Positions 1 to 64,000 of a stretch of DNA of 64,000 bases are shown here, in pieces (positions within the stretch are counted from its first letter, which is position 1; each line of letters opens with the position of its first letter). The stretch comes from Candidatus Bathyarchaeota archaeon. GTDB lineage: Archaea > Thermoproteota > Bathyarchaeia > Bathyarchaeales > Bathycorpusculaceae. The position numbers and the translations under genes are program-made. The notes beneath the pieces are model-generated. The model made no database searches and was not told the origin of the DNA. It worked only from the letters and a program-made list of their open reading frames with translations. Where the stretch lies: the NCBI GenBank assembly GCA_026014685.1, contig JAOZHW010000007.1:124001-188000 (forward strand), in the 5' to 3' direction.

Positions 1-22
1 TTGTGGATGCTGTTGAGGACAT
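1..22 (-). CDS. Start of the gene downstream of SMC (partial)
   Basis: An ATG on the minus strand at 22-20 overlaps the TAA stop of the SMC gene (TAATG arrangement), and the frame stays open to the window edge, giving only MSSTAST. Such an overlap usually means translational coupling. In many archaea and bacteria the partner next to smc is scpA, the kleisin subunit, so this is a reasonable guess from position alone; seven residues are too few to recognise a family. Confidence 0.35.
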
Positions 23-3000
23 TAGGCTGCTGGCGCCTCCGGTGGGAACTTGGCTGTCACCACGTTTGATATACCGTTGCGTTCGTAAACGCCGTACACT
101 TTTTGTGCCTTGTTAACCATCTCTGGGCGGAGGCTGATGACTATAAACTGGGTTTTTCCTGCCTCTTCAAGGAGAGTTTCGGCGAGTTTTGTGGTGTGGA
201 AAGCGTCTAAGTGGGCATCGACCTCGTCGAGGATGTAGAATGATGCTGGCGAAAACTCTTTGAGCGAGAAAATGAAGGCAACCGCTGAGATGGAGCGTTC
301 CCCGCCGCTGGCTCCACTGACGACGATGCTGGGTTTGTTGGGGAACTGGACGATCATGTCGATGCCGCCTGTGAAGGGTTCATCGGGGTTCTCCAGTTTC
401 AAGGTGGCGCTTCCGCCGCCTGTCATCTTTGCAAAGTAAACTGTTAAACTCGCGTTTATCTTGTCAAACGCTGTCATGAACACTTTGCGCTTCTTTGCCT
501 CGATTTCATCCATAAACGCGACGATGGCCTGTTTTTCGCGTTCTAACTCGTTGAGGCGCACGGAGAGTTCACGGTAGCGGCTGATTTGGTCTGCATAGTG
601 CTGTGCAGCCAGCTGGTTAACTGCGCCTATGCGGTCCATTTCGAACTGCATCATGCGGATGCTGGTTTCCGCGTCTTGCACCTGCTGCGGGTTGGTTTCA
701 AGCGGCTGTTCGTAGCCGTACTGTTTGAGTTGAGAAAGGAGCTGTTGAAGCCGAAGCTGAGCAGTTTCCATGCTGACCTGCAACTGGTTCTGAAGTTTAT
801 CTGCCTGTTCATACTCGGCGTCCAGTAGCCGTAATTCAGCATCAATGGCATCAATTTGGGAGGTGAACTTTTTGGATTCTTCCCTTGCCGAAAGCACAGC
901 GTTGGAGAGTTCCACGCGGCGTTTCTCAAGTTCTTCAGCTTCCTTCTTTATAGCGTCCCGCTCGGCAATGGCGTCGGCAACTTCCTTCTGAAGTTTAACT
1001 TGCTGCTGGTCAAGTTTTGAAAGCTGAATCTTAGCGTTCTGGTAGCCCACACGTAGAACGTGGTCAAACTGTGACTGAAAAGTGTTGATTTCTGTTTGCA
1101 GGGAGCCGAGCCGTTGGCGCAGAGTGTTGGCTTCTTCGCCGAATTTTTCACGTTGTACCTCAAGTTCCTGAATGTGGGCAACGTTTGTTTTTAGGCGAAG
1201 CGCGGCGATTTCTGTATGGATTTTTTTAAGGTTAGCATGTATGTTGTTTCGTTCGTTGCGGTAAACGGTCATACGCCCACGGAAAGCTGCGGCTTCCCGT
1301 TCAAGTTTACCTGAGTATTTGTCTACATGACGAATGTTTAGTTGTGTACGTTTTACAGCTCGACGTACACGGATGATTTCTCTTTCTAAAGTCGCTATGC
1401 CTTCAGAGAGGCGGGTCATGTCTATTTTGTACTGGTCAAGTTCTTCTTCGATGCCGGCAATGTCTGTACTACGTTGAGCAAGATGAGTTTGGAGAGCTTT
1501 TACGGCTTCGTCGAGACTTTTTAGAGCGTTTTCACTTGGGATAATCGTGGAAAAATCTATTGGAGCACGGTAGTAACCACTTTCAAAGGCGCCAGGCTCA
1601 TAGACGTCGCCGTTGACGGTAACAGCGCGGTAGCCCTCATTCGACAACGCGAAGCCCACTTTGTCATTAGAGACAACAATGGTGTCGCCAAAAACATAGT
1701 TCACAGCTAACTCAAAGCTCGATTCATACTTCATGAAGCTACTAAGCGGCCCCAAAACACCTTCACGTTTAGGCACAGGCTTATTTTTTATGGTAATTGC
1801 ACCCTGAAGCGGAATGAGTTTAATTCGTCCCAACTTCATACGCCTAAGTGTCTCGGTACAGGTGAAAGCTACGTCGATGTCTTTAACAACCAACGCGTCA
1901 AGCCAACCAGTCGCAGCGGCGTCAATAGCTTTCTTGAAGCTTTTGTCGATTTTGACGAGGTTACGGAGACGACCATGTATACCGTTTATGGCGCCGACGT
2001 TGCCCATTTCTTCGATGCCGCGAAGGGCTTTTTCTTCAGCCGCTATGGTTGCGGCTAAGTCGCGTTGGGTGGCGAATTCTACTACGGCGTCTTTGGCTGA
2101 GCTGGCGATTTTTTCGGCTTCCAAAATCTCCTTCTCAACAGTTTCTTTCTGGAGTTTCTTTTTCTCGATCAGGTTTTCAAGGTTTTTGAGTTGCGCCTTC
2201 TGGTCCCGCTGCACCTGCTCCAGTTCGCCCAGGGATTTCTCGATTTCAGCTTGGCTTGCGATAAATTTCTCTTTGCGCACGGTTAAGTTTTTGATTCTGC
2301 CCACGCACAGCCGCAATGCGGCTTTATCCTGCTTGTACTCAGAACGCAGGAACGCCAAACGTTTGACGTATCCTTCGATTTGGCCGTTCAGTTGACTGAT
2401 CTGCTGGTTGTTACCGTCCAAGTTCTCCCAGAGTTGCGCGGTTTCTTTGGCGAGGGCTTCATGCTGCGCCTGCTTCTCAGCCAATTGAGCGGTAAGTTTT
2501 TCGTATTCGCTGCGTAGCTGTCGGATTTTGAGGCGGTTTTCTCGGATTTCTTTTTGGAGGTTTTCGTGTTGGGCTACGTTGTTTTCTTTGACGCGTTTGA
2601 AGCTGTCCAGTGTAGCTTGCCCAGAATTTATCTTGGAGTTTAACTCCGTTAGTCGAGATTTTAATTCTCCGATTTTAATCTGAGTTTTCAGGACCTCAGA
2701 GCCGCCTTGCTCTAATCCTTCGCCGCTGAGTTTACGCCAGTCACCTTCAATCTCGTGGCGTTTGCTACGGCGGAGGTCACGTTGCTCTCTGAGTTTATCA
2801 ACGCGTTCTTTGACTTTTTGTGCCTGGGCTTGGTTTTCACTGATTTTTTGATTCTGTTGATGGACTTCGCTTGAGAGTTTAATTGCTTGGAACTTTCGGG
2901 TCTCAGCTTGAATAAAGTTATAACGCTGAAGTTGATTGCGTTCCCGCTCTAAGTCGTCGAGGCGTTTTTGTACTTCGTCGATTCTGCCCATGGCGGTGCG

Positions 3001-3576
3001 GATGGATATGTCTGCGGCGCGCAGTTTCTCTTCCGCTTCGGTTTTCTCAGAGTCGTACTGTGCTATGCCGATGAGGTCTTCGATGATTTTGCGTCGTTCC
3101 TGCGAAGTTAAGTCAGTTAAACGGGTAATTGTGCCTTGGGGGATGATGTTGTTACTCATACTGCTGATGGCTGCCATAGAGAGGGTTTCGGTTATGTGGG
3201 TGCGGCTCATGCGTCGCCCGTTTAAGCGGTAAACGCTTTGTCCGTTACGGTAGACTTCCCTTGAAATCGTCACCGTATTGGTATCTACAGGCATTAAACC
3301 GTCAGAGTTGTCGAATTGGACGACCACTTTTGCCATCTTCGCTTTTTCTAAACCGCCCTTCTCGGAGCCGTGGAAAATTAGTTTCGCCGAGTTCTCTGCC
3401 CTGAGGCGTCTGGTGCTAAGTTCTCCAAGCGAGAAAAGCAGGGCGTCCATGATGTTGGTTTTGCCGCTTCCGTTTGGTCCCGTGATGGCTGTGAAACCCT
3501 TGTCTAGGTTTACCTTTACGGTTTGTGGTCCAAAAGACTTAAAGCCCTTTAACTCGATTTTTTTAATGTACGGCAC
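22..3576 (-). CDS. smc: Chromosome segregation protein SMC
   Basis: SMC ATPase of about 1184 residues, the normal full length, that forms a ring-shaped dimer compacting and segregating the chromosome. The N-terminal ABC half has a Walker A GPNGSGKT at residues 33-40. Long heptad-rich coiled-coil arms (about 165-510 and 690-1030) flank a hinge near 515-680. The C-terminal half carries the ABC signature SGGERS near 1090 and Walker B FYILDEVD near 1113-1120. The start is GTG. A TATA-like CTTTTATACG lies upstream near 3640 on the minus strand. The next gene overlaps its stop codon, consistent with an smc-scp operon. The family is certain; no anomaly is seen. Confidence 0.97.
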   Translation of the reverse strand: MPYIKKIELKGFKSFGPQTVKVNLDKGFTAITGPNGSGKTNIMDALLFSLGELSTRRLRAENSAKLIFHGSEKGGLEKAKMAKVVVQFDNSDGLMPVDTNTVTISREVYRNGQSVYRLNGRRMSRTHITETLSMAAISSMSNNIIPQGTITRLTDLTSQERRKIIEDLIGIAQYDSEKTEAEEKLRAADISIRTAMGRIDEVQKRLDDLERERNQLQRYNFIQAETRKFQAIKLSSEVHQQNQKISENQAQAQKVKERVDKLREQRDLRRSKRHEIEGDWRKLSGEGLEQGGSEVLKTQIKIGELKSRLTELNSKINSGQATLDSFKRVKENNVAQHENLQKEIRENRLKIRQLRSEYEKLTAQLAEKQAQHEALAKETAQLWENLDGNNQQISQLNGQIEGYVKRLAFLRSEYKQDKAALRLCVGRIKNLTVRKEKFIASQAEIEKSLGELEQVQRDQKAQLKNLENLIEKKKLQKETVEKEILEAEKIASSAKDAVVEFATQRDLAATIAAEEKALRGIEEMGNVGAINGIHGRLRNLVKIDKSFKKAIDAAATGWLDALVVKDIDVAFTCTETLRRMKLGRIKLIPLQGAITIKNKPVPKREGVLGPLSSFMKYESSFELAVNYVFGDTIVVSNDKVGFALSNEGYRAVTVNGDVYEPGAFESGYYRAPIDFSTIIPSENALKSLDEAVKALQTHLAQRSTDIAGIEEELDQYKIDMTRLSEGIATLEREIIRVRRAVKRTQLNIRHVDKYSGKLEREAAAFRGRMTVYRNERNNIHANLKKIHTEIAALRLKTNVAHIQELEVQREKFGEEANTLRQRLGSLQTEINTFQSQFDHVLRVGYQNAKIQLSKLDQQQVKLQKEVADAIAERDAIKKEAEELEKRRVELSNAVLSAREESKKFTSQIDAIDAELRLLDAEYEQADKLQNQLQVSMETAQLRLQQLLSQLKQYGYEQPLETNPQQVQDAETSIRMMQFEMDRIGAVNQLAAQHYADQISRYRELSVRLNELEREKQAIVAFMDEIEAKKRKVFMTAFDKINASLTVYFAKMTGGGSATLKLENPDEPFTGGIDMIVQFPNKPSIVVSGASGGERSISAVAFIFSLKEFSPASFYILDEVDAHLDAFHTTKLAETLLEEAGKTQFIVISLRPEMVNKAQKVYGVYERNGISNVVTAKFPPEAPAA

Positions 3577-3728
3577 TTAGTCTTTTACCCCTCTCGCGGA
3601 AGCACACACTCTTCTTTTGAACATCCATCAACAACATACGTATAAAAGCTTTAAGATTTGCCCTTTAAAAGTGGTAGAGGGTTTGCTGGGGTTTCTGGGT
3701 CATAATTCTTCTTAAGGAGAAAAGAAAA

Positions 3729-3932
3729 ATGAAAAACCACGATCGCAACATCGTAAGGTTAAACCAGAAACCCTCTCAGCCCCAGCTTCTAAAGCCAGAT
3801 TCAAACAAAGAAAAGGAGGGAAAGTTGATTTTTTCATCTACTTCACCGTTTATGGTCGTTTCTTTAGAACCAGCAAGGTCAACAAGATGCTTACTACGAC
3901 TAAGACGAAGAGGCCTGCGATTGCTGGAATGA
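3729..3932 (+). other. Small ORF with a strong ribosome binding site, doubtful
   Basis: An ATG at 3729 is preceded by AAGGAGAAAAGAAAA, nearly the same initiation region as those of the giant beta-propeller genes in this window. The ORF that follows (67 codons) starts MKNHDRNIVRLNQKPSQ, has no signal peptide and no recognisable domain, and its last third runs antisense into the 3' end of the propeller gene on the other strand. A TATA-like GTATAAAAG lies near 3639. It may be a tiny real gene, or the surviving start of a lost paralogue. Coding status is uncertain. Confidence 0.25.
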
Positions 3933-6507
3933 AGTACAGGTCAGCTGCTGATGGTGGCTGGGTTGGTTGTGGTGTGGCGGTTGCTGGTGCTTGGTCAACT
4001 GCGAAGGAAGTCATTGCACTTGAGGGGTAGTATGCGTTGCTACCGGCAAATGAAGCGTATACTAGATACTGACCGGGTATGTCGGGTTGGTAGTTGTAGG
4101 TGAAGAATCCGTCGACGGTGGTTGTGGTGCCTATGACTCTGTAGTTGCCGTTTGCGTCAACCACACTTAGGGTTACTTCAACGCCTGTTGTGGTTGTTGG
4201 TTTGTTCTGCTGCATGTAGACGTATTCCATCCACTGCTTCATGCTTGCGTCAGAGACACATGGGACGCCGTTGGGGAAGCGTGCTGCTTGTTCATCTTGG
4301 GTTGTGCCTGCGGCGATGTCAGTGACTGAGCCACGGATGACTAAACTTTGACCTTGGGTTATGGCTGCTGTTGGTGCTTCAACGGTTAGTTTGCTTGCAC
4401 CTTTACCGAGTGTGTAGATCTGCATGTCGTAGATGTTTAGGTACGTGAAGTAGCCGTCTGCTACGAGGTCAGTTTGGCCAACGTACATACCTGAGCCCAT
4501 ACCGGTTAGCGTCCAGATTTCTTCGCCAGTGGTAGCGTTTAAGCATCGGTATTGTGAGCCTTTGTAGAGTGGTTGGTCGGGTGAGTGCTCGGTTGTTGCT
4601 ACGTAGACTTTGCCGTCTGCGATAACGTTTACGAACGTTGGGTAGTGACCGTAGACTGTGTCTTGACCTGAGTTGGTGCTGTTGCCTTCGCCGCCGTTGC
4701 CGTAAGTCCATTTTAAGTTGCCGGTTTTCATGTCATAGCAGTAGACTATGCCATCGTAGCCTGAACAGTAGAGATTGTCATAAGCCCAGAGGTTAACTCT
4801 TCTTAGGGTATCCCATTCAACTACGAGGGCATTTGAAGTCCAAAGGTTGTTTCCATTGACAAGACTATAGCCGTTGAGTTCCAAGGTTTCCTTGTCTTCT
4901 GTAACGAAAACGTCTAAGTCTGCGTTTAGAGCGATGATTGTTCTGGTGACGTTTTTGCCTGTTGCAGCGTAGGATTTACTCATTAAGATGTGGCCAACAT
5001 TGTCAGGGTTTATGCTTACTACAGTTACGTTCATGCCTGTTTCTTGAGCTCTTGGACCAACACCCATACTGCCTTGTGTGAGCATTAGTTTGTTGCCGAC
5101 AGCGATGTCGCGGTAGATGCTCCAGCCTGTTCCAGTTAGCGATGAGAGGGATACGTTCCAGTCGTAGCAACTTGCCAGACTTGCATTGGAAGTGCCAGTG
5201 TACCAAACTGCATTGGCTGTCGTTGGTTGACCGCCGCCTTCGTTGGCAGGAATGAGAATCTTAGAGGAGTTCCATTGTGCCAGATACCAGTTGGGGTTTG
5301 ATGTGGTGCCGTAGTTTGTTAGAGTGTAAATTAGGTACTCGCCTCGTGGACCAGCTGCAATTGTGCCTGAAGGTACGTTGGTGATAGTCATTTGTGTAAG
5401 GACACCGTTTGAGGCATCGTATGCTTTCCATGTGGTTCCTTGACCGCTGTAGGATGTTGTAGACGCGATTAGTATGCCGTTGGGAAGAACACCGTGTTGG
5501 TTGCCGTTGGGTGATTCATAACTGTAGAGGTAACCGAAGGATGGGACAAGAGATACGCCTGTTGCGGATGCGTTGATGCGCCATAATTCTTGGCCTGTTT
5601 GTAGTTTTACTGCAACGTAGTCGCCGCCAGTGCCTGAGTTACCGTATGGTTCTTGATAGTATAGGATTCCCTGCATAACGATAGGGTTTGAGAATCGGGT
5701 GTTGTAAGAGCTGCCTGTGTAGAAGCCTTCACCATAGTTTGTAGTTGATGATCCGCCAACTACTCCACCTTGTTGGATGGGCTTAGTCCACATGATATGT
5801 TGAGTTTCTGGTGCTGAACCGTCTTTTTGGTATCTGCCGTATCCTGCACCGCCAGTGGCTGTAGCGCCTGAGCGGATGTAGGGGCCGTTTAGCCAGTTAG
5901 AGGAAATTACGTACCAGTTACTGTTTTGGCCGTTTATAGGTCGCGTCCAGTATTCAGTTGGAAGAGCAGCGGGGCTGGTTACGTCGCGAATTGGGTCTTC
6001 CTGTACGGTAAAGGTTGTTACTGCCTGAGCGGGAAGGAATGTGTCGTTCTCGAAAAGTGCGTTTGCTGCTGATAGCCCTGGAGTGTTAGAGGTGTTCCAA
6101 GTGTATACTTGTCCACCATACTTGAATGTCACTGTATAGTTTCCTACTTTACTTGGTGTGTATGAGTAGGCTTGGACGTTTGTTGTGTCTTGAACAACAT
6201 CCCAGTGCTGAGTTGTGTTTGAACCGTCTGGATCAGTTATGATCACGGTATAGTCGTGCCTGCGGATGTCGTTTGCTGCGGCTGAACCTGCTAGAGGTGT
6301 GTCAACCCACATGTAGACATACATTTTCTGCCCAACACCGATTGGGTTTGGGGCAGCAGTTACGTAGGCAAATGAAGTGATTTGCCATGCGGGAGTGTGT
6401 GCACTTGCGGTTGACAGTGCAGTCATTGGGATAGCTATGGATAGCGCAAGAACTATTGCGAATATTGAAAGTGTTTGCTTGCTAATTCTGTTTTTTGTTA
6501 AATTCAC
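3850..6507 (-). CDS. Secreted, membrane-anchored PQQ-like beta-propeller protein (paralogue 1)
   Basis: An 885-residue surface protein. It has an N-terminal signal peptide (hydrophobic about 13-36, ending ASA), an Ig-like domain (about 40-165, starting with the shared YVTAAPNPIGVGQ stretch), and a long central region of tryptophan-rich repeats such as LQTGQELWRINA and MKTGNLKWTYGN, typical of PQQ-like/quinoprotein beta-propellers. A second Ig-like or CarboxypepD_reg-like domain follows (about 740-840, GNYRVIGTTTTVDGFFTYNYQPDIPGQY), then a Thr/Pro linker, one transmembrane helix (about 857-880) and a KKRP cytoplasmic tail. The start is GTG with AGGAGA upstream. Two close paralogues lie at 18 and 21 kb. 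Function is unknown: a cell-surface or S-layer-associated role is inferred from topology, and PQQ binding is not shown. Confidence 0.85.
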   Translation of the reverse strand: MNLTKNRISKQTLSIFAIVLALSIAIPMTALSTASAHTPAWQITSFAYVTAAPNPIGVGQKMYVYMWVDTPLAGSAAANDIRRHDYTVIITDPDGSNTTQHWDVVQDTTNVQAYSYTPSKVGNYTVTFKYGGQVYTWNTSNTPGLSAANALFENDTFLPAQAVTTFTVQEDPIRDVTSPAALPTEYWTRPINGQNSNWYVISSNWLNGPYIRSGATATGGAGYGRYQKDGSAPETQHIMWTKPIQQGGVVGGSSTTNYGEGFYTGSSYNTRFSNPIVMQGILYYQEPYGNSGTGGDYVAVKLQTGQELWRINASATGVSLVPSFGYLYSYESPNGNQHGVLPNGILIASTTSYSGQGTTWKAYDASNGVLTQMTITNVPSGTIAAGPRGEYLIYTLTNYGTTSNPNWYLAQWNSSKILIPANEGGGQPTTANAVWYTGTSNASLASCYDWNVSLSSLTGTGWSIYRDIAVGNKLMLTQGSMGVGPRAQETGMNVTVVSINPDNVGHILMSKSYAATGKNVTRTIIALNADLDVFVTEDKETLELNGYSLVNGNNLWTSNALVVEWDTLRRVNLWAYDNLYCSGYDGIVYCYDMKTGNLKWTYGNGGEGNSTNSGQDTVYGHYPTFVNVIADGKVYVATTEHSPDQPLYKGSQYRCLNATTGEEIWTLTGMGSGMYVGQTDLVADGYFTYLNIYDMQIYTLGKGASKLTVEAPTAAITQGQSLVIRGSVTDIAAGTTQDEQAARFPNGVPCVSDASMKQWMEYVYMQQNKPTTTTGVEVTLSVVDANGNYRVIGTTTTVDGFFTYNYQPDIPGQYLVYASFAGSNAYYPSSAMTSFAVDQAPATATPQPTQPPSAADLYFIPAIAGLFVLVVVSILLTLLVLKKRP

Positions 6508-6567
6508 TTTTTATCTTTCTCCTGAATTTGTAGGTATAAAAACTATAGTAACGGCTAATAAGACTCG

Positions 6568-6595
6568 CTCACGTATAGTACTAACGTATCGTGAG
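6568..6595. promoter_or_regulatory. Imperfect inverted repeat upstream of propeller gene 1
   Basis: CTCACG at 6568-6573 and CGTGAG at 6590-6595 form an inverted repeat around an AT-rich core containing TAGTACTA. It sits about 60 bp upstream of the GTG start of the beta-propeller gene and upstream of a TATA-like TTTTTATACC near 6530, a position suitable for an activator site. This is inferred from symmetry and position only. Confidence 0.3.
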
Positions 6596-6687
6596 TAAAA
6601 GAGGCTAAAATAACAAAAAACACGTAATTTAAGGCGCTTTTTTTAGAAAAAGTAAGTCGTCAACTGATGCGTCAAACGTTAAATTTT

Positions 6688-7464
6688 TTAGTTTTTTCTG
6701 CGTCTGCTCAGCAAGATTCCAACCGCAAAACAAACCAATAAAACAGCTATCACCGAAACCATCAGAGAAGGCGCGAAAATAGTTGGCTGCTGCCCGACCG
6801 ATTGATATGTGGGTTCAGGGTAAGCTGCAACGCTGTTTAAAGGCGTCGGGCTCGGACTTGTAGCAGGTGGACTTGCACCTGTGTTTGAGGGGGTTGCAGA
6901 CGTGTGTGAGGAAGGTGATGAAACAGAAGCAGGAGTTGGAGTAGGTGCAGGATTGGTATTTAAGTCACTGACTGTGTTCCTTAACATACCGCCACCTACA
7001 GAAATCAAGGCAGGATTAGGAACCACAGCGTCACTCACAGAAAGGTATACTATATGAGAAATCCATGCGGCTCCATTGTAGTCAGGCAGAATAAGCCGAA
7101 GCTCTTCGGGTAGCGGTTGACCATTTATTTCGTACGCGATTAAGGTTTGAGGTGCCTTGGCCAATTGTATGGGTATGGTGACGGTGTATCCGTCTGAGGC
7201 GACGAATTGAACAGAGTTGGCCTCGCTGTCAGCATGGAGGTAGTTTAGTAGATAGCTGAGTTGTACGCCGCTCCAATCTGCACCGGTTAATAGGAAGCCG
7301 TCGCAGTAGAGTTCAGCATATACGGTTATTTTGGGCATGTCTACGAGGCTTTGATACGTGATTTTATAGTTCGTTGTTGGAATTTGAGCGTGGACGCCGT
7401 TTTCAGCTATTGTTAAGGCTATTGTTGCGAGGAAAATGATGGTTATTCTTTGTTTTTTGTTCAT
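6688..7464 (-). CDS. Secreted membrane-anchored protein with a molybdopterin-binding (sulfite oxidase-like) fold
   Basis: A 258-residue protein with a signal peptide (about 1-26), a domain at about 33-160, a Ser/Thr/Pro-rich linker (about 165-225) and a C-terminal transmembrane helix (about 230-252) ending RRRKN. The domain reads LYCDGFLLTGADWSGVQLSYLL ... FVASDGYTVTIPI ... IAYEINGQPLPEELRLILPDYNGAAWI, the pattern of the oxidoreductase molybdopterin-binding domain (SUOX/MsrP superfamily). Cys54 sits where the family's cofactor-ligating cysteine is expected. The domain is short and stands alone, so it may bind a ligand without being an enzyme. A palindromic operator-like site lies just upstream. 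Confidence 0.7.
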   Translation of the reverse strand: MNKKQRITIIFLATIALTIAENGVHAQIPTTNYKITYQSLVDMPKITVYAELYCDGFLLTGADWSGVQLSYLLNYLHADSEANSVQFVASDGYTVTIPIQLAKAPQTLIAYEINGQPLPEELRLILPDYNGAAWISHIVYLSVSDAVVPNPALISVGGGMLRNTVSDLNTNPAPTPTPASVSSPSSHTSATPSNTGASPPATSPSPTPLNSVAAYPEPTYQSVGQQPTIFAPSLMVSVIAVLLVCFAVGILLSRRRKN

Positions 7465-7482
7465 TGGTCCGTAGCCATCATT

Positions 7483-7502
7483 AATATGACACGCGTCATA
7501 TT
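7483..7502. promoter_or_regulatory. Perfect palindromic operator candidate
   Basis: AATATGAC (7483-7490) and GTCATATT (7495-7502) are perfect inverted arms around ACGC. The site lies immediately downstream of a minus-strand TATA-like TTTAAAAATA (about 7500-7509) and about 20 bp upstream of the start of the molybdopterin-fold gene. That is where an archaeal repressor would block transcription initiation. The regulator is unknown. Confidence 0.5.
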
Positions 7503-7695
7503 TTTAAAGTTTCCCAAAACAAAACAGAAAAACACACCCAACAAAAAACAGCAAAAACCCAAAAAACACACTTCACCTCAACTACAGTGGTAGTCTGAAT
7601 TCTGGATTCATAAGCCTTTTACTTCATTTTTCACCCTTTACCAATATAATCCATACACCGCGGTTTGGTAGCAGAGCAAGGGCACCACCGACGAG

Positions 7696-8118
7696 ATGAA
7701 CCGCTTGGCAAAAACGAAAACCGAAAAGAAATTCGCAGCATTACTGCTAGAAGCCCTAGATGAAGCATTCTTAGCTCTAGGTCAAACCACCAGGTTTTCG
7801 ATTTACTTCAGCCTAGAAACCAAATTTGCACTCCCAAAACAAGACATCCCCGACCGAATCGAAGACTTCGCCAACGCCTTACGAAAAATCTTCGGTAACG
7901 CCGCCGCCCCACTTGAGATTTTAATCATGAAAAGCCTAAACGAAAAAATCAAATGCAACTGCAAATGGGTGGGACCAAAGTGGTTAGTTCCCGATTTAAC
8001 GCTTGAAAAATACTTAAAGTTAGCTCAGTTAAGCCTTGAAAATTCAGGTAGAAAAAATGAAGTAACAGACTTTGAGGTTATGCTAAATGAAGGAGAAACA
8101 CCTGAACAGGAAACTTGA
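7696..8118 (+). CDS. Small signalling protein resembling the NitrOD5 output domain
   Basis: A 140-residue soluble protein. The core (about 20-85) contains ALGQTTRFSIYFSLETKFALPKQDIPDRIEDFANALRKIFG followed by EILIMKSLNEKI, which I recognise as resembling the NitrOD5 'output domain' found in archaeal signalling proteins; the match is from memory. The distal part has no recognised domain. It is the first gene of the signalling operon: its end overlaps the start of the PAS histidine kinase by 32 bp, so the two are probably translated together. No DNA-binding motif is visible. Confidence 0.6.
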   Translation: MNRLAKTKTEKKFAALLLEALDEAFLALGQTTRFSIYFSLETKFALPKQDIPDRIEDFANALRKIFGNAAAPLEILIMKSLNEKIKCNCKWVGPKWLVPDLTLEKYLKLAQLSLENSGRKNEVTDFEVMLNEGETPEQET

Positions 8119-11100
8119 AGACTCCTTCACGGCACTTCTAAGCTACATAGCAGATCCAGCCGTGGTTATGAGCGCCTCAGGTCAAGCGTTAGCTGTGAAT
8201 AAAGCAACCGAAAAATACACAGGCATAAAATGCGACAAACTGGTGGGAAAAAACCTCTTTAAACTGGGGTTATTTGGGAAAAAAACCATTCAGGACATTA
8301 AAAGAAACCTGAAAAAAAGATTAAACGGGCAGAATGTTCCGCCATATGAAGTGCCTTTAAACATCAACGGAAAAATCGCCGTCTTAGAAATTAACGCCAA
8401 AATAATCGAACACAACGGCGAATTAGTTGACGTAGTCGTTTTCCGCGACGTAACCGAGAAAGTACAACAGCGAAAAGCGCTTGAAAACGACCTGCATAAA
8501 ACCAAGTTAAATTTCGAAGCAATCAGCGATTCAGCCTTCGACGGAATCATCATATTTGACACAAAACAAGTAATCCGTTACTGGAATTCGGCGGCGCAAA
8601 GAATATTTGGCTACACAAAAAACGAAGTCATGGGCAAAAAAATCCAAGATACAATTATACCACCCAAAGCAAAGAAATTACTTTCAGAGTTAAAAACAGA
8701 ATTCATCAAAAACCCCGAAACTTTCCGTCGAACACGAGAATTCCCTGCCCTAAAAAAAGACGGCACCGAATTCCCAACCGAAATCTCCCTTTCAACCTTA
8801 AAGATTGACAAAGAAGAACTAATAGTTGTCACAGTCAGAGATATCACAGAACGCAAAAACGCCCAGCACTACCTACAGCAACAAAGAGACATCATCGAGG
8901 CAGTCACCAAAAACACGGGCGTTGGATTAACCCTGATAGATAAAAACTTCAAGATAATTTTGGCAAACGAATGGATGAAAGAAAAAACAGGTAAAAACAT
9001 CACAAACAAAACCTGTTACAAGGTTCTGCACAAAAAACGAGCAGACGTTTGCTCCAATTGCCCAGTGAAAAAAATCTTTGACGGAGAAAACATTGCAACC
9101 AAAGAAGATGCAAGACTCGATCCATGTGGAAACTTAATCTCGGCTCAGATAACTGCTTTACCTGTAAGAGATAAAAACGGCCAAATTTTCGCTGCACTTG
9201 AAATTGTTGTTCCGACAACCCAGAGAAAACTAATGGAGAAAAAAGTTAAAGAAGCTGAGGAACTTTCCCGCGCCATGTTCGAGCAGACCCCACTTGGAGT
9301 CGCCCTTGTAGACCCTGAAACACAGGAGTTTCTTCAATTCAACGACGTTGCCCATCGCCAACTTGGCTACAGCAGAGAAGAATTCAGCAAACTCCGTCTC
9401 TCGGATTTAGAAGCAAAAAAGGATCTACGTGAAATCAATCGTCGAATCAAAACTGCGTTGAGAGATGGGCAAACAGAGTTTTTAACTAAACATCGCACAA
9501 AAAATGGCGAAATCAGAATCGTCCTCGTTAACAAAAGAGCAATCCAGCTATCTGAAAGAAAGCTGCTTTTGTTGACCTGCCATGACGTGACGGGCATAAA
9601 CAGAATGCATGACGCGGTGCGAAGCAGTGAAGAAAAATTCCACATCTTAGCCAACTCCGTCAAAGACGCTCTGGTAATGGTTGATCACGAAGGAAAAATC
9701 ACCTTCTGGAACCTCGCCGCAGAAAAAATCTTCGGATTCACAAGCAAAGAAGCACTCGGAAAAGTAATTCATGAACTAGTCGCGCCCAAGTCTTTGTGCA
9801 AAGAAGCAAAAGAACGCATAAAACAGAGCATGCAGGTCTTCGGCGAAACTGGCATCGGGTACTTTACAGTAGGCACAGTCGAAGTCAACGGACGCCGCAG
9901 TGACGGCAAAGAATTTCCCGCTGAATTGGCCATCGCACCTTTGAAGGTTGGAGAAAAATGGCACGCTGTTGGATTGGTAAAAGATATTTCAATCAGAAGA
10001 ATAGCTGAACAGCAATTAAAGGATGCTGAACAAAGGTACCATGCACTCTTTGACCAATCCCCATTGGGAGTATTGGTTATTGATCCTGAAACGCTTGGAT
10101 TTGTCGAGTTCAACGATGTTGCTCATTTACAGCTGGGCTACACCAGAGAAGAATTTGAAAAAATCACCATCCCCGATTTCCAAGCGGAAGAAACACCTGA
10201 ACAAGTTCGGGCACACGCCAAACAAATGATGGCGGAAGGCGGGGGCGAATTTGAAACCAAACATAGAACCAAAACAGGCGAAATCCGCGACGTCATTGTT
10301 ACCATTAAGCCGTTTCAATCTAACGGCAAAACATACCTGCATTGTATATACCACGATATAACAGAAGCAAGAAAAACCCAAAACGCACTCATCGAAAGCC
10401 AATCAAGATACCGTCAACTGATCGAGATAGCTCAAGAAGGCATCTGGACAGTAAACAACGACATGGTTACGGTTTTTGTTAATCCACGTATGGCGCAGAT
10501 GATGGGTTACAGCGAAAAAGAAATGGTTGGAAAATCGCTTTTCAGCTTCATCGACCCAGCTAAGGCTGGAAAAATCCGTGATGTTCTGAATGGTTATACG
10601 CGTTTAGACATGAGGGGAACATACGAGTTTGTGTTCCCAAGAAAAGACGGAAGTTACATGGACGCAACAGTTTCGCTGTCAGTAATTGCAGATGAACAGA
10701 AACGCAAAGCTGGGATATTGGCGGTTGTTTCAGACATTTCAGAACGCAAACGGGCTGAAAAAGCGCTAAAGGAAAGCGAGGCGCGATTCAGAGCAATCAG
10801 CACATCCGCAATGGATGCGATAGTACTTTGCGACTCAACAGATAAAGTGATGTACTGGAACCCAGCTGCACAGAAAATGTTCGGTTACACATCTGAGGAA
10901 GCTTTAGGCGCAAAAATGATGGATTTAGTGATTCCGCCTGAATTTCACAAGAGCCACCTAAAATTCCTAAATCAATTATCACTAACAGATACAGCAAGAC
11001 GCCATTTCGATTTAACAGCATTAAGAAAAGACGGCTCCAAGTTTCCAATTGACCTTTCAGTTTCCATAGTTAAACTAAACGGTAACCTCTGCTTCCTGTC

Positions 11101-12334
11101 GATTGTCAGAGATATTAGTGAATGGAAAGCCATGCAGCAAGCACTTCGACAAGAAAGGGACATGCTTGAAAGCGTAGCTGAAAGCACAGACATGGTCTTA
11201 TCAATCATAGGACGAGACTACAAGATTATCTGGGCGAACGCAAGAGCGCTGAAGATTACTGGCTGCGGCAGCCTTGAAAACAAGTATTGCTACGAAACAT
11301 TTGGCGCAGGCTCCCCAACCGTTTGCAAAGGATGCGGTGTAAAAAGAGTCTTTGAAAACGGGGAAGCAGTCGTTCGACGAGATTACTACAGAAGAACCAA
11401 AGATAATAGAGATATCTGGGTTGAACTAATCAGCACGCCAATTAAAGATAAAGATGGAAATGTCATAGCCGCTTTGGAAATTGCGGTTGAAATCACTGAG
11501 AGAAAACAATTACAGAACAAACTTGCAGAGTACTCTCAGCGACTAGAAGAAATTGTCCAAAAGCGAACGGATGAACTTAAAAAGACACAAGCGGAACTCG
11601 TTAAATCTGAACGGTTGGCCGCCATCGGCGAATTAGCAAGCATGATTGGACACGACCTAAGAAACCCCTTAACTGGCATCAAAAACTCAACCTACCTTCT
11701 AAAGAAAAAGATACCTCAACTTCCACTTGAACAAACCAAAGAGATGCTGGACATAATCGATAAATGCGTCAACTACTCAAACAAGATAATCAATGACCTG
11801 CTGGATTACTCAAAAGAAATGGCACTCATAAAAGATGAAGAGTCACCTAAACGGCTACTCCAAGATTCCTTATCAATGCTGGACATACCCCAAAAAATCT
11901 TGGTCAAAAACAACCTCAAAGATAACCCCACAATCAAAGTTGACAGAGACAAAATTAAACGCGTCTTCATCAACCTCATCAAAAACGCCGTAGATGCCAT
12001 GCCGGAAGGCGGCAAAATCACGGTGAACAGCAGAGAATTAAAAGATGCTTTAGAGATTTCAATCTCCGATACAGGACCAGGCATAGATGAAGAAATCATG
12101 CCAAAACTCTTCACACCCCTATTTACCACAAAAGCTCAGGGCATGGGCTTCGGCTTAGCCATCTGCAAACGGGTAGTAGAGGCACACAATGGCACCATAA
12201 CAGTTACAACAGCCAAAGGCAAAGGAACAACTTTCACACTAACATTCCCCATCGAAAACAAAATTGAAAATGGAGGTGAAAACGTATGGATAAGAATCCC
12301 CGAATCCTCGTTGTCGACGACGACGAAACCATAA
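8087..12334 (+). CDS. Cytoplasmic multi-PAS sensor histidine kinase
   Basis: A 1415-residue kinase without transmembrane segments. About nine PAS domains can be read, each ending in a DIT/DVT/DIS..K hinge: roughly 10-121, 147-250, 268-376, 393-500, 521-633, 651-756, 775-883, 901-1008 and 1026-1131. Domains 4 and 6 are near duplicates, as are 2, 5 and 8. Domains 3 and 9 share a cysteine motif (C-x10-C-x2-C, for example CSNC and CKGC), suggesting metal or redox sensing. A coiled coil leads to HisKA (SERLAAIGELASMIGHDLRNPL, phospho-acceptor His1189) and a HATPase domain (NLIKNAVDAM, DTGPGIDEE, GMGFGLAICK). It overlaps both neighbours and its cognate receiver follows directly. The ligand is unknown. 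Confidence 0.95.
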   Translation: MKEKHLNRKLEDSFTALLSYIADPAVVMSASGQALAVNKATEKYTGIKCDKLVGKNLFKLGLFGKKTIQDIKRNLKKRLNGQNVPPYEVPLNINGKIAVLEINAKIIEHNGELVDVVVFRDVTEKVQQRKALENDLHKTKLNFEAISDSAFDGIIIFDTKQVIRYWNSAAQRIFGYTKNEVMGKKIQDTIIPPKAKKLLSELKTEFIKNPETFRRTREFPALKKDGTEFPTEISLSTLKIDKEELIVVTVRDITERKNAQHYLQQQRDIIEAVTKNTGVGLTLIDKNFKIILANEWMKEKTGKNITNKTCYKVLHKKRADVCSNCPVKKIFDGENIATKEDARLDPCGNLISAQITALPVRDKNGQIFAALEIVVPTTQRKLMEKKVKEAEELSRAMFEQTPLGVALVDPETQEFLQFNDVAHRQLGYSREEFSKLRLSDLEAKKDLREINRRIKTALRDGQTEFLTKHRTKNGEIRIVLVNKRAIQLSERKLLLLTCHDVTGINRMHDAVRSSEEKFHILANSVKDALVMVDHEGKITFWNLAAEKIFGFTSKEALGKVIHELVAPKSLCKEAKERIKQSMQVFGETGIGYFTVGTVEVNGRRSDGKEFPAELAIAPLKVGEKWHAVGLVKDISIRRIAEQQLKDAEQRYHALFDQSPLGVLVIDPETLGFVEFNDVAHLQLGYTREEFEKITIPDFQAEETPEQVRAHAKQMMAEGGGEFETKHRTKTGEIRDVIVTIKPFQSNGKTYLHCIYHDITEARKTQNALIESQSRYRQLIEIAQEGIWTVNNDMVTVFVNPRMAQMMGYSEKEMVGKSLFSFIDPAKAGKIRDVLNGYTRLDMRGTYEFVFPRKDGSYMDATVSLSVIADEQKRKAGILAVVSDISERKRAEKALKESEARFRAISTSAMDAIVLCDSTDKVMYWNPAAQKMFGYTSEEALGAKMMDLVIPPEFHKSHLKFLNQLSLTDTARRHFDLTALRKDGSKFPIDLSVSIVKLNGNLCFLSIVRDISEWKAMQQALRQERDMLESVAESTDMVLSIIGRDYKIIWANARALKITGCGSLENKYCYETFGAGSPTVCKGCGVKRVFENGEAVVRRDYYRRTKDNRDIWVELISTPIKDKDGNVIAALEIAVEITERKQLQNKLAEYSQRLEEIVQKRTDELKKTQAELVKSERLAAIGELASMIGHDLRNPLTGIKNSTYLLKKKIPQLPLEQTKEMLDIIDKCVNYSNKIINDLLDYSKEMALIKDEESPKRLLQDSLSMLDIPQKILVKNNLKDNPTIKVDRDKIKRVFINLIKNAVDAMPEGGKITVNSRELKDALEISISDTGPGIDEEIMPKLFTPLFTTKAQGMGFGLAICKRVVEAHNGTITVTTAKGKGTTFTLTFPIENKIENGGENVWIRIPESSLSTTTKP

Positions 12335-12738
12335 GAACCACCATGAAAGCTATCCTTCAAGACGAAGGATACCAAGTGGATTTAGCAGCTACAGGAAAAG
12401 AAGCAATACAGAAAACCCAAGAAAAACCCTACAACGTCGCTCTCCTAGACATCAGATTGCCAGACATGGAAGGCGTAGAACTACTGAAACTACTCAAAGA
12501 CGGCGTCCCAAGAACACGCAAAATCATGGTCACCGGTTACCCATCAATGCAGAACGCAATCTCAGCCCTTAACAAAAACGCAGATGCATACCTACTGAAA
12601 CCTGTCGACGTAGAGAAACTCTTAGCAACCGTTAAAGAGCAACTGCAAGCTCAAAAAGAAGAGCAAGAGTTCAGCGAGCAAAGAGTAGCAGAATTCATCG
12701 AAAGCCGCGTCAAAGAACTATCCACCACAAACCTCTAA
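12286..12738 (+). CDS. Stand-alone response regulator (REC domain)
   Basis: A 150-residue CheY-like receiver: acidic pocket VVDDDE at residues 9-14, phospho-acceptor Asp55 in LLDIRLPD, conserved Thr in MVTGY and Lys in LLKPVD. The C-terminal 30 residues are charged and helical, with no DNA-binding domain. The ATG is supported by a strong GGAGGTGA 7 bp upstream, even though this start lies 49 bp inside the kinase gene; the overlap therefore looks genuine. It is very likely the phosphorylation partner of the multi-PAS kinase. Its output is unknown, perhaps through protein contacts, possibly with the small output-domain protein heading the operon. Confidence 0.93.
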   Translation: MDKNPRILVVDDDETIRTTMKAILQDEGYQVDLAATGKEAIQKTQEKPYNVALLDIRLPDMEGVELLKLLKDGVPRTRKIMVTGYPSMQNAISALNKNADAYLLKPVDVEKLLATVKEQLQAQKEEQEFSEQRVAEFIESRVKELSTTNL

Positions 12739-12882
12739 ACCCGCTGCCACCCCCAAATTTCTACTTATTTTACCAAATTTTCATTAAACCAAATTCATTA
12801 CCCAAAAAGCAGAGATTGAAACAATAAATTAATATCCCGCGTATGAGCTAACCAAACTAACAGAGTTAGGAACGGTGAAAAG

Positions 12883-13104
12883 ATGAGTTTTGGAAGCTTT
12901 AAAGTCTTCAGCGGCGTTCAACAGGCACTTGTGATAGCGTTGATGTTGGTGACTATGATGGCGCTTTTCTACGCGGACATAAGTTTAAGCTACAAAATCG
13001 GGATAGCAGTTTTCTCGTTCTCAGTTATCTTCCTTGCCACGTTAGCTACTGCGATACTTCGGCAACAAAAAGAGATGCATGACCAACAGGTAAATCAAGC
13101 CTAA
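12883..13104 (+). CDS. Small two-helix membrane protein
   Basis: A 73-residue protein starting MSFGSFKVFSGVQQ, with two predicted transmembrane helices (about 16-32 and 37-60) and a charged tail RQQKEMHDQQ. No family is recognised. It has its own upstream region with an AT-rich AAATTAATATC near 12825 and a GGTG sequence before ATG. It stands between the signalling operon and a RecA-fold gene, all on the plus strand, but the gaps are long enough that it is probably transcribed alone. Coding status is supported by composition, start region and two clean hydrophobic helices. Confidence 0.6.
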   Translation: MSFGSFKVFSGVQQALVIALMLVTMMALFYADISLSYKIGIAVFSFSVIFLATLATAILRQQKEMHDQQVNQA

Positions 13105-13167
13105 ACCCGATTTTAGATTTCACTTTCAGTCCCCTCCCCCCTCCACGATAGGGTATTTTGAACGGTG

Positions 13168-13180
13168 CTTTAAATAGGCA
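13168..13180 (+). promoter_or_regulatory. TATA box of the RecA-fold gene
   Basis: CTTTAAATAGG, about 55 bp upstream of the ATG at 13227, would place transcription start near 13195 and a GGAGA ribosome binding site (13213-13217) inside the short leader. Confidence 0.5.
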
Positions 13181-13226
13181 AAAATGGGGTAATGGTGCTC
13201 CGTACAATAATCGGAGACCTAAAAAC

Positions 13227-13940
13227 ATGATGCAGAAAGTAATGGTTCAACCTAAGGCGACCCAACAGAAATTCGCCTTTAACACACCAGAAGTTGACTA
13301 CCTTTTTCCAGGGTTCACTCTAGGCGAATTCGCAGTTATATACGGGTCAAGCGCCATTACTTCCCTAACTGCCTTGCTATGTGTAAGAGCCCAACTACCC
13401 ACCCAATTAGGAGGTTTAGCAAGCAACGTAATATTCATCGATGGCGGAAACACTTTCTCACAAAACAACATCTCAAAAATCGCACAACAAAACCACATCA
13501 ACCCAACAACCGCTCGACAAAGAATCTACAACTTCACAGCATTCACCGCCTACCAATTAACCTCATTAATCATGGACAAACTGGAAGAAAAAATCCTCAC
13601 TTGCAACGCCAAATTTGTGGTTATCTCCGACATCGCTGGCTTATTCTTCGATCCTGCAATCCCAAAAGAAGAAGTGCAAAGAGTATACAGTCAAATCGTT
13701 AGCTATCTCGAGTACCTGGCAAAGAAACATCAAATCATAATAGTCGCAACCTATCCATCACGTGAAGGCAGCATAAGAAACATTGCGTTAAAAGAAATGA
13801 CTCTGAGCAAAGCAAACACCGTGCTGTCTTATTATAAGACGGCTTACACTGCAGAATTAAATCTGGAAAAGCACCCAAGCTACATGTTAGGCACCGCTGA
13901 ACCGCCATCAGAAAACGTTACATTAACAAGCTTTTTCTAA
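13227..13940 (+). CDS. RecA/RadB-fold protein with a degenerate P-loop
   Basis: A 237-residue protein. FNTPEVDYLFPGFTLGEFAVIYG at the start is the characteristic opening of RadA/RadB/KaiC-type ATPases ('LD.LLGGG...GE....YG'). Where Walker A (GxxGxGKT) should follow, it reads GSSAITSLT (residues 40-48), with no Lys. The Walker B-like strand FVVISDIAGLFFD (about 125-137) and an IIIVATYPSR strand are intact. It is therefore probably a non-hydrolysing paralogue, perhaps regulating a true RadA or acting as a scaffold; RadB-like recombination mediators are the nearest known analogue. I chose ATG 13227, which has GGAGA 9 bp upstream; an in-frame ATG upstream at 13158 lacks one. It faces the RNAP/ribosomal operon tail to tail. 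Confidence 0.7.
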   Translation: MMQKVMVQPKATQQKFAFNTPEVDYLFPGFTLGEFAVIYGSSAITSLTALLCVRAQLPTQLGGLASNVIFIDGGNTFSQNNISKIAQQNHINPTTARQRIYNFTAFTAYQLTSLIMDKLEEKILTCNAKFVVISDIAGLFFDPAIPKEEVQRVYSQIVSYLEYLAKKHQIIIVATYPSREGSIRNIALKEMTLSKANTVLSYYKTAYTAELNLEKHPSYMLGTAEPPSENVTLTSFF

Positions 13941-13961
13941 AAAGTAACTAAAAAAGAAATA

Positions 13962-14192
13962 TTAGTAGAAGTTGCGGGCTTCTTTGCGTTTCTCTGCTTC
14001 TTCGTAGAACCGCAATACTTCGTCAATGATTTCCACGTTAGAGAGCAACATGCGCCTGCAACAGTACCGTTTCAATCCGAGACTGTCAAGTACGTCACTT
14101 GCGTTTTCGCCGGTCTTGATGCGGCGTGTGAATTCGTCCCATCGGTCTCCAACCAACTTGCCGCAGGTGAAGCATCTTACGGGGATAATCAC
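13962..14192 (-). CDS. rpoN: DNA-directed RNA polymerase subunit N
   Basis: Zinc-binding RNAP subunit (homologue of eukaryotic RPB10), 76 residues. The zinc motif is present in standard form: CFTCGK at the N-terminus and YCCRRMLLS in the middle. The start is GTG giving [11 protein letters not shown]. It closes the ribosomal/RNAP operon, 14 bp after uS9, as in most archaea. The C-terminal extension [12 protein letters not shown] is slightly longer than in many archaea but unremarkable. Confidence 0.97.
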
Positions 14193-14206
14193 GTTTTTCT
14201 ATTCTC

Positions 14207-14626
14207 CTATCGGTAGCTTTTCTGTTCCTTAGCTCTTGCGCCTGCACCGCCGACTTTCTTGGTTTCTTTAGCGCGACTGTCGCCTGCAATCATGGTGCGG
14301 TCGTATTCACTGAAAACCGTACGGAGGTGTGTACTTTTAGTCCATTTGAGTATACCGTTAGCTATGGCCATGCGTGCTGCTTCTGCTTGACCCATGTAGC
14401 CGCCGCCGCGGGTTTTGACGTCCATGTCTAGCTGGCTCCAGACGTCTGTGCCTGCTTGGAGGAGTGGCTCCATGATTTTGGCTTTTGCGATGTCAGGTTC
14501 GTAAATCTCCACGGGAGTTAGGTTTATACGGACTTTGCCGACGCCTGGTTTAATGATGGCGCGGGCAACTGCGGTTTTTCGTTTTCCACTTACTACAAGA
14601 ACTTTCTTTGCTGGTGCTGTTGGCAT
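14207..14626 (-). CDS. rps9: 30S ribosomal protein uS9
   Basis: Small-subunit protein uS9. The body KKVLVVSGKRKTAVARAIIKPGVGKVRIN is diagnostic, and the basic C-terminus (DSRAKETKKVGGAGARAKEQKSYR) is the tail that reaches towards P-site tRNA. I placed the start at ATG 14626 (MPTAPAKK, 139 residues), 2 bp after the uL13 stop, instead of an in-frame upstream start at 14650 inside the uL13 gene. Confidence 0.96.
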   Translation of the reverse strand: MPTAPAKKVLVVSGKRKTAVARAIIKPGVGKVRINLTPVEIYEPDIAKAKIMEPLLQAGTDVWSQLDMDVKTRGGGYMGQAEAARMAIANGILKWTKSTHLRTVFSEYDRTMIAGDSRAKETKKVGGAGARAKEQKSYR

Positions 14627-14628
14627 AA

Positions 14629-15081
14629 TTATTCCATCCTGTTTCTCCACCCGATTTCTTTTGCCAGTTCGGCAAGGGTGAAGTGTGGCCCTTTTAGGTT
14701 TGCTGCTTGGGCATCATCGAAAGATATCATTTTTTGGTCTTTGAATTCTGCTGGCACACCCATGTATGCTTTTAGGCGTTTGTAGGCTGCTTTGCCTTTA
14801 GGTTGCTTAAAGGGCACCATGCCGCGAACGGTTTTGCGTAGGAAACGGTCGGGTCTGCGGTAGTGGAAGGGTCCACGTTCAGGTGCACCAACTTCTAGAA
14901 AGAGGTGTGCTTCGGCGATTTTGCTTTTCTTTTTACCTGAAAACACTGCTTTTTCAGCGTTAAGTATGACGACTTCTTCGCCGTTCAGAAGCATCTTGGC
15001 TACTTTGCTGCACATGCGGCCAACGATTTGGCCTTCAGCGTTCACCAAGGTAACGGCTGGTTTTGTTGTTACTTGTGCCAT
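14629..15081 (-). CDS. rpl13: 50S ribosomal protein uL13
   Basis: Large-subunit protein uL13 (150 residues). The N-terminal block VNAEGQIVGRMCSKVAKMLLNGEEVVILNAEKAVFSG and the later RTVRGMVPFKQPKGKAAYKRLKAYMGVP are typical of the archaeal/eukaryotic form. It starts at ATG 15081, 7 bp after eL18. It is part of the conserved rpl18e-rpl13-rps9-rpoN order. Confidence 0.97.
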   Translation of the reverse strand: MAQVTTKPAVTLVNAEGQIVGRMCSKVAKMLLNGEEVVILNAEKAVFSGKKKSKIAEAHLFLEVGAPERGPFHYRRPDRFLRKTVRGMVPFKQPKGKAAYKRLKAYMGVPAEFKDQKMISFDDAQAANLKGPHFTLAELAKEIGWRNRME

Positions 15082-15088
15082 TTTGTTT

Positions 15089-15451
15089 TCACCGGATGAT
15101 TTTTACTTTTGAGCCTTTGGGGTTTTTCTCCAGTAGCTCTTGGATTGTGATGTATTTTGATTTTGCTGCTTCAAGCTTGGCTTTGGCTGAGTCAGAAGCA
15201 TCAAACGACGCCACCGTAACGGGATGGTCGAGTGCGCCTGAAGCTAGGATTTTTCCTGGAACAACTACTACGTCTGATTTTTCAGTGTTACGGTTTATTG
15301 TGCTGAGGTTGACGACGACACGTTGGCTGCGGGTTTTCGCCAAGTAGTCTGCTACGTCAAGCCAGATTGGTGCATCTTGCTCTTTGCTTTGCTTGCGCAG
15401 CGTACTGATAAGTTCGATTAGTTGGGGGTTGGTTGTTTTGGTTTGTCTCAT
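15089..15451 (-). CDS. rpl18e: 50S ribosomal protein eL18
   Basis: Archaeal/eukaryotic large-subunit protein eL18 (120 residues), without a bacterial homologue at this place. Motifs: NPQLIELISTLRKQSKEQDAPIWLDVADYLAK and VVVPGKILASGALDHPVTVASFDASDSAKAKL. Its ATG overlaps the stop of rpoD by 4 bp, so the two are translationally coupled. Confidence 0.97.
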   Translation of the reverse strand: MRQTKTTNPQLIELISTLRKQSKEQDAPIWLDVADYLAKTRSQRVVVNLSTINRNTEKSDVVVVPGKILASGALDHPVTVASFDASDSAKAKLEAAKSKYITIQELLEKNPKGSKVKIIR

Positions 15452-16281
15452 TTTTGTTCAGCCTTGATTTGTTTTTCAAACTCTTTAAGTTGTTTAGCTA
15501 AAAGTTTAGTAGCTTCCTTCAGCACCCGTTCGGGACGAAGGGCACCTGTAGATTCAATGTTCATAATGAACTGGTTCTTTTCCCACTCAATCTTCAAAGG
15601 CGAAGCCTTACCCTGCGGACAAGCCTCAACACAGTCCATGCAAAGCGTACAAGCCAACAGATCTCGGACTTCGACTTTTTCATCTTTGATAGCTAAAACT
15701 TTGCGTGGACAGATGTCAACGCATTTGCTGCAGTCAGGGCACTTCTTTTCGGGAGTGGTGATTTTTGGGTAGTATTTGTATGCACACATAGAAACTGGCT
15801 GCCACTTTGCGTGTGCTTTTCCTCTGCCAAGCCGCGCATATGCTTCAAGTTTAAGTTTCTGATTTTTAGCCAGTTTAATAATTGGAACCTTGTCGGAAAC
15901 TGGGAGAATCTCTGGGTTTTCTGAGACGATTTCGCCGCTGTAGACGGTCCTTGTTCCGTCTTTGGCTTCTGCATCAAGGGTAAGAGTGACGCGACATTTG
16001 GGGCAGCCGAACTCGCTTTGGCAGTCGCATTCGTCAGGCAGGTTGTACCCGTCGAGGTCTGTTCTTAATGGAATAAGTCCCAGACGATGAGCAATGATTT
16101 CGTCTTGGAGAATGGAGCTGTTTTCTATCATGACAACTTCTTCGATTGCCATGCTGGGAACTTCAGCAAGTGCTAAACGACGCAGAGCGTTCATTAGAGG
16201 CACATCTGCGCCTTTTACGGCTATGCGAAGGTTTGTATCGGTTTTTTCCAAGACTTCTATCTTTAACACTTGCCAAGACAC
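15448..16281 (-). CDS. rpoD: DNA-directed RNA polymerase subunit D with ferredoxin-like [4Fe-4S] domain
   Basis: Archaeal RNAP assembly subunit D (alpha/RPB3 homologue), 277 residues. The dimerisation region reads MNALRRLALAEVPSMAIEEVV and the second half ends in a helical segment. Inserted at about 180-225 is a ferredoxin-like domain with CPDCSKCVDICP and CTLCMDCVEACP, the full eight-cysteine arrangement able to hold two [4Fe-4S] clusters. Further cysteines (CDCQSEFGCPKC, about 83-95) lie in the insert after the first block. The start is GTG (MSWQVLKIEV). A 94-bp gap with a TATA-like GTTTATTTAAGGG separates it from uS11, so an internal promoter is possible. The cluster is known to stabilise D-L assembly in other archaea. 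Confidence 0.97.
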   Translation of the reverse strand: MSWQVLKIEVLEKTDTNLRIAVKGADVPLMNALRRLALAEVPSMAIEEVVMIENSSILQDEIIAHRLGLIPLRTDLDGYNLPDECDCQSEFGCPKCRVTLTLDAEAKDGTRTVYSGEIVSENPEILPVSDKVPIIKLAKNQKLKLEAYARLGRGKAHAKWQPVSMCAYKYYPKITTPEKKCPDCSKCVDICPRKVLAIKDEKVEVRDLLACTLCMDCVEACPQGKASPLKIEWEKNQFIMNIESTGALRPERVLKEATKLLAKQLKEFEKQIKAEQK

Positions 16282-16375
16282 TCCAATAATGTTACTATAA
16301 TGGCTTTGCGGTCAATACGATATTTCGGTGCATTATTTGTATTTTTCCCTTAAATAAACGGGGTAAGGAGAGGTT

Positions 16376-16786
16376 TTAGACTCTTCTTCCTCTTCTGCCG
16401 CCAGGCCTTCTGGTTCCGTCATGTGGAATTGGGGTAACTTCTTCGATGCGTTCAATACGGAAGCCAAATCTCGCGAGCGCACGAATAGCTGCTTGAGCAC
16501 CTGGACCAGGAGTTCTTGGACCACTGCCACCTGGAGCGCGAACTTTGATGTGAATAGCAGTGATTCCCTTGTCTCGGGCTACCTCAGCTGCGCCGGTAGC
16601 TGCCCGCATTGCCGCATAGGGTGATGACTCCATGCGGTCGGCTTTGACGAACATACCGCCTGTAGTGCGTGCAATGGTTTCTGCGCCTGATATGTCGGTT
16701 ATGTGGATGAGTGTGTTGTTGTAGGAACTGAATATGTGGACGATTGCCCATTTGTCGTTACGTTTGCTGTTTGCTGGGTTACTCAA
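16376..16786 (-). CDS. rps11: 30S ribosomal protein uS11
   Basis: Small-subunit platform protein uS11 (136 residues): [33 protein letters not shown], later [23 protein letters not shown] and the basic end [17 protein letters not shown]. The start is a TTG overlapping the TGA stop of uS4, so it is read by reinitiation or coupling. Confidence 0.96.
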
Positions 16787-17376
16787 AATCTGCCGCCTCC
16801 GCGTCCTCCGCCTCTTCGGCCTCTCTGCTGCTGCCTAAGCTCAGGTTGCTTAGCGACAACTGCTAGTCCTAGGCGTAGGGGATGTTCCTGTTTTGCAACT
16901 GCACTTTCTGCAGAATAAACAATTTTTGCTTCTTCCTCTTTAGGCACAATGTAACCAGGGATAGTTACACGGCGATTGTCGATAGATATGTGACCGTGTG
17001 TGATTAATTGGCGTGCCTGGAAAACGGTGCGTGCTAATCCCTTGCGGAAGACTATAGTTTGCAGTCTGCGTTCCAAGATGTCTTCGATGGTTAAGTCGAG
17101 TACGTTGTCAAGCACCGCGGTTTCCTGTAAGATGCCTTTCTTTTTGAGGGTTGCAAGGAGCTCGTTTTCCATCTTTGCACGTTCTTCAGTGGATTTGCTT
17201 ATGAGTGAACGGGCGATACCTCTGGCTTTGGACAGGGTGGTTTTGTGGCGCCAGAGTTCATGTTTGTTCCTTAATCCATAGGTTCCGAGGAGTTTGAGTT
17301 CTTCTTGGAGGACGTCCTTGCGCCAGCGGAAACGCGGCGTATCGAATTTCTTACGTTGCTTCTTTGGATCTCCCAT
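16783..17376 (-). CDS. rps4: 30S ribosomal protein uS4
   Basis: Small-subunit assembly protein uS4 (197 residues), archaeal type. It begins [21 protein letters not shown] and has an S4 RNA-binding domain (about 105-165) with [42 protein letters not shown]. The C-terminus is a Gly/Arg-rich tail ([13 protein letters not shown]), a common archaeal extension. It lies 2 bp after uS13 and overlaps uS11. Confidence 0.96.
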
Positions 17377-17378
17377 GC

Positions 17379-17864
17379 TTATTTGCCTCCTTCAGCGGCT
17401 GCGCCGGGTTTCTGCATAAGGGTCTTCTTTTTGACACCTAATGATTTGCCGCTGCGGCCAGTGGTTTTGGTTCTTTGGCCCCTTACTTTCAGGCTGTAAG
17501 CATGACGGTATCCACGCCAAGACCTGATTTCTTTGGCTCCGTCAATGTCAGTTTTAATTTTGAATGCTAAATCTGCACCTAAAACATGCATATCTTTTCC
17601 GGTGTCGCTGTCTTTTCTGCGGTTAAACATCCATGCGGGGATGCCGTATTTTACGGGGTCCCGGATAACGTCCTCGATTTTGGCTACGTCGGATTCAGTT
17701 ATGAGACCGACGCGGAGGTCAGGGTTTACGCCTGCCTTTTTGAGGATGGCGTTTGCAAGGCTGGTGCTTATGCCTTTTATATGTGAAACTGCGTAAGATG
17801 TCTTTTGGGTACCCTGTACGTCTGTACCCATGATACGAACAATATAGCGGTATTCCTGTGACAT
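17379..17864 (-). CDS. rps13: 30S ribosomal protein uS13
   Basis: First gene of the ribosomal/RNAP operon (161 residues). It has the helix-two-turn-helix body ([39 protein letters not shown]) and the conserved [34 protein letters not shown] tail contacting head rRNA and tRNA. A minus-strand TATA box lies about 55 bp upstream. Confidence 0.97.
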
Positions 17865-17915
17865 GCTGAATTTTCATCCGTTTTTTTAGCTTGAAGCATA
17901 TACGAAATGAGTCAG

Positions 17916-17930
17916 TATTTATTTAAACCT
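17916..17930 (-). promoter_or_regulatory. TATA box of the ribosomal/RNAP operon
   Basis: On the minus strand the sequence AGGTTTAAATAAATA is a good archaeal TATA element. Counting about 25 bp downstream gives transcription start near 17895 and a short leader of about 30 nt before uS13. Confidence 0.6.
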
Positions 17931-18063
17931 TCCCTAGTCAAGGCAAGCGTTTAACACAAAAGAAAACCTGTGCCCATTTTTGATAATTAATAAAATCGAA
18001 CAGATAGATTTGGTTCTTAGATTGAATAAAAAAGAGAAAGGGAAGTGGATGTTTGCTTTTTGC

Positions 18064-20649
18064 TTATTTTTTGCGTACTAGCAGGATTATGACTACGCCG
18101 ATGGCGATGATGGCGATAATGATTGCTGCGACTGAGGGGAGGAAGTATTGTTCAACCATGCTTGCTGGTGCTGGTGTGGGTGCTGCTGTGGGTTCGGGTG
18201 CGTCGTCAACTGCAAATGCTGTTGTTGCTTGTGATGGCCAGTAGGATGCGCTGCCCATGAACTGAGCATAGACGGTGTATTTGCCTGGAATGTCGGGTTT
18301 CCATTGTAGACTGTAGAAACCTGTAGCGTCGCTTGTTGCTGTTCCGATGCTGCGATAGTTACCGTTACCGTCGACTACGAAGATTTGGACTGGAACACCT
18401 GTAGCGTCTGAAGGACAGGGCTGCTGCATATAGACGTATTCCATCCAGCGGTTTACGCTTGCATCAGAGACTGCTGGAACACCGTTGGGGAATCTTGCTG
18501 CTTGCTCGGATTGTTTTGTTCCTGGAGAGATGTCGGTTACTGTGCCGCGGATCACTATACTTGAACCTAAAGTTACAGCTGCCATTGGTGCTTCTACGGT
18601 TGTTTTGCTCGGGCCTTTACCCATGCAGTAGATTGAGTTGTCGTAGTAGTTGTAGTAGACAAAGAAGCCGTCTGCTAGAATGCTAGTCGAGCTGCCTGGG
18701 CCTCCGCTTTGGCCTGCCCAGCCTAACATCTTTGAGATTTCTGTGCCGTCAGTTGCGTTGATGATGTAGACGCATTCACCCTTGTAGAGTGGTGCGTTTG
18801 GTGAGTGTTCGTTGTTAAAAGCGTAGACTTTACCATCAGCGATTGCTGCTATGAAGATTGGTGTTAGACCCCAAGAGTTATCAGTACCTGCATTTGTGTT
18901 GTTGTACTTCCAGAGAAGTTTTCCAGTGGCCGCATCGTAAGCGAAGAGTTCTCCGCCGAAGCCGCCTTCGTAGAGGTTACCGTATGCTGTGACTGCTCTC
19001 TGACCTGCACCGTAGCCGCTTGCGAAGAATTGCATTGCACGTTTTTCAACGCTGGTTGGACCCCAGATGAGGTTTCCGTTTTCTAAGCTGTATCCTAGCC
19101 ACTGCATTGATTCAGCGTCAGTCATGGTCCAGACTCGGTTAACTGGGTCAAGTGGGCCCAGTGTTCTAGACATGTTACCTGAGGGAGCGGGATAGGATTT
19201 CTTCCAGAGGATTTGTCCTTGCTGACCGTCTTTTACACTCATTGCCCAGACCGTGTATGGATCTGGTGTTCCTCTTGTACTAAAGACACCTGCGGTGATT
19301 GCGCTGCTTCTGCCAAGTATAATATCTCCTGGCAAGACGTAGACTATTGATGGTGCTTGGTTTCCGACGAGGTCTCCTGAGAAGGTTTTGTTCCAAGAGT
19401 ACGCAGTGCTGCAGTTTATGTTCTTGCCTACTGGTCTGAATTGGAAGGCTCCAGATCCTGATCCAGGTGCGCTTGCTGCAGCGCCAGGTGCAGCAGTCCA
19501 ATTCCAAAGTGCTATCCAACCAGTTTTTGAAGTTGTGCTGTAGCTGAGTATGTATTTCACGATTTCGCCTTTCTCAGTATATGCCATTGTACCTGACGAG
19601 GGAACATCGGTTAGGTTGAATATCCATTTGCCTGTAAGTGGATCAATAGCCATCCAAGTTTGTAATCCAGCTGATTGAGTTACTGTTTGCCATAGGTATC
19701 CGTTTGGAATAACGCCGTGCTGGTTTATTGATTCATAGCTGTAGAGTTCGCCGAATGTTGGATTCATTGTTGCGTTTCGCCAGAGCTCTTTTCCTGTGCG
19801 TAAGTCCATGGCGATGTAGTCGCCGCCGTTTTGGCTGTTACTTAGGGGCAATTTAAAGCAGAGTTTTCCATCGATAATAATGGCGTTAGCAAATCTGCCT
19901 TCGTATGAACCGCCTGAGTAGTAGGTAGATTCATCGATGCCAACATTGTTTCCGCCGACAACACCGCCAGATTCGATTGGATAGGTCCACATTATATGTG
20001 AACTCTCAGGTCCAACCCCGCTTTGTTGCCAGAGGTTATAGCTAGCCATTTGGAAAACGCCGAATTGTGCGCCCCAAAGCCAGTGTGACCCGAGCTGGGC
20101 CCAAGCATGGTTTTGGCCGAAAATTGGGCGAGACCAATACTCGGTTGGCAGCGGTGTGACCGGTGTGCCGCTGATAGGTTCTTCTTGTACTGTCAGTGTT
20201 GTTGATGCAGATGATGCGAGGAATTTGGTATTATTCCATGCTGCGCTGATTGAGCCCCAAGTGTATGTTTGTCCGGGGTATTCGAATTTGAGGGTGTAGG
20301 TTCCGAGTTGAGTTGGCGTGAAGGAGGTAAATTCGACGCCTGTTGTGTCCCAGATAATGTTCCAAGTTTTTACTTCAGTTGTGTTATCTGGTGCGGTTAT
20401 GGTGAGTTTGTAGTTGTGGCGTCTTACATCGTTTGCTTCTGTTGCTGAAGGTAAGGGAACGTCAACCCAGACTGAGATGTAGGTGGTTTGACCTACTCCG
20501 ATTGGGTTTGGCGCGACTGAAATATAGGCGTATGTTGCGAATTCGCCTGAGCTTTGCGCATTTGCGAGTGGTGATGGAACTATTGAGATTACCATCGAGA
20601 CCATTAGTATTGTTGCGATAATCAAGGGTATAGATTTTTGTTTTAACAT
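18064..20649 (-). CDS. Secreted, membrane-anchored PQQ-like beta-propeller protein (paralogue 2)
   Basis: 861 residues, same architecture as the proteins at 3.8 and 21.4 kb. It has a signal peptide (LIIATILMVSMVISIVPSPLANA, about 9-31), an Ig-like domain beginning YISVAPNPIGVGQTTYISVWVDVPLP, and a propeller with repeats such as LRTGKELWRNAT and AATGKLLWKYNN. The C-terminal Ig-like domain contains GNYRSIGTATSDATGFYSLQWKPDIPGKYTV. A Pro/Ala linker, one transmembrane helix (about 832-857) and RKK follow. The start is ATG with TTAGGAGAAAAG 8 bp upstream. Conserved short blocks (NGVPAVSDAS, EYVYMQQ) are shared with paralogue 1 and indicate recent duplication. The molecular role is unknown. Confidence 0.85.
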   Translation of the reverse strand: MLKQKSIPLIIATILMVSMVISIVPSPLANAQSSGEFATYAYISVAPNPIGVGQTTYISVWVDVPLPSATEANDVRRHNYKLTITAPDNTTEVKTWNIIWDTTGVEFTSFTPTQLGTYTLKFEYPGQTYTWGSISAAWNNTKFLASSASTTLTVQEEPISGTPVTPLPTEYWSRPIFGQNHAWAQLGSHWLWGAQFGVFQMASYNLWQQSGVGPESSHIMWTYPIESGGVVGGNNVGIDESTYYSGGSYEGRFANAIIIDGKLCFKLPLSNSQNGGDYIAMDLRTGKELWRNATMNPTFGELYSYESINQHGVIPNGYLWQTVTQSAGLQTWMAIDPLTGKWIFNLTDVPSSGTMAYTEKGEIVKYILSYSTTSKTGWIALWNWTAAPGAAASAPGSGSGAFQFRPVGKNINCSTAYSWNKTFSGDLVGNQAPSIVYVLPGDIILGRSSAITAGVFSTRGTPDPYTVWAMSVKDGQQGQILWKKSYPAPSGNMSRTLGPLDPVNRVWTMTDAESMQWLGYSLENGNLIWGPTSVEKRAMQFFASGYGAGQRAVTAYGNLYEGGFGGELFAYDAATGKLLWKYNNTNAGTDNSWGLTPIFIAAIADGKVYAFNNEHSPNAPLYKGECVYIINATDGTEISKMLGWAGQSGGPGSSTSILADGFFVYYNYYDNSIYCMGKGPSKTTVEAPMAAVTLGSSIVIRGTVTDISPGTKQSEQAARFPNGVPAVSDASVNRWMEYVYMQQPCPSDATGVPVQIFVVDGNGNYRSIGTATSDATGFYSLQWKPDIPGKYTVYAQFMGSASYWPSQATTAFAVDDAPEPTAAPTPAPASMVEQYFLPSVAAIIIAIIAIGVVIILLVRKK

Positions 20650-20994
20650 TTTTCTTTTCTCCTAAAAGCTTGTGCCACAATCTTAGGGTAAATCGCTTAA
20701 TAAATTATATGTAAAAGCATCAGCCGTGTAATTTATAAAAAATATACTTATAAACCAAAATAGATAAAAATTGTACACAAATAATTAATTGCCACAACAA
20801 TTTTTGGAGAGAGCCAAAAACGATACAAAAAATGAGCAAAAAATCCAAAAATTAAAACTAAAACTCCTAGAAAAAGCAATAAACCGCAAAAAAACTCAAA
20901 CACAACAAAAAGCAAAAACACCTTTTTGTGCCAGAAACAACAACAAATCTAAACGAAACAATAAAATACCCTCTTGAGCCCACTATCAAAACCT
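20650..20994. other. AT-rich intergenic region with minus-strand promoter
   Basis: The first 150 bp hold the upstream region of propeller gene 2, including minus-strand TATA candidates (ACATATAATTTATTAAG near 20695-20715 and TTTTTTATAAATTAC near 20730-20748). Bases 20800-20940 are extremely A-rich on the plus strand. A Lys/Asn/Gln-rich frame there has no domain and looks like composition, not a gene. Confidence 0.5.
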
Positions 20995-21249
20995 ATGGAA
21001 CTAATAACCATCCTCGGATTAACCGCCGCACTATTCACAACCGTCTCACTGTTTCCGCAGTTACTGAAAGTGTGGAAAACAAAGTCAACAAAGGACATCT
21101 CCACAGGCATGTTCCTATTATTCTGCGGCGGAGTACTGCTCTGGTTTATCTACGGAGTTTTCGTAAACGATTTACCCATCATCATTGCAAACTCGCTTGC
21201 CTTTATTCAAGCCCTTATCATCTTAGCCTTCAAAATGAAATTCAAATAA
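20995..21249 (+). CDS. SemiSWEET / PQ-loop small transporter
   Basis: An 84-residue protein with three transmembrane helices (about 4-22, 36-57, 62-80), the exact size and topology of SemiSWEET half-transporters, which work as dimers. Helix 1 contains LFTTVSLFPQLLKVWKTKSTKDIS, the PQ-loop signature, and later GGVLLWFIYGVFVNDLPIIIANS is typical. Likely substrates are small sugars, inferred from the family. ATG 20995 is preferred over an in-frame TTG seven codons upstream because it gives a normal-length helix 1. It lies between two propeller genes on the other strand. Confidence 0.85.
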   Translation: MELITILGLTAALFTTVSLFPQLLKVWKTKSTKDISTGMFLLFCGGVLLWFIYGVFVNDLPIIIANSLAFIQALIILAFKMKFK

Positions 21250-21307
21250 CCCGTACACAGGAAGGAAAATGTTTCCATAAAACATACGGACCTGTATTTC
21301 TGATCTG

Positions 21308-21318
21308 TATATATAAGG
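21308..21318. promoter_or_regulatory. Orphan TATA box
   Basis: TATATATAAGG is a near-ideal TATA box on the plus strand, but no plus-strand gene follows: the next gene's 3' end is antisense at 21431. It may drive a very short RNA ending at the T-rich hairpin at 21370-21390, or an antisense RNA. Confidence 0.3.
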
Positions 21319-21369
21319 GAGGGGAGGTCAGCAGAGAGCGCACGTGCAATTTGGAATAAGAAAACAGAT

Positions 21370-21390
21370 TTTTTTGTTGTAAACAAAAAA
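21370..21390. terminator. T-rich hairpin terminator for propeller gene 3
   Basis: TTTTTTGTT (21370-21378) and AACAAAAAA (21382-21390) are perfect 9-bp arms around GTA. On the minus strand it is followed by more T-rich sequence after the propeller gene's stop. The poly-T tract is sufficient for archaeal intrinsic termination. Confidence 0.5.
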
Positions 21391-21430
21391 GAAAGGAAAG
21401 GGGAAATTGTTTGTGTATTGTTGCCGTGGT

Positions 21431-24088
21431 TTATGGGTGTTTTCTGAGTAGCAACAGTGCAAGGATTGCACCGATGACTACTATTGCTACGATGATGGCG
21501 ATGGACATTGGTAGGAAGTATAGGTCCGCTGCTGAAGGTTCTGGTGTGGCTTGTGGAGGTGCGGTTGCGTGTGGTTCGTCAACGACGAAAGCTGTTTGGT
21601 CGTATGAGCCGTAGTATGCTTTAGAGCCAGCGAAGGTTGCAATTACAGTGTACTTGCCTGGAATGTCTGGCATCCAGTTAAAGCTGTAGAAGCCAGTAAC
21701 ATCACTTGTAGTAGTGCCGATTTCGCGGTAGTTACCATTACTGTCAATGACTGCTATTGAAACTGGTACACCTGTTGTGTTGGTTGGGCATTCGAACTGC
21801 TTATACACATAGAGCATGTATCCGCCTTGGCTGTCGTCAGAAACTGCTGCAACACCATTGGGGAACCGCATTGCAATGCGTGGGTCGTTTGTGCCTGGTG
21901 ATATGTCGGTTACTCTGCCCTCGATTAGAACGCTGCTGCCGTGTGCTTGAACTTTTGGCGAGGCAGAAACGGTCAATGCGCTTGGGCCTTTGCCGATTGC
22001 GTAGATTTGTAGGTCGTATGTGTCGAAGCCTGCGATGATGCTGTCACCCATAACAGGGTTACCACCCCAACGAGTCAAACGAAGTAGTCCGTTTACACGG
22101 AAGATTTCGCTACCGTCGGTTGCGTTAACACATGCGTATGGTCCGCCTCTTGGGATTGGGTTGTTAGCTGAGTGTTCTAGTGTGCCGATGTAGACTTTGC
22201 CTGCAGCGATGTGACTAATCCAGCCCCACCAGTTCTCACCAGTGACAGGCTCGGTGTAGGGGTCTTTGAGTGTGTAGACCCATGAGGTCTTGCCGTTGGA
22301 TAGGTCATAAGCGAAGAGGTCGCCGCTGAGTCCGACTGAGTATAGTTTACCGTATGCAAAGTACCATGTGTGCTCTGCGTTACCCCAACCGTACTGGTTA
22401 AGGTATGGTTCAGGGGCAGTTGCCCACATGTATGAGCCGTCTTTGAGGCTGAAAGCATAGTGGGTTCTGAGTTCTTTGGACCAGAGTGCTATGACACCTG
22501 TACCGTAAGTTGGGTCGTCAACGTAGTTGGTTGCGCCTGTGAAGTGTATGGTGTTTTTACCTTCTACCCATTCAGTTGGTGGAGTCCATGTCTTGTCGAA
22601 GATTGTGTTTACTGAGCCTGAACTGATGGATGCGTTTCTGGTGGCTGTGATTCCTGTGATTGGTAGTGCCCATATGCGGACGTAGGAGTAGTTGTAGAAG
22701 ACACCGACGAGTCTGTCTTCGATGACTCTGCCTGTGGATGCGCCTAGTGAAGTTGAGATTGGCAGACCTTTGGGTATTGTGACGTTCCAGGAGTAGCATT
22801 TAGGTAGTGATGCGTTGAGGCATCTAACGACTGGGAATGCTGAGTCAACTTGTTTGCCGATTGGGTTTGTTGGGTTGGCTGTACTGACGCCGTTAGCGTT
22901 TAGTCCTATGACACCGAAAGTCCAGCTGCCATATGAGGGTTGACCCATGATTGCGTTTTGTAAGCCTGCAAGAGTTGAGTTCCAAAGTGCCATCCAACCG
23001 TTTGTACGGTCTAGTTGGTAGATTAGGATTTCACCGTTTGGACCCCAAGTTCTGAATCCTGATGGAACGCCGTAGAACATGAATTCGAATTCGCCGTTAT
23101 CGGGGCTGTATGCTGTGTAGTTTGAGCCAGATACTGACCAGAGGTAGTTCCACATACCGTTTACGTTGTAGCTTGGGTAGAACATGGTTTGTCCGAATGA
23201 GAGTACTGTGTTGTTGAGGAACCAGAGTTTTTCGCCTGTGTGCAGGTCAATTGCTTGGATACCAGGTATTCCTACAGTGGAGTAAGTGCCTGAGCCTGCT
23301 GTGTTATAGAATAGTCTGCCGTTGATTACCACTGAGTTTGAGAATCTGCCTTCGTATGCGTCACCTGCGTACATTGCTGCGGGAACTTGGTTTTCGCCGT
23401 CGTATAAGCCGCCTGATAATCCTCCCATCTCGTAGGGTTTAGCCCATAGGACGTGGGGGGTTTCGGGTGCGTTGTCTTGGTACTTTACAAAGGAGTTAAC
23501 TGGTCGTTCTACCCAGTTACCTGAGATGGAGTACCATTCTCTGAGTTGTGGGTCGATTGGTCTGCTCCAGTATTCGGTTGGTAACGCATGACCGGGGTAA
23601 TAGTTGATTTCAACTGATTCGACTACTTGTAGTGTCATTGATATGGAGCTTTCTAGTAGTATGGTTCCTGCTAAGATTTGATAGCCTCTTTCTGATGGAG
23701 TGAATGTGAATGGTACTGTGTTATTTGGGAAGATTGTTGTTACGGTGTAGTTGCCGATTTGGTCAGGGGTGTAAGATGTATAAGTTGAGCCTGTGGAGTC
23801 AGTGGTGAAAGGACCAAAAGTCTGTTTTGTTCCGTCTGGTTTTGTGACTTCGATTTTCAAGCCAGACCAGCCAATTGATGCTGATGGTGCAGCTTCTGAG
23901 ATACCGCATTTGAGCAGTGTTGTTTGGCCAACACCTACTGGGTTGGGTATGGCGTCGACGAGTGGGTATGTTTTCATGGTTCCGCTGATTTGTGCTTGGA
24001 CGTTTGAGTTCATCAAGGGTACTGATGTTACAACTGAAGCTACGAATATTGCTAGTAGCAAAGTAGCTAGTTTGTTTTTATTGTTCAC
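21431..24088 (-). CDS. Secreted, membrane-anchored PQQ-like beta-propeller protein (paralogue 3)
   Basis: 885 residues when started at GTG 24088, which has AAGGAGAAAAG upstream and gives a normal signal peptide (NKLATLLLAIFVASVVTSVPLM). A longer in-frame start at 24196 would put a charged segment before it. The N-terminal Ig-like domain starts YPLVDAIPNPVGVGQTTLLKCG; propeller repeats include LHTGEKLWFLNN and LSNGKTSWVYTL. The C-terminal Ig-like domain (GNYREIGTTTSDVTGFYSFNWMPDIPGKYTV), Pro linker, transmembrane helix and RKHP tail match the paralogues. It is the most divergent of the three in the middle region. Surface location is inferred from topology; function is unknown. Confidence 0.85.
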   Translation of the reverse strand: MNNKNKLATLLLAIFVASVVTSVPLMNSNVQAQISGTMKTYPLVDAIPNPVGVGQTTLLKCGISEAAPSASIGWSGLKIEVTKPDGTKQTFGPFTTDSTGSTYTSYTPDQIGNYTVTTIFPNNTVPFTFTPSERGYQILAGTILLESSISMTLQVVESVEINYYPGHALPTEYWSRPIDPQLREWYSISGNWVERPVNSFVKYQDNAPETPHVLWAKPYEMGGLSGGLYDGENQVPAAMYAGDAYEGRFSNSVVINGRLFYNTAGSGTYSTVGIPGIQAIDLHTGEKLWFLNNTVLSFGQTMFYPSYNVNGMWNYLWSVSGSNYTAYSPDNGEFEFMFYGVPSGFRTWGPNGEILIYQLDRTNGWMALWNSTLAGLQNAIMGQPSYGSWTFGVIGLNANGVSTANPTNPIGKQVDSAFPVVRCLNASLPKCYSWNVTIPKGLPISTSLGASTGRVIEDRLVGVFYNYSYVRIWALPITGITATRNASISSGSVNTIFDKTWTPPTEWVEGKNTIHFTGATNYVDDPTYGTGVIALWSKELRTHYAFSLKDGSYMWATAPEPYLNQYGWGNAEHTWYFAYGKLYSVGLSGDLFAYDLSNGKTSWVYTLKDPYTEPVTGENWWGWISHIAAGKVYIGTLEHSANNPIPRGGPYACVNATDGSEIFRVNGLLRLTRWGGNPVMGDSIIAGFDTYDLQIYAIGKGPSALTVSASPKVQAHGSSVLIEGRVTDISPGTNDPRIAMRFPNGVAAVSDDSQGGYMLYVYKQFECPTNTTGVPVSIAVIDSNGNYREIGTTTSDVTGFYSFNWMPDIPGKYTVIATFAGSKAYYGSYDQTAFVVDEPHATAPPQATPEPSAADLYFLPMSIAIIVAIVVIGAILALLLLRKHP

Positions 24089-24337
24089 TTTTTCTTTTCT
24101 CCTTAAAGTTTTGAGATCCACCCGCATTTCTTTAATGGAAAAATTGGGTGAATTCTCCAATAATATTAACCATTTTACCTTATAAGGATTTACCACTAAG
24201 CACTATGCAACCTATTGTTGCCAAAAAAGCAATAAAAAATAAAAAAGACAAAAAAACTGCCTAAAATGTAAAAAAAATGAAAACAGCTCAAAAACAGCCG
24301 TTTTAAGAGGCAAAACAAATTATTTAAGCAAAACCCC

Positions 24338-25561
24338 CTAAATCTGCCATTGTTTTATGGAAAGCTCAAGTTCGCGGTGGTTTTTTGCGTATTCGTCAAG
24401 AGATTTACCCGCTAACGCAGCATCCACCGCTTGTCGCATAGCTTTTGCGCCGTTTACTGTGCCTTTTGGGTGACCATGAATTCCGCCGCCTGCCTGCAAC
24501 ACAACATCTACCCCAAACGTCTCAATCAGTGAAGGCACCAAACGCGGATGCAGACCACCTGAAGCCACAGGCAAAACAGGCTTCAATTTACCCATTTCGC
24601 CCTTGCATGCTGCGATGTTTTCGAGCACTTCAGCTTTGGTTTCAGACATTTTTCCTACGACTGTGCCGACATGAAGTTGGTCGACGCCGATTATTCGTGC
24701 AACTGCCGCTATGGGTTTCATGGATATCCCGTGAAGTTGGTTTTTGGTGAAAGCCGCATGGCCCGCTCGGTGAGCGTGGATAACAAGCTTGAAGTTTTGG
24801 TCTCGCAGCGTCTGCAAAGCCGACCAGCCGCACGTTAAAATGTCCACCATGACGTATTCGCCACCTTGATCCACCACAGCTTGAGCACGTTTAAGCAGCA
24901 TGTTGGTTTCAGCAGTGATGTTCACCATGTAGACTTTTCGTTCCCCTGTTTCGTCTTGAGCTTTGTCTCGACTTTCCAGGGTTTGGGTTAGGCGGTCGTC
25001 GAAGGGGTTGAATTTTTGGCTGCTGAGGTTTTCGTCGTCTTTGACTACGTCGCAGCCGCCTAGCCAAGCTTCGTAGGCGACTTTGGCGTGGTCTTTAGTT
25101 TTTAGGCCCAGTTTGGGTTTGATGATGGTGCCGACGAGGGGGCGTTTTGGAACTCTGAGGAGTTTGCGTATGCCTGCAATGCCGAACTGTGGACCTTTAA
25201 AGCCATCGAGCAGTGCTTTGGGCAATTCTAAATCTAATAGGCGCAGGTTTTTGAGTGCTTTTAAGCCGAAGACGTTGCCTGCGACGCTGCTGAGTATGTT
25301 TGGCATGTTGCCTGCCTCGAAGAGCTCGATGGGGTAAGCGATTTTTATGGTGTTGCCCTCGATGCTGTATACGTGGGCGGCGAGTTTTTTGACATATGGC
25401 TTTTCAGTGGTTAATTCCGTCCATGTTCCAACAGAGCTTTCCGCGGCGACTCCGCCTGCAGCTTCTTTTAAGTTGATGCCGTCAGGCTCCACGTAAAAAG
25501 TGCAGAGTAAATCGGTTTCTTTGGGTTCGTAGGATAAATCTACAAAGTCAACATACTTCAA
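24338..25561 (-). CDS. rbcL: Ribulose-bisphosphate carboxylase, form III
   Basis: Archaeal RuBisCO large subunit (407 residues) that carboxylates ribulose-1,5-bisphosphate to two 3-phosphoglycerates. Catalytic elements are intact: KPKLGL (148-153), carbamylation motif with Lys174 and DDE (175-177), HAHRAGHAA (263-270) and loop-6 Lys304 in GTVVGKM. Loop 6 continues SETKA instead of the EG of plant enzymes. The start is TTG (MKYVDFVD) with GAGG upstream. It is divergent from AMP phosphorylase, which supports a role in the AMP/nucleoside salvage pathway, not a Calvin cycle; no phosphoribulokinase is seen. R15P isomerase is not in the window. Confidence 0.95.
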   Translation of the reverse strand: MKYVDFVDLSYEPKETDLLCTFYVEPDGINLKEAAGGVAAESSVGTWTELTTEKPYVKKLAAHVYSIEGNTIKIAYPIELFEAGNMPNILSSVAGNVFGLKALKNLRLLDLELPKALLDGFKGPQFGIAGIRKLLRVPKRPLVGTIIKPKLGLKTKDHAKVAYEAWLGGCDVVKDDENLSSQKFNPFDDRLTQTLESRDKAQDETGERKVYMVNITAETNMLLKRAQAVVDQGGEYVMVDILTCGWSALQTLRDQNFKLVIHAHRAGHAAFTKNQLHGISMKPIAAVARIIGVDQLHVGTVVGKMSETKAEVLENIAACKGEMGKLKPVLPVASGGLHPRLVPSLIETFGVDVVLQAGGGIHGHPKGTVNGAKAMRQAVDAALAGKSLDEYAKNHRELELSIKQWQI

Positions 25562-25641
25562 GCAAAATTCCTCGAATACTAACTATTGTTTTTCCTTAAA
25601 ATCTTTAACTATAACATGCCACCAAATAGTAAGCGGTAAAC
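25562..25641. promoter_or_regulatory. Divergent promoter region, RuBisCO / AMP phosphorylase
   Basis: Eighty bases between the two starts contain TTTAACTATAAC on the plus strand (about 25605-25616) and a minus-strand TTTTAAGG (about 25593-25600). The compact shared region suggests co-regulation. Confidence 0.45.
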
Positions 25642-27186
25642 ATGGAGCTAATCGTTGAACTTTTAAACATAACCACAGGCGGCAACCGAATCGCCGTCGT
25701 CAGCGAACAAACCGCCAACCAACTCGGCGTCCACAGTTCAGACAGAATAAAAATCACCTACAGCGACAAAACATCCATCGCCATCATCAACATCGCAGAA
25801 AATTTCCCTGGCAACCGCATCGGCCTCTTCGAAGAAACTGAGGCAGCACTGGGCGTAAAAGGCGATGAGGTTGTGGATGTGGCGTTGGCGTCGCTTCCTG
25901 AATCGCTTTTCAACATCCGCGCTAAGCTTCGCGGGGAACGTTTACGTGAAAAAGACATAGTTGCCATTGTTAAAGACGTGGTTGAGCGGCATTTAAGTAC
26001 CGCAGAAATTGCAGCGTTTCTCACTGCACTCAACATATATGGGTTGAGCACAGGAGAAACGGAAGCTCTTTCTCGTGCAATGATTATGACTGGAAAAACC
26101 CTCAACTTTGGCGTTTCACCTATCCTTGACAAGCACAGCGTCGGCGGCATTCCAGGAGACAAAACCAGCATGCTCGTTGTACCCATCGTCGCCGCTGCAG
26201 GTTTCACTATCCCCAAAACCTCGTCGCGTGCGATTACTTCGCCAGCGGGTACCGCAGACCGCGTTGAAACTCTATGTCCAGTCACACTTTCAATAAAAGA
26301 AATCTATGAAACAGTTAAAAAAACAGGCGGTTGTCTTGCTTGGGGTGGCTCGCTTGAGTTGGCACCTGCCGACGACCTCTTTATCCAAGTTGAATACCCA
26401 TTGGGTATAGACCCGATGCTTTTACCCTCGATTCTAAGCAAAAAGAAAGCCATAGGCGCCACTCATGTCGCCATCGACATCCCCACAGGTATGGGGGCAA
26501 AAATCAAAACTCGCCAAGAAGCCTACACTTTAGCTTCAGACTTTATCGACTTAGGCAAACGGTTGGGATTGAACATTCAGTGCGCCCTCACATACGGCGA
26601 TCAGCCGCTAGGTTGCGGTATAGGGCCAGCTCTTGAAGCCCGAGAAGCCCTCCAAACGCTTATGGGCGGTGGACCACCTGACCTCCGCGAAAAAGCACTA
26701 AGTTTGGCCAGCATGCTCTTTGAGATGGTCGGCGTAGAGAACCCGCGGGGTATGGCGCAGGACATGATTGATTCGGGCAAAGCAATGCAGAAAATGCGGG
26801 ACATCATCGCAGCGCAAGGTGGAAATCCAGCAGTTAAACCTGAGGATTTACCTGTAGGCTCAAAATCTGCTATAGTTCGATCCAAAGAAGCAGGGAAAGT
26901 ACTCTGGTTAAGCACCGACGATATAGTCCGCATAGCGCGCACGGCGGGGGCACCTAAAGAGAAAGGCGCAGGGGTACTTTTGCATGCTAAACTAGGTGAT
27001 TATGTGCGAAAAGACGGGGCGCTGATTGAAGTTTTTGCTGAAAGAAGCAGCAAACTGTCAGCGGCACTGGAACTTGCCAACCAGCTAACGCCAATTGTGC
27101 TAAGTAAAAAACCAGAAGCAAAAATGGTCCTAGACACTATCCCAGAGAAGCCGCCACATGAAAAACCCTTCATGCTGGATAGATAA
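25642..27186 (+). CDS. deoA: AMP phosphorylase
   Basis: 514-residue member of the thymidine phosphorylase family in its archaeal AMP phosphorylase form. It releases adenine from AMP by phosphorolysis and yields ribose 1,5-bisphosphate. An N-terminal extension (about 1-85), absent from bacterial enzymes, precedes the alpha domain. The phosphate-binding motif KHSVGGIPGDKTSMLVVPIVAAAG (about 172-195) and the lysine/serine pocket TSSRAITSPAGTADRVE follow. The C-terminal domain ends ...IPEKPPHEKPFMLDR. It pairs with the adjacent RuBisCO: AMP to ribose 1,5-bisphosphate, isomerised to ribulose 1,5-bisphosphate, then carboxylated. Confidence 0.94.
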   Translation: MELIVELLNITTGGNRIAVVSEQTANQLGVHSSDRIKITYSDKTSIAIINIAENFPGNRIGLFEETEAALGVKGDEVVDVALASLPESLFNIRAKLRGERLREKDIVAIVKDVVERHLSTAEIAAFLTALNIYGLSTGETEALSRAMIMTGKTLNFGVSPILDKHSVGGIPGDKTSMLVVPIVAAAGFTIPKTSSRAITSPAGTADRVETLCPVTLSIKEIYETVKKTGGCLAWGGSLELAPADDLFIQVEYPLGIDPMLLPSILSKKKAIGATHVAIDIPTGMGAKIKTRQEAYTLASDFIDLGKRLGLNIQCALTYGDQPLGCGIGPALEAREALQTLMGGGPPDLREKALSLASMLFEMVGVENPRGMAQDMIDSGKAMQKMRDIIAAQGGNPAVKPEDLPVGSKSAIVRSKEAGKVLWLSTDDIVRIARTAGAPKEKGAGVLLHAKLGDYVRKDGALIEVFAERSSKLSAALELANQLTPIVLSKKPEAKMVLDTIPEKPPHEKPFMLDR

Positions 27187-27192
27187 AATGGT

Positions 27193-27558
27193 CTACCGGG
27201 TGACGAGCCCGCCGATAAAGCCGCCGACCATCGAAGCCACGGTTGCAACAACTGCTATTATAATGCTTAGGGCTGCGCCGACGACTCCGCTGACTAATGC
27301 CCCGATGAATCCAAAGTTGCTGGCACCGTAGAATACGAAGCCGAAAAGAGATAAAATAAAAAGAATGATACTGCTCGATATGCCTGCAAGTAACCCCGCT
27401 ATGCTTCCGCCGATTATGCCTCGGGCAACTAAACCTGCGATTAAACCGCCTACGAATCCACCGAGCAAGTGACCAACACCGGGGTAAACAATGCCTAAAC
27501 CAACAGTCACCAGAAAACCAACGAATGCTCCTAAACCTACACTAGCCACATATATCAC
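27193..27558 (-). CDS. Small glycine-rich membrane protein (DUF5518-like)
   Basis: 121 residues, almost entirely hydrophobic with four predicted helices and many Gly-Gly pairs (LLGGFVGGLIAGLVARGIIGGSIAGLLAG). It resembles the archaeal DUF5518 membrane family; function unknown. The start is GTG at 27558. It converges on AMP phosphorylase, 6 bp from its stop, and follows the AIM24-like gene on the same strand. Confidence 0.65.
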   Translation of the reverse strand: MIYVASVGLGAFVGFLVTVGLGIVYPGVGHLLGGFVGGLIAGLVARGIIGGSIAGLLAGISSSIILFILSLFGFVFYGASNFGFIGALVSGVVGAALSIIIAVVATVASMVGGFIGGLVTR

Positions 27559-27597
27559 GGGTTGTTGGAATAGAAAAAGAGAAAATAAAAAGGTTGC

Positions 27598-28296
27598 CTA
27601 TCTACTGCGTTCACTTCGCACTTTAGGTCCAAGCAGCGTCCACAGCCAGTCAGCGAATTCTTGAAGGTTCTTGGTTTGAATGTGTACTTCACCGGGGCCT
27701 GTGATTTGGGTGACTAAGCCCTCGCCGCTTAGCAGGGTTTCTTTTAAGCCGCCAAATCGTGTGACTTTGTAGCTGCAGGATTGGCTGAAGCCGACGAGAT
27801 GAAAGTTGTCTACGATTAGGGTTTGACCAGCCTCAAGCCTGTGAGTGTCAATGGCGCCGAAAGTGTTGATGAACATTTGCCCGCTGCCTGTAGCTTTAAT
27901 CATGAATAAGCCTTGCCCAAAGAGTCCTTTAGTGAAGCCTTCCCATTTAACGTCTAAGTCGATGCCTTGTGTGGAGGCGATGTATGCGGATTTCTGGATG
28001 ACATATCCGCTACCTGGTGCGATGTCAAGTTGTTTTATGTCGCCAACTGGAGCTGCGACAAACGCGGCTTCACCCTGTCCGTTTTGGGCGGTGTAGTCGT
28101 TAACCCAGAAGGATTGCCCACCGATGATGCTTAAGCCTAAGCTGCCAAGCAGGCTTTTTTCGCGTTTTCTTGTGTGGACTTCGATGTTGGGGGTCATGTA
28201 AGTCATGGCGCCTGATTCTGCAGTTATGGTTTCTCCCTGCTCGAGGTTTGCGACGAGCATAGAGTATGAGGGTTTGTATTTGATTTCGAATTTCAT
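27598..28296 (-). CDS. AIM24 / TIGR00266 family protein
   Basis: 232-residue protein of the TIGR00266/AIM24 family, a beta-rich fold whose mitochondrial homologue supports inner membrane organisation; prokaryotic function is unclear. Diagnostic stretches: MKFEIKYKPSYSMLVANLEQGETITAESGAMTYMTPNI at the N-terminus, FVAAPVGDIKQLDIAPGSGYVIQKSAYIAS in the middle, and SGQMFINTFGAIDTHRLEAGQTLIVDNFHLVGF. There is no signal peptide or membrane helix. AGGAGAGAATT lies directly upstream of the ATG. It may form a two-gene unit with the DUF5518-like gene 39 bp downstream. Confidence 0.9.
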   Translation of the reverse strand: MKFEIKYKPSYSMLVANLEQGETITAESGAMTYMTPNIEVHTRKREKSLLGSLGLSIIGGQSFWVNDYTAQNGQGEAAFVAAPVGDIKQLDIAPGSGYVIQKSAYIASTQGIDLDVKWEGFTKGLFGQGLFMIKATGSGQMFINTFGAIDTHRLEAGQTLIVDNFHLVGFSQSCSYKVTRFGGLKETLLSGEGLVTQITGPGEVHIQTKNLQEFADWLWTLLGPKVRSERSR

Positions 28297-28385
28297 GGTA
28301 ATTCTCTCCTAACTTGCGTTAGTTATAAAAACCCCTTAGTGAACCCTGTTAATAAAGTAATGACACAAAGGGCTTTGGGCAACGC

Positions 28386-29099
28386 ATGGTAACGGCTGCA
28401 TCGGTTTGGGTGATTGTAAAGAAGACGTTTAGTTTAACGCTTATTTTTAATGCGTTGATGACTTTGGGATGCGTAGCTGGCATCATTTACGGCTTCTATT
28501 TGGCGTTCCCAAATTGGCAGCCCTATACGCCTTATTTGCTTGACGGGAACCTGTTTTGGTTCGCCATCGCTGCGGCACTCATCAACATCTTCCCCAGCGC
28601 GGCCATAGGAAGAGCCCTACATACAGGCAGGTTCCTTTTCCATCACTATGTATACGGGTTTTTTGTGTTAGCAGGATCATCGGCGTACGTGTTTTTCTTT
28701 ACTCCGATTCCACTGCAAAACCTGTTTTTGGTCGATTCAAGTAGCATAGCGGTTAATGCAGTGCGTGTTTGCTTGTTGGCTGGTGTAGCGTTGTTGCTTG
28801 ATGATTTGCCTGATGTTAACAAGCGTGTTGAAGCGGGGTTGAACTGGATGAAATCTAAAGCTTTCCAAGTACGCAAAGGGCTACATATCATGCAAATCTT
28901 AACTGGCGGATTTGCTATCTACTGCGCTTCTGCGATGATACTTTCAACGGTTTTTGTTGACGCACAACGTGCACTTCCGAATTCTTTCTGTATAGGTTCA
29001 CTACTCATAACGGGCATCACTTCGTTTGTACTCGCAAAGAGGGGCGCATGGCTAAAAATTACTCCACCAACACCTAAAGCGCCTAAGCTTTCTGTTTAG
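28386..29099 (+). CDS. Polytopic membrane protein of unknown function
   Basis: 237 residues with about six transmembrane helices (about 17-40, 55-72, 87-105, 122-140, 163-183, 195-212). A conserved-looking HTGRFLFHHYVYG segment follows helix 2 and an acidic LLLDDLPDVNKRVEAGLNWMKSKA loop follows helix 4. No family is recognised. The last 17 bp overlap the 3' end of the NERD gene on the other strand. The start is ATG with no strong Shine-Dalgarno, and the promoter is unclear. Confidence 0.65.
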   Translation: MVTAASVWVIVKKTFSLTLIFNALMTLGCVAGIIYGFYLAFPNWQPYTPYLLDGNLFWFAIAAALINIFPSAAIGRALHTGRFLFHHYVYGFFVLAGSSAYVFFFTPIPLQNLFLVDSSSIAVNAVRVCLLAGVALLLDDLPDVNKRVEAGLNWMKSKAFQVRKGLHIMQILTGGFAIYCASAMILSTVFVDAQRALPNSFCIGSLLITGITSFVLAKRGAWLKITPPTPKAPKLSV

Positions 29100-29799
29100 C
29101 GATTTCTCTGCCTATAGCTTCAAGTTGTTCACGGCTGAATCTGCGTTGGCTTCCGTGGTTTGTTAGGTAGTTTGGCAGCTGCAGGAGTTTGAGCACGGGT
29201 ACTGTGGGGTTGTTTAGTTGGAGCGTAGCGTGTTTGTTGGTTATTACCACTATGCCTTCAACCCAAACACCCAAAGAACGCAGATGCGGTGCGTTGTCGA
29301 GGATTTGTTTTATTTTGGCGACATTCCGTTTGACTTGGCGGCTTGGACTGGCGTTGAAGTTGCGTTTGCCTGCTCTCTGCCATTGGTTGCCTACGCAGTT
29401 TATGATTCCAGTCCAATTTTTAGTTTCCAAAACAAAAACACCGCTTGGCGCTAAGACAACGTGGTCTATGTCCCCTGCGCCGTCTTTGAGGTAGAGGTCG
29501 TTTATGAGATAATAGTCGTCGCTTAATGTACTACCAAGGAGTTTGACGACTTGTTTTTCGCCTTGCAAGCCACCACTGTAGATGCGGTATTTGCGCAAAT
29601 AAAAGTAAAACCCAATCAGAGGCACAACCAGAAGAATCAGCCCCGCCTGCTCCAACAGACCAACCTGCAACGTAGAAAGCACCCTAAAAGCTACTGCAGT
29701 TAAACCAGCAAAAATGATCAGAAAACAGAATGAGGCTTTGGCGAGGTTTCTTCTGGTTTGGTTCTTGAGGTAACTACTTGAGGCTTTTATTTTGCGCAT
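29083..29799 (-). CDS. Membrane-anchored NERD-domain protein
   Basis: 238 residues: two N-terminal transmembrane helices (about 20-43 and 47-66), then a NERD (nuclease-related) domain at about 78-195. The domain reads GLQGEKQVVKLLGSTLSDDYYLINDLYL ... GDIDHVVLAPSGVFVLETKNWTG, with the D..H and ETK residues typical of the PD-(D/E)XK-like core. The C-terminus is a short basic helical region. Substrates of NERD proteins are mostly unknown; a DNA-processing or stress role is inferred. The start lies in a region without a clear TATA box. Confidence 0.85.
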   Translation of the reverse strand: MRKIKASSSYLKNQTRRNLAKASFCFLIIFAGLTAVAFRVLSTLQVGLLEQAGLILLVVPLIGFYFYLRKYRIYSGGLQGEKQVVKLLGSTLSDDYYLINDLYLKDGAGDIDHVVLAPSGVFVLETKNWTGIINCVGNQWQRAGKRNFNASPSRQVKRNVAKIKQILDNAPHLRSLGVWVEGIVVITNKHATLQLNNPTVPVLKLLQLPNYLTNHGSQRRFSREQLEAIGREIAKQKA

Positions 29800-30242
29800 A
29801 CAGATAATGGATTGACTATTAGGGTATATTACGGTTGGGCTGTTTGTAGCTTAGTCTAGTCTACAGAAAAATCTCCCGCGTAACTATAGACGTGGGTGTT
29901 TGCTGGTTGGCTGTTTTTGGGTTAGAGACCGTTAGAAGCTCAAATTCAACCCATAGTTCAAAGAATAATAAAGCAACATCGAAAAACAAGCTGTTGCTCT
30001 GCCGCCTCCGCCCCTCACTTATATATATGCGGACATGGGCGGCTACGGGATTTTGAACCGCGTTATAGCCACCTGCCCTCTGTAACATGGGTGACCACAA
30101 AACGGAGTTACTGCCAATCACGGGTTGTTCTTGAAAAAACCAACTATGTCCTGTATTCTGTGGTAATGTTGGCTTTTTAGTCGATTAAGTGGTGTCTTTT
30201 TCATCAAATTTTATATTCTCTAAGCTATAGAGATGCTGGAGC
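29800..30242. other. 443-bp intergenic region with hairpin and two TATA elements
   Basis: No gene is recognised. It holds a symmetric TATATATA at 30019-30028, a tRNA-3'-end-like hairpin (30033-30075, listed separately) and a T5 run near 30174. A plus-strand TATA box, ATTTTATATTC (about 30208-30218), would start transcription about 30240, making the acyltransferase mRNA leaderless or nearly so. A structured RNA could lie between the first TATA and the T-run, but I cannot assign one. Confidence 0.5.
30033..30075 (-). other. tRNA-3'-end-like hairpin (relic or chance)
   Basis: Read on the minus strand, GGTGGCTA and TAGCCGCC form an 8-bp stem with one G-U pair. The enclosed loop contains CGGTTCAAAATCCCG, which looks like a T-arm with one extra A. 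No matching D-arm or clear anticodon arm precedes it, and the T-stem has a mismatch, so it cannot be an intact tRNA. It may be a remnant of a tRNA 3' end. Confidence 0.3.
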
Positions 30243-31331
30243 ATGGGCAGACAAGTAGAGGAAACGCTGAAGCCTAAGTGTGAACCTCCAGACTTCTCGG
30301 TGGACATACTCCGCTTCATCGCCATATTCCTTGTCATTCTCGTTCATTCCTCTGGTTTCCCATACCGCTTCCTCAACCCCCAAATCACCCCGATGGATGT
30401 CGTGAATTGGACTACAGTCAGCGTCTACGACGCACTCGGAATGATGGGGGTACCGCTGTTTGTAATGCTCAGTGGCGCGCTTTTGCTTAACCCCATCAAA
30501 GCTGACGAACCTCTCAGGGTTTATTACAAGAAGCGTCTTGACCGCATTGGGTTGCCGTTTGTTTTTTGGACGGTAGTCTATTTTGTTTGGACTTTTGCGA
30601 TGCTGGGTTGGCCTCTGACGTTTTTCAACATAGGACAAGGTTTACTGACGGGCTCCTACTATCATCTCTGGTTCCTTTACCTGCTTATGGGGCTCTACGC
30701 GGTTACGCCGATTCTGCGGGTGCTGGTTAAGCACTTAGACCGCAACCTGTTCCGTCTACTTTTGATTCTCTGGTTTGCAGGAACCGTAACTACGCCTTTC
30801 ATCCATACTTTTACCAGTTTCCATTTTGACCCTGTTCTCTTTGTCTTCTTCGACTGGGTCGGCTACTACCTGCTGGGCATCTATCTCGTAAAAGCCAACT
30901 TCAGCCGCTCCAAAACCATCCTCGTCGCAGTGTTAGGGCTTCTGGGCGCGGTTTTCGGCGACTGGGTGGTGACAGCCACTATGGGTGAGTCGATGACAGG
31001 GTACTTCCACAACTACATGAGCGCCACCATGATTATCGCAAGTGTAGCCTTCTTCTACTACCTAACCACCATCAAGCCTAACCGCCTTGAAAATCGCCCA
31101 AAACTCAACCGTTTTGTTCAATGGATTAGTCAAAACACTCTGCCGATTTATTTGATTCATATGTTGGTGTTGGTGACGTTTACGAATGGCTTGTTTGGGG
31201 TCTACGTTAACACTTTAGTTTATCTGCCGCTTATTGATGTGCCAGTTTTTGCGGTTATTGTATTTGTGACTTCTGCTGTGATTGTGTATGTTCTCAAAAA
31301 AATCCCTTACGTAACCAAACTGGTCGGGTAA
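30243..31331 (+). CDS. Acyltransferase family 3 membrane protein
   Basis: 362 residues with about ten transmembrane helices. FSVDILRFIAIFLVILVHSSGFPYRF near the N-terminus carries the family's catalytic-site region with His in LVHSS (position about 35); later SGALLLNP, LDRIGLPFVFWT and SQNTLPIYLIHMLVLV are all typical. Such enzymes O-acylate sugars of surface glycans or lipids, so this one may modify the surface glycans of the archaeon (inference). It is transcribed alone from a TATA box close to the start codon. Confidence 0.9.
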   Translation: MGRQVEETLKPKCEPPDFSVDILRFIAIFLVILVHSSGFPYRFLNPQITPMDVVNWTTVSVYDALGMMGVPLFVMLSGALLLNPIKADEPLRVYYKKRLDRIGLPFVFWTVVYFVWTFAMLGWPLTFFNIGQGLLTGSYYHLWFLYLLMGLYAVTPILRVLVKHLDRNLFRLLLILWFAGTVTTPFIHTFTSFHFDPVLFVFFDWVGYYLLGIYLVKANFSRSKTILVAVLGLLGAVFGDWVVTATMGESMTGYFHNYMSATMIIASVAFFYYLTTIKPNRLENRPKLNRFVQWISQNTLPIYLIHMLVLVTFTNGLFGVYVNTLVYLPLIDVPVFAVIVFVTSAVIVYVLKKIPYVTKLVG

Positions 31332-31411
31332 CTCTTCGTTTTGGAATTGGATGGGGAAGCGTTTAATTTTTTAACCTAAACCGCACAGTAAAATTCAGAG
31401 AGAGGAACTGT

Positions 31412-31819
31412 TTGCCAATCAAGTATTATGAAGCGCCAGAAATCAAAAAGCAAGTTGACCAGCTTGCTGAAGAATGCGAATTCTACCATGTCGTGCCCCA
31501 ATTCGTTTTCTGCGTCAGAAGCCGTGGCAGCAAAGCCCGCCGCACCATCGCGCGCATCCATGGATTGGGCAAAATTTGGCAAGGCGTCCTTAACTTGCCC
31601 CCCTCGTACACTATAGAGGTTATCTCCGAAATCTTTGACAAAATGTCTCCCGAAGATAAAGAAAAAACACTTATCCACGAACTCATGCATATCCCCGGCG
31701 GCTTCAGCGGGGGCTTCCGACCTCACAAGGGCTACGTGGAGCGCCGAAACGTGGAGGCCGTTTATAAGAAGTTGCAGAGTGACCGCGCAGCGAAGCGACA
31801 GAAGAAGCTATTCCCATAA
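31412..31819 (+). CDS. Predicted zinc metallopeptidase
   Basis: A 135-residue protein with the zincin signature HELMH (His89, Glu90, His93) followed by a probable third ligand His105 in FRPHKGYVERRNVEAVY. This resembles a group of small predicted metallopeptidases in archaea and phages (COG4900-like). A conserved-looking arginine-rich FCVRSRGSKARRTIARIHGLGKIWQ precedes it. There is no signal peptide, so it acts inside the cell. The start is TTG with GAGAGAGG upstream. Substrate is unknown. Confidence 0.8.
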   Translation: MPIKYYEAPEIKKQVDQLAEECEFYHVVPQFVFCVRSRGSKARRTIARIHGLGKIWQGVLNLPPSYTIEVISEIFDKMSPEDKEKTLIHELMHIPGGFSGGFRPHKGYVERRNVEAVYKKLQSDRAAKRQKKLFP

Positions 31820-31932
31820 GGAACCTTCTTTTTACCTAATTTTTGTGTTGTTGGACGTGTAGGTTTCAGGTTGATGCAGGGTTAGTGGAGGAAAAACATT
31901 ATAAGTCTTAACTGGTAGAGTCACAAGAAACT

Positions 31933-33615
31933 TTGCCGCTATACGAGATGACTGATTTGAAGCATGTTATGAAGAGTCTAAAACACAACGGCATATACGT
32001 CCCCACATACGACCTCAAAGGCTTCAGTGTAAAGATTCAGGGTCAAAAAATCAAGTTAACGGAAAAAAGCGAACCCATGGCGGTTGCTTGGACTCGACGT
32101 GTCCTTTCAACAACCGTTCCTCCACCAGACCAAGTTTTCACTCGTAACTTTATGCGGGAATTCCTCGAGCAACTCAAAGCAGAGAACCCCTCTGCAACGT
32201 TTCTAGACGGTTTCTCCAAGAAATATCTTGAGTGCCTCGAGAAAAACTTGCCAACTGAGAACAACGGCGGCTCCCAAGCGCTTGGAATTGACTTTTCAGA
32301 AGTCAGAGCGTACATTCTTGATGAGAAAGCAAAGAAGGAAGCCATGACTAAGGAAGAAAAAAAGAAGCAGGCAGAAGAACGTAAAGTTGCCAGACAAAAA
32401 CTCCGAGACTTCTACGGTTACGCTGAGGTGGATGGGCAACGCCTCGAAGTGGCAAACTGGACAGCGGAACCCAGCTGTCTTTTTGCGGGCCGCGGAGATC
32501 ACCCTCAACGCGGCAGATGGAAAGAAGGCCCAACCAAGGCAGACATCACCCTTAACCTTTCACCCGACGCACCTAAACCCGAAGGCTGGAAGACCACTTG
32601 GGAACCAAACAAGATGTACGTTGCTAAATGGGTGGATAAACTCACAGGCAAAGTCAAGTACGTCTGGTTCAGCGACACCGCGTTCCTCAAGCAGAACCGC
32701 GAGAAAGAAAAATTCCAGAAAGCCGAAAACCTAGGCAAACAAATAGGCACAGTTGAAAAGCACATCATGAAAAATCTCGAAGATAAAGATGTGGAGCGCC
32801 GTAAGGTGGCGACAGTCGCATGGTTAATTTTCGCGGTTAACATGAGGGTTGGCGACGAAAAGGACCCTGACGAAGCAGACACAGTCGGCGCAATTACGCT
32901 GCGCGACGAGCACATCAGCATCGAGGGCGACAAGGTAACTTTTGACTTTTTAGGTAAAGACAGCGTGCGTTGGGTAAAAACAATCCAAGCCCCACCTGCA
33001 GTAATAAAGAACCTTTCAGAATTCAAGAAAGACAAAACCGTACAGTACCTCTTCGAAGGTATCGACAGTAAAAAAGTCAGCCGTTTCCTCTCTGAAAAAG
33101 TGCCTAAACTAACTGCGAAAGTGTTCCGTACTTGGAAATGCACTAAAACCGTCAAGGAAGAACTTGAAAAAAGCGGCGTAACCAAAGATGACCCTGACTA
33201 CAAGAAAAACTATGCAGCCAAGATGGCTAACCTAAAAGTCGCCGAAGTAGCAAACCACAAACGCAAAATTCCACCTACCTTCGACCAGCGTGTTGCAGAG
33301 AAGGAGCAGAAACTCAAAGAAATGCTGGAGCAGCTTGAAGCTAAAAAGAAGGAAGGTAAAAAAACAGAGAGCCTCGAAACCCGCGTTGAACGCGCCAAAC
33401 TCGACTTGGAACTAACCAAACTCACCAAAGAATACAACCTCGGCACCTCTCTCAAAAGCTACATCGACCCAACCGCCTACGTGAAATGGGCTAAGAAAGT
33501 CAAATTCGACATCGAAAAATTCTATCCCAAAACGCTCCGAAGCAAATTCAGTTGGGCGCTGGAGCAGCGCAAGAAAGCTGATGCAGCCTGCGATGCTGAG
33601 TGCATAACGCCGTGA
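31933..33615 (+). CDS. DNA topoisomerase IB (eukaryote-type)
   Basis: 560 residues, the compact archaeal form of eukaryotic topoisomerase I. It relaxes supercoils through a 3'-phosphotyrosyl nick. The core DNA-binding region contains WTAEPSCLFAGRGDHPQRGRWKEGPTKADITLNLS, matching the eukaryotic 'PPGLF.GRG.HP..G..K' block. The catalytic part has LGKDSVRW, KVFRTWK, a coiled-coil linker (about 425-490) and Tyr510 in LGTSLKSYIDPTAYVKWAKK, the active-site tyrosine context. The start is TTG with GTAGAG upstream, or ATG five codons later. It overlaps the DUF167 gene. Among archaea this enzyme is known mainly from Thaumarchaeota and relatives. Confidence 0.96.
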   Translation: MPLYEMTDLKHVMKSLKHNGIYVPTYDLKGFSVKIQGQKIKLTEKSEPMAVAWTRRVLSTTVPPPDQVFTRNFMREFLEQLKAENPSATFLDGFSKKYLECLEKNLPTENNGGSQALGIDFSEVRAYILDEKAKKEAMTKEEKKKQAEERKVARQKLRDFYGYAEVDGQRLEVANWTAEPSCLFAGRGDHPQRGRWKEGPTKADITLNLSPDAPKPEGWKTTWEPNKMYVAKWVDKLTGKVKYVWFSDTAFLKQNREKEKFQKAENLGKQIGTVEKHIMKNLEDKDVERRKVATVAWLIFAVNMRVGDEKDPDEADTVGAITLRDEHISIEGDKVTFDFLGKDSVRWVKTIQAPPAVIKNLSEFKKDKTVQYLFEGIDSKKVSRFLSEKVPKLTAKVFRTWKCTKTVKEELEKSGVTKDDPDYKKNYAAKMANLKVAEVANHKRKIPPTFDQRVAEKEQKLKEMLEQLEAKKKEGKKTESLETRVERAKLDLELTKLTKEYNLGTSLKSYIDPTAYVKWAKKVKFDIEKFYPKTLRSKFSWALEQRKKADAACDAECITP

Positions 33616-33899
33616 GCCTAAAAGAAACAAAAGACGGCGTCTTGCTTTCCATTTTTGTTAAACCCAACAGCCCCAAATTCAAAATCGAGTGCGATGCCAA
33701 CGAAGTGGTTGTTTACGCTACTGAGGAGCCAGAACGAGGCAAAGTAAACAAAGAACTCTTAAAAGAGCTATCCAAGTTCTTCGGCGTTAAAGTTGAGCTT
33801 GCTTCGGGAGCCACTTCAAAGCAGAAAGTGCTTTTGGTTTATGCAACTAAAGCTGCTGTGCAGTCGGCGCTCGATTTGGGAACTCGTAAACTTAATTAG
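33612..33899 (+). CDS. DUF167 / UPF0235 (YggU-like) protein
   Basis: 95 residues from GTG 33612, whose GTGA overlaps the topoisomerase stop; an alternative GTG lies at 33600. It belongs to the DUF167/YggU family: LLSIFVKPNSPKFKIECDANEVVVYATEEPERGKVNKELLKELSKFFGV, including the family's conserved GKVN..L. Function is unknown; the fold is a small alpha/beta domain. The coupling to topoisomerase IB suggests co-expression. Confidence 0.9.
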   Translation: MSLKETKDGVLLSIFVKPNSPKFKIECDANEVVVYATEEPERGKVNKELLKELSKFFGVKVELASGATSKQKVLLVYATKAAVQSALDLGTRKLN

Positions 33900-35240
33900 G
33901 TGAGCGCAGAAACCAAACCTATGAAGCGTTCCGTCATCACCTTATCTGCTGTAGCCTCAATTTTTGTGGTTGCCGCTGCGCTTTTCTTTTATCTTCAGGT
34001 TGTTTACCAAGCGGGATCGGATGCACGCAGTTTGGTTTGGCAGACTGCAATTCCTCATTTCGCAACAAGTTTAGCTGCAGGAGACGGGAAAGTATTTGTG
34101 GATAACAGTTACGCCGATGTTGCATGCTTTAGGGGGTCAGACGGAGTAAACTTGTGGAATACAAGTTTAAGCTACGCAAACTATGGGGGCGGACCGCAAG
34201 TCAAATTTTATGGAGGCAAAATTTTTGCTAGCCAAGAAGAAGGCATAGTTTACAGACTTAACATATACACAGGAGCAAAGGAAATGAGGTATCAGGCGCC
34301 TCCTGCGGACATTAATAATTACAAGAGAACCGCCAACTTTTTTGTTGCTGACGGTAAACTGTTTGCCTCTAACGCTGGCACCGCAGTTTTTGATGCCGCT
34401 TCGGGGATTCAATTATGGAAACACGCATACTACGAAACAAACGTCAGCCAAACTGCAAAGGAACTCTCGCCAAGCAGCTACGTTTACATGGTTGGCGGAG
34501 AAAGGTTAAATCCAAACACAGGAGAAACAATTTGGTTTTTTCCAAGTGCAACAAACTTGCAGCCCATAGTTTACCAAGATAAAGTAATTTTCTGGAATTA
34601 CGCCTCCAACTATAGTTACCCTCACGATGAGTATGCAGTCGTCTGTCTAAACGCAGAAAACGGCAAACAAATCTGGAGAGTCGACTTTGGCAAACCAGTT
34701 TTTCAGCCAGTAACCGCTGAAGGTATATTGATGTTTTGTGCGCAGGACGGCTATTTTTATGCGTTAAATTTAGTTGACGGCAGGATTAAGTGGAAAACAT
34801 ACGTAGACACAGGAGGCGTTATTACAAAACAGGCTGATTACTTGCAGCGTGAGGGTTTGTCTTCTTCTTTTGGGCATTTTTCTGTTGACCCCTTAGTTGA
34901 CGTGGTTAACCAAAAAGTGTACTGCACCTTATGGAGTAGCATTGAAGAAAATCGTAGCTTAATCAATCAAGGCGAAATCGTCTGCCTAAACACCAATAAC
35001 GGCTATACCCAATGGATTACACAGTTGAGCAACTCAACGATAACCAGCATTAAAGGCTCCGCGATGGCGTTAGTAAACAGTAAACTCTTCGTTTGTGGCA
35101 ACAACGCAGTTTACTGCTTCAGCGCAGATTCAGGGGCAACATTGTGGCACCGTGATTTCGAGCATTACGTGCTTAACCCAGTGGTTGCAGACGGAAAAGT
35201 CTACGTTGCAGCTGACCTCTACTTGTTAGCCTACAAATAA
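33900..35240 (+). CDS. Membrane-anchored PQQ-like beta-propeller protein, short form
   Basis: 446 residues with one N-terminal signal anchor (VITLSAVASIFVVAAALFFYLQVVY, about 12-36) and a single propeller made of repeats such as GSDGVNLWNTSL, AASGIQLWKHAYYE, AENGKQIWRVDFG and ADSGATLWHRDFE. Unlike the giant paralogues it has no Ig-like domains and no C-terminal helix, so the propeller hangs outside the cell from its N-terminus. The GTG start follows the DUF167 stop directly, making a topoisomerase IB-DUF167-propeller unit. Function is unknown; BamB-like scaffolding is a structural analogy only. Confidence 0.85.
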   Translation: MSAETKPMKRSVITLSAVASIFVVAAALFFYLQVVYQAGSDARSLVWQTAIPHFATSLAAGDGKVFVDNSYADVACFRGSDGVNLWNTSLSYANYGGGPQVKFYGGKIFASQEEGIVYRLNIYTGAKEMRYQAPPADINNYKRTANFFVADGKLFASNAGTAVFDAASGIQLWKHAYYETNVSQTAKELSPSSYVYMVGGERLNPNTGETIWFFPSATNLQPIVYQDKVIFWNYASNYSYPHDEYAVVCLNAENGKQIWRVDFGKPVFQPVTAEGILMFCAQDGYFYALNLVDGRIKWKTYVDTGGVITKQADYLQREGLSSSFGHFSVDPLVDVVNQKVYCTLWSSIEENRSLINQGEIVCLNTNNGYTQWITQLSNSTITSIKGSAMALVNSKLFVCGNNAVYCFSADSGATLWHRDFEHYVLNPVVADGKVYVAADLYLLAYK

Positions 35241-35315
35241 CTCGCTATCTTTTCGGTGTTAAATTTGGTAAAAACATAAAAGGCAATCAAGACAACCCTA
35301 ACACGTGATCTTACC

Positions 35316-35756
35316 ATGAAAGCTGATCCTAGAACACAAACCGAAGTCATCCAAGCCTTCAAAGGAATGTTTGAAGCCTACAAGAAAAAAGACCTCCAAG
35401 CAACGCTCGCATTTTGGGCTCCAGACCCCGACGTAGTAGTCATAGGAACAGGCTCAGACGAGAAAGGCTCAGGCTTAAAACACCTCACCGAAAGCCTGCA
35501 GAGGGATTTTGCTCAGGGCGATGTGCTGTCCATCAGCGTGAAGGATTTCACTGTTTCCGCTTCGGGGATGGTGGCGTGGTTCGCTGCGGATGTAACTTTC
35601 CATGTTAAAGTAGGGGAGAACGAGTTTGATTTCGGCACCCGCTTGACTGGAGTTATGGAGAAAGTGGGTGGCAGCTGGCTTTGGATGCAGATGCATATGT
35701 CTACGCCGTGCAGTAAACAGAAAAAGGGGCAGTCTTGGCCTAAACCTGCAAAATAG
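35316..35756 (+). CDS. NTF2-like (SnoaL/DUF4440) protein
   Basis: 146 residues with a cone-shaped NTF2-like fold: VIQAFKGMFEAYKKKDLQATLAFWAPDPDVVVIGTGSDEKGSGLKHLTESLQRDF, followed by strands VAWFAADVTFHVKV and RLTGVMEKVGGSWLWMQMHMSTP. This is the pattern of the SnoaL_3/DUF4440 group. Members include isomerases and ligand-binding proteins, so no reaction can be given. It is cytoplasmic. It probably has its own promoter; the gap from the propeller gene is 75 bp. Confidence 0.8.
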   Translation: MKADPRTQTEVIQAFKGMFEAYKKKDLQATLAFWAPDPDVVVIGTGSDEKGSGLKHLTESLQRDFAQGDVLSISVKDFTVSASGMVAWFAADVTFHVKVGENEFDFGTRLTGVMEKVGGSWLWMQMHMSTPCSKQKKGQSWPKPAK

Positions 35757-35948
35757 GAATATTACCTAAATCGAAATATGGCTTATATGCAAAAAATCCC
35801 TAGTTAGCTTGTTTAGTGTTGTTCCAAGATGGGAGGGACTGACACCCTTTCACCTTACCCCTTGTAAATTTTACAATTTTTCGAGTGGAAAATTAAAATA
35901 ATCGCTTTCATACACTGTTAAGGCTACAACGGTAGCAAGAGACAAAAA

Positions 35949-37535
35949 ATGAGCAACCTAGACGAGTCCCGAATTATTCCAAGAACCATGTCCACTCAGC
36001 ACCCAGACAACGCATCAAACCCCGAGTGGAACAAAGAAGAAGTAATCAACGGCAACGCAGAGGTACTGGAAGCCTACTACGCGTACAGCACACTCGGCTG
36101 CCAAGAAGTCATGTGGGACTCGGAAGGTAAAGACACCGATACCCGTGTTTCGCGTAAACTTCTCCAGAAATACTGGGATTTCTTTGCAGGCCACACCATA
36201 GGCGAAGACCTCTTCTTAACATACCGCATTCCCAACCCCAAAATTGAGGGTGCAGAAAAGAAAATCCTAGTTGAAACCCTGCAAAACATACCCGTCGCCT
36301 ACGATGTTGCCTCGCTGGTTTACAAACGCGAAGTCGCCCCCATCTTCGAAGTGATCTTGCCGTTCACTACTGACGGCAAAGAAATCATCATGCTTTTCAA
36401 CTACTACAAAAAAGCCATAGTCGGAGCAGAAGACGCCTCCATCTACGAATCCACAACCGTCAAAGACTGGATAGGTAACTTCAAACCCAAAACCATTAAA
36501 GTCATCCCCCTTGTGGAAGACTTCGACAGCATACTCCACGTAGACACCATAGTCGCACCGTACCTCAAGGCAGTGAAACCAAAAAAGCAGCGGGTTTTCA
36601 TCGCCCGCTCTGACCCCGCCCTAAACTACGGCTTAATCTGCGCCGTGTTGCTCTCAAAAATAGCGCTCAGCAAACTCAAAGCACTCGAAAAGCAGCATGA
36701 CACATCTATCCACCCCATATTGGGCGTTGGCTCTAAACCTTTCCGCGGGCACCTCTCACCCGACAACATCGACAACTTCCTCCAAGAATACAAAGGCCTC
36801 TCCACCGTCACCATACAATCCGCCTTCCGCTACGACTACCCAACCGAACAAGTCAAGGAAGGCATCCAAACTCTCAACCAGCGGCTCCCCAACGGCACCC
36901 CACAGTTCATAGACGAAAAAGAGCAACAAACCCTGCTGGGAATACTCTCAAAGTGCCGTTTAGAATACGAGCGCCAGATTGAAACAATCGCGCCCTTCAT
37001 CAACAGTGTAGCTGCCTATGTGCCGCCGCGCAGAGCCAGAAAACTCCACATCGGACTCTTTGGTTACAGCCGTTGCGTCGCAGGCATCTGCTTACCACGG
37101 GCTATCTCATTCGCAACTGCCCTCTACAGCATCGGGTTGCCGCCGGAATTCATAGGCTTAAAAGCGCTCAACCAACTTAGCGAAGAAGAATGGAAAGCAC
37201 TAAACAGACATTACCTAAAGTTGCACTACGATCTCAAAGTGGTCGGCGAATACGTCTCTTACGGAAACATCAATATGCTGCTTGAAATGTCGCATGCAAC
37301 CGCTAAAAGGGCAGGGATGAGTGAAGAGAAACTCAAAGACTCCCTTACCACAGTGCTAGGAGACCTCGACGTCGCCGAGGAAAAACTGGGCTTGAAACTG
37401 GGGCCACACGGCATGGCGCAACGTAAACACGAAAACTTCACTAACAACTTCCTACTGTCTTATCTCCAAAAGCAGGAAGCAGAAGCAAAAACGGCGCTTA
37501 CAGAGTCGGCAAAAATAAGGAAATGCCTCGGCTAA
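35949..37535 (+). CDS. ppcA: Phosphoenolpyruvate carboxylase, archaeal type
   Basis: 528 residues, the short archaeal PEP carboxylase, which makes oxaloacetate from PEP and bicarbonate. N-terminal IPRTMSTQHPDNASNPEW is the family hallmark; further motifs are MWDSEGKDTDTRVSRKLL, FIARSDPALNYGL and RFGL-like LHIGLFGYSR near 355-365. The ATG is preceded by AAGAGAC. The oxaloacetate can enter aspartate, and hence the aspartate-semialdehyde-consuming genes that follow; the metabolic link is inferred. Confidence 0.95.
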   Translation: MSNLDESRIIPRTMSTQHPDNASNPEWNKEEVINGNAEVLEAYYAYSTLGCQEVMWDSEGKDTDTRVSRKLLQKYWDFFAGHTIGEDLFLTYRIPNPKIEGAEKKILVETLQNIPVAYDVASLVYKREVAPIFEVILPFTTDGKEIIMLFNYYKKAIVGAEDASIYESTTVKDWIGNFKPKTIKVIPLVEDFDSILHVDTIVAPYLKAVKPKKQRVFIARSDPALNYGLICAVLLSKIALSKLKALEKQHDTSIHPILGVGSKPFRGHLSPDNIDNFLQEYKGLSTVTIQSAFRYDYPTEQVKEGIQTLNQRLPNGTPQFIDEKEQQTLLGILSKCRLEYERQIETIAPFINSVAAYVPPRRARKLHIGLFGYSRCVAGICLPRAISFATALYSIGLPPEFIGLKALNQLSEEEWKALNRHYLKLHYDLKVVGEYVSYGNINMLLEMSHATAKRAGMSEEKLKDSLTTVLGDLDVAEEKLGLKLGPHGMAQRKHENFTNNFLLSYLQKQEAEAKTALTESAKIRKCLG

Positions 37536-37716
37536 CCGCACCAAAGGCACTTTTCCCCGTTTTTGTTTTTTTACATTACTTAAAAATTCAGTTTGTACGC
37601 TTCTTTGGGTCGGTTTATTTCGTGTCTTACATGAGTAAAGAAGTATACCTTAGAGTTTTTGCGTAAGTATTATATCCCCGCTCCGCCTTTCGATTGCCAT
37701 CAAGGGTAAGGCATCT

Positions 37717-39225
37717 TTGTCCAACCAAGCTAAAACACGAACCGTAGAAGAAATCAACCAAAAAATCCGCAAGGGCGACGCCCAAGTCTTAACCGCTGAA
37801 GAAATGAAGAAACTTGTGGAGAGCAGCGGGGTCGAAGTTGCCTTCAAGGAAGTTGATGTGGTTACAACGGGCACTTTTGGTGCTATGTGTTCTTCGGGCG
37901 CGGTTATCAATCTCGGTCATTCTGATCCCCCTATCAAAATCGACCACGCATGGATTAATGACGTGGAAGTATGCCACCCCGGTGCTGCGGTTGACATTTT
38001 CATTGGCGCTACTAACATGTCGGAGAAACAGCCTTTTGAGTACGGCGGCGGACACGTAATCAGTGACTTAGTCGCAGGTAAAGAAGTTGAATTCCGCGCC
38101 ACCGCGTATGGCACCGACTGCTACCCCCGCACCCAAGTAAAAACCACCTTAACCAAAGACGACCTCAACCAGTTTTGCTTGCTGAACTTTCGCAACGGCT
38201 ACCAACGCTACAACTGTGCGGTAAACAGCAGCGACGAAACCATCTACACCTACATGAGCAAACTTTTGCCACGGTTTCGTAACGCCACCTTCTCAGGTGC
38301 TGGTGAACTCAACCCCCTTATGAACGACCCCGATTACGAGACGATGGGTTTGGGCACTCGAATATTTCTCGGAGGGGGACAGGGTTACATAATCGGCGAA
38401 GGTACACAGCACAGCCCCAAAAACCAAAACGGCACCCTCATGGTTAAAGGCGACGCTAAACAGATGACGCCTGAGTTCCTGCAAGGCGCTGCCTTCACAA
38501 AATACGGCACATCGCTGTATGTTGGGTTAGGTGTTCCAATCCCAATCCTTAACATCGGCTTAGCTAAGAAAACTGCTATCCGTGACAGCGAAATCTTAAC
38601 CGACATCGTCGACTATAGTGTGCCGAGGCGTGACCGACCCAAGTTGGGGCAAGTTAGCTACAAAGAACTCAAATCAGGCAGTATAATCATCAACGGCAAA
38701 AAAGTCCGCGTCAGCTCCCTTTCCAGCTTGAAGATGGCTAAGAAGGTAGCCCAGACTTTGAAGTCATGGATTGAAGAGGGCACATTCACATTAACTTCTC
38801 CTGTTGAGCGGTTATCAACCACCTCAGTTTTCAGGCCGATGCGCCAAACCGAAGAAATCCCCTTCGTCGTCAGCGTCATGCACCCCGCAGTCACCTGCAC
38901 TGAAGACGAAGAAATCCGAGCCATAGCTGAACGTATTGTTACAAAATCCGTAAACCACATCGTTGTCGTAGACGCTACAGGTAAACTTCGCGGCATAGTT
39001 ACCTCATGGGACATAACGCGTGCGATGGCGGAGGGCAAAAAAGCCTTAGCTGACATCGAGTCGCGCAACGTTATAACCGCCAAACCCGACGAACCGCTTG
39101 AGATTGCCTCTAAACGTATGGCGCAACATAACATCTCCGCGTTACCAGTCATTGATATCGAGCGGAAAGTGCTGGGCATCATAACCACCGAAGATGTAGC
39201 TAAACTTTTAGGGAGACGATACTAA
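37717..39225 (+). CDS. Homocysteine biosynthesis protein (COG1900/DUF39) with CBS pair
   Basis: 502 residues. The N-terminal DUF39/HcyBio domain (about 15-365) contains FGAMCSSGAVINLGHSDPPIK, CHPGAAVDIFIGATN, GTDCYPRT and GEGTQHSPKNQNGTL. Its conserved cysteines are needed in the homologous Methanosarcina acetivorans protein (MA1821), which turns aspartate semialdehyde and sulfide into homocysteine. Two CBS modules (about 385-500; MHPAVTCTEDEEIRAIAERIV..., NVITAKPDEPLEIASKRM...) may sense adenosyl compounds. The start is TTG with AAGGGTAAGG upstream; no ATG fits. The ferredoxin partner starts at the next base. Confidence 0.92.
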   Translation: MSNQAKTRTVEEINQKIRKGDAQVLTAEEMKKLVESSGVEVAFKEVDVVTTGTFGAMCSSGAVINLGHSDPPIKIDHAWINDVEVCHPGAAVDIFIGATNMSEKQPFEYGGGHVISDLVAGKEVEFRATAYGTDCYPRTQVKTTLTKDDLNQFCLLNFRNGYQRYNCAVNSSDETIYTYMSKLLPRFRNATFSGAGELNPLMNDPDYETMGLGTRIFLGGGQGYIIGEGTQHSPKNQNGTLMVKGDAKQMTPEFLQGAAFTKYGTSLYVGLGVPIPILNIGLAKKTAIRDSEILTDIVDYSVPRRDRPKLGQVSYKELKSGSIIINGKKVRVSSLSSLKMAKKVAQTLKSWIEEGTFTLTSPVERLSTTSVFRPMRQTEEIPFVVSVMHPAVTCTEDEEIRAIAERIVTKSVNHIVVVDATGKLRGIVTSWDITRAMAEGKKALADIESRNVITAKPDEPLEIASKRMAQHNISALPVIDIERKVLGIITTEDVAKLLGRRY

Positions 39226-39660
39226 ATGGGCAGAATACTAATCAGATTCAACGAAGAACAAGTCTCTGAGCCAATCGCGTCACAAGTCATCATCGAATAC
39301 AAAGTGCCCATGGCTATCCTGTCAGCGCACATAAACTCCAAAGGGGGAGAAATCCTCGTCGAAATCCCCGACGACGCGGAAGACACAATCGTCGAAGCCC
39401 TACGCAAAAGAGGCGTCACCGTAAGTGTCCCCAAATCCATCGAAGTGGACAGCGAGAAATGTTTCAGTTGTGGTAGCTGTGTCGCCCTTTGCCCTGTAGA
39501 AGCCATCAGGTTAACCTCTGACTCCTCGGTCGAGTTTGACAAAGAGAAATGCTTAGGCAGCACCTGCAGCATCTGCGTGGACGCCTGCCCTGCTCGAGCT
39601 ATAAAAGCGGTTAAACCTAACGGTAACGGCTCCCAAAATAGCAGGGAAAAGAAAAGTTGA
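39226..39660 (+). CDS. NIL-domain ferredoxin, homocysteine biosynthesis partner
   Basis: 144 residues: a NIL domain (about 1-75; MGRILIRFNEEQVSEPIASQVIIEYKVPMAILSAHIN) followed by a two-cluster ferredoxin (CFSCGSCVALCPVEAIRL and CLGSTCSICVDACPARAI). It matches the MA1822-type protein that works with COG1900 proteins, supplying electrons for persulfide reduction. It starts directly after the COG1900 stop and overlaps the next gene by 4 bp. Confidence 0.92.
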   Translation: MGRILIRFNEEQVSEPIASQVIIEYKVPMAILSAHINSKGGEILVEIPDDAEDTIVEALRKRGVTVSVPKSIEVDSEKCFSCGSCVALCPVEAIRLTSDSSVEFDKEKCLGSTCSICVDACPARAIKAVKPNGNGSQNSREKKS

Positions 39661-40367
39661 CAGGCATACTCATAAAAGAAAACTTTACCCTAAAAGAATC
39701 CCAATGCACCATAATTTCTGACCGCCCAAAAGCCATAGAAGCCGCCAAAGAATCCATCCGCAACAGCCGACAAGAACTCGAACTCTACGTTCGAGCAAAC
39801 CCCAAATTTCTACACACATTAACCCCTGTCCCTGTGCCAGAGAAGCCGCTGGTTGCCAAAATGATGGCTCAAGCTGCACAGAAAGCCGACGTTGGACCCA
39901 TGGCAGCCGTCGCGGGAGCCATCGCAGACTTAGCTGTAGAAGCCATGAAGCAGGCAGGTTGCACAGTAGCGGTGGTGGAGAACGGTGGAGAAATCATGGC
40001 AGACTCCAACCAACCCGTGGATGTGGCGGTAGCAGCAGGCGATGAGCCGCTTTCTAAACGTTTTGGTTTTAGATTAACCGAGTTCCCCATAGCTGTCGCG
40101 ACGAGTTCGGGGCGTTTTAGTCACGCGTTTAGTTTTGGGGACGCTGAGGCTGCGACGGTTTTCTGCAAAAACGCCGCCTTAGCTGACGCGACGGCAACTT
40201 CGGTAGGTAATGTGGTGAAAGGGGAAGATGTTGAGGGGGCAATCAAAGCAGGCATCTGCAAAGGGCTATCTATTGAGGGTGTTGAAGGCGTCTTTATCCT
40301 TTACAAGGGGCAAGTGGGTACAGCTGGCAAGATACCTCAAATGATCAAAGTCAAGCCTTCACCCTGA
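39657..40367 (+). CDS. UPF0280 (COG2122) ApbE-like protein
   Basis: 236 residues of the UPF0280/COG2122 family, related to ApbE: ...MMAQAAQKADVGPMAAVAGAIADLAVEAMKQAGCTVAVVENGGEIMA and FGDAEAATVFCKNAALADATATSVGNVVKG. In methanogens this family has been linked to homocysteine formation at low sulfide, alongside COG1900. The TTG start overlaps the ferredoxin stop (TTGA). The three genes thus form one sulfur-assimilation unit. The precise reaction is unknown. Confidence 0.9.
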   Translation: MTGILIKENFTLKESQCTIISDRPKAIEAAKESIRNSRQELELYVRANPKFLHTLTPVPVPEKPLVAKMMAQAAQKADVGPMAAVAGAIADLAVEAMKQAGCTVAVVENGGEIMADSNQPVDVAVAAGDEPLSKRFGFRLTEFPIAVATSSGRFSHAFSFGDAEAATVFCKNAALADATATSVGNVVKGEDVEGAIKAGICKGLSIEGVEGVFILYKGQVGTAGKIPQMIKVKPSP

Positions 40368-40436
40368 TTGTGTGTAAGTTCTGAGACGCCTCAAGTGCTA
40401 ATCTTGAGTGGCTACACTATTTCGGTTTGGCTTGAC

Positions 40437-42092
40437 ATGACTCAGGAAACCGATGCTGCAGTAACAATTAGCGAAGCTTCAGCGCCGCCAAAACCCACTG
40501 GCAAGAAGCAAATCAGCATCGAAGAAATCGTCGCTACCTTCCAAACCGTAGCCGAAGACATAGCCCAAATCGGTCAACTAAACTCTGAGGAAAACGCCGT
40601 AGTAACCCAGTTTTTGACTTCGCTAAAAACACACATGGAACCCCTCACACCTGCAATTCCTGTTTCTACCGTTATTATCCCAATCGAGTATGGTTTACCT
40701 GAACAGGCCCACATAGAAGTAAACGGTCGCCTACGGTTGACTTATGATGATGGCAGCCAAAAAATTGTAGATTTAAGTGAGCCTAAAAACCGCGATTTTA
40801 TGATGGCCGTCATCGACGATGTCATGCCCAAATTGGAGGCTTTAGCCCGAGAGTTCGAGGAACGCCTGCTACGCAAAGACATACCTGTCGAGGAACCGCC
40901 TGTTGAGATTCCAGCGCCACAACCTCCAGCACCCATCATCCCTGAACCTTTGCCGCCTCCAGTAGTCGCGGTTGAACCCGCCGTAACCTTGCCAGAGCCT
41001 GAACCCGCACCAGTTGAAGCCACCCCTGAACCTCAACTGCCACCCGTAGAAGTCATCGACCCCACAATAGAGCGAAACGCCAAGATCGATGCAATTACCA
41101 CTGAAACTCTGGATTTTCTGGGCATGCTTGGCGGGGAAGTGTTTGAACAGGAGCCCGTCAGCAAATACTTCGACGACTGGATGGTGAACCTTCGCCAAAT
41201 CATCCTTTCATTTGAATCTAACGAAGTAATCGGTCCAGACGAGGAGTTCGCTGCTCAGTACAACCAGATTTTCAGTAAAATCCAAGAAGAACTAGATAAC
41301 AGAATAGCTAACGAAGCAGAAATAGCGGTCTCCTACAGAACCCTTGTTGAAAACCGCTACTTACTCAACAAAATCGATGAAGAACATGCTGCACAAACCA
41401 AACAGTTCGTTGAGAAAGGTGCGAGCACCATCGAAACCCTGATGCGCAGCATGGCCAACATCGAAAAAGAGTTAGCTGAAGCGCAAGCAGTCAAAGTCAG
41501 CTACCTACACCCACTGCAGAAGATGGCTAAAGACCAAAAAGTGTCTGAACTTACCCAGAGACTAAACTCCATCAAAAAACGCTTAGCAATGGCAGTAGGC
41601 ACATCCTCAACTGACAGCGGAAAATCAGGAGACATCGATGCTCAATTTGAGGCGCAGATCAAGATGCTTGAGGAGAAACGTAAAATCGCCATGGAACTCC
41701 TCAACAAAAACGTGGACGACTTGGTTAATGAAATCGCCAAGTTAAAGATGATTAAAACCAGTAACCCCATCAAGAGGGTCTCCATCCAGCAGCAAGTGTT
41801 CGAAACAGAAGAAAAACTGTACGCAGCAAAGAAGCGTCTTGAGTTAGCGGAGAAGAACTCCTCAGCTGAGATGGAGCAGCTACGCGCAGAATACGAGAAG
41901 AAGAAGCAAGCTGCGTTAGGTAAAGTGCAGACATTAGAGAAAGACATAGCTAAAAAAGCAGTTGATAACTCAGCAGGAGTCAGAAAAGAAGCTGCTAACG
42001 CTTTGGCCGAAGCTGTTAAAGCGCTTGCAGAGAAAAAGAAGGCTGCACCAGCCTCGCCAGCGGCTGAGGAGGCTGAACAAGTTAAGCAGTAA
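40437..42092 (+). CDS. Coiled-coil protein with a long proline-rich segment
   Basis: 551 residues from ATG 40437 (an in-frame TTG directly after the previous stop, 40368, would add 23 residues). A small N-terminal region is followed by a Pro/Glu/Val-rich stretch at about 140-200 (EPPVEIPAPQPPAPIIPEP and similar). A largely helical half (about 205-540) has strong coiled coils, such as AQFEAQIKMLEEKRKIAMELLNKNVDDLV and LEKDIAKKAVDN. There is no signal peptide or membrane helix. No family is recognised. Long proline runs would need aIF5A for translation. It separates the sulfur genes from the aromatic operon, whose promoter begins right after its stop. Confidence 0.75.
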   Translation: MTQETDAAVTISEASAPPKPTGKKQISIEEIVATFQTVAEDIAQIGQLNSEENAVVTQFLTSLKTHMEPLTPAIPVSTVIIPIEYGLPEQAHIEVNGRLRLTYDDGSQKIVDLSEPKNRDFMMAVIDDVMPKLEALAREFEERLLRKDIPVEEPPVEIPAPQPPAPIIPEPLPPPVVAVEPAVTLPEPEPAPVEATPEPQLPPVEVIDPTIERNAKIDAITTETLDFLGMLGGEVFEQEPVSKYFDDWMVNLRQIILSFESNEVIGPDEEFAAQYNQIFSKIQEELDNRIANEAEIAVSYRTLVENRYLLNKIDEEHAAQTKQFVEKGASTIETLMRSMANIEKELAEAQAVKVSYLHPLQKMAKDQKVSELTQRLNSIKKRLAMAVGTSSTDSGKSGDIDAQFEAQIKMLEEKRKIAMELLNKNVDDLVNEIAKLKMIKTSNPIKRVSIQQQVFETEEKLYAAKKRLELAEKNSSAEMEQLRAEYEKKKQAALGKVQTLEKDIAKKAVDNSAGVRKEAANALAEAVKALAEKKKAAPASPAAEEAEQVKQ

Positions 42093-42101
42093 TCCGAAAC
42101 G

Positions 42102-42115
42102 CTTATATTTTAAAG
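42102..42115 (+). promoter_or_regulatory. TATA box of the aromatic amino acid operon
   Basis: CTTATATTTTAAAG lies 10 bp after the stop of the coiled-coil gene. Transcription would start about 25 bp downstream, near 42130-42137, only some 10 nt before the leader ORF start at 42145. The placement means the leader ORF would be at the very 5' end of the operon mRNA. Confidence 0.65.
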
Positions 42116-42144
42116 TCGGTGACTGTTTGGACAGGTTCGAAGCA

Positions 42145-42231
42145 ATGACCAACACACAACGCAGAAACGTTAATGCATGGCAACGCGACAGCTTCGACTA
42201 TGGCTTTTATTATTTCGGTTATTTTCCTTAA
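42145..42231 (+). CDS. Aromatic-residue leader peptide (candidate attenuator)
   Basis: A 28-codon ORF (ATG 42145, TAA 42229-42231) between the TATA box and aspartokinase. Residues 6-15 read RRNVNAWQRD and residues 17-27 read FDYGFYYFGYF, so 8 of 11 residues are Phe (4) or Tyr (4), with one Trp at residue 12. The operon it precedes makes chorismate, the precursor of all three, and ends with tyrosine-branch enzymes. It is followed with no gap by a 9-bp inverted repeat. No strong Shine-Dalgarno precedes it, consistent with a near-leaderless mRNA. It is too short to be a functional protein; a ribosome-sensing role is the natural reading but is an inference. Confidence 0.75.
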   Translation: MTNTQRRNVNAWQRDSFDYGFYYFGYFP

Positions 42232-42269
42232 GCCCAGAACTGAAAAATTTTTGTAAAGCGGTTCTGGGC
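42232..42269 (+). promoter_or_regulatory. Perfect 9-bp hairpin between leader ORF and aspartokinase
   Basis: GCCCAGAAC (42232-42240) and GTTCTGGGC (42261-42269) are exact complements. The 20-nt loop contains a T5 run (42248-42252), able to act as an archaeal terminator. The 5' arm begins at the base after the leader stop codon; the 3' arm ends 8 nt before a GGGTG Shine-Dalgarno (42277-42281). A ribosome at the leader stop would cover the 5' arm, whereas one stalled at the aromatic codons would leave it free. It could thus control termination or translation. Confidence 0.7.
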
Positions 42270-42290
42270 AGGGTATGGGTGTAATACGTT

Positions 42291-43535
42291 ATGACCAAAC
42301 AACTCTCTAAACGAAAAATCGTTGTTAAATTCGGCGGCTCCAGCCTCGCCGATCACGAACGCATGCTCAAAGCAGTTAATTCAGTGGTTAACGAAGCGAA
42401 GAGGGGCACAAAAATCGCTGTGGTAGTGTCCGCTATGGGCAAAACCACCGACGTTCTCTTAACCACCGCGAAAAACACCTCAAACGGCAAACTCGCCAAA
42501 CATGAACTCGACGATATCCTTTCCATGGGTGAACGCACCAGCGTACGCATATTTTCCACTGCGTTACGCAACAACGGTGTGGATTCCTGCTACTTTGATC
42601 CCATGGATAGTAACTGGCCCATAATCACTGACGACAAATTCCAGAACGCTAACCCTGACGTCAAAGCCTGCACAAAAAACATCGCCGAATACGTCCTGCC
42701 CATAGTGGAGAAAGGCACAATACCAGTAATCGCGGGGTTTGTGGGCAAAACAAAAGAAGGCAAAATCACCACTCTGGGCAGAGGCGGAAGCGATACAACC
42801 GCTTTCTTGTTAGCTGAGGGTATAGCTGCGGATCAAGTTGTTTTGGTCACTGACGCTGAAGGTATAATGTCTAGTGACCCCAAAATCATCCAGTCACCCC
42901 AAAGACTACCCACAATCGACGTCAACACTCTCGTGGGCTTGGCAGATTCGGGAGCGAAATTCATACACAGCAAAGCCCTCAAATACAAACCTAAAACAAT
43001 CGACGTCAAAGTCATCAGTAACGCATACGGGGACCTCAACAGAGAAGGCACCATCATCACAGGCGGTTTAGCCACTGAACTCGACGCTGAAATCGCGCAT
43101 CAAACCCCTGTCGCTGAAATCACAGTCATCGGTAACGGGTTATCCGCTAACCCTCAAGTCATCACCCAGATGATTGAGAAAGTCAAAGAGAACACTGTAC
43201 TTCTGGGTATGTCGATGAATACCAACTCGATCATCCTCTACGTGCCGCAGACAGAAAACATCGCTCAACTCTTCAACCAACTCCATCAAATCACAGTCAG
43301 CAACAAAGAAACTATAGCTATGGCAGTCAAAAGAGACCTTGTCTTCATCAAAACTAGCGGTGTCGGCTTAGAAGAAACGCATGGTATCATCGGCAGAATC
43401 AGCGAAGACCTCCGCGTCAACGGCATAAACATCAGCGGCATCCTCACCATCACGTCAAGTATTTTGCTGTTTGTAGATTGGAACGAGAGGGAGAAAGCGC
43501 TAAAGTTAATTAAAAACGCGCTCAAGTCACATTAG
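42291..43535 (+). CDS. lysC: Aspartate kinase
   Basis: 414 residues. It phosphorylates aspartate, the first step to aspartate semialdehyde. The amino acid kinase domain (about 10-265) has KFGGSSLADHERM at 13-25 and TTLGRGGSDTTAFLLAEG; two ACT domains (about 270-414) would give feedback control. It heads the aromatic operon, which makes sense in archaea because the next enzyme uses aspartate semialdehyde. The gene for aspartate-semialdehyde dehydrogenase is not in the window. GGGTG lies 9 nt before the ATG. Confidence 0.95.
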   Translation: MTKQLSKRKIVVKFGGSSLADHERMLKAVNSVVNEAKRGTKIAVVVSAMGKTTDVLLTTAKNTSNGKLAKHELDDILSMGERTSVRIFSTALRNNGVDSCYFDPMDSNWPIITDDKFQNANPDVKACTKNIAEYVLPIVEKGTIPVIAGFVGKTKEGKITTLGRGGSDTTAFLLAEGIAADQVVLVTDAEGIMSSDPKIIQSPQRLPTIDVNTLVGLADSGAKFIHSKALKYKPKTIDVKVISNAYGDLNREGTIITGGLATELDAEIAHQTPVAEITVIGNGLSANPQVITQMIEKVKENTVLLGMSMNTNSIILYVPQTENIAQLFNQLHQITVSNKETIAMAVKRDLVFIKTSGVGLEETHGIIGRISEDLRVNGINISGILTITSSILLFVDWNEREKALKLIKNALKSH

Positions 43536-43547
43536 GGGCAATTCAAA

Positions 43548-44339
43548 TTGAACGTAGGCAAAACCCGCAGACTCAAAAAAATCATGCAGAAAGATAACCG
43601 CACAGTAATCGTGCCCATGGATCACGGCGTAACCATCGGACCCGTCCAAGGCATAACCAACATGCAAAACATAACCAATCAGCTTCTCAAAGGCAAAGTT
43701 GACGCCATCTTGGTGCATAAAGGCATAGCTAAACGCATCGACGTGGACGGCGCAGGATTAATCGTTATGCTCTCAGGTGCATCCAACCTTGGTCCTAACC
43801 CCAACGGCAAAGTCCAAGTTTGCAGCGTGGGCGAAGCTCTTCGCCTTGGTGCCGACGCCGTAAGCGTACACGTCAACATTGGTGCACAGGACGAGGATAA
43901 GATGCTTGCGAATCTGGGTAAAGTCAGCGAAGAATGCGAGCATTATGGGTTGCCTTTGTTGGCGATGATGTATCCCCGTGGCCCAAAAATCACAAACGAA
44001 CATGCAGTCGAAGTGGTGGCGCATGCTGCCAGAATCGGCGCGGAACTCGGTGCAGACATCATCAAAACCAACTACACAGGTAACATAGACACATTCAAAA
44101 CCGTCACAGAAAGTTGCCCCGCTCCAGTAGTCATTGCGGGTGGACCGAAATGCAAATCAATGCAAGAAGTCCTACAAACCACGTTCGACGCGCTCAAAGC
44201 AGGCGCAGCTGGACTCTCGATTGGACGAAACGTGTTCCAATGTGAAAACCCAACCCAAATCGCAAAAGCCCTCTCCGCAATCGTGCATGAAGGCGCAACT
44301 GTAGAGCAGGCCCAAAAAATCCTCGGTGACAAACTTTGA
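43548..44339 (+). CDS. aroA': 2-amino-3,7-dideoxy-D-threo-hept-6-ulosonate synthase
   Basis: 263-residue class I aldolase-like enzyme (ADH synthase) that joins aspartate semialdehyde with a deoxyketohexose phosphate, replacing DAHP synthase of bacteria. Family features: [21 protein letters not shown] at the N-terminus, [11 protein letters not shown] with the probable Schiff-base Lys (about 184), and VVIAGGPK...[14 protein letters not shown] near the end. The start is TTG. It overlaps the next gene by 4 bp. Confidence 0.94.
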
Positions 44340-45376
44340 AGGAACTCTGGCTAGAAATCCCCAAAACAGCATCCCCGCAAGAAAAGGACGCTTTACTTAG
44401 CCTTGCCCACGAAAATGCTGATGTAGTTTTGGAGAATGGTCAAGCCAGAAACCGTGCGGGTAAACTGGACCTTACATTTCTATCCGAATTAAACGAGAAA
44501 ACTCTTGCTCAACTTAAAAAAGAGGGAAAAAAAACAGTTTTCCAAGTCACCATAAAGGGCAAAGAGGACGAGAACCGCGCTGCCAGAGCTGCAGAACTTG
44601 GCGTCGACTACGTCATCATCAACTGCCAAGACTGGCGCGTTATCCCACTTGAAAACCTTATCGCAAAAGGCAGAGGTAAAAGCAAACTAATCGCCGAAGT
44701 CCCCACCGCAGACGACGCCAAAGTGGTTTTGGAAGCGCTGGAACTGGGAACCGATGGCGTATTACTCCAAACTGGCAACCCTGCTGAGTTGGAGAAAGCA
44801 ATCAAACTTGTCAAAAACCAACTGCCCAAAATGGGTTTAACCACAGGCAAAATTCTCTCCGTCAAACCCATCGGAACAGGTGCTCGTGTTTGTGTGGATA
44901 CAGTGGATTTGATGGTGCCCGGTGAAGGCATGCTGGTAGGATGTCAATCCGCAGGCTTCTTCTTGGTCGAAGCGGAAGTCAGCGAGAACCCTTATGTGCA
45001 GTCACGGCCTTTCCGCGTAAACGCAGGACCCGCGTCACATTACACGTTGACTTCTTTGCAGGGCACCCGTTACCTCTCCGAGCTCAAGGCAGGCGACGAA
45101 GTTCTCATAGTAAGCCGTGAAGGCAAAGTACGAATTACCAATGTTGGCAGATCCAAAATTGAATTCCGACCGCTGATGCTTATTGAAGCTCAAGTGGACG
45201 ACACCAAAATCAAAACAATCCTCCAAAACGCCGAAACCATTCGCGTCGTTACCCCTAAAGCATCCAAACCCGTGACTGAACTCAAAGCGGGCGACGAGGT
45301 CTTGGTGCATTTGGCGGCGAAGGGAGGCAGACACTTCGGCATATCTGTGCCAGAAGAAACGGTGATTGAGAAGTGA
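44336..45376 (+). CDS. aroB': 3-dehydroquinate synthase II
   Basis: 346 residues of the archaeal DHQ synthase II family, which oxidatively deaminates and cyclises ADH to 3-dehydroquinate with NAD. It is unrelated to bacterial AroB. Motifs: [80 protein letters not shown] and [11 protein letters not shown]. The start is TTG with a 4-bp overlap to the gene before; its own stop overlaps aroD. Confidence 0.95.
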
Positions 45377-46056
45377 CGCCGAGAATCTGCGTCTCGATTC
45401 TTCCCAAAAACATCACAGAAGCTCAAGAACTGATATCAAAAGCCGAGGACGCAGAAGCTGATTTTGTTGAAGTCCGCATGGATTGCCTCGAAGAAACCCG
45501 CAACCTCAAAGACTTAACGGCGAGCACAAAAATCCCGCTTATAGCAACAAACAAACTTGAGAGCGAGAGAGGCTTTTTTTCTGGCAGCGAAACAGAGCGC
45601 CAACAAACCCTGCTCAACGCCGCTGAATGTGGCTTCAAATACATCGACGTTGACTTCCACAGCTCCAAACGCAACGAAACAATCGCTAAACTAAAAGCGC
45701 TAGGCGTTAAAATCATAGTTTCCTACCATAAATTCGACGGCATCCTAAACATTTCTTCGCTGGAAAAAATTATAGATGAACAAATCGCAAGCGGAGCTGA
45801 CATCTGCAAAATCGTCCTAACCGCGAGGCAAGTGGAAGATAACCTTCCTGTGCTCAGTTTTGTCTCCTTTGCCTCCGCCAAAGCCAAGCTTGTCTGCTTC
45901 TGTATGGGCGCAGAGGGTAAGACTTCACGGTTGCTTTCCCCAGTTTTCGGGGCTTTCTTCACTTTTGCCTCGCTAACTGAGGGTAGTGAGACTGCGGCGG
46001 GACAGATGAGTATAAAAGAAATGAAAGCCGCATACAAGCTGTTGGGGATTGGGTAA
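45373..46056 (+). CDS. aroD: 3-dehydroquinate dehydratase, type I
   Basis: 227 residues, TIM-barrel type I enzyme making 3-dehydroshikimate through a Schiff base. The catalytic pair is visible as His in VSYHKFDG (about 118) and Lys in ICKIVLTA (about 145); substrate-binding EVRMDCLEE is near 32-40. GTG start; overlaps both neighbours. Confidence 0.94.
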   Translation: MTPRICVSILPKNITEAQELISKAEDAEADFVEVRMDCLEETRNLKDLTASTKIPLIATNKLESERGFFSGSETERQQTLLNAAECGFKYIDVDFHSSKRNETIAKLKALGVKIIVSYHKFDGILNISSLEKIIDEQIASGADICKIVLTARQVEDNLPVLSFVSFASAKAKLVCFCMGAEGKTSRLLSPVFGAFFTFASLTEGSETAAGQMSIKEMKAAYKLLGIG

Positions 46057-46913
46057 TGACTATTTCGGGCAAAACTCGAGTTTGCGGAGTCATAGGTGAC
46101 CCCATCGAGCACACTCTAAGCCCCTGTATGCATAACGCGGCGTTTGAAGCGTTGGGGTTAGATTACGTGTTTTTAGCCTTCAAAGTTAAACCTGCCTGTG
46201 TAGCAGACGCCGTGAACGGCATGCGCGCGCTAAACATTCGGGGCTTAAACGTAACCATGCCCCACAAACACACAGTCATGGCAAACCTTGACCGCATCGA
46301 CCTCTCAGCTCAACTCATTGAATCAGTTAACACAATCCTAAACAAAGAAAACCTGCTTTTCGGCTTCAACACCGACGGTGTTGGCGCAGTGAAAGCCCTC
46401 AAAGAAAACGGCGTTGAACTCAAAGGCAGAAAAGTTCTCCTCTTAGGCGCAGGCGGCGCAGCTAGAGCCATAGCTTACGCGATGGCAAAAGAAGCTGACG
46501 AACTCGCGGTACTCAACCGCACCGTCAAGCAAGCCCAAGCCCTCGCAAGGCTGCTGGAAAAATCTGCGAACAAAAAAATCGCTTCAGGTTCCCTATCTCC
46601 AAGTGATATACAAAAAAACCTACGTGACTCCGACATATTAATCAACGCCACCTCCATCGGGATGAAGCCACACTCAGAAGAAACCCCTGTTCCACCCAAA
46701 CTGCTCAGACCCGACCTCTCAGTCATGGATATAGTTTACAATCCCCTTGAAACGAAGCTGGCTAAAGACGCCAAAGCTGCAGGAGCCAAAGTAATAAGTG
46801 GCGTTGAAATGCTCATTTACCAAGGCGCAGCCTCTTTTGAAATCTGGACAGGCAAATCTGCGCCCGTTGAAGTTATGAGGAAGGCAGCGCTTAACCGTTT
46901 AATGAAGGTGTAG
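46056..46913 (+). CDS. aroE: Shikimate dehydrogenase
   Basis: 285 residues. It reduces 3-dehydroshikimate with NADPH. Substrate-binding SPCMHNAAFEALGLDYVF and catalytic Lys in NVTMPHK (about 70); NADP site LLLGAGGAARAIAYA (about 129-143) followed by LNRT; NTDGVG and INATSIGM are conserved. The ATG overlaps the aroD stop by one base (TAATG). Confidence 0.95.
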   Translation: MTISGKTRVCGVIGDPIEHTLSPCMHNAAFEALGLDYVFLAFKVKPACVADAVNGMRALNIRGLNVTMPHKHTVMANLDRIDLSAQLIESVNTILNKENLLFGFNTDGVGAVKALKENGVELKGRKVLLLGAGGAARAIAYAMAKEADELAVLNRTVKQAQALARLLEKSANKKIASGSLSPSDIQKNLRDSDILINATSIGMKPHSEETPVPPKLLRPDLSVMDIVYNPLETKLAKDAKAAGAKVISGVEMLIYQGAASFEIWTGKSAPVEVMRKAALNRLMKV

Positions 46914-46920
46914 CAAGTTG

Positions 46921-47787
46921 ATGGGTAAAGCAGTGGCGGTAGCGCATGGCGCAGCGACAATCGTTAACGCGATTGCCCTGGGGAGGGGAGCAGCGTTTGG
47001 AGTTGATTTGTGGACAAAAGCAGAAGTCAAACTGACAAGTGAAGTGGGCGTTTTTGAGGTTAAAATCACTTCTGACCCCACTGAGAGTACTCTTCTAGTA
47101 GAAAAAACCGTTACTCGTGTCCTGCGAAGGTTTGGGTTAGAGAAATCTTTCGGGGCAAAAATAAAAACAGAATCAAACATCCCTGCAGCCCGCGGATTAA
47201 AAAGCAGTAGTGTAGTCGCAAATGCAACTGCCTTGGCAACCACCACAGCGTTAGGAAAAACACTGGATGATTTGGAGATAGTTAAAATCGGGGTTGAAGC
47301 GGCTTTCGACGCCAAATGCACAATTACAGGCGCTTTTGATGACGCATGCGCATCATACTTTGGAGGCGCAGTCATAACCGACAACACAAACCGACAAATC
47401 CTCAAACAGACCCAGCTACCAAAAGATTTTGCGGTGCTGTTCCATGTCCCAGCAAAAAAAGCTTACACCATCAACTCAGACGTTGCACGGCTACAAACGG
47501 TTAAGCCGCTTGTGGAGACCGCTTTCGAGAAGGCGATGGCTGGCAAACTCTGGGAAGCCTTAACCCTTAACGGGCTTGTTTACTCTGCTGCTTCTAACCA
47601 GAACGCCTCAATAGCCATCGACGCGTTGGCTGCTGGCGCCATCGCTGCAGGACTCTGCGGCAAAGGACCCGCCGTAACAGCCGTAACTCCAAACGACAAA
47701 GTAGACAGGGTCAAAGCTGAGCTTCAAAAGTATGAAGGCGAAGTCCTACTGACTCACTTCAACACTGAGAAAGCCAAGGTGCTCTAG
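46921..47787 (+). CDS. aroK: Shikimate kinase, archaeal GHMP type
   Basis: 288 residues of the GHMP kinase superfamily, the archaeal substitute for bacterial AroK. The ATP-binding motif is NIPAARGLKSSSVVANATALA (about 88-108), with FDDACASYFGGAVITDN in the middle and GLCGKGPAVTAVTP at the C-terminus. ATG 46921 is preferred; a TTG one codon upstream is possible. It lies 7 bp from aroE. Confidence 0.94.
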   Translation: MGKAVAVAHGAATIVNAIALGRGAAFGVDLWTKAEVKLTSEVGVFEVKITSDPTESTLLVEKTVTRVLRRFGLEKSFGAKIKTESNIPAARGLKSSSVVANATALATTTALGKTLDDLEIVKIGVEAAFDAKCTITGAFDDACASYFGGAVITDNTNRQILKQTQLPKDFAVLFHVPAKKAYTINSDVARLQTVKPLVETAFEKAMAGKLWEALTLNGLVYSAASNQNASIAIDALAAGAIAAGLCGKGPAVTAVTPNDKVDRVKAELQKYEGEVLLTHFNTEKAKVL

Positions 47788-47789
47788 CC

Positions 47790-49085
47790 ATGACCGATGT
47801 AACTGTGAAGCGAGCTTTGCGTCTAACTGGGGAAGTGGTGGCGCCGCCGTCGAAGTCCTACACCCAACGTATGGTCATAGCTACCGCGTTATCCGAGGGC
47901 ACCTCGAAGGTTTGGTACCCGCTGTTTTCAGAAGATACCGACGCCGCACTTCGAGCTGTAACCGCTTTGGGCGCTGGGTTCCAAGCCTGCGACGAACACT
48001 GGACAATAACAGGGGCAAAACCCCTCAAAGCAGCAAAAGCACCCGTTGACTGCGGAGAGTCAGGCGCAACCTTACGTTTCATGATACCTGTTGCGGCGCT
48101 AGCTGATGGCGCATCGACATTGGTTTTTCGTGGTTCGATTGAGCGACGCCCAGTGGAGCCGCTGTTAAAAAGCCTAAAAGACCTCGGCGCAGAAGCCCAT
48201 GTTGGCAAGATTGGCGACTTAGACGCCGTGTTCGTTGAGGGCGGTGGCATTGTGGGCGGAAAAACATCCATAGCGGGTGATGTGAGTTCACAGTTCATTT
48301 CTGGGTTAATGTTTGCTTGTCCGATGGCAAAGAAGGATGTGGAAATCAAGCTTACTTCGCCGTTGGAGTCTGTGGATTACGTGAAAATGACTCAGGCAGT
48401 TCTCTCCAAACACACAGTAAAAGTCACCTTAGAAGACAGACGTATCCTTATTCCCGCAGGTCAAACCTACAAGTCAGCCGATCACACCGTTCCAGGAGAC
48501 TTCTCCTCAGCCGCATTCCTACTAGCCGCCGCAGCCATAACCCGTTCCAAAGTCACAGTCGCAAACCTCGATTACGAGAGCGTGCAGGGCGATAAAGCCA
48601 TCCTCACAGTGCTCAAACGTATGGGTGTCAACGGAAAGGTCTGCCCAGACAGCGTCGAAATCAAAGGAACAGGCGCCTCGCTCAAACCCGTTGATGTGGA
48701 CGCCAAAAACATTCCTGACCTTGTTCCAGTTATCGCGGTGTTGGCATGCTATACAGACGGTGTGTCGCATATTTCGGGGGCAAAAAGGCTTCGGCTCAAG
48801 GAATCCGACCGTCTGCAATCTATCTTTGTGGAACTCACCAAAATGGGTGCCCAAATTACCATAACAGACGACGGCTTAACTATAAAAGGCACCCCGCTCC
48901 ACGGCGCAGTCATCGACCCCCACAACGACCACCGAATTGCCATGGCAGTAGCCGTCGCCGCGTTAGGTGCAGAAGGCGAAACCACAGTTACAGACGCAGA
49001 GTGCATCAGAAAGTCTTATCCGCAGTTCTTCCATCATCTAAAGCAATTAGGAGTTGACGTTGTTGGCGGGAAACTCGATAGGTAA
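47790..49085 (+). CDS. aroA: 3-phosphoshikimate 1-carboxyvinyltransferase (EPSP synthase)
   Basis: 431 residues. It transfers the enolpyruvyl group of PEP to shikimate 3-phosphate. The N-terminal PPSKSYTQRMVIATALSEG (with family Lys and Ser/Arg), CGESGATLRFMIPVAAL, GDVSSQFISGLMFA, LRLKESDRLQSI and DPHNDHRIAMAVAVAAL motifs are all present. It overlaps aroC by some 20 bp. Confidence 0.96.
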   Translation: MTDVTVKRALRLTGEVVAPPSKSYTQRMVIATALSEGTSKVWYPLFSEDTDAALRAVTALGAGFQACDEHWTITGAKPLKAAKAPVDCGESGATLRFMIPVAALADGASTLVFRGSIERRPVEPLLKSLKDLGAEAHVGKIGDLDAVFVEGGGIVGGKTSIAGDVSSQFISGLMFACPMAKKDVEIKLTSPLESVDYVKMTQAVLSKHTVKVTLEDRRILIPAGQTYKSADHTVPGDFSSAAFLLAAAAITRSKVTVANLDYESVQGDKAILTVLKRMGVNGKVCPDSVEIKGTGASLKPVDVDAKNIPDLVPVIAVLACYTDGVSHISGAKRLRLKESDRLQSIFVELTKMGAQITITDDGLTIKGTPLHGAVIDPHNDHRIAMAVAVAALGAEGETTVTDAECIRKSYPQFFHHLKQLGVDVVGGKLDR

Positions 49086-50166
49086 AGAATTCACGGTAAC
49101 CACGTTTGGCGAAAGCCACGGCAAAGTCGTCGGCGTCGTCGTGGACGGTTGCCCCGCGGGGCTGCCGCTTGTCGAAGCTGATTTTCAAGAGGAACTGGAC
49201 AGGCGAATTCCAGCGGAACCCAAAATCGTCTCAGCTCGAGTTGAAAAGGACACAGCCAAAATCCTCAGCGGCGTCTTCAACGGCTACACCACAGGCGCAC
49301 CCATCGCCCTGACGGTTGAGAACAAGGAAACTAAATCCAGCGACTACGACGCCATAAAAGACTTCCCCAGACCCGCCCACTCCGACTACCCCGCCAAAAT
49401 CCGATACGGCGGCTTCAACGATTACCGAGGTGGCGGACGCTTCAGCGGACGCGTAACTGTGGCGCTTATCATGGCTGGTGTTGTCGCTAAGAAGCTGCTG
49501 GGCAGATACAACATCGACGTATTAGCCTACACCAAAGCCATCGGACCAGTCAAAAGCACCAAAGCTTTCACTGCGGCGGAAATTCGCAAAAACCGCTACG
49601 CAGCCGCGACCCGGTGCCCCGATTTGGCGTGCGCCGAAAAAATGGAAGAAGCCATCATCAACGCAAAGTCAGAAGGTGACAGCCTCGGCGGAGTCATCGA
49701 ATGCTTAGCTCTAAACATGCCCGCAGGCGTCGGCGAACCCCTCTTTGATACGCTTGATGGGGATTTGGCGAAGGCGCTTTTCAGTGTACCCGCCGTCAAG
49801 GGAGTCGAGTTCGGTGCAGGTTTTAGGGCTGCAGAGTTGCGTGGCTCAGAAAACAACGACTCTTTCCTGGTTAAAGGCGGTAAGGTTGTGACGGCGTCGG
49901 AGAACGCTGGCGGCATCTTAGGAGGCTTATCCAGCGGTATGCCCATCGTCATCCGTGTTGCAATCAAACCCACACCGTCCATCGCTAAAGAGCAGCAAAC
50001 CGTCAACCTTTCTTCAATGAAAAACGTCCCGCTATCCGTGAAAGGTCGGCATGACCCCTGTGTGGTGCCCAAAGCGGTGCCCGCCATCGAAGCAGCAGTC
50101 GCAGTAACGTTAGTGGATCACTTGATTCGTTTAGGCGAGATCCCCAAAACTCTCAAGGAGCATTAA
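49063..50166 (+). CDS. aroC: Chorismate synthase
   Basis: 367 residues from TTG 49063 (MAGNSIGKEFTVTTFGESHG), the usual N-terminus of the family; an in-frame TTG at 49054 would add three residues. FMN-dependent last step to chorismate. Signatures: GESHGKVVGVVVDGCPAG, PRPAHSDYPAKIRYGGFNDYRGGGRFSGR, and RHDPCVVPKAVPAIEAAVA near the end. Confidence 0.96.
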   Translation: MAGNSIGKEFTVTTFGESHGKVVGVVVDGCPAGLPLVEADFQEELDRRIPAEPKIVSARVEKDTAKILSGVFNGYTTGAPIALTVENKETKSSDYDAIKDFPRPAHSDYPAKIRYGGFNDYRGGGRFSGRVTVALIMAGVVAKKLLGRYNIDVLAYTKAIGPVKSTKAFTAAEIRKNRYAAATRCPDLACAEKMEEAIINAKSEGDSLGGVIECLALNMPAGVGEPLFDTLDGDLAKALFSVPAVKGVEFGAGFRAAELRGSENNDSFLVKGGKVVTASENAGGILGGLSSGMPIVIRVAIKPTPSIAKEQQTVNLSSMKNVPLSVKGRHDPCVVPKAVPAIEAAVAVTLVDHLIRLGEIPKTLKEH

Positions 50167-50169
50167 AGT

Positions 50170-50430
50170 ATGGAAGATATTGCAGTGTTGCGTGAAAAAG
50201 TCGATGCAGTCGACGACCAAATTCTAAGAGACCTAGTTCAGCGAGTAAAAATCTGCCGCGCCATAGGCGAACTAAAAAAGCAGCAGGGTAAACCAGTCCA
50301 CGATATCCACAGAGAAACCGAAGTCCTAAAACGCGTCAGAGAAAGAGCCGAAATGCTCAAGCTTGACCCAGATAAGATTGAGCGGATTTACCGCGAAATA
50401 GTTAATATGTGCAGTAGCGTTCAACAGTAG
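50170..50430 (+). CDS. Chorismate mutase, AroQ type
   Basis: 86-residue all-helical monofunctional chorismate mutase that converts chorismate to prephenate. Conserved active-site residues appear in REKVDAVDDQILRDLVQRVKICRAIGELKKQQGKPVHDIHRETEVLKRV, including the Arg/Lys/Asp pattern of helices 1 and 2. It lies 3 bp after aroC, with GGTG-less spacing, so it probably depends on coupled translation. Confidence 0.93.
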   Translation: MEDIAVLREKVDAVDDQILRDLVQRVKICRAIGELKKQQGKPVHDIHRETEVLKRVRERAEMLKLDPDKIERIYREIVNMCSSVQQ

Positions 50431-50458
50431 GAGAACTCTCAACGGAGAGCCGTTCCCT

Positions 50459-51538
50459 ATGCTGTATGAAATAAACGAGAAAGCACTTAAACTGGAAAGT
50501 GAAGGAAAAAAGATAATTCGATTAAACCTCGGCGACCCAGACATGGCTACGCCCCCCGAAATTGTGGAAGCAGCTTACGCTTCTATGAAAGCGGGCAAAA
50601 CCAAGTATAGTTCCTCTTATGGGGAATTGCGGTTGCGCCAAAAAATCGCTGAGGTACACGGCGTCAAAGCAGAAAACGTGGTGATCACCCCCGGTTCGAA
50701 ATGGGCGATTTTCTCCACGATGTTTCTAATGCTCAAAAACGGCGGCAACGTCATCATCCCCACGCCATATTGGACGGCTTACGATTTAATCGCAAAGAGT
50801 TTTGGCGCGAAAGTCAAACTGCTTCGCACTGAAATGGAGAACGGCTGGAACGTTGACCTTGAAAAACTTGAGGGTTTGATTGACAGCGAGACAAAGATGA
50901 TTATCTTAAACAACCCTAACAACCCAACCAGCAAAGTCATGGACTCCAAAACCCTCGACGGCATAGTAGAGATCGCCAACAAAAAAGGCGTAACCATTCT
51001 AAGCGACGAGGTTTATGGTGCAATCGCATTCAACAAAACTAAAAGCATACTCGACTATGGCGCCGATAGCAAACACATAGTCAGCAACGGCTTTAGCAAA
51101 ACCTTCACCATGACAGGCTGGCGAATAGGCTACGTCGTCGCAAACAAAACCTTAATCGACAACATCACCAAACTCAACCAAATCACCTTCAACAACGTGC
51201 CCGTCTTCATCCAAGACGCCGCACTCAAAGGCTTAGAGTTACACGCACAAATCGCCAGCAACATCAAAGCAAAATACAAAGCCCGCGCAGACCTCGCCTC
51301 AACCAAACTTAAAGCTGCCGGTTTCAAATTCACAGCGCCCGACGCACCCTTCTACGTTTTCCCCAAACGCGACGGCTTAGACGGCACCAAATTCACTCTC
51401 GACCTCCTCGACCGCGGCGTCGCTGTGGCTCCAGGCTCAAGCTTCGGTGAATACCCCGAACACTTCCGCATCAGCCTAACCGCACCCGACGACCAAATCG
51501 AAGAGGGCTTAACGAAAATCTGCGAGGCACCCCTCTGA
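50459..51538 (+). CDS. PLP-dependent aminotransferase (aromatic/aspartate type)
   Basis: 359 residues, class I/II aminotransferase: RLNLGDPDMATPP, NNPNNPTSK, LSDEVYGAI and the PLP lysine Lys214 in SNGFSKTFTMTGWRIGY. Its place in the aromatic operon suggests it transaminates 4-hydroxyphenylpyruvate (or prephenate). The protein is 15-20 residues shorter at the N-terminus than most relatives. In-frame upstream codons encode RRTLNGEPFP without an ATG, GTG or TTG, so the true start or the local sequence may differ. ATG 50459 has GGAGAG 9 nt upstream. Its stop overlaps tyrA. Confidence 0.9.
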   Translation: MLYEINEKALKLESEGKKIIRLNLGDPDMATPPEIVEAAYASMKAGKTKYSSSYGELRLRQKIAEVHGVKAENVVITPGSKWAIFSTMFLMLKNGGNVIIPTPYWTAYDLIAKSFGAKVKLLRTEMENGWNVDLEKLEGLIDSETKMIILNNPNNPTSKVMDSKTLDGIVEIANKKGVTILSDEVYGAIAFNKTKSILDYGADSKHIVSNGFSKTFTMTGWRIGYVVANKTLIDNITKLNQITFNNVPVFIQDAALKGLELHAQIASNIKAKYKARADLASTKLKAAGFKFTAPDAPFYVFPKRDGLDGTKFTLDLLDRGVAVAPGSSFGEYPEHFRISLTAPDDQIEEGLTKICEAPL

Positions 51539-52410
51539 TGAGGACGGCGGTTCTTGGCGCGGGAAAAATGGGTGTCTGGTTTGCCAAATGGTGCAAAGAG
51601 AAAGGCGACACAGTTGTTCTCGCTGACAGGAACCCCCAGAAACTCGCAAAGTTAGGCAAAGAGTTAGGTGTGGAAACCGCTGATTTTCCAGATGCAGTAA
51701 AAGGCGCTGACCGCGTTTTAATCTGCGTATCCATCTCTTCTTTTGAGGAAATCGTCAAAAAAATCGCGCCCGCCATCCACAAAGGGCAACCCATCATGGA
51801 TATCTGCTCCATCAAAGAGTACCCCGTTAACGTAATGCATCAACACCTCAAGGACGCGCTGGTTTTAGGCACTCACCCAGTGTTTGGCCCCGGCAGCAAC
51901 GGCGTAGCACACAAAGCTTACGTCCTGACCCCGACCAACAAAGAGGAAGAGGCGTATGCCAAAGAATTCCAGAAGTGGCTTCAAAAAGAGGACGCCCGCG
52001 TTTTTGTCATGTCGCCCCAGAAGCATGATGAACTTATGTCCATCGTGCTTGGGTTTGCGCATTTTGTGGGTTTAGCCACATGCGAAACTCTACTTGAGCA
52101 ACCTGCGTTCGCTGAGTCGAAGAAGTTGGCGGGCACCACCTACCGCATGCTGTTCACGCTTGCAGAGGCGGTTGCGCAGGAAACCCCTGACCTCTACGCC
52201 AACGTGCAGACCAAACTGGCGGGGCTGGATGAAATCGAGCAGTCCTTCATCGCTAATGCGGAGGCATGGTTAGAGTTGATGAAAAAGAAGGATTCTGCCG
52301 CTATCATGGAGCGTATGGAGCGGCTTCGCAAGAAATTGGGCAAAGTGGACAGTGAATACGGTAAAAGTTACGAAGTTATGTATAGGATGCTACAGTCAAC
52401 CGAGGAGTGA
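51538..52410 (+). CDS. tyrA: Prephenate dehydrogenase
   Basis: 290 residues. An N-terminal Rossmann domain (MRTAVLGAGKMGVWFAKWCKEKG; LADRNPQKL) is followed by GTHPVFGPGSNG and a helical dimerisation domain with LGFAHFVGLATCETLL. It oxidatively decarboxylates prephenate to 4-hydroxyphenylpyruvate, on the tyrosine branch. No ACT domain is present. The ATG overlaps the aminotransferase stop (TGATG). Confidence 0.92.
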   Translation: MRTAVLGAGKMGVWFAKWCKEKGDTVVLADRNPQKLAKLGKELGVETADFPDAVKGADRVLICVSISSFEEIVKKIAPAIHKGQPIMDICSIKEYPVNVMHQHLKDALVLGTHPVFGPGSNGVAHKAYVLTPTNKEEEAYAKEFQKWLQKEDARVFVMSPQKHDELMSIVLGFAHFVGLATCETLLEQPAFAESKKLAGTTYRMLFTLAEAVAQETPDLYANVQTKLAGLDEIEQSFIANAEAWLELMKKKDSAAIMERMERLRKKLGKVDSEYGKSYEVMYRMLQSTEE

Positions 52411-52416
52411 ACAGCT

Positions 52417-53049
52417 ATGACTAAGACTTTGCTTATCAACTGCTACCAAGACAGCGCCGAAATCAACCAGCTCACCGATGCGCTAAACAAGTTTACGGTC
52501 TGCAAAGTAGTTCCCTACACAAAAATCCACAGCGGTTATCAATTGGCTGAAGATATCAGCGCTGTAGTGGTAAGCGGCTCCGAAGCGCGCATAACAAAAC
52601 CCGAAGACAAAGCAAAATACGACGGCGTAATTCAGCTTATTCAGAATTGTAAGGTTCCGTTGCTGGGCATATGTTTTGGGCATCAACTTCTGTGTTCTGC
52701 GTTTGGAGCAAAAACCGCTGCACTAAAAAAGCCCGTTATAAACAAATTCGAACAAGTCAACATAATCCAAACAGGCGACATCCTCAGCAGATTCAGAAAA
52801 GGTCAAACCGTCCCGCTTGCCGAATACCACAACGACTACGTCTTAAAAGATAGTCTCGACGGGGCAGGTTTCAATCTCTTAGCCGATTCCGCTAGCTGCG
52901 AAGTAGAAGCCGTTAAACACAAATCGAAACTGTTTTTTGGTGTACAATTCCACCCCGAACGCATAACAATTGGAACCGAAAGCCACCCTGAAGGATACCG
53001 AATCCTCGATAACTTTTACTGTAACAATGTAAAGCGGCTGGGCATATAG
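52417..53049 (+). CDS. Class I glutamine amidotransferase (GuaA/TrpG-like)
   Basis: 210 residues. The catalytic triad is visible: Cys86 in LLGICFGHQLL and the His-Glu pair in VQFHPE (about 178-180). It resembles the stand-alone glutaminase subunit of archaeal GMP synthase more than TrpG (GICFGHQ, GVQFHPE), but no synthetase partner is nearby. It follows tyrA by 6 bp and closes the operon. The recipient of its ammonia is unknown. Confidence 0.8.
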   Translation: MTKTLLINCYQDSAEINQLTDALNKFTVCKVVPYTKIHSGYQLAEDISAVVVSGSEARITKPEDKAKYDGVIQLIQNCKVPLLGICFGHQLLCSAFGAKTAALKKPVINKFEQVNIIQTGDILSRFRKGQTVPLAEYHNDYVLKDSLDGAGFNLLADSASCEVEAVKHKSKLFFGVQFHPERITIGTESHPEGYRILDNFYCNNVKRLGI

Positions 53050-53069
53050 CCAAATCCAAATTTGGTTAA

Positions 53070-53150
53070 CCTCCACCTCACAACTAGTTGCGTCTGAGGT
53101 TGTGTTTTGGGTTTGCAACGGTTTCGGCTTCAGCTGCACTGTGGGTGTGA
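53070..53150 (+). terminator. Possible termination region after the aromatic operon
   Basis: The 196-bp gap after the operon contains ACCTCA and TGAGGT as nested inverted arms around a CAACTAGTTG palindrome (about 53070-53105). There is no long T-run, so termination is only suggested. Confidence 0.25.
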
Positions 53151-53245
53151 AGTTATGTTAAACTATTGGAAAGTGACACCTTTCTTTCGGTACATGTTGT
53201 AAATTATATAACCATAAAACATTAAATGCAAATGGGTAAGCAGAC

Positions 53246-53987
53246 TTGACACGAAAACTATACTTTTTCTTAACCCTAATTATAATCGTAATAATCGGAG
53301 TGGCAGCATTCGCACTCATCAACGGTGGATTCAAAGCGCAACCAAACCTGCAAGTAACTCCAACGGTACTCTCAGGAAAAACAGGCTCAGTCGTCACGCT
53401 AAATTTTGAAATAACCAACAGTGGGGGGGACGCAACAGGCGTAGTTATAACCGCAGTTTCAGACGCATTCGGGCAAGGTGTAACCGAAAAAATTGCTGTT
53501 CAAGCACGACAAACCGTCACCGTTGCTTGTGAAGTCACTGTAAACGACGTACAAAGTAAAGACTATCCAGTTACCTTAACCTATACCGCCGACGGCGGAG
53601 TCTTAGGTCACGTTTCAGGTTCTGTATCTGGCGATTTAAAGTTTCACGTTGTACCTAATTTAGAGCTTGTCTCGGAGTGGCTTCATGGTTCCAACGTAGT
53701 CGGCACATATAACTACACCATGCTCTACGTTACGCTTAAAAGCAACACAAACCATGCAGTGCAAAACGCAACCGTTTACACAACCGTTCAAGCTGAGGTG
53801 CCTAACTTGGTTGTTAATCCAACCCTATGCGGCGTTGTATGTTGGGCCATACCAGCTTTCCGAAAAAATTGGAGTAGCTATCGCAACTTATAGTTCACCT
53901 GCAGGCTCCTATCCTGTGCAATTGAAAGTTACGGTCGACGACTACGAAGTAACTACAGAAATGTTGACTTTAGAAGTGAGAGGGTGA
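53246..53987 (+). pseudogene. Secreted CARDB-like protein with an apparent frameshift
   Basis: The first frame (TTG 53246) gives a signal anchor (YFFLTLIIIVIIGVAAFALI) and a beta-sandwich resembling CARDB/APHP domains (NLQVTPTVLSGKTGSVVTLNFEITNSGGDATGVVITA). A second domain follows, up to PNLVVNPT near 53823, after which the frame degenerates and stops at 53893. The next frame continues sensibly as YAALYVGPYQLSEKIGVAIATY and ends at 53987 with MLTLEVRG. Removing one C of the CCC at 53823-53825 restores a 246-residue protein. It is either a sequencing error, a recent mutation or a programmed shift. A TATA-like AATTATATAA lies near 53203. Function is unknown, extracellular. Confidence 0.7.
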
Positions 53988-54006
53988 AAAGCCCAAATTT
54001 CTATTT

Positions 54007-54819
54007 TTAGATGACTCTGGGGTAGCTTCCCAGAATCTTGACGAAAGTCGCAAACTTCTCCAACGCTTCCAGCGCTTCTGCGCAGTGTTTTTCAGTTCTA
54101 TGACCTTCAAAGTCGAGGTAAAAGTTGTATTGCCACGCTGTGGTTTTGGTGGGGCGGGATTCGATGCGGGTGAGGTTGATGTTGCGTGATGCGAATTCGC
54201 CCAGTGCATGGTAGAGGGTTCCCGGTGCGTGTTTAGCGCTGAAGATAATGCTGGTTTTGTCGTCTCCCGTCGGCGCTGCATCTTCCAAGCCTAAGACGAG
54301 GAAGCGGGTGTAGTTGCTTGGGTTGTCAGCGATGTCTCGTGCGAGGATTTTCATGTTGTAGAGGTCTGCGGCTTTTTCGCTTGCAATGGCAGCGGCGTTC
54401 GATAAAGCTTTTTCTTTGATGATTTTAACTGAGCCTGCGGTGTCGTAGGCAGGGATGATTTCCCATTTGTGTTTTTCAAGGTATTTGCGGCACTGCGCTA
54501 GCGCTTGTGGGTGTGAGTAAACGGTTTCTATATCTTCGAGTTTAGTTTGGGGATTGCCGATCAAGACGTGGGCGAGTTTAACTGCGACTTCGCCGCAGAC
54601 TTTAAGGTCATAAGTTAAGAAGAGGTCGTAGTTTTGGTTGACGCTGCCCTCAATCGAGTTCTCAATCGGGACGACGCCGTGTGGAACGGTGCCTGTTTTG
54701 ACTGATTCGAAAACGTCTCGGAAATCCTTGCAGGGCACTGGCTCTACTTTTCTGCCAAAAAACTTGTAGACCGCCATTTCGCTGTATGCGCCAGTTTCGC
54801 CCTGATAGGTTACCTTCAT
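54007..54819 (-). CDS. pheA: Prephenate dehydratase
   Basis: 270 residues. The PDT domain (about 1-180) has VTYQGETGAYSEMAVYKFFG, GVVPIENSIEGSVNQNYDLF, SHPQALAQCRKYLE and the catalytic Thr region NYTRFLVLG (about 168-176). A C-terminal ACT domain (about 192-265: TSIIFSAKHAPGTLYHALGEFASRNINLTRIESRP) gives feedback inhibition by phenylalanine. It is the last gene of the branched-chain operon, overlapping leuA by 4 bp, away from the aromatic operon that ends on the opposite strand. Confidence 0.95.
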   Translation of the reverse strand: MKVTYQGETGAYSEMAVYKFFGRKVEPVPCKDFRDVFESVKTGTVPHGVVPIENSIEGSVNQNYDLFLTYDLKVCGEVAVKLAHVLIGNPQTKLEDIETVYSHPQALAQCRKYLEKHKWEIIPAYDTAGSVKIIKEKALSNAAAIASEKAADLYNMKILARDIADNPSNYTRFLVLGLEDAAPTGDDKTSIIFSAKHAPGTLYHALGEFASRNINLTRIESRPTKTTAWQYNFYLDFEGHRTEKHCAEALEALEKFATFVKILGSYPRVI

Positions 54820-56342
54820 TGTTTCTTGCCTTGATTACGATTCTTTAGTAGGCACTTGTTTATACCGTTTATCATTGCTTCCACCGATGCCATGACTATG
54901 TCTTCTCGGGCGGCGCGTGCTGATACTATGTTGCCTTTTTCGTCTTCGACTTTTATGACAACTTCAGCAACTGCGTTAGAGCCTCCCGTGATGGCTTCGA
55001 GGCGGTATTCGCTTAAGCGGATTTTTTCGAGGTTGCTGGTTAATTTCTGGATGGCTTTTAGCACTGCATCTACTGGGCCGACGCCTGTTTCTGCAGCAAC
55101 GTACTCTTTGCCGTCTAAGGTTAAGCGTACGGAGGCGGTCGGGATTACTTTTATGCCGGTAACCACTGCCATGTCGCAGAGGTCAACGATTTTTTCTTCC
55201 CCAACTACTTGACCCATAACAGTAGAGGTTATTGCAATGAGGTCTGCGTCGGTAACCATTTTGCCTTTGTCGCCTAACTCTTTGACCCGTTTGACGATGT
55301 CACTCAGTTGGGCTTCGGTTGGGTGGATACCGATTTCTTGTAACTCCGCTTTGATGCCACGTGTGCCAGCCAGTTTGCCTGCGACGAGTTTGCGGGTTCT
55401 TCCGACGAGTTCGGGGCTGATGGGTTCGAAGGTTAAGGGTTGCTCGGTTACGCCTCGGGTGTGGATTCCTGATTCGTGTGCGAAGGCGTTTTCGCCGACT
55501 ATGGCTTTGTTTACCTGTACGGTGATGCCTGTTAGGGATGAGACCATGCGGCTGGTGCTGTAGAGTAAACGTGTGTTTATGTTGGTTTTGTACTTGTAAA
55601 CCACATGTAATGTAGTGACAACTTCTTCTAAGGCAGCGTTTCCTGCGCGTTCACCTAACCCATTTACTGCTGTGTGTACTTGTGAGGCGCCTGCTTCGAC
55701 AGCTGCGAGGCTGTTTGCTACAGCTAAACCGAAGTCGTTGTGGCAGTGTACACTAATTGGCACTTTAACAGTTGTTTTCAATTCAGTTATTAACTCAGCC
55801 ATGGTCTTGGGAATCATGATACCAACGGTGTCAGGCACGTTTAAACTGTCCATCCCTGCGTCCTGTGTGGCTTTGCAGATTTTCTTCAGAAAAGGCAACT
55901 CACTGCGGGTTGCATCCATAGGCGAGAACTCGCAGGTTACACCATGTTTCTTCACGTATTCAACGGATTCCACCGCCGAAGCCAATACCTGTTCGGGTGT
56001 CATGCTAACTGCATATTTCATCTGAACAGGTGACGTGGGGATGAATACATGGATTAAGTCTACGTTGCAATCCAATGCTGCATCTATGTCTTTTTTTGTG
56101 CACCGAGATAAGGCGCAGATTTTTGAGTTTAAACCCAATTTAGCGATGTCTTTGACGACTTTGCGTTCGCCTTCAGAACTACTGGGAAAACCTGCTTCGA
56201 TGATGTCGACGCCTAGTTTGCTTAGTTGGCGTGCTATCTCGATTTTGTCGTCAGTTGTTAGAGAAACGCCGGGGGTTTGTTCCCCGTCGCGCAAAGTTGT
56301 ATCTAAAATGCGGATAGTTCTTGTTTGAGTTTCTTTTGTCAT
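54816..56342 (-). CDS. leuA: 2-isopropylmalate synthase / (R)-citramalate synthase family
   Basis: 508 residues. HMGL-like TIM barrel with DTTLRDGEQTPGVSL (about 14-28), VHCHNDFGLAVANSLAAVEAG (metal-binding HCHND) and NGLGERAGNAALEEVV. The LeuA dimer (allosteric) domain occupies about 375-495. The family includes isopropylmalate and citramalate synthases, which are hard to tell apart by eye. The operon (leuCDB, ilvBN) fits either leucine synthesis or the threonine-independent isoleucine route. It overlaps pheA and lies 6 bp after leuB. Confidence 0.9.
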   Translation of the reverse strand: MTKETQTRTIRILDTTLRDGEQTPGVSLTTDDKIEIARQLSKLGVDIIEAGFPSSSEGERKVVKDIAKLGLNSKICALSRCTKKDIDAALDCNVDLIHVFIPTSPVQMKYAVSMTPEQVLASAVESVEYVKKHGVTCEFSPMDATRSELPFLKKICKATQDAGMDSLNVPDTVGIMIPKTMAELITELKTTVKVPISVHCHNDFGLAVANSLAAVEAGASQVHTAVNGLGERAGNAALEEVVTTLHVVYKYKTNINTRLLYSTSRMVSSLTGITVQVNKAIVGENAFAHESGIHTRGVTEQPLTFEPISPELVGRTRKLVAGKLAGTRGIKAELQEIGIHPTEAQLSDIVKRVKELGDKGKMVTDADLIAITSTVMGQVVGEEKIVDLCDMAVVTGIKVIPTASVRLTLDGKEYVAAETGVGPVDAVLKAIQKLTSNLEKIRLSEYRLEAITGGSNAVAEVVIKVEDEKGNIVSARAAREDIVMASVEAMINGINKCLLKNRNQGKKQ

Positions 56343-56348
56343 TATAGG

Positions 56349-57383
56349 TCAACTTTTAGCCGTTAAGGCTGCGGCTATGGCTTCCGCCATGCCCAGAGTT
56401 GTGGTTTTACCGCCGCAGTCACCAACAGATTGACCATTCTTCAACGCGTAGATTACTCCGTTTTCTATAGCTTTTGCTGCCTTAATGCATTTAGGATCGC
56501 TGTATTTTTCTCCCAACCACTCCAGCATCATCTGTCCAGATAGAATCATGCTTAGTGGGTTTGCGGTGTGTTTGCCTGCGCGGTTTGGTGCAGAGCCGTG
56601 GATGGGTTCGAATAATGCAAAGTTGTCGCCGATGTTTGCGCCTGGAGCCATGCCTAAGCCGCCGATGAGTTGCGCTGCTTCGTCAGAGAGGATGTCGCCG
56701 AACATGTTGCATGTGCAGAGCACGTCGAAGAATTGGGGTTCTTTGATTAACCGCATGGATGCGGCGTCAACGTATAACTCGTTGAAGGCTATGTCTGGGT
56801 ATTGTTTGGCGACTTCACGGCATACATCGCGGAATAAGCCGTCAGTTACGCGCATGACGTTGGCTTTGTGGATGGCGGTTACGCGTTTTTTGCCGTTGCG
56901 TAGGCGTGCCATTTCGAATGCTTTTTTGGCTATGCGTTCGCTGTTTCTGCGGGTTATGACTCTTAAGCAGAGGGTGGTGTCTTCGCCGATTTTGAATTCT
57001 AAGCCTTTGTAGACGTCTTCGGTGTTTTCGCGTACGAATAGCATGTCGATGTCTGGGCGTGCAACTGGCACCGCGGGATACGCCTTCAACGGACGCAAGT
57101 TAGCGTAGAGGTCAAACATGTAGCGTAGTTTAACGATGACGTCTGCGGCTGATTCACCGACTGGACCCTTCATGCATGCGTGGCTGTTCTTGATAACCTC
57201 TACAGTTTCTGCGGGTAATGCGTTACCGAGGGTTTCAAGGGCTATGTCGCCTGCTGGGCACTCCATGATTTTGAATTTTAAACCGAATTCTTTCTCTACG
57301 CCCTTTAGGACTATAACGGTTGCTTCGGATAGTTCTGGTCCGATTCCGTCGCCTGGAATTAAGGATATTTTGTATTCAGTCAT
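56349..57383 (-). CDS. leuB: 3-isopropylmalate dehydrogenase family protein
   Basis: 344 residues of the isocitrate/isopropylmalate dehydrogenase family: ISLIPGDGIGPELSEATV, the substrate loop YANLRPLKAYPAVP, FVRENTEDVYKGLE, TAIHKANVMRVTDGLF and GGLGMAPGANIGDNFALFEPIHGSAPNRAGK. In this family the same protein can serve methylmalate (isoleucine) and isopropylmalate (leucine). It overlaps leuD by 4 bp. Confidence 0.92.
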   Translation of the reverse strand: MTEYKISLIPGDGIGPELSEATVIVLKGVEKEFGLKFKIMECPAGDIALETLGNALPAETVEVIKNSHACMKGPVGESAADVIVKLRYMFDLYANLRPLKAYPAVPVARPDIDMLFVRENTEDVYKGLEFKIGEDTTLCLRVITRRNSERIAKKAFEMARLRNGKKRVTAIHKANVMRVTDGLFRDVCREVAKQYPDIAFNELYVDAASMRLIKEPQFFDVLCTCNMFGDILSDEAAQLIGGLGMAPGANIGDNFALFEPIHGSAPNRAGKHTANPLSMILSGQMMLEWLGEKYSDPKCIKAAKAIENGVIYALKNGQSVGDCGGKTTTLGMAEAIAAALTAKS

Positions 57384-57883
57384 TTCTTATTCATTCTCCT
57401 ACGTAAATTCTCAATTAATCCGCCGTCCGCTAAGATTTCGAGTATGAAAGGCGGCAGCTTCTCAACCTGGAACTTTTTGCCGTTAGAGACGTTCTCGATC
57501 CTGCCGGCTTCAAAGTCCACAGCTAATTCGTCGCCATTCTTAACCGCACTTGATATGCCTTTGCATTCAATTACAGGTAAACCGATGTTGATTGCATTAC
57601 GGAAAAAGATACGAGCAAACGATTCAGCGATGACACATTTGACGCCAGAGTACTTCAACGCCAGAGGTGCCTGTTCACGGCTAGAGCCGCAGCCAAAGTT
57701 TTTGCCGCCGATCAAGATGATGCCCTGTTTGGCTTTTTCGACAAATTGAGTGTCCAAACCTTCCAGTGCATGCTTCGCTAAGTCGTAGGGATCTACTAGG
57801 ATTAGATATTTGCCGGGTAAGATGACGTCGGTGTCGATGTTGTTGCCGAAGACTACGGCTTTGGCTTTGATTTTGCTGTCCAT
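57380..57883 (-). CDS. leuD: 3-isopropylmalate dehydratase small subunit
   Basis: 167 residues, aconitase swivel domain: VVFGNNIDTDVILPGKYL and GGKNFGCGSSREQAPLALKYSGVKCVIAESFARIFFRNAINIGLPVIEC. The YLILVDPYDLAKHALEGLD specificity region follows the usual archaeal small-subunit layout. It overlaps the leuC stop by one base and leuB by four. Confidence 0.95.
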   Translation of the reverse strand: MDSKIKAKAVVFGNNIDTDVILPGKYLILVDPYDLAKHALEGLDTQFVEKAKQGIILIGGKNFGCGSSREQAPLALKYSGVKCVIAESFARIFFRNAINIGLPVIECKGISSAVKNGDELAVDFEAGRIENVSNGKKFQVEKLPPFILEILADGGLIENLRRRMNKK

Positions 57884-59145
57884 TATGCTTTAACCTCTCT
57901 TGGGTTAGTGATTTTCCCTGTCAATGCGGATGCCGCTACTGTTGCGGGTGAGGCTAAGTAGACGTTGGCTTGGGTGCTGCCCATTCTGCCGATGAAGTTG
58001 CGGTTGCTTGTTGCGACACAGGTCTCGCCCGCTGCCAGCAAGCCGATGTGGCCGCCTAAGCAGGGTCCGCATGCGCTGCCGCATACGATTGCGCCTGCAT
58101 CGGTGAAGATTTTCAGTAAACCTGCTTGGTCTGCCTGTTTCCAGACTTCTTGCGATGCTGGGATTACCAGTGCGCGAACGCCTTCTTTGACTTTCTTGCC
58201 TTTCATAACTTTCGCTGCCACCTGCAGGTCTTCTAATCTGCCGTTAGTACAGCTGCCGATGAATGCCTGATCTACTGGGACGTCGCCGACTTCGCTGACT
58301 GGTTTAACGTTATCTACTGAACTGGGGCATGCTACTTGTGGCTCCATCTTGGAGACGTCGAATTCGACGGTGCGCTCGTATTCTGCGTCTTTGTCGCTCT
58401 GCAGTGTTTCTAGGTTTGGCATTTTTTTGACTCTGCCCGCTAAGAATTCAGCGGTGGTTTCGTCGGGTGCGATTATGCCGTTTTTGGCGCCCATCTCAAC
58501 CGCCATGTTGCAGAGGGTCATTCTGCCTGCGTTGCTCATGGCTTTGATGGTTGGGCCTGTGAATTCGGCTGCTCGGTATATGGCGCCGTCTACGCTTAGG
58601 TTGCCGATGATGTTTAGGATTAGGTCTTTAGGTGTGACGTATTTTTGGAATTTTCCTTTTACGTTGACTTTGATGGTTGGGGGAACTTTAAACCAGATTT
58701 TTCCTGTTGCCATAACTGCGGCTGCTTCTGTACTGCCGATGCCTGTGGCGAAGGCTCCGAATGCACCGTAGGTGCATGTGTGGCTGTCTGCGCCGACGAT
58801 GACGTTGCCGGGGGTGACGTGGCCGTTTTCTGGCATGACTTGGTGGCAGATTCCGCCTCTGCCGACTTCGTAGAAGGTGAGGTTTTGTGTTTTGGCGAAG
58901 TTGCGCATGGTTTTGTGTAGTTCCGCTGCTTTCACGGATTCAGCGGGCACTTGGTGGTCCAGAATCACCACTACTTTTTTGTTATCCCAAACTTTTGGGG
59001 TGCCTATTTTTTTGAAGGCTTCCACAGCTAAAGGTCCAGTTAAATCATGCACCATGACCATGTCGACGTTGGCGTCGACGATTTCGCCTGGGTGCACGGT
59101 TTTTTTGCCTGCTGCTTTAGCTAATATTTTTTCTGTTATGTTCAT
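57883..59145 (-). CDS. leuC: 3-isopropylmalate dehydratase large subunit
   Basis: 420 residues, aconitase family. The [4Fe-4S] ligands are visible in GSCTNGR (one Cys) and GSACGPCLGGH (two Cys). Also VGADSHTCTYGAFGAFATGIGSTE and VMVHDLTGPLAVEAFKKIG. With LeuD it isomerises isopropylmalate (or citramalate). The 97-bp gap from ilvN is the only sizeable gap in the operon and shows no clear TATA box. Confidence 0.95.
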   Translation of the reverse strand: MNITEKILAKAAGKKTVHPGEIVDANVDMVMVHDLTGPLAVEAFKKIGTPKVWDNKKVVVILDHQVPAESVKAAELHKTMRNFAKTQNLTFYEVGRGGICHQVMPENGHVTPGNVIVGADSHTCTYGAFGAFATGIGSTEAAAVMATGKIWFKVPPTIKVNVKGKFQKYVTPKDLILNIIGNLSVDGAIYRAAEFTGPTIKAMSNAGRMTLCNMAVEMGAKNGIIAPDETTAEFLAGRVKKMPNLETLQSDKDAEYERTVEFDVSKMEPQVACPSSVDNVKPVSEVGDVPVDQAFIGSCTNGRLEDLQVAAKVMKGKKVKEGVRALVIPASQEVWKQADQAGLLKIFTDAGAIVCGSACGPCLGGHIGLLAAGETCVATSNRNFIGRMGSTQANVYLASPATVAASALTGKITNPREVKA

Positions 59146-59242
59146 TTTTCTTCTCTTTTCCTACAATTAATCAAGTTTAACGTAAGATATTGGCAAATTC
59201 TAAAGAAGGGACGTTTAAGTATTTCCACTATGGATGCAGTGT

Positions 59243-59755
59243 TTATCCGTCGATTCTTATGGATTTTGTGCCTCGTGCCAATGCGGTGATGCCTGTGCGT
59301 GCGAGTTCGATGATGCCGAAGGTTTTCATCAGGTTTAGGAAAGCGTCGATTTTGTCTGGGGTGCCGGTGATTTCCACGGTTAAGCTGTCGAAGGATACGT
59401 CGATGATTCTGCCTCGGAAGACGTCTACGAAGTTGATGATGTCGCTGCGTTCTTTTGCGTCTTTTACTCCGACTTTAATGAGGGAGAGTTCACGCATGAC
59501 AAAGTTGCCGTATTCGAGTTCTCCGACTTTTAGGACGTCGATTTGCTTAGCGACTTGCTTGACAACTTGGTCAAGGGTTTTTTCGTCCCCGTTCACAGTT
59601 ATGGTCATGCGCGCTATGTCTGGTTGTTCGGTTGGGCCGACAGTGATGGATTCGATGTTGAAGTTGCGGCGACGGAACAAGTTGGCAATCATATGCAAGA
59701 CACCGGGTTTGTTTTCGACTAGGACGGATATGACTTTGGTTTTTCCAGCTTGCAT
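59243..59755 (-). CDS. ilvN: Acetolactate synthase small subunit
   Basis: 170 residues: N-terminal ACT domain (KVISVLVENKPGVLHMIANLFRRRNFNIESITVGPTEQ) and the C-terminal ALS_SS_C domain (RELSLIKVGVKDAKERSDIINFVDVFRGRIIDVSFDSLTVEITGTPDKIDAFLNLM). It regulates IlvB by valine-type feedback. Its ATG overlaps the ilvB stop by one base. Confidence 0.95.
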   Translation of the reverse strand: MQAGKTKVISVLVENKPGVLHMIANLFRRRNFNIESITVGPTEQPDIARMTITVNGDEKTLDQVVKQVAKQIDVLKVGELEYGNFVMRELSLIKVGVKDAKERSDIINFVDVFRGRIIDVSFDSLTVEITGTPDKIDAFLNLMKTFGIIELARTGITALARGTKSIRIDG

Positions 59756-61461
59756 TAGTAGTCACCTCTCTGTTGGGGTAAACCGCAGCCCGGCGGCACA
59801 AACGGAACCACATCCGTCTCTGAACCGATAGGCACATCGATTACCGTTGTTACTTTACTGGATAGTGCGGTCTTAACTGCTTTTTGGAACTCCGCTATGC
59901 TGCCAACTCGGAATCCTTGTGCTCCGTATGCTTCAGCTAATTTGACGAAGTCAGGGGTTTTGCCCAAGTTCACTGCCATATATCTGCGGTCGTAGAGGGT
60001 TCTCTGCCACTGCGCCACCATACCCAAGACACTGTTGTTTAGGACTATTACGGTGACGGGGATGTCTTCAGCGACGCTACAGGCGAGTTCCTGCTCAGTC
60101 ATGATGAAGCTACCGTCTCCTGCGATGTCCACAACGGGACGGTTGGGGCATGCGACTTTGGCGCCTAACGCTGCAGGGAAACCGAAACCCATGGTTCCCA
60201 ATCCTCCGCTGCTGATGAATGTTCGTGGCTTTAGTGCTTTGAAGTAGAGTGCACTCCACATCTGGTTTTGGCCGACTTCAGTTGTGACTATGCCGTTTTC
60301 TGGTAGCAGTTCACGTAACGCCATAAGCAAGTGTTTGGGCACAACTTCCCGTGGGCGATCCTTTAGTAAGGGGCTTAATTTTTCTTTAACTTCCTTAACA
60401 CGCTTGGTCCATGCTGCACCTTCGCCCTTCGCCAGTTTCTTGGTGGTGGCTTTCAGAAGCATCTGCATAGACTTCTTTGCGTCTGCAACGATGGGAACGT
60501 CCACTTCGATGTTCTTGTTTATTTCCGCGTTATCGATTTCTAGATGAATCTTTTTTGCGTTAGGCGCAAACGTGTCGAGGTTTGCGGTTGCGCGATCGCT
60601 GAATCTGGTGCCGACTGCTAAGAGCACATCTGCTTCACCCATCAGTCGGTTAGCTGCGGGGTTGCCGTGCATGCCGATACTGCCCAATGACAAAGGATGA
60701 GTTTCAGGGAAGACACCTTTACCCATAAAGGTGGTTGCAACGGGCGCCATAAGCAAATCTGACATCTGCATGATTTCGTCGGAGACACCTGCAGTTATAG
60801 CTCCGCCACCCGCCAAAATAATTGGGTACTCTGCTTTGGAGAGCAGTTTAGCGGCTTCGCTAATTTTAGCTGGATCTGGGTCGCCTGGCAGCTTGTAGCC
60901 TCGGGCGTCGATTTTGTCGGTGAATTCAACTTCTGCGATACCTGCTTGAACGTTCTTGGGTAAGTCGATTAGGACTGGACCAGGTCTGCCAGTAGTAGCT
61001 AGATAAAACGCACTTTTGACGGCGACTGGAATTTCGTTAACCGTGCGGGGTTGATAGCTATATTTTGTGATGGCTGTGGTTATGCCGATTATGTCTGCTT
61101 CTTGGAAAGCGTCGCGTCCAATCATGTAGCTAGTGTTGACACCTGTGGAGGGCACTTGCCCTGTTAGGGCGATGATGGGTGAGGAGTCCATGTATGCGTT
61201 GGCGATGCCTGTTACGAGGTTGGTTGCTCCGGGGCCTGAGGTTGCCATGCACACGCCTGCGCGTCCGCTGGCTTTGGCGTAGCCTTCGGCGGCGTGGGCT
61301 GCACACTGTTCATGTCGTGAGAGGATGTGGCGGATTTTCTTGTTAGTGCAGAGTGCATCGTATACTGGGAGTATGGCGCCGCCTAAGATGCCGAAGATCA
61401 CGTTACATTTTTCTCGTTCAAGGGATTCTAGTAGTGCCTGTGCACCGCTCATTTGAGTCAT
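59755..61461 (-). CDS. ilvB: Acetolactate synthase large subunit
   Basis: 568 residues, ThDP-dependent. Catalytic Glu in SRHEQCAAHAAEGYAKASG (about 48-50), ATSGPGATNLVTGIANAYMDS, the FAD region RFSDRATANLDTFAPNAKKIHLEID, and the ThDP motif GDGSFIMTEQELACSVAEDIPVTVIVLNN (about 440-468). It makes acetolactate and acetohydroxybutyrate, the first common step to valine, leucine and isoleucine. First enzyme gene of the operon; AAGGAGA lies about 15 nt upstream of the ATG. ilvC and ilvD are not in the window. Confidence 0.96.
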   Translation of the reverse strand: MTQMSGAQALLESLEREKCNVIFGILGGAILPVYDALCTNKKIRHILSRHEQCAAHAAEGYAKASGRAGVCMATSGPGATNLVTGIANAYMDSSPIIALTGQVPSTGVNTSYMIGRDAFQEADIIGITTAITKYSYQPRTVNEIPVAVKSAFYLATTGRPGPVLIDLPKNVQAGIAEVEFTDKIDARGYKLPGDPDPAKISEAAKLLSKAEYPIILAGGGAITAGVSDEIMQMSDLLMAPVATTFMGKGVFPETHPLSLGSIGMHGNPAANRLMGEADVLLAVGTRFSDRATANLDTFAPNAKKIHLEIDNAEINKNIEVDVPIVADAKKSMQMLLKATTKKLAKGEGAAWTKRVKEVKEKLSPLLKDRPREVVPKHLLMALRELLPENGIVTTEVGQNQMWSALYFKALKPRTFISSGGLGTMGFGFPAALGAKVACPNRPVVDIAGDGSFIMTEQELACSVAEDIPVTVIVLNNSVLGMVAQWQRTLYDRRYMAVNLGKTPDFVKLAEAYGAQGFRVGSIAEFQKAVKTALSSKVTTVIDVPIGSETDVVPFVPPGCGLPQQRGDY

Positions 61462-61557
61462 ATCTACACATGGTCTCCTTGTAGGTTTATGCTCTCGTCT
61501 AAACAGATATTTGTCTGCGAGAATTTTGTGGATGATTTAGAGGGTTGCCTGGATGGG

Positions 61558-61614
61558 TTAGAAGAATTGTACCCGTCGATCCCAGCTATTGAGGTGACGA
61601 TCCCTCATGTTCAT
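61558..61614 (-). CDS. Short ORF upstream of ilvB sharing a motif with the aromatic leader
   Basis: 18 codons from ATG 61614 (a second ATG at 61608) to TAA. Residues 6-14 read RHLNSWDRR, and the peptide ends VQFF. The core R-[NH]-[VL]-N-[AS]-W-[QD]-R matches residues 7-14 of the aromatic leader at 42145, while the codons differ, so the resemblance is in the peptide. GTGGAG lies about 11 nt upstream. It sits 97 bp before ilvB. It is not rich in Ile, Leu or Val codons, so simple branched-chain attenuation does not fit; two Phe codons before the stop are notable because pheA ends the operon. Coding is unproven. Confidence 0.4.
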   Translation of the reverse strand: MNMRDRHLNSWDRRVQFF

Positions 61615-61635
61615 GCCTCTTGAAACTCCACGTAC

Positions 61636-61716
61636 CTAAAAGGGTAGACACCGAGCTAATAAAAAGATTGTGGTGTAACTGTGGCTTGTTGACACCAAAA
61701 AGGCAACAAAAAACAT
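61636..61716 (-). CDS. Short hydrophobic ORF with a strong Shine-Dalgarno, upstream of ilvB
   Basis: 26 codons from ATG 61716, starting MFFVAFLVST and ending IFLLARCLPF: five Phe, four Leu, two Val and one Ile. GGAGG stands 10 nt upstream. It ends 21 bp before the next short ORF, giving two tandem ORFs ahead of the operon. It could be a leader peptide sensing hydrophobic amino acids, but T-rich sequence often produces such peptides by chance, and the frame stays open further upstream. Confidence 0.3.
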   Translation of the reverse strand: MFFVAFLVSTSHSYTTIFLLARCLPF

Positions 61717-61815
61717 GCCAAGATTGCCTCCACTTGAATGTTTATTGGTTAAAAGCTGCAGATTAAACACTGATAAATCATCAGAGTTAAAAAGAAGCAA
61801 CTCTAACAAGAGATA

Positions 61816-61983
61816 ATGCGACCCAAAAAATCTATTACAATAAGCTGCTTCTCCGTCGCTTTTTTCGCAGCATTTACGATCCTCGGCTTGTCCTTCGCAC
61901 TGTGGCAGGCTACTTTTTGGCACTCTTCATTGGAATATACCGTTTCAAAAGAATTAAACAGGACGTTTAATTTGCTGATTTAG
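61816..61983 (+). CDS. Small single-helix membrane ORF, doubtful
   Basis: 55 codons starting MRPKKSITISC, a positively charged N-terminus followed by one hydrophobic helix (about 7-36, SVAFFAAFTILGLSFALW) and a polar tail. Its end overlaps the 3' end of the helicase gene on the other strand by 17 bp. There is no strong Shine-Dalgarno or TATA box. It has the look of a small membrane peptide but could be chance. Confidence 0.3.
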   Translation: MRPKKSITISCFSVAFFAAFTILGLSFALWQATFWHSSLEYTVSKELNRTFNLLI

Positions 61984-64000
61984 TGTAAACTTCCACCTTA
62001 ACCGGGGCGGCCTCAGCGCCAAGAAACTCCGCTAACGTCCCAGCCCACTTCGGTTTCGAATTAGCTGTGAAGCCGACGGTTTCTGAAATTCCCCGCCACA
62101 GCAGTGCCTTGTCGTAGTCGCGGGCATCTTGTGGCATAAACTCGAAAATCGATCGGCTAGCCACAATCACCAGCTTCTTCTTCATGCGGCTGATGGCGAC
62201 GTTAATGCGGTTCAGGTTGAGGAGAAATTCGCTTTCGCTCCGAACATAGTCGGGGTCGCTTACACAGGTAGAAATTATGATGAAGTCTGCTTCGCCGCCC
62301 TGGTAACGCTCCACCGTGTCCACTCGAACGTCCTTGCAGGCGTCGCTGAGCATGTTTTTGAGCAAACCCTTCTGCGCGTTGTGAGGTGTGATTACTCCGA
62401 TGCTTTCAGACTGGGCGCTTTCTACTAAGGCTTTAACTATCGCTGCCTCCGTAAGGTTTGATTGGAAACTCTCTGCTTCATCATGAACAACAAGCACAAA
62501 GATACTCTCAGGCTCCAACGCCACACCTAAACCGCCCGTCTTAGCCTTCACGGGAGAGATAGTCTCCTTCTGTTCAGAGCGGAAATCAATCGCATCCTTC
62601 TCATACACCCACTCACGCAAGAACTCAGCGACAACTGAGTGGCAACGGTGGCTTTCACAGAGCCGCACAGCAGGGATGGCGGCAGGATTTCGGCATTTAA
62701 TCCTCTCCAACCCCAACTCCTCGTTACGCAGCAACCGTAAGAAATCCATCGCTGAGAGGAAAGACGCCATTTCTTCGAGTGTGCGGCGGTCTTCTTTTTC
62801 CCAGTTATGCGCCACAATCGGCGGTAGTTGGCGGTGGTCGCCTGCGACGAGGATTTGGCTGTTTTTGGTTAGGAAGCTGCCTGAGAGGATAAGTTCGGGC
62901 AGTCGCATCATGCTGGCTTCGTCTACGACTAGCAGGTCAAAGAAGCCTTCGCCCCAAGGCGGCTCCTTGTCGCCAATCTTCTTCATCAACCCATACAAAC
63001 CAGGAGGAGTTAAACAGAGAACCAAGGGCGCCCCAACCGCGTCGGGTGACATCAAAGTTGACTGGTTCATGAGGCAGTCTGCGACTTCTTTGACGGTTTC
63101 GGGGTCTTCGTTGTAGTTGAAGTATTTTACGCCTTCAAGCGGAGGAGTTAACGCTGTGTCGCTACTTAGCACGCGGTAAATTTTTAGGTTTTTAAGGTCT
63201 CTGCCGCCTTGAATGGTGTATTCTTGCCAGCATCGGGCGAGTTTGGCGACGAATTCTTGGATGGCTTTGTGTGTGGGGGCAACCATGAGGACGCGGCAGC
63301 GGGATTTCGCGCGGTGGGCAGCTATGTGGGCCAGGACTGCCAACTGGAGAGTTTCTGTTTTTCCTGTTCCAGGAGGACCCTGCAACATCACAATCGGTTC
63401 CTGCCCAAAGACTTGGTCAACCATCCTCTTCTGCTCACTTTTGGGTTGCAGACTCCGCTTTTCTACCCAACTCAAAAACTGCGCAGCCCCCTCTTTTGAG
63501 AGCGGAGTGTGGTTGCCGCCGCATGTTTTGCCTGCCAAATAATCCGCCAGCAAACAGTACAACACATTGTTGGCAGCGTAGTCGAGGCATTTGGCGGCTC
63601 TATCAGAGATTATGTCGTCAGCCAATTCGTCCAAGATGTAGTAGCGTCCAGCCTCGAAGAGCTGCAAGAATTTGTTCTGGGCAGCTTTTTCTGGGTCAGT
63701 TGTTGGTAGGTTGTGCCATGCGCTGTATTTGCTGCCTTTACCCCGAGGCCAACTGACCACCTTAACAACAACTTCAAGTTTGGTTACATCAACCTTATCG
63801 ACGATGGCACGGGCTGATTTCTCTACTTCGGCGGGTGAGTGCTTCTCGGTTTCCTCAAACTGCCCCTGTCCGTTACGGTGCAACTCGGTGACGACCATCC
63901 AGTCTCCTGAACTGGAGCCATCAGAACCTTTCACTCGGCAGGCGTTGGCGACACATTCAGCTTTGGGCAACCCTATGCCTTCATAGACTAGTTTGCCTCG
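61967..64000 (-). CDS. Superfamily 1 (UPF1/DNA2-like) helicase, 5' end cut by window
   Basis: At least 677 residues; the frame remains open to the window edge (RGKLVYEGIG precedes a TTG at 63970), so the N-terminus is missing. Counting from that TTG, Walker A GPPGTGKT is at 198-205, preceded by a Q-motif-like LQPKSEQKRMVDQVF. Walker B LLVVDEASMM, motif III VAGDHRQLPPI, and motifs V-VI VERYQGGEADFIIISTCVSD and NVAISRMKKKLVIVAS are all present. This is the AAA_11/AAA_12 pattern of UPF1/DNA2-like helicases. Substrate, DNA or RNA, cannot be told. Confidence 0.92.
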   Translation of the reverse strand, partial: RGKLVYEGIGLPKAECVANACRVKGSDGSSSGDWMVVTELHRNGQGQFEETEKHSPAEVEKSARAIVDKVDVTKLEVVVKVVSWPRGKGSKYSAWHNLPTTDPEKAAQNKFLQLFEAGRYYILDELADDIISDRAAKCLDYAANNVLYCLLADYLAGKTCGGNHTPLSKEGAAQFLSWVEKRSLQPKSEQKRMVDQVFGQEPIVMLQGPPGTGKTETLQLAVLAHIAAHRAKSRCRVLMVAPTHKAIQEFVAKLARCWQEYTIQGGRDLKNLKIYRVLSSDTALTPPLEGVKYFNYNEDPETVKEVADCLMNQSTLMSPDAVGAPLVLCLTPPGLYGLMKKIGDKEPPWGEGFFDLLVVDEASMMRLPELILSGSFLTKNSQILVAGDHRQLPPIVAHNWEKEDRRTLEEMASFLSAMDFLRLLRNEELGLERIKCRNPAAIPAVRLCESHRCHSVVAEFLREWVYEKDAIDFRSEQKETISPVKAKTGGLGVALEPESIFVLVVHDEAESFQSNLTEAAIVKALVESAQSESIGVITPHNAQKGLLKNMLSDACKDVRVDTVERYQGGEADFIIISTCVSDPDYVRSESEFLLNLNRINVAISRMKKKLVIVASRSIFEFMPQDARDYDKALLWRGISETVGFTANSKPKWAGTLAEFLGAEAAPVKVEVYTKSAN

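Follow-up and report, generated by a model that had tools for sequence, protein, structure and literature searches.

Does the position of a ribosome on a short upstream reading frame govern an aromatic amino acid operon in an archaeon? The question is raised by a stretch of 64,000 nucleotides of DNA (the window, by which the whole stretch analysed is meant) from the Bathycorpusculum group of Bathyarchaeia, in which a short open reading frame (ORF) ending in Phe and Tyr codons precedes an operon for aromatic amino acid synthesis. A first-pass annotation, made from sequence alone, had read this ORF as an aromatic leader-peptide attenuator of the bacterial kind while knowing of no established archaeal example, a statement that agrees with Blombach et al. 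2021 (PMC8448881), according to whom no archaeal attenuation or antitermination was then known. No archaeal leader-peptide attenuator since 2021 was found in the mainly open-access literature searched. Comparison of related genomes supports the attenuator reading: the supply of Phe- and Tyr-tRNA likely determines, through a ribosome-mediated attenuator, how strongly the ADH-type aromatic operon is expressed. There are no expression data, and stalling, the tRNA response, the polarity, and the off-step are still inferred.

The leader and the operon it precedes

The elements that the first-pass annotation had listed (a TATA box, a 28-codon ORF with eight Phe/Tyr codons and one Trp, a hairpin with a T5 loop, and a Shine-Dalgarno sequence) were all confirmed in the sequence, with the BRE/TATA promoter placed here at 42094-42111 and previously at 42102-42115. 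The features are as follows.

42094..42111, + strand: BRE/TATA promoter CCGAAACGCTTATATTTT, from sequence; also kept before the leader in relatives
about 42131-42135, + strand: predicted transcription start
42133..42143, + strand: segment 1, AGGTTCGAAGC; predicted mRNA 5′ end and leader ribosome-binding region
42145..42231, + strand: leader ORF, MTNTQRRNVNAWQRDSFDYGFYYFGYFP and stop; 28 codons, ATG at 42145, TAA at 42229-42231
42190..42198, + strand: segment 2, AGCTTCGAC, covering the Ser-Phe-Asp codons with which the Phe/Tyr run opens; pairs with segment 1
42193..42225, + strand: putative control codons F17, Y19, F21, Y22, Y23, F24, Y26 and F27, from codon counts over 76 leaders
42232..42242, + strand: segment 3, hairpin 5′ arm; adjoins the leader stop codon
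42248..42252, + strand: T5 run in the hairpin loop, from sequence
42259..42269, + strand: segment 4, hairpin 3′ arm, from pairing tests
42277-42281, + strand: Shine-Dalgarno-like GGGTG of aspartokinase, from sequence; co-evolving pairing to leader segments not seen in general
42291..43535, + strand: aspartokinase, first gene of the operon (NF005159, E 3e-119; ATG at 42291)
within 43548..52410, + strand: ADH synthase, DHQ synthase II, aroD, aroE and archaeal shikimate kinase (NCBIfam matches)
within 43548..52410, + strand: aroA, aroC, aminotransferase and prephenate dehydrogenase, the rest of the operon (NCBIfam matches)

The operon thus holds the shikimate pathway and prephenate dehydrogenase (tyrA), with no trp genes. 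Because aspartate semialdehyde is the starting point of the archaeal ADH pathway, an aspartokinase at the operon head makes sense; a second, distant aspartokinase (29% identity) is encoded elsewhere in the genome. The relatives found in public contigs are Candidatus Bathyarchaeota, among them a Bathyarchaeota MAG (95% aspartokinase identity) and Bathycorpusculum species reaching up to 85%. A prephenate dehydratase-like gene (pheA) lies behind a leuA-like gene at 54007-56342 on the minus strand, outside the putatively leader-controlled operon; on account of this location, the Phe branch step would escape control by the leader.

Eight Phe or Tyr residues fall among residues 17-27 of the leader, the single Trp being residue 12. 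The chance of at least 8 aromatic residues in 12 is ~9e-9 given the composition of the operon proteins and 1e-6 given any-frame composition. The hairpin arms GCCCAGAAC, beginning at 42232, and GTTCTGGGC, ending at 42269, form a helix extendable to 11 bp (GCCCAGAACTG/CGGTTCTGGGC), and the region from the leader stop to the aspartokinase ATG folds at -21.6 kcal/mol. The whole 171-nt leader shows no unusual folding stability (z -0.84); the signal resides in the position of the elements and their covariation, not in overall stability. No U run directly follows the hairpin in the window, the T5 run being in the loop ahead of the 3′ arm. A further pairing had escaped the first-pass annotation, that of TCGAAGC (42137-42143), just 5′ of the leader ATG, with GCTTCGA at the Ser-Phe-Asp codons. 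Within the same segment 1, GGTTC (42134-42138) pairs weakly with segment 3.

Conservation of the leader and co-evolution of its helices

Orthologs of the aspartokinase (cut-off E < 1e-95) were recovered from 101 of the 257 genomes of the class, in 35 genera. The upstream regions compared come from 92 non-duplicate loci, with families and genera denoted by f and g numbers. The first-pass annotation would have been refuted by relatives having the operon without an aromatic-rich ORF or hairpin. Such an ORF is present in 76 of the 92 regions, spanning 27 genera and 9 families, and ends 38-78 nt 5′ of the aspartokinase start as estimated from alignment. In nearly all of these leaders a stable hairpin begins within -3 to +3 nt of the stop codon (one locus, L078, has none after the stop and L083 only a short one), and the aspartokinase Shine-Dalgarno sequence nearly always comes after it. 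A TATA-like centre lies mostly 20-44 nt 5′ of the leader start (18 examples). The 15 clear absences, 9 in f10 and 6 in f15, are confined to these two families, and one further region is truncated by a contig end. Beyond the class, clear leaders with hairpins precede the gene at L178 (ending in FGFFYGFYFYFYFGP and a stop), L179, and L180; L182, L184, and L185 are at best weak candidates, and no leader was seen in the upstream regions of L181 and L183.

In place of a leader, f10 loci L101, L103-L107, L111, and L114 carry a conserved stretch, ATGGGTGGTCATCTTTACTGGCAT, upstream of aspartokinase, and f15 loci L084-L087 a conserved GGTGATCATCTTTTCGGTGATGGCGTTTA-like stretch. Each stretch might be a regulatory RNA of a different kind or encode a short peptide (MGGHLYWH or MGDHLFGDGVY); an Rfam search of five f10 loci gave a best E of 0.82, which is chance level.

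The aromatic enrichment is sharply localized. Across the 76 leaders, the last 13 codons specify a mean of 7.7 aromatic residues (Phe 3.6, Tyr 3.9, and Trp 0.2 per leader), and codons -14 to -24 are just 6% aromatic. The same 13 positions contain 571 TTT, TTC, TAT, and TAC codons, against one TTA and no TTG, from which selection on the leader codons is inferred; translation has not been observed. The near-equal use of Phe and Tyr and the rarity of Trp are in line with an operon that has tyrA and no trp genes. Leaders of the window's genus are 25-29 codons long; their N-termini vary, and toward the C-terminus a Ser/Asn-Phe motif leads into the Phe/Tyr run. Distant families have different peptides, such as NPYYYYYYYCFF (L090), FYAYSYSFRYF (L074), and RFFTYFSGYYTTF (L092), each directly before the stop; the f12 leader of L188 and L090 has seven Tyr codons in a row, then CFF and the stop. 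Between families, the peptide is therefore free to vary except for its aromaticity, a pattern that, as far as sequence comparison allows inference, fits the sensing of codons.

The combination is also specific. Six or more aromatic codons ahead of a stop that itself carries a hairpin occurred at 49 of 462 ORF starts in the fetched DNA, 48 of which are the leader element (some loci being duplicates of one genome) and one unrelated. Within the window's genus the pattern matched in 13 of 31 genomes, once in each, and all matches that were located relative to the aspartokinase gene lie directly 5′ of it; in a scan of the entire window the aspartokinase leader was the sole aromatic-rich match. In a scan that was not exhaustive, neither the surroundings of trpE and hisG in relatives nor this genome's own trp and his operons yielded a Trp- or His-rich leader. 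A palindrome, GTATGGTTGTGAACCATAC, lies between a TATA-like box and trpE (L173, 9729-9747, minus strand, on G000:C8) and is possibly, judging from its sequence, the operator of a DNA-binding trp regulator. The start of the his operon (hisG onward) occurs twice in the same assembly, on G000:C3 around 94224 (L174) and on G000:C19 at 2374-6350 (L175), each copy preceded by a related gene for a putative regulator.

Hairpin sequences are unrelated between families, an unrelated hairpin substituting at the same place after the stop; it is the layout, and not the hairpin or peptide sequence, that comparison shows to be constant. Among 44 f1-type sequences, the compensatory changes that the first-pass annotation had proposed to look for are present: in the hairpin, L050 replaces C-G by T-A, and g34 and L052 alter inner pairs with pairing kept. 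In the 7-bp core of helix 1:2, 307 of 308 cells are paired, and L019 shows a double change there. A cognate test, which sets the duplex energies of segments drawn from one genome against those of segments drawn from different genomes, assumes no alignment; it was run with one sequence per genus and also within single groups, the leader start for segment 1 being picked by rule where several start codons were possible. With one sequence per genus, cognate pairs were stronger for 3:4, the post-stop hairpin (z -9.8 and -11.1), for 1:2, which joins the mRNA 5′ end to the aromatic-codon segment (z -4.5), and for 1:3, which joins it to the hairpin 5′ arm (z -3.9 and -4.0). No cognate excess was found at this sampling for 2:3, 2:4, 4:5, 3:5, 1:5, 2:5, or 1:4, pairings that serve as base-composition controls. 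Sequence comparison thus shows 3:4, 1:2, and 1:3 to be the only co-evolving helices, and 1:3 and 3:4 are mutually exclusive, as in attenuators. An E. coli-style 2:3 antiterminator was rejected for lack of co-evolution. Two qualifications attach to single groups: 3:5 reached p 0.003 in f6 alone and was not seen elsewhere, and in the window's genus 1:2 is nearly invariant, leaving the test no power, while 1:3 is weak and not significant (p about 0.09-0.10).

Proposed mechanism and rival explanations

What comparison establishes is an ORF at the predicted mRNA 5′ end, its Phe/Tyr-codon end, helix 3:4 adjoining the stop, and 1:2 or 1:3 as alternatives; that the ribosome chooses among these helices by its position is inferred. 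In the favoured model, a ribosome that has completed the leader would sit at the stop codon and cover segment 3, blocking 3:4 while RNA polymerase passes. With 3:4 blocked, the untranslated gap before aspartokinase would be lost to termination (at a U-tract, through FttA, or both) or to poor initiation, which is the off state. Upon shortage of Phe- or Tyr-tRNA, the ribosome would halt 5′ of segment 3 and 3:4 would form, giving the on state, and in an untranslated leader the 5′ end would fold back as 1:3, or as 1:2 with the leader start blocked. Hairpin 3:4 would thereby stand in place of the bacterial antiterminator (2:3). Archaeal termination does not depend on a terminator hairpin, so none is required here; what FttA depends on is nascent RNA that is exposed and contains U-rich stretches (PMC11616081). 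The first-pass annotation had left the polarity in doubt; the assignment of stalling to hairpin formation and expression is now favoured, by inference from geometry, because the 5′ arm occupies the place of the antiterminator and would be covered by a ribosome at the stop.

The off-step is less settled. A caveat attaches to the earlier suggestion of a T5 terminator: the run is real, and in most f1-type genomes, as in most members of the window's genus, T runs in the gap exceed the length expected from composition, but about ten genomes of that genus have no gap T run of 4 or more. The loop run is thus not essential as such, U-tract termination is argued against in those genomes, and the off-step may differ among genomes. 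Counting against the favoured polarity, a U4-U5 run directly follows the hairpin in f12, f9, and f1/g23, as it would in a terminator. Against the attenuator explanation as a whole stand the weakness of 1:3 in the window's own genus and the f10 and f15 families, which have the operon without the leader.

The most serious rival keeps the sensor and reverses the polarity. Helix 3:4 would then switch the operon off, either like a terminator or by blocking initiation, and a stalled ribosome would cover segment 2 and free segment 1 for 1:3 as the antiterminator. This remains possible: the helices it needs, 1:2, 1:3, and 3:4, are precisely those found to co-evolve, and the U runs of f12, f9, and f1/g23 are where it would place them. 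Against it, the hairpin adjoins the stop codon, and a ribosome terminating there would by its presence prevent pairing; the T run of the window's genus is in the loop, 5′ of the 3′ arm; and 1:3, far weaker than 3:4 in that genus, would have to form around the stalled ribosome. Translational control, with the leader ribosome toggling access to the aspartokinase ribosome-binding site, draws support from the hairpin end adjoining the Shine-Dalgarno sequence and from L110 (CTCCTTTTGGAGG), L089, and L090, in which the 3′ arm could pair with that sequence once the 5′ arm is covered. It is unlikely, however, given that predicted access is the same in the stalled and terminating states (mean difference -0.01 over 30 in the genus) and that co-evolution is absent for 4:5 (z +1.6 with one sequence per genus). 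As a general rule, sequestration of the Shine-Dalgarno sequence by the 3′ arm is not supported by accessibility modelling or by the cognate tests.

Two further explanations carry little weight. The peptide might arrest its own ribosome by sensing free aromatic amino acids in the exit tunnel, as TnaC does, or be a functional microprotein; the aromatic C-terminus of all leader-bearing families is compatible with this, but residue order is not fixed, Phe and Tyr interchange, and length differs between families, whereas arrest peptides have fixed residues, making the proposal very unlikely. Still less likely is an incidental ORF, with the repeated TTCGAAGC/GCTTCGA serving a repressor as half-sites of its DNA operator. 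TTCGAA is palindromic and near the predicted transcription start, but segments 1 and 2 change together between families with complementarity kept, and selection acts on the leader codons.

Relation to known systems

The element resembles the pheL, trpL, and hisL attenuators in having a short ORF rich in codons for the pathway products just 5′ of a biosynthetic operon and mutually exclusive helices that involve the leader. In bacteria the antiterminator 5′ arm directly follows the leader stop codon, as the hairpin does here. The archaeal element differs in that the 5′ end of the mRNA, where the leader starts, serves as segment 1; in that the supported helices are 1:2, 1:3, and 3:4, both a 2:3 helix and a second hairpin being absent; and in reading two amino acids about equally. 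Three attenuator criteria are met, namely a short translatable ORF between promoter and first gene, enrichment in end-product codons, and mutually exclusive leader helices, the choice among which by the ribosome is inferred. An intrinsic terminator hairpin with a U run before the first gene is lacking in the window, and the element is for this reason called attenuator-like, not a strict member. Nor does it qualify as a Shine-Dalgarno-sequestering attenuator, there being no alternation of a hairpin arm with Shine-Dalgarno pairing. T-box riboswitches share the signal, tRNA charging, which is inferred for the leader, but differ from it in that the leader has a translatable ORF and no covariance-model match in Rfam (none at gathering score in the window, and none for three leader loci with E allowed up to 1). 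DNA-binding control of the TrpY type likewise governs archaeal amino acid operons, and the trp operon of this genome has its candidate operator; the aromatic operon has instead an RNA/ORF element, of which no counterpart was seen at trp or his.

A bolder reading would make this the first archaeal attenuator, sensing Phe- and Tyr-tRNA phylum-wide, with a hairpin that antiterminates a hairpin-free terminator (U-tract or FttA) and an origin either independent of bacterial attenuation or anciently shared with it; the evidence at present falls a little short of favouring it. Comparison gives strong support, throughout a class and outside it, for the control of an archaeal operon through ribosome position. 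The coupling of transcription and translation in archaea thereby gains a regulatory role that can be put to the test, and the element would explain how the alternative route to aromatic amino acids, starting at aspartokinase, may be tied to the supply of Phe and Tyr.

Follow-up and report, generated by a model that had tools for sequence, protein, structure and literature searches.

A conserved open reading frame before leucine genes in one order of Bathyarchaeia as a candidate leucine-responsive leader peptide

The ilvB operon and its upstream open reading frame

The DNA analysed here (the window) is a stretch of 64,000 nucleotides from a Bathyarchaeia genome of 2.3 Mb. Its minus strand carries an operon with the gene order ilvB-leuC-leuD-leuB-leuA-pheA. 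The first gene, ilvB (59755..61461), encodes the acetolactate synthase large subunit (TIGR00118) and is followed by genes for a leuC-like 3-isopropylmalate dehydratase large subunit (57883..59145), a leuD-like small subunit (57380..57883), a leuB-like isopropylmalate dehydrogenase (56349..57383), 2-isopropylmalate synthase (leuA, 54816..56342) and prephenate dehydratase (pheA, 54007..54819), the last of which had been correctly placed at the operon end in the original prediction. The nearest named ilvB relatives lie in Bathyarchaeota/Crenarchaeota metagenome-assembled genomes, for example JAAZFA010000132.1 (82% identity) and JAOAIX010000001.1 (81%).

A short open reading frame (ORF) precedes ilvB, as had been predicted. 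It was first drawn as MNMRDRHLNSWDRRVQFF plus a stop codon at 61558..61614 on the minus strand, 97 nt from ilvB; the plus strand of this interval is unrelated. The outer ATG at 61614, which adds MN to the peptide, is not conserved and stands only 1 nt from the Shine-Dalgarno sequence AGAGG (61616..61620, minus strand). The inner ATG (61608-61606) is conserved in relatives and is spaced 7 nt from AGAGG, and for these two reasons it is probably the true start of the upstream ORF (uORF), so that the predicted ORF stands with a different start codon. The leader uORF therefore reads MRDRHLNSWDRRVQFF and a stop (61558..61608, minus strand), with start, frame and stop kept in 29 loci of the genus. 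Its first six codons, MRDRHL, form an 18-nt core, ATGAGGGATCGTCACCTC (61591..61608, minus strand), common to leuS and leuC leaders. A TATA-like box, TTTTTATTA (61657..61665, minus strand), lies about 53 nt 5' of the uORF start, and the ilvB gene has its own Shine-Dalgarno sequence, AAGGAGA (61474..61480, minus strand); these signals, like AGAGG, were read from the sequence. We use the term MRDxxL leader for such a start pattern with a Shine-Dalgarno sequence just 5' of ilvB, leuC or leuS, which the window contains at 61591-61620.

We then compared the ilvB loci from the best 30 of 46 matching genomes. The ORF, whose presence in close relatives had been named as a check, was found in 29 of the 30 loci, each keeping the island ATGAGGGATCGTCACCTC[AC]ATAGCTGGGATCGTCGGGTAC 3' of the TATA-like box and GAGG before the ATG. 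In the thirtieth locus (L060), which belongs to another genus, the ORF is shorter and reads MRDRFLR before its stop. The TTTTA column of the TATA-like box is invariant in all 30 aligned upstream regions. Of the 29 leaders of the genus, 24 terminate at codon 17, and TAA, TGA and TAG are all used; the commonest tail is V-L-I-L, and a Leu stands at codon 16 in 18 of 29, encoded by CTT, CTC, CTA or TTA, so this end of the ORF behaves like a coding tail. Codons 4, 7, 8 and 12 change largely non-synonymously (R/C, N/H, S/N/C and R/W, respectively), and many third positions are frozen, which together indicate that the island is constrained as nucleotides.

Two further arrangements were observed in these leaders. 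Two GGGATCGTC units, GGGATCG(T/A)C, lie inside the genus leader (61563-61608, minus strand), 21 bp or two helical turns apart. In other families of the order (L226, L227, L228 and L230), the ilvB leader modules GGGATnnnCGGGTAC and GAGGnATCGnnnCCTC are swapped relative to the genus and, as read from the sequence, stay in frame, giving for example VRDIRVRRNRYLHS and a stop.

The proposed shared motif and the aromatic leader

A second short ORF, MTNTQRRNVNAWQRDSFDYGFYYFGYFP with a stop codon (42145..42231, plus strand), precedes aspartate kinase and archaeal aromatic pathway genes and served as a comparison; it is not an MRDxxL member. According to the original prediction, this ORF and the ilvB ORF belong to one leader family, in which a shared motif, R-x-[VL]-N-[AS]-W-x-R, interacts with the ribosome and each peptide has a sensing tail of its own. 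The likeness within the window is real: without gaps, R, N, W and R are identical and V/L and A/S are conservative pairs, and R.[VLIM]N[AST]W.R occurs at these two places only in the six frames of the window. Both peptides have the motif. When the aromatic leader was shuffled 3000 times, 6 of the shuffles scored at least as high as the best ungapped BLOSUM62 alignment of the pair (34), which is better than chance for this one pair, although the pair was chosen for its likeness. When ilv and aromatic leaders of the same genome were paired, the shuffle fraction was at most 0.05 in 5 of 27 pairs, where about 1.4 would be expected, and the strict motif underlay only the pair of the window.

The leaders of relatives speak against the shared motif. 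Only 1 of 30 aromatic leaders contains it (N[AS]W is present in 2 of 30), along with 14 of 29 genus ilvB leaders and 7 of 61 ilvB, leuC and leuS leaders from other genera. In the latter set, the start MRDx[FYHVI]L is found in 55 of 61, the six misses being L217, L226, L227, L228, L230 and L229, of which L229 was scored in the wrong frame. Moreover, the ilv letters at the place of the motif are constrained as nucleotides. A motif search at the DNA level found the pattern in 31 of 61 genomes, and the 30 loci read were nearly all chance-like, mostly in unrelated frames, so that these matches were ruled out as support; the pattern even missed the ilvB ORF of the window, because it was blind to AGY serines. 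Judged by the aromatic leaders of relatives, a motif family joining the two ORFs is already refuted, and we regard it as extremely improbable. What survives is the idea of a leader family before amino-acid genes, in the form of a family of leaders upstream of leucine genes.

The tails had been read as Phe/Tyr-rich in the aromatic leader and as VQFF in the ilvB leader. The second reading fails in the genus, where V-L-I-L prevails, and the first was confirmed in every locus: among the aspartate kinase loci, taken from the best 30 of 45 matching genomes out of 61, all 30 have a leader ORF of 25-29 residues with a terminal aromatic run. Phe, Tyr and Trp make up 57% of the last 14 residues and 4% of the rest, and the N-terminal half is freely variable. 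Two helices accompany the ORF on the plus strand. TCGAAGC (42137..42143) is the 5' arm of a helix around the start, with its partner at 42191-42197, and GCCCAGAAC (42232..42240) is the 5' arm of a hairpin directly 3' of the stop, with its partner at 42261-42269, a perfect 9-bp stem with a U-run in the loop. Both helices are kept in all 30 loci: pairing holds in 98.3% of cells, and two-sided changes occur at three pairs. None of 500 shuffles, which ignore relatedness, matched the pairing percentage. On this comparative evidence, the aromatic leader counts as a genuine attenuator-like element outside the motif family proposed for it, and it resembles an archaeal Phe/Tyr attenuator.

Reach and constraint of the MRDxxL leaders

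The conserved part of the family is the start [ATG]TG-AGG-GAY-NNN-NNY-CTC, encoding MRDx[FYHVI]L, behind a Shine-Dalgarno sequence. When 162 genomes of the order were searched with a covariance model of the island, 67 had a match at E ≤0.5, and 48 of these reached E ≤0.001; weak matches lay upstream of leuC-like and leucyl-tRNA synthetase genes (identities by NCBIfam). A class-wide pattern matched 90 of 256 genomes. For this narrower pattern, 40 loci were read: ilvB, leuC or leuS lay downstream in 25 of 26 in-order loci, the exception (L270) being at a contig end, and none of the three genes followed the element in the 12 loci from outside the order or in 2 more in-order ones. With the looser pattern DTGAGGGAYNNNNHYCTC, 94 of the 127 in-order matches listed were directly upstream of ilvB (51), leuS (36) or a leuC-like gene (7); a further 23 matches were listed outside the order. 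The distance to leuS was 70 nt in 25 of the 36 matches and 67 nt in 11. The other 33 in-order matches were all fetched, and none was near ilvB, leuS or leuC.

Searching from the leuS genes, we found the uORF 64-73 nt before the start in 33 of 70 loci (30 best plus 40 chosen across families), with the near variants L303 (VRGSVL..) and L376 (VRNSVL..) left out of the 33. In a phylum scan, the narrow pattern was present in 24 of 64 in-order genomes and in none of the 11 genomes from other parts of the class. Outside the class it matched 1 of 323 genomes, at a place not before a leucine gene; the reversed pattern, as a control, gave 3 matches in the same 398 genomes. An off-register pattern with one extra base, an unplanned control, gave 41 matches in 32 of 162 genomes, several of which were one repeated tRNA-like sequence. 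These comparisons outline a compact, clearly delimited family across one order of Bathyarchaeia, common to leucine synthesis and leucyl-tRNA synthetase genes.

Two genus members (L414 and L416) have an ORF, MRD[IN]LLYIHSYL and a stop, behind GGTG that fits the leader pattern and does not precede ilvB, leuC or leuS; it is possibly another leader or chance. One genome (G072) has two leucyl-tRNA synthetase genes (L221 and L292), each with its own uORF, MRDGYLNS and MRDNVLLED, both ending in a stop.

The leuS copies are informative about translation. Of 30 distinct leuS uORFs, 26 have their first stop at codon 9 or 10, compared with a mean of 3.8 and a maximum of 10 in 1000 shuffles, and all three stop codons are used (TAA 13, TGA 11, TAG 6), so the uORF is very likely translated. 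The starts are ATG (21), TTG (7) and GTG (2). Codon 3 alternates between GAT and GAC and codon 4 is free in MRDxxL leaders, leuS leaders show free variation at the three codons that follow Leu, and the shortest leader copy is just MRDCFL and a stop. The Shine-Dalgarno letters are GAGG or GGAGG before the ilvB uORFs, GAGG before those of leuC and mostly GGTG before those of leuS, at a constant position.

Codon 2 is AGG in 29 of 29 ilvB and 30 of 30 leuS leaders, although AGG accounts for 6.7% of the Arg codons of the window. This invariance and the frozen third positions indicate that the nucleotides as such are constrained; the fixed AGG might pair with YCTC, serve as a deliberately slow codon or belong to a DNA site that something binds. 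Next to leuS, there is also a promoter-like box, CTTTAATA/CTCTTAATA, between the uORF and the gene, about 35 nt before the leuS start codon. The same box is present in leuS genes with and without the uORF (L343-L381, L283-L309), which suggests a second, nearly leaderless promoter; some leuS transcripts may thus lack the uORF, a point against a simple attenuator.

The rare invariant AGG and the leuS box keep explanations by a DNA or an RNA site alive. In the first, a leucine-responsive transcription factor would bind TGAGGGA-N-TCCTC-like DNA and the open frame would be incidental. Nucleotides fixed beyond the needs of a peptide fit an operator, as do near-palindromic copies (GAGGGATCGATTCCTC), the 21-bp spacing of the two genus units, which would suit a DNA-binding dimer, and the TATA-like box adjoining the element before leuS. 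An operator does not explain, however, why gene-associated copies have A, G or T in front of TG, as start codons do, but any base at the mirror position after CTC, why the stop position is kept with all three stop codons, or why Shine-Dalgarno-like letters stand at the correct distance. In addition, the element is on the strand of the gene in the 94 gene-associated matches, and it lies 3' of the TATA-like box before ilvB but 5' of the one before leuS. We therefore consider an operator unlikely.

A structured RNA, either a riboswitch or a protein-bound RNA whose conserved letters are open by chance, was weighed against the folds. In the window, CCTCT (61539..61543) is a possible partner of the uORF Shine-Dalgarno sequence (helix P1), and CTGGG within the uORF (61581..61585) could pair with TCCAG 3' of its stop (61549..61553) as helix P3, all on the minus strand. 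The core GAGG/CCTC is pairable in 29 of 29 genus sequences, in favour of an RNA fold, but never varies on both sides; P3 has only G-C to G-U changes. A possible three-helix model of the ilvB leader showed no two-sided change in the 29 sequences, and all shuffles reached its pairing percentage. Stronger pairing of the uORF Shine-Dalgarno sequence was seen in five loci of three other genera (L204-L208; z -3.1 to -4.5), in which the uORF lies inside a nine-pair helix, along with a hairpin, GUCGG-GUA-CCGAC. Two pairs of this hairpin changed on both sides, a result equalled by 62 of 500 shuffles of the five sequences, so that the pair changes are weak as covariation.

Sequestration of the uORF Shine-Dalgarno sequence by the pre-gene region was ruled out as a general switch, being weak or absent outside L204-L208. 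The duplex test gave z < -1.5 in 6 of 29 genus ilvB, 11 of 23 other ilvB, 2 of 5 leuC and 1 of 33 leuS leaders, counts that include L229 (wrong frame) and L203 (truncated upstream region). An alternative-helix search across the sets revealed lineage-specific helices only. The module swap in L226-L230 would also suit a structured RNA. Against such an RNA, the small size of the leuS copies leaves no room for a pocket, and the duplex test showed no such helices in them. Rfam, searched up to E of 5, returned four matches only, all far below gathering scores and to unrelated families, and there was no match in the window. We rate a structured RNA as quite unlikely.

A leucine-responsive reading and its relation to known systems

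The genes downstream of the leaders are of three kinds, acetolactate synthase heading the leucine operon, isopropylmalate dehydratase and leucyl-tRNA synthetase. Where the leader precedes ilvB or leuC, 57 of 58 genomes have a leuC-like gene; where it precedes leuS, only 5 of 50 do. The genomes being related and some incomplete, this is a trend rather than a set of independent events. The trend suggests that leucine makers control the pathway and non-makers the synthetase, with the leader following, in each lineage, whichever gene is limiting for leucine supply. CTC, the commonest Leu codon of the window (24%), is the one Leu codon that never varies in the leaders. Enrichment of Leu codons was absent, with a single Leu codon in most leuS leaders and mostly VLIL tails before ilvB in the genus. 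That the uORF has no sensing role and just adjusts the basal translation or re-initiation of the gene behind it is very unlikely: uORFs with a Shine-Dalgarno sequence can alter re-initiation, and most copies end far from the gene start, at about 40-100 nt, but the leader precedes leucine genes only among the matches examined, moves with leucine pathway content and has a fixed CTC.

We favour, with somewhat better than even confidence, the reading of the ORF as a leader peptide that responds to leucine and belongs to one order of Bathyarchaeia. Comparison across genomes shows that the uORF is conserved, together with its start, frame and stop, and that it stands before leucine genes. We infer that leucyl-tRNA would be the signal and CTC the sensing codon, and that starvation would raise expression. 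RNA polymerase would transcribe a leader of roughly 170 nt before ilvB, and a ribosome would load at AGAGG, initiate at ATG, GTG or TTG and read the fixed opening Met-Arg(AGG)-Asp-any-[Phe/Tyr/His/Val/Ile]-Leu(CTC), with a stop soon after. When leucyl-tRNA is short, the ribosome would wait at CTC; when it is plentiful, the ribosome would finish the uORF and leave. Its position would thus set the expression of the ilvB operon, leuC or leuS. As the favoured last step, the waiting ribosome would stop the elongating polymerase from terminating, by transcription coupling, and the local helices would differ by genus. A bolder version, which we put forward only tentatively and hold to be rather less than an even bet, is that the hexapeptide opening is an archaeal leucine sensor, read in the ribosome at one CTC, and hence a minimal attenuator, portable between ilvB, leuC and leuS according to leucine synthesis versus import. 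If true, the hexapeptide sensor would represent a ribosome-based archaeal amino-acid regulon without a regulatory codon run or a general terminator hairpin.

Ribosome-controlled leaders of amino-acid genes are textbook knowledge in bacteria. A literature search, with most subscription journals outside its scope, found no report of a ribosome-controlled amino-acid leader in Bathyarchaeia, nor of a leader peptide for leucine or aromatic amino acids in archaea. PMC10219788 notes, as a general statement, that uORFs are active in archaea as well. Archaeal transcription-translation coupling and FttA termination are treated in PMC8116511 and PMC11616081, where exclusion of FttA by a coupled ribosome is a proposed hypothesis. 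Coupling in archaea and this exclusion hypothesis make the coupling model attractive. The MRDxxL family makes archaeal control of transcription by coupled translation directly testable, and the aromatic leader of the window offers a second, more classical test case. The two have in common that an archaeal leader ORF precedes an amino-acid operon; unlike MRDxxL leaders, the aromatic leader has a classic Phe/Tyr codon run and a hairpin right after its stop, and it lacks the MRDxxL start.

Amino-acid attenuators with leader peptides are known in bacteria for ilvBNC and leuA of Corynebacterium and for trp, leu and ilv of enterobacteria. Such attenuators, as covered in PMC11857589, are the comparison class. 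The MRDxxL leaders likewise consist of a short ORF, here with translation argued by comparison, that stands before an amino-acid operon and contains the regulated amino acid. They differ in being archaeal, in their fixed MRDx[FYHVI]L opening with one CTC and no regulatory codon run, in that no general terminator/antiterminator pair was found, and in their occurrence before leucyl-tRNA synthetase as well.

Among arrest-peptide uORFs, TnaC, SpeFL, ErmCL and the AdoMetDC hexapeptide uORF are established cases. There, too, a very short peptide of fixed sequence precedes the regulated gene, as MRDCFL does here. The MRDxxL leaders are distinguished by being archaeal and belonging to leucine genes, with codon 4 free and AGG fixed as a codon, which is beyond what a pure peptide sensor would need. 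T-box leaders regulate aminoacyl-tRNA synthetase and amino-acid genes, and the gene kinds, leuS, ilv and leu, are the same; the MRDxxL leaders, in contrast, have no Rfam match and comprise a few tens of nucleotides plus an ORF rather than a large fold.
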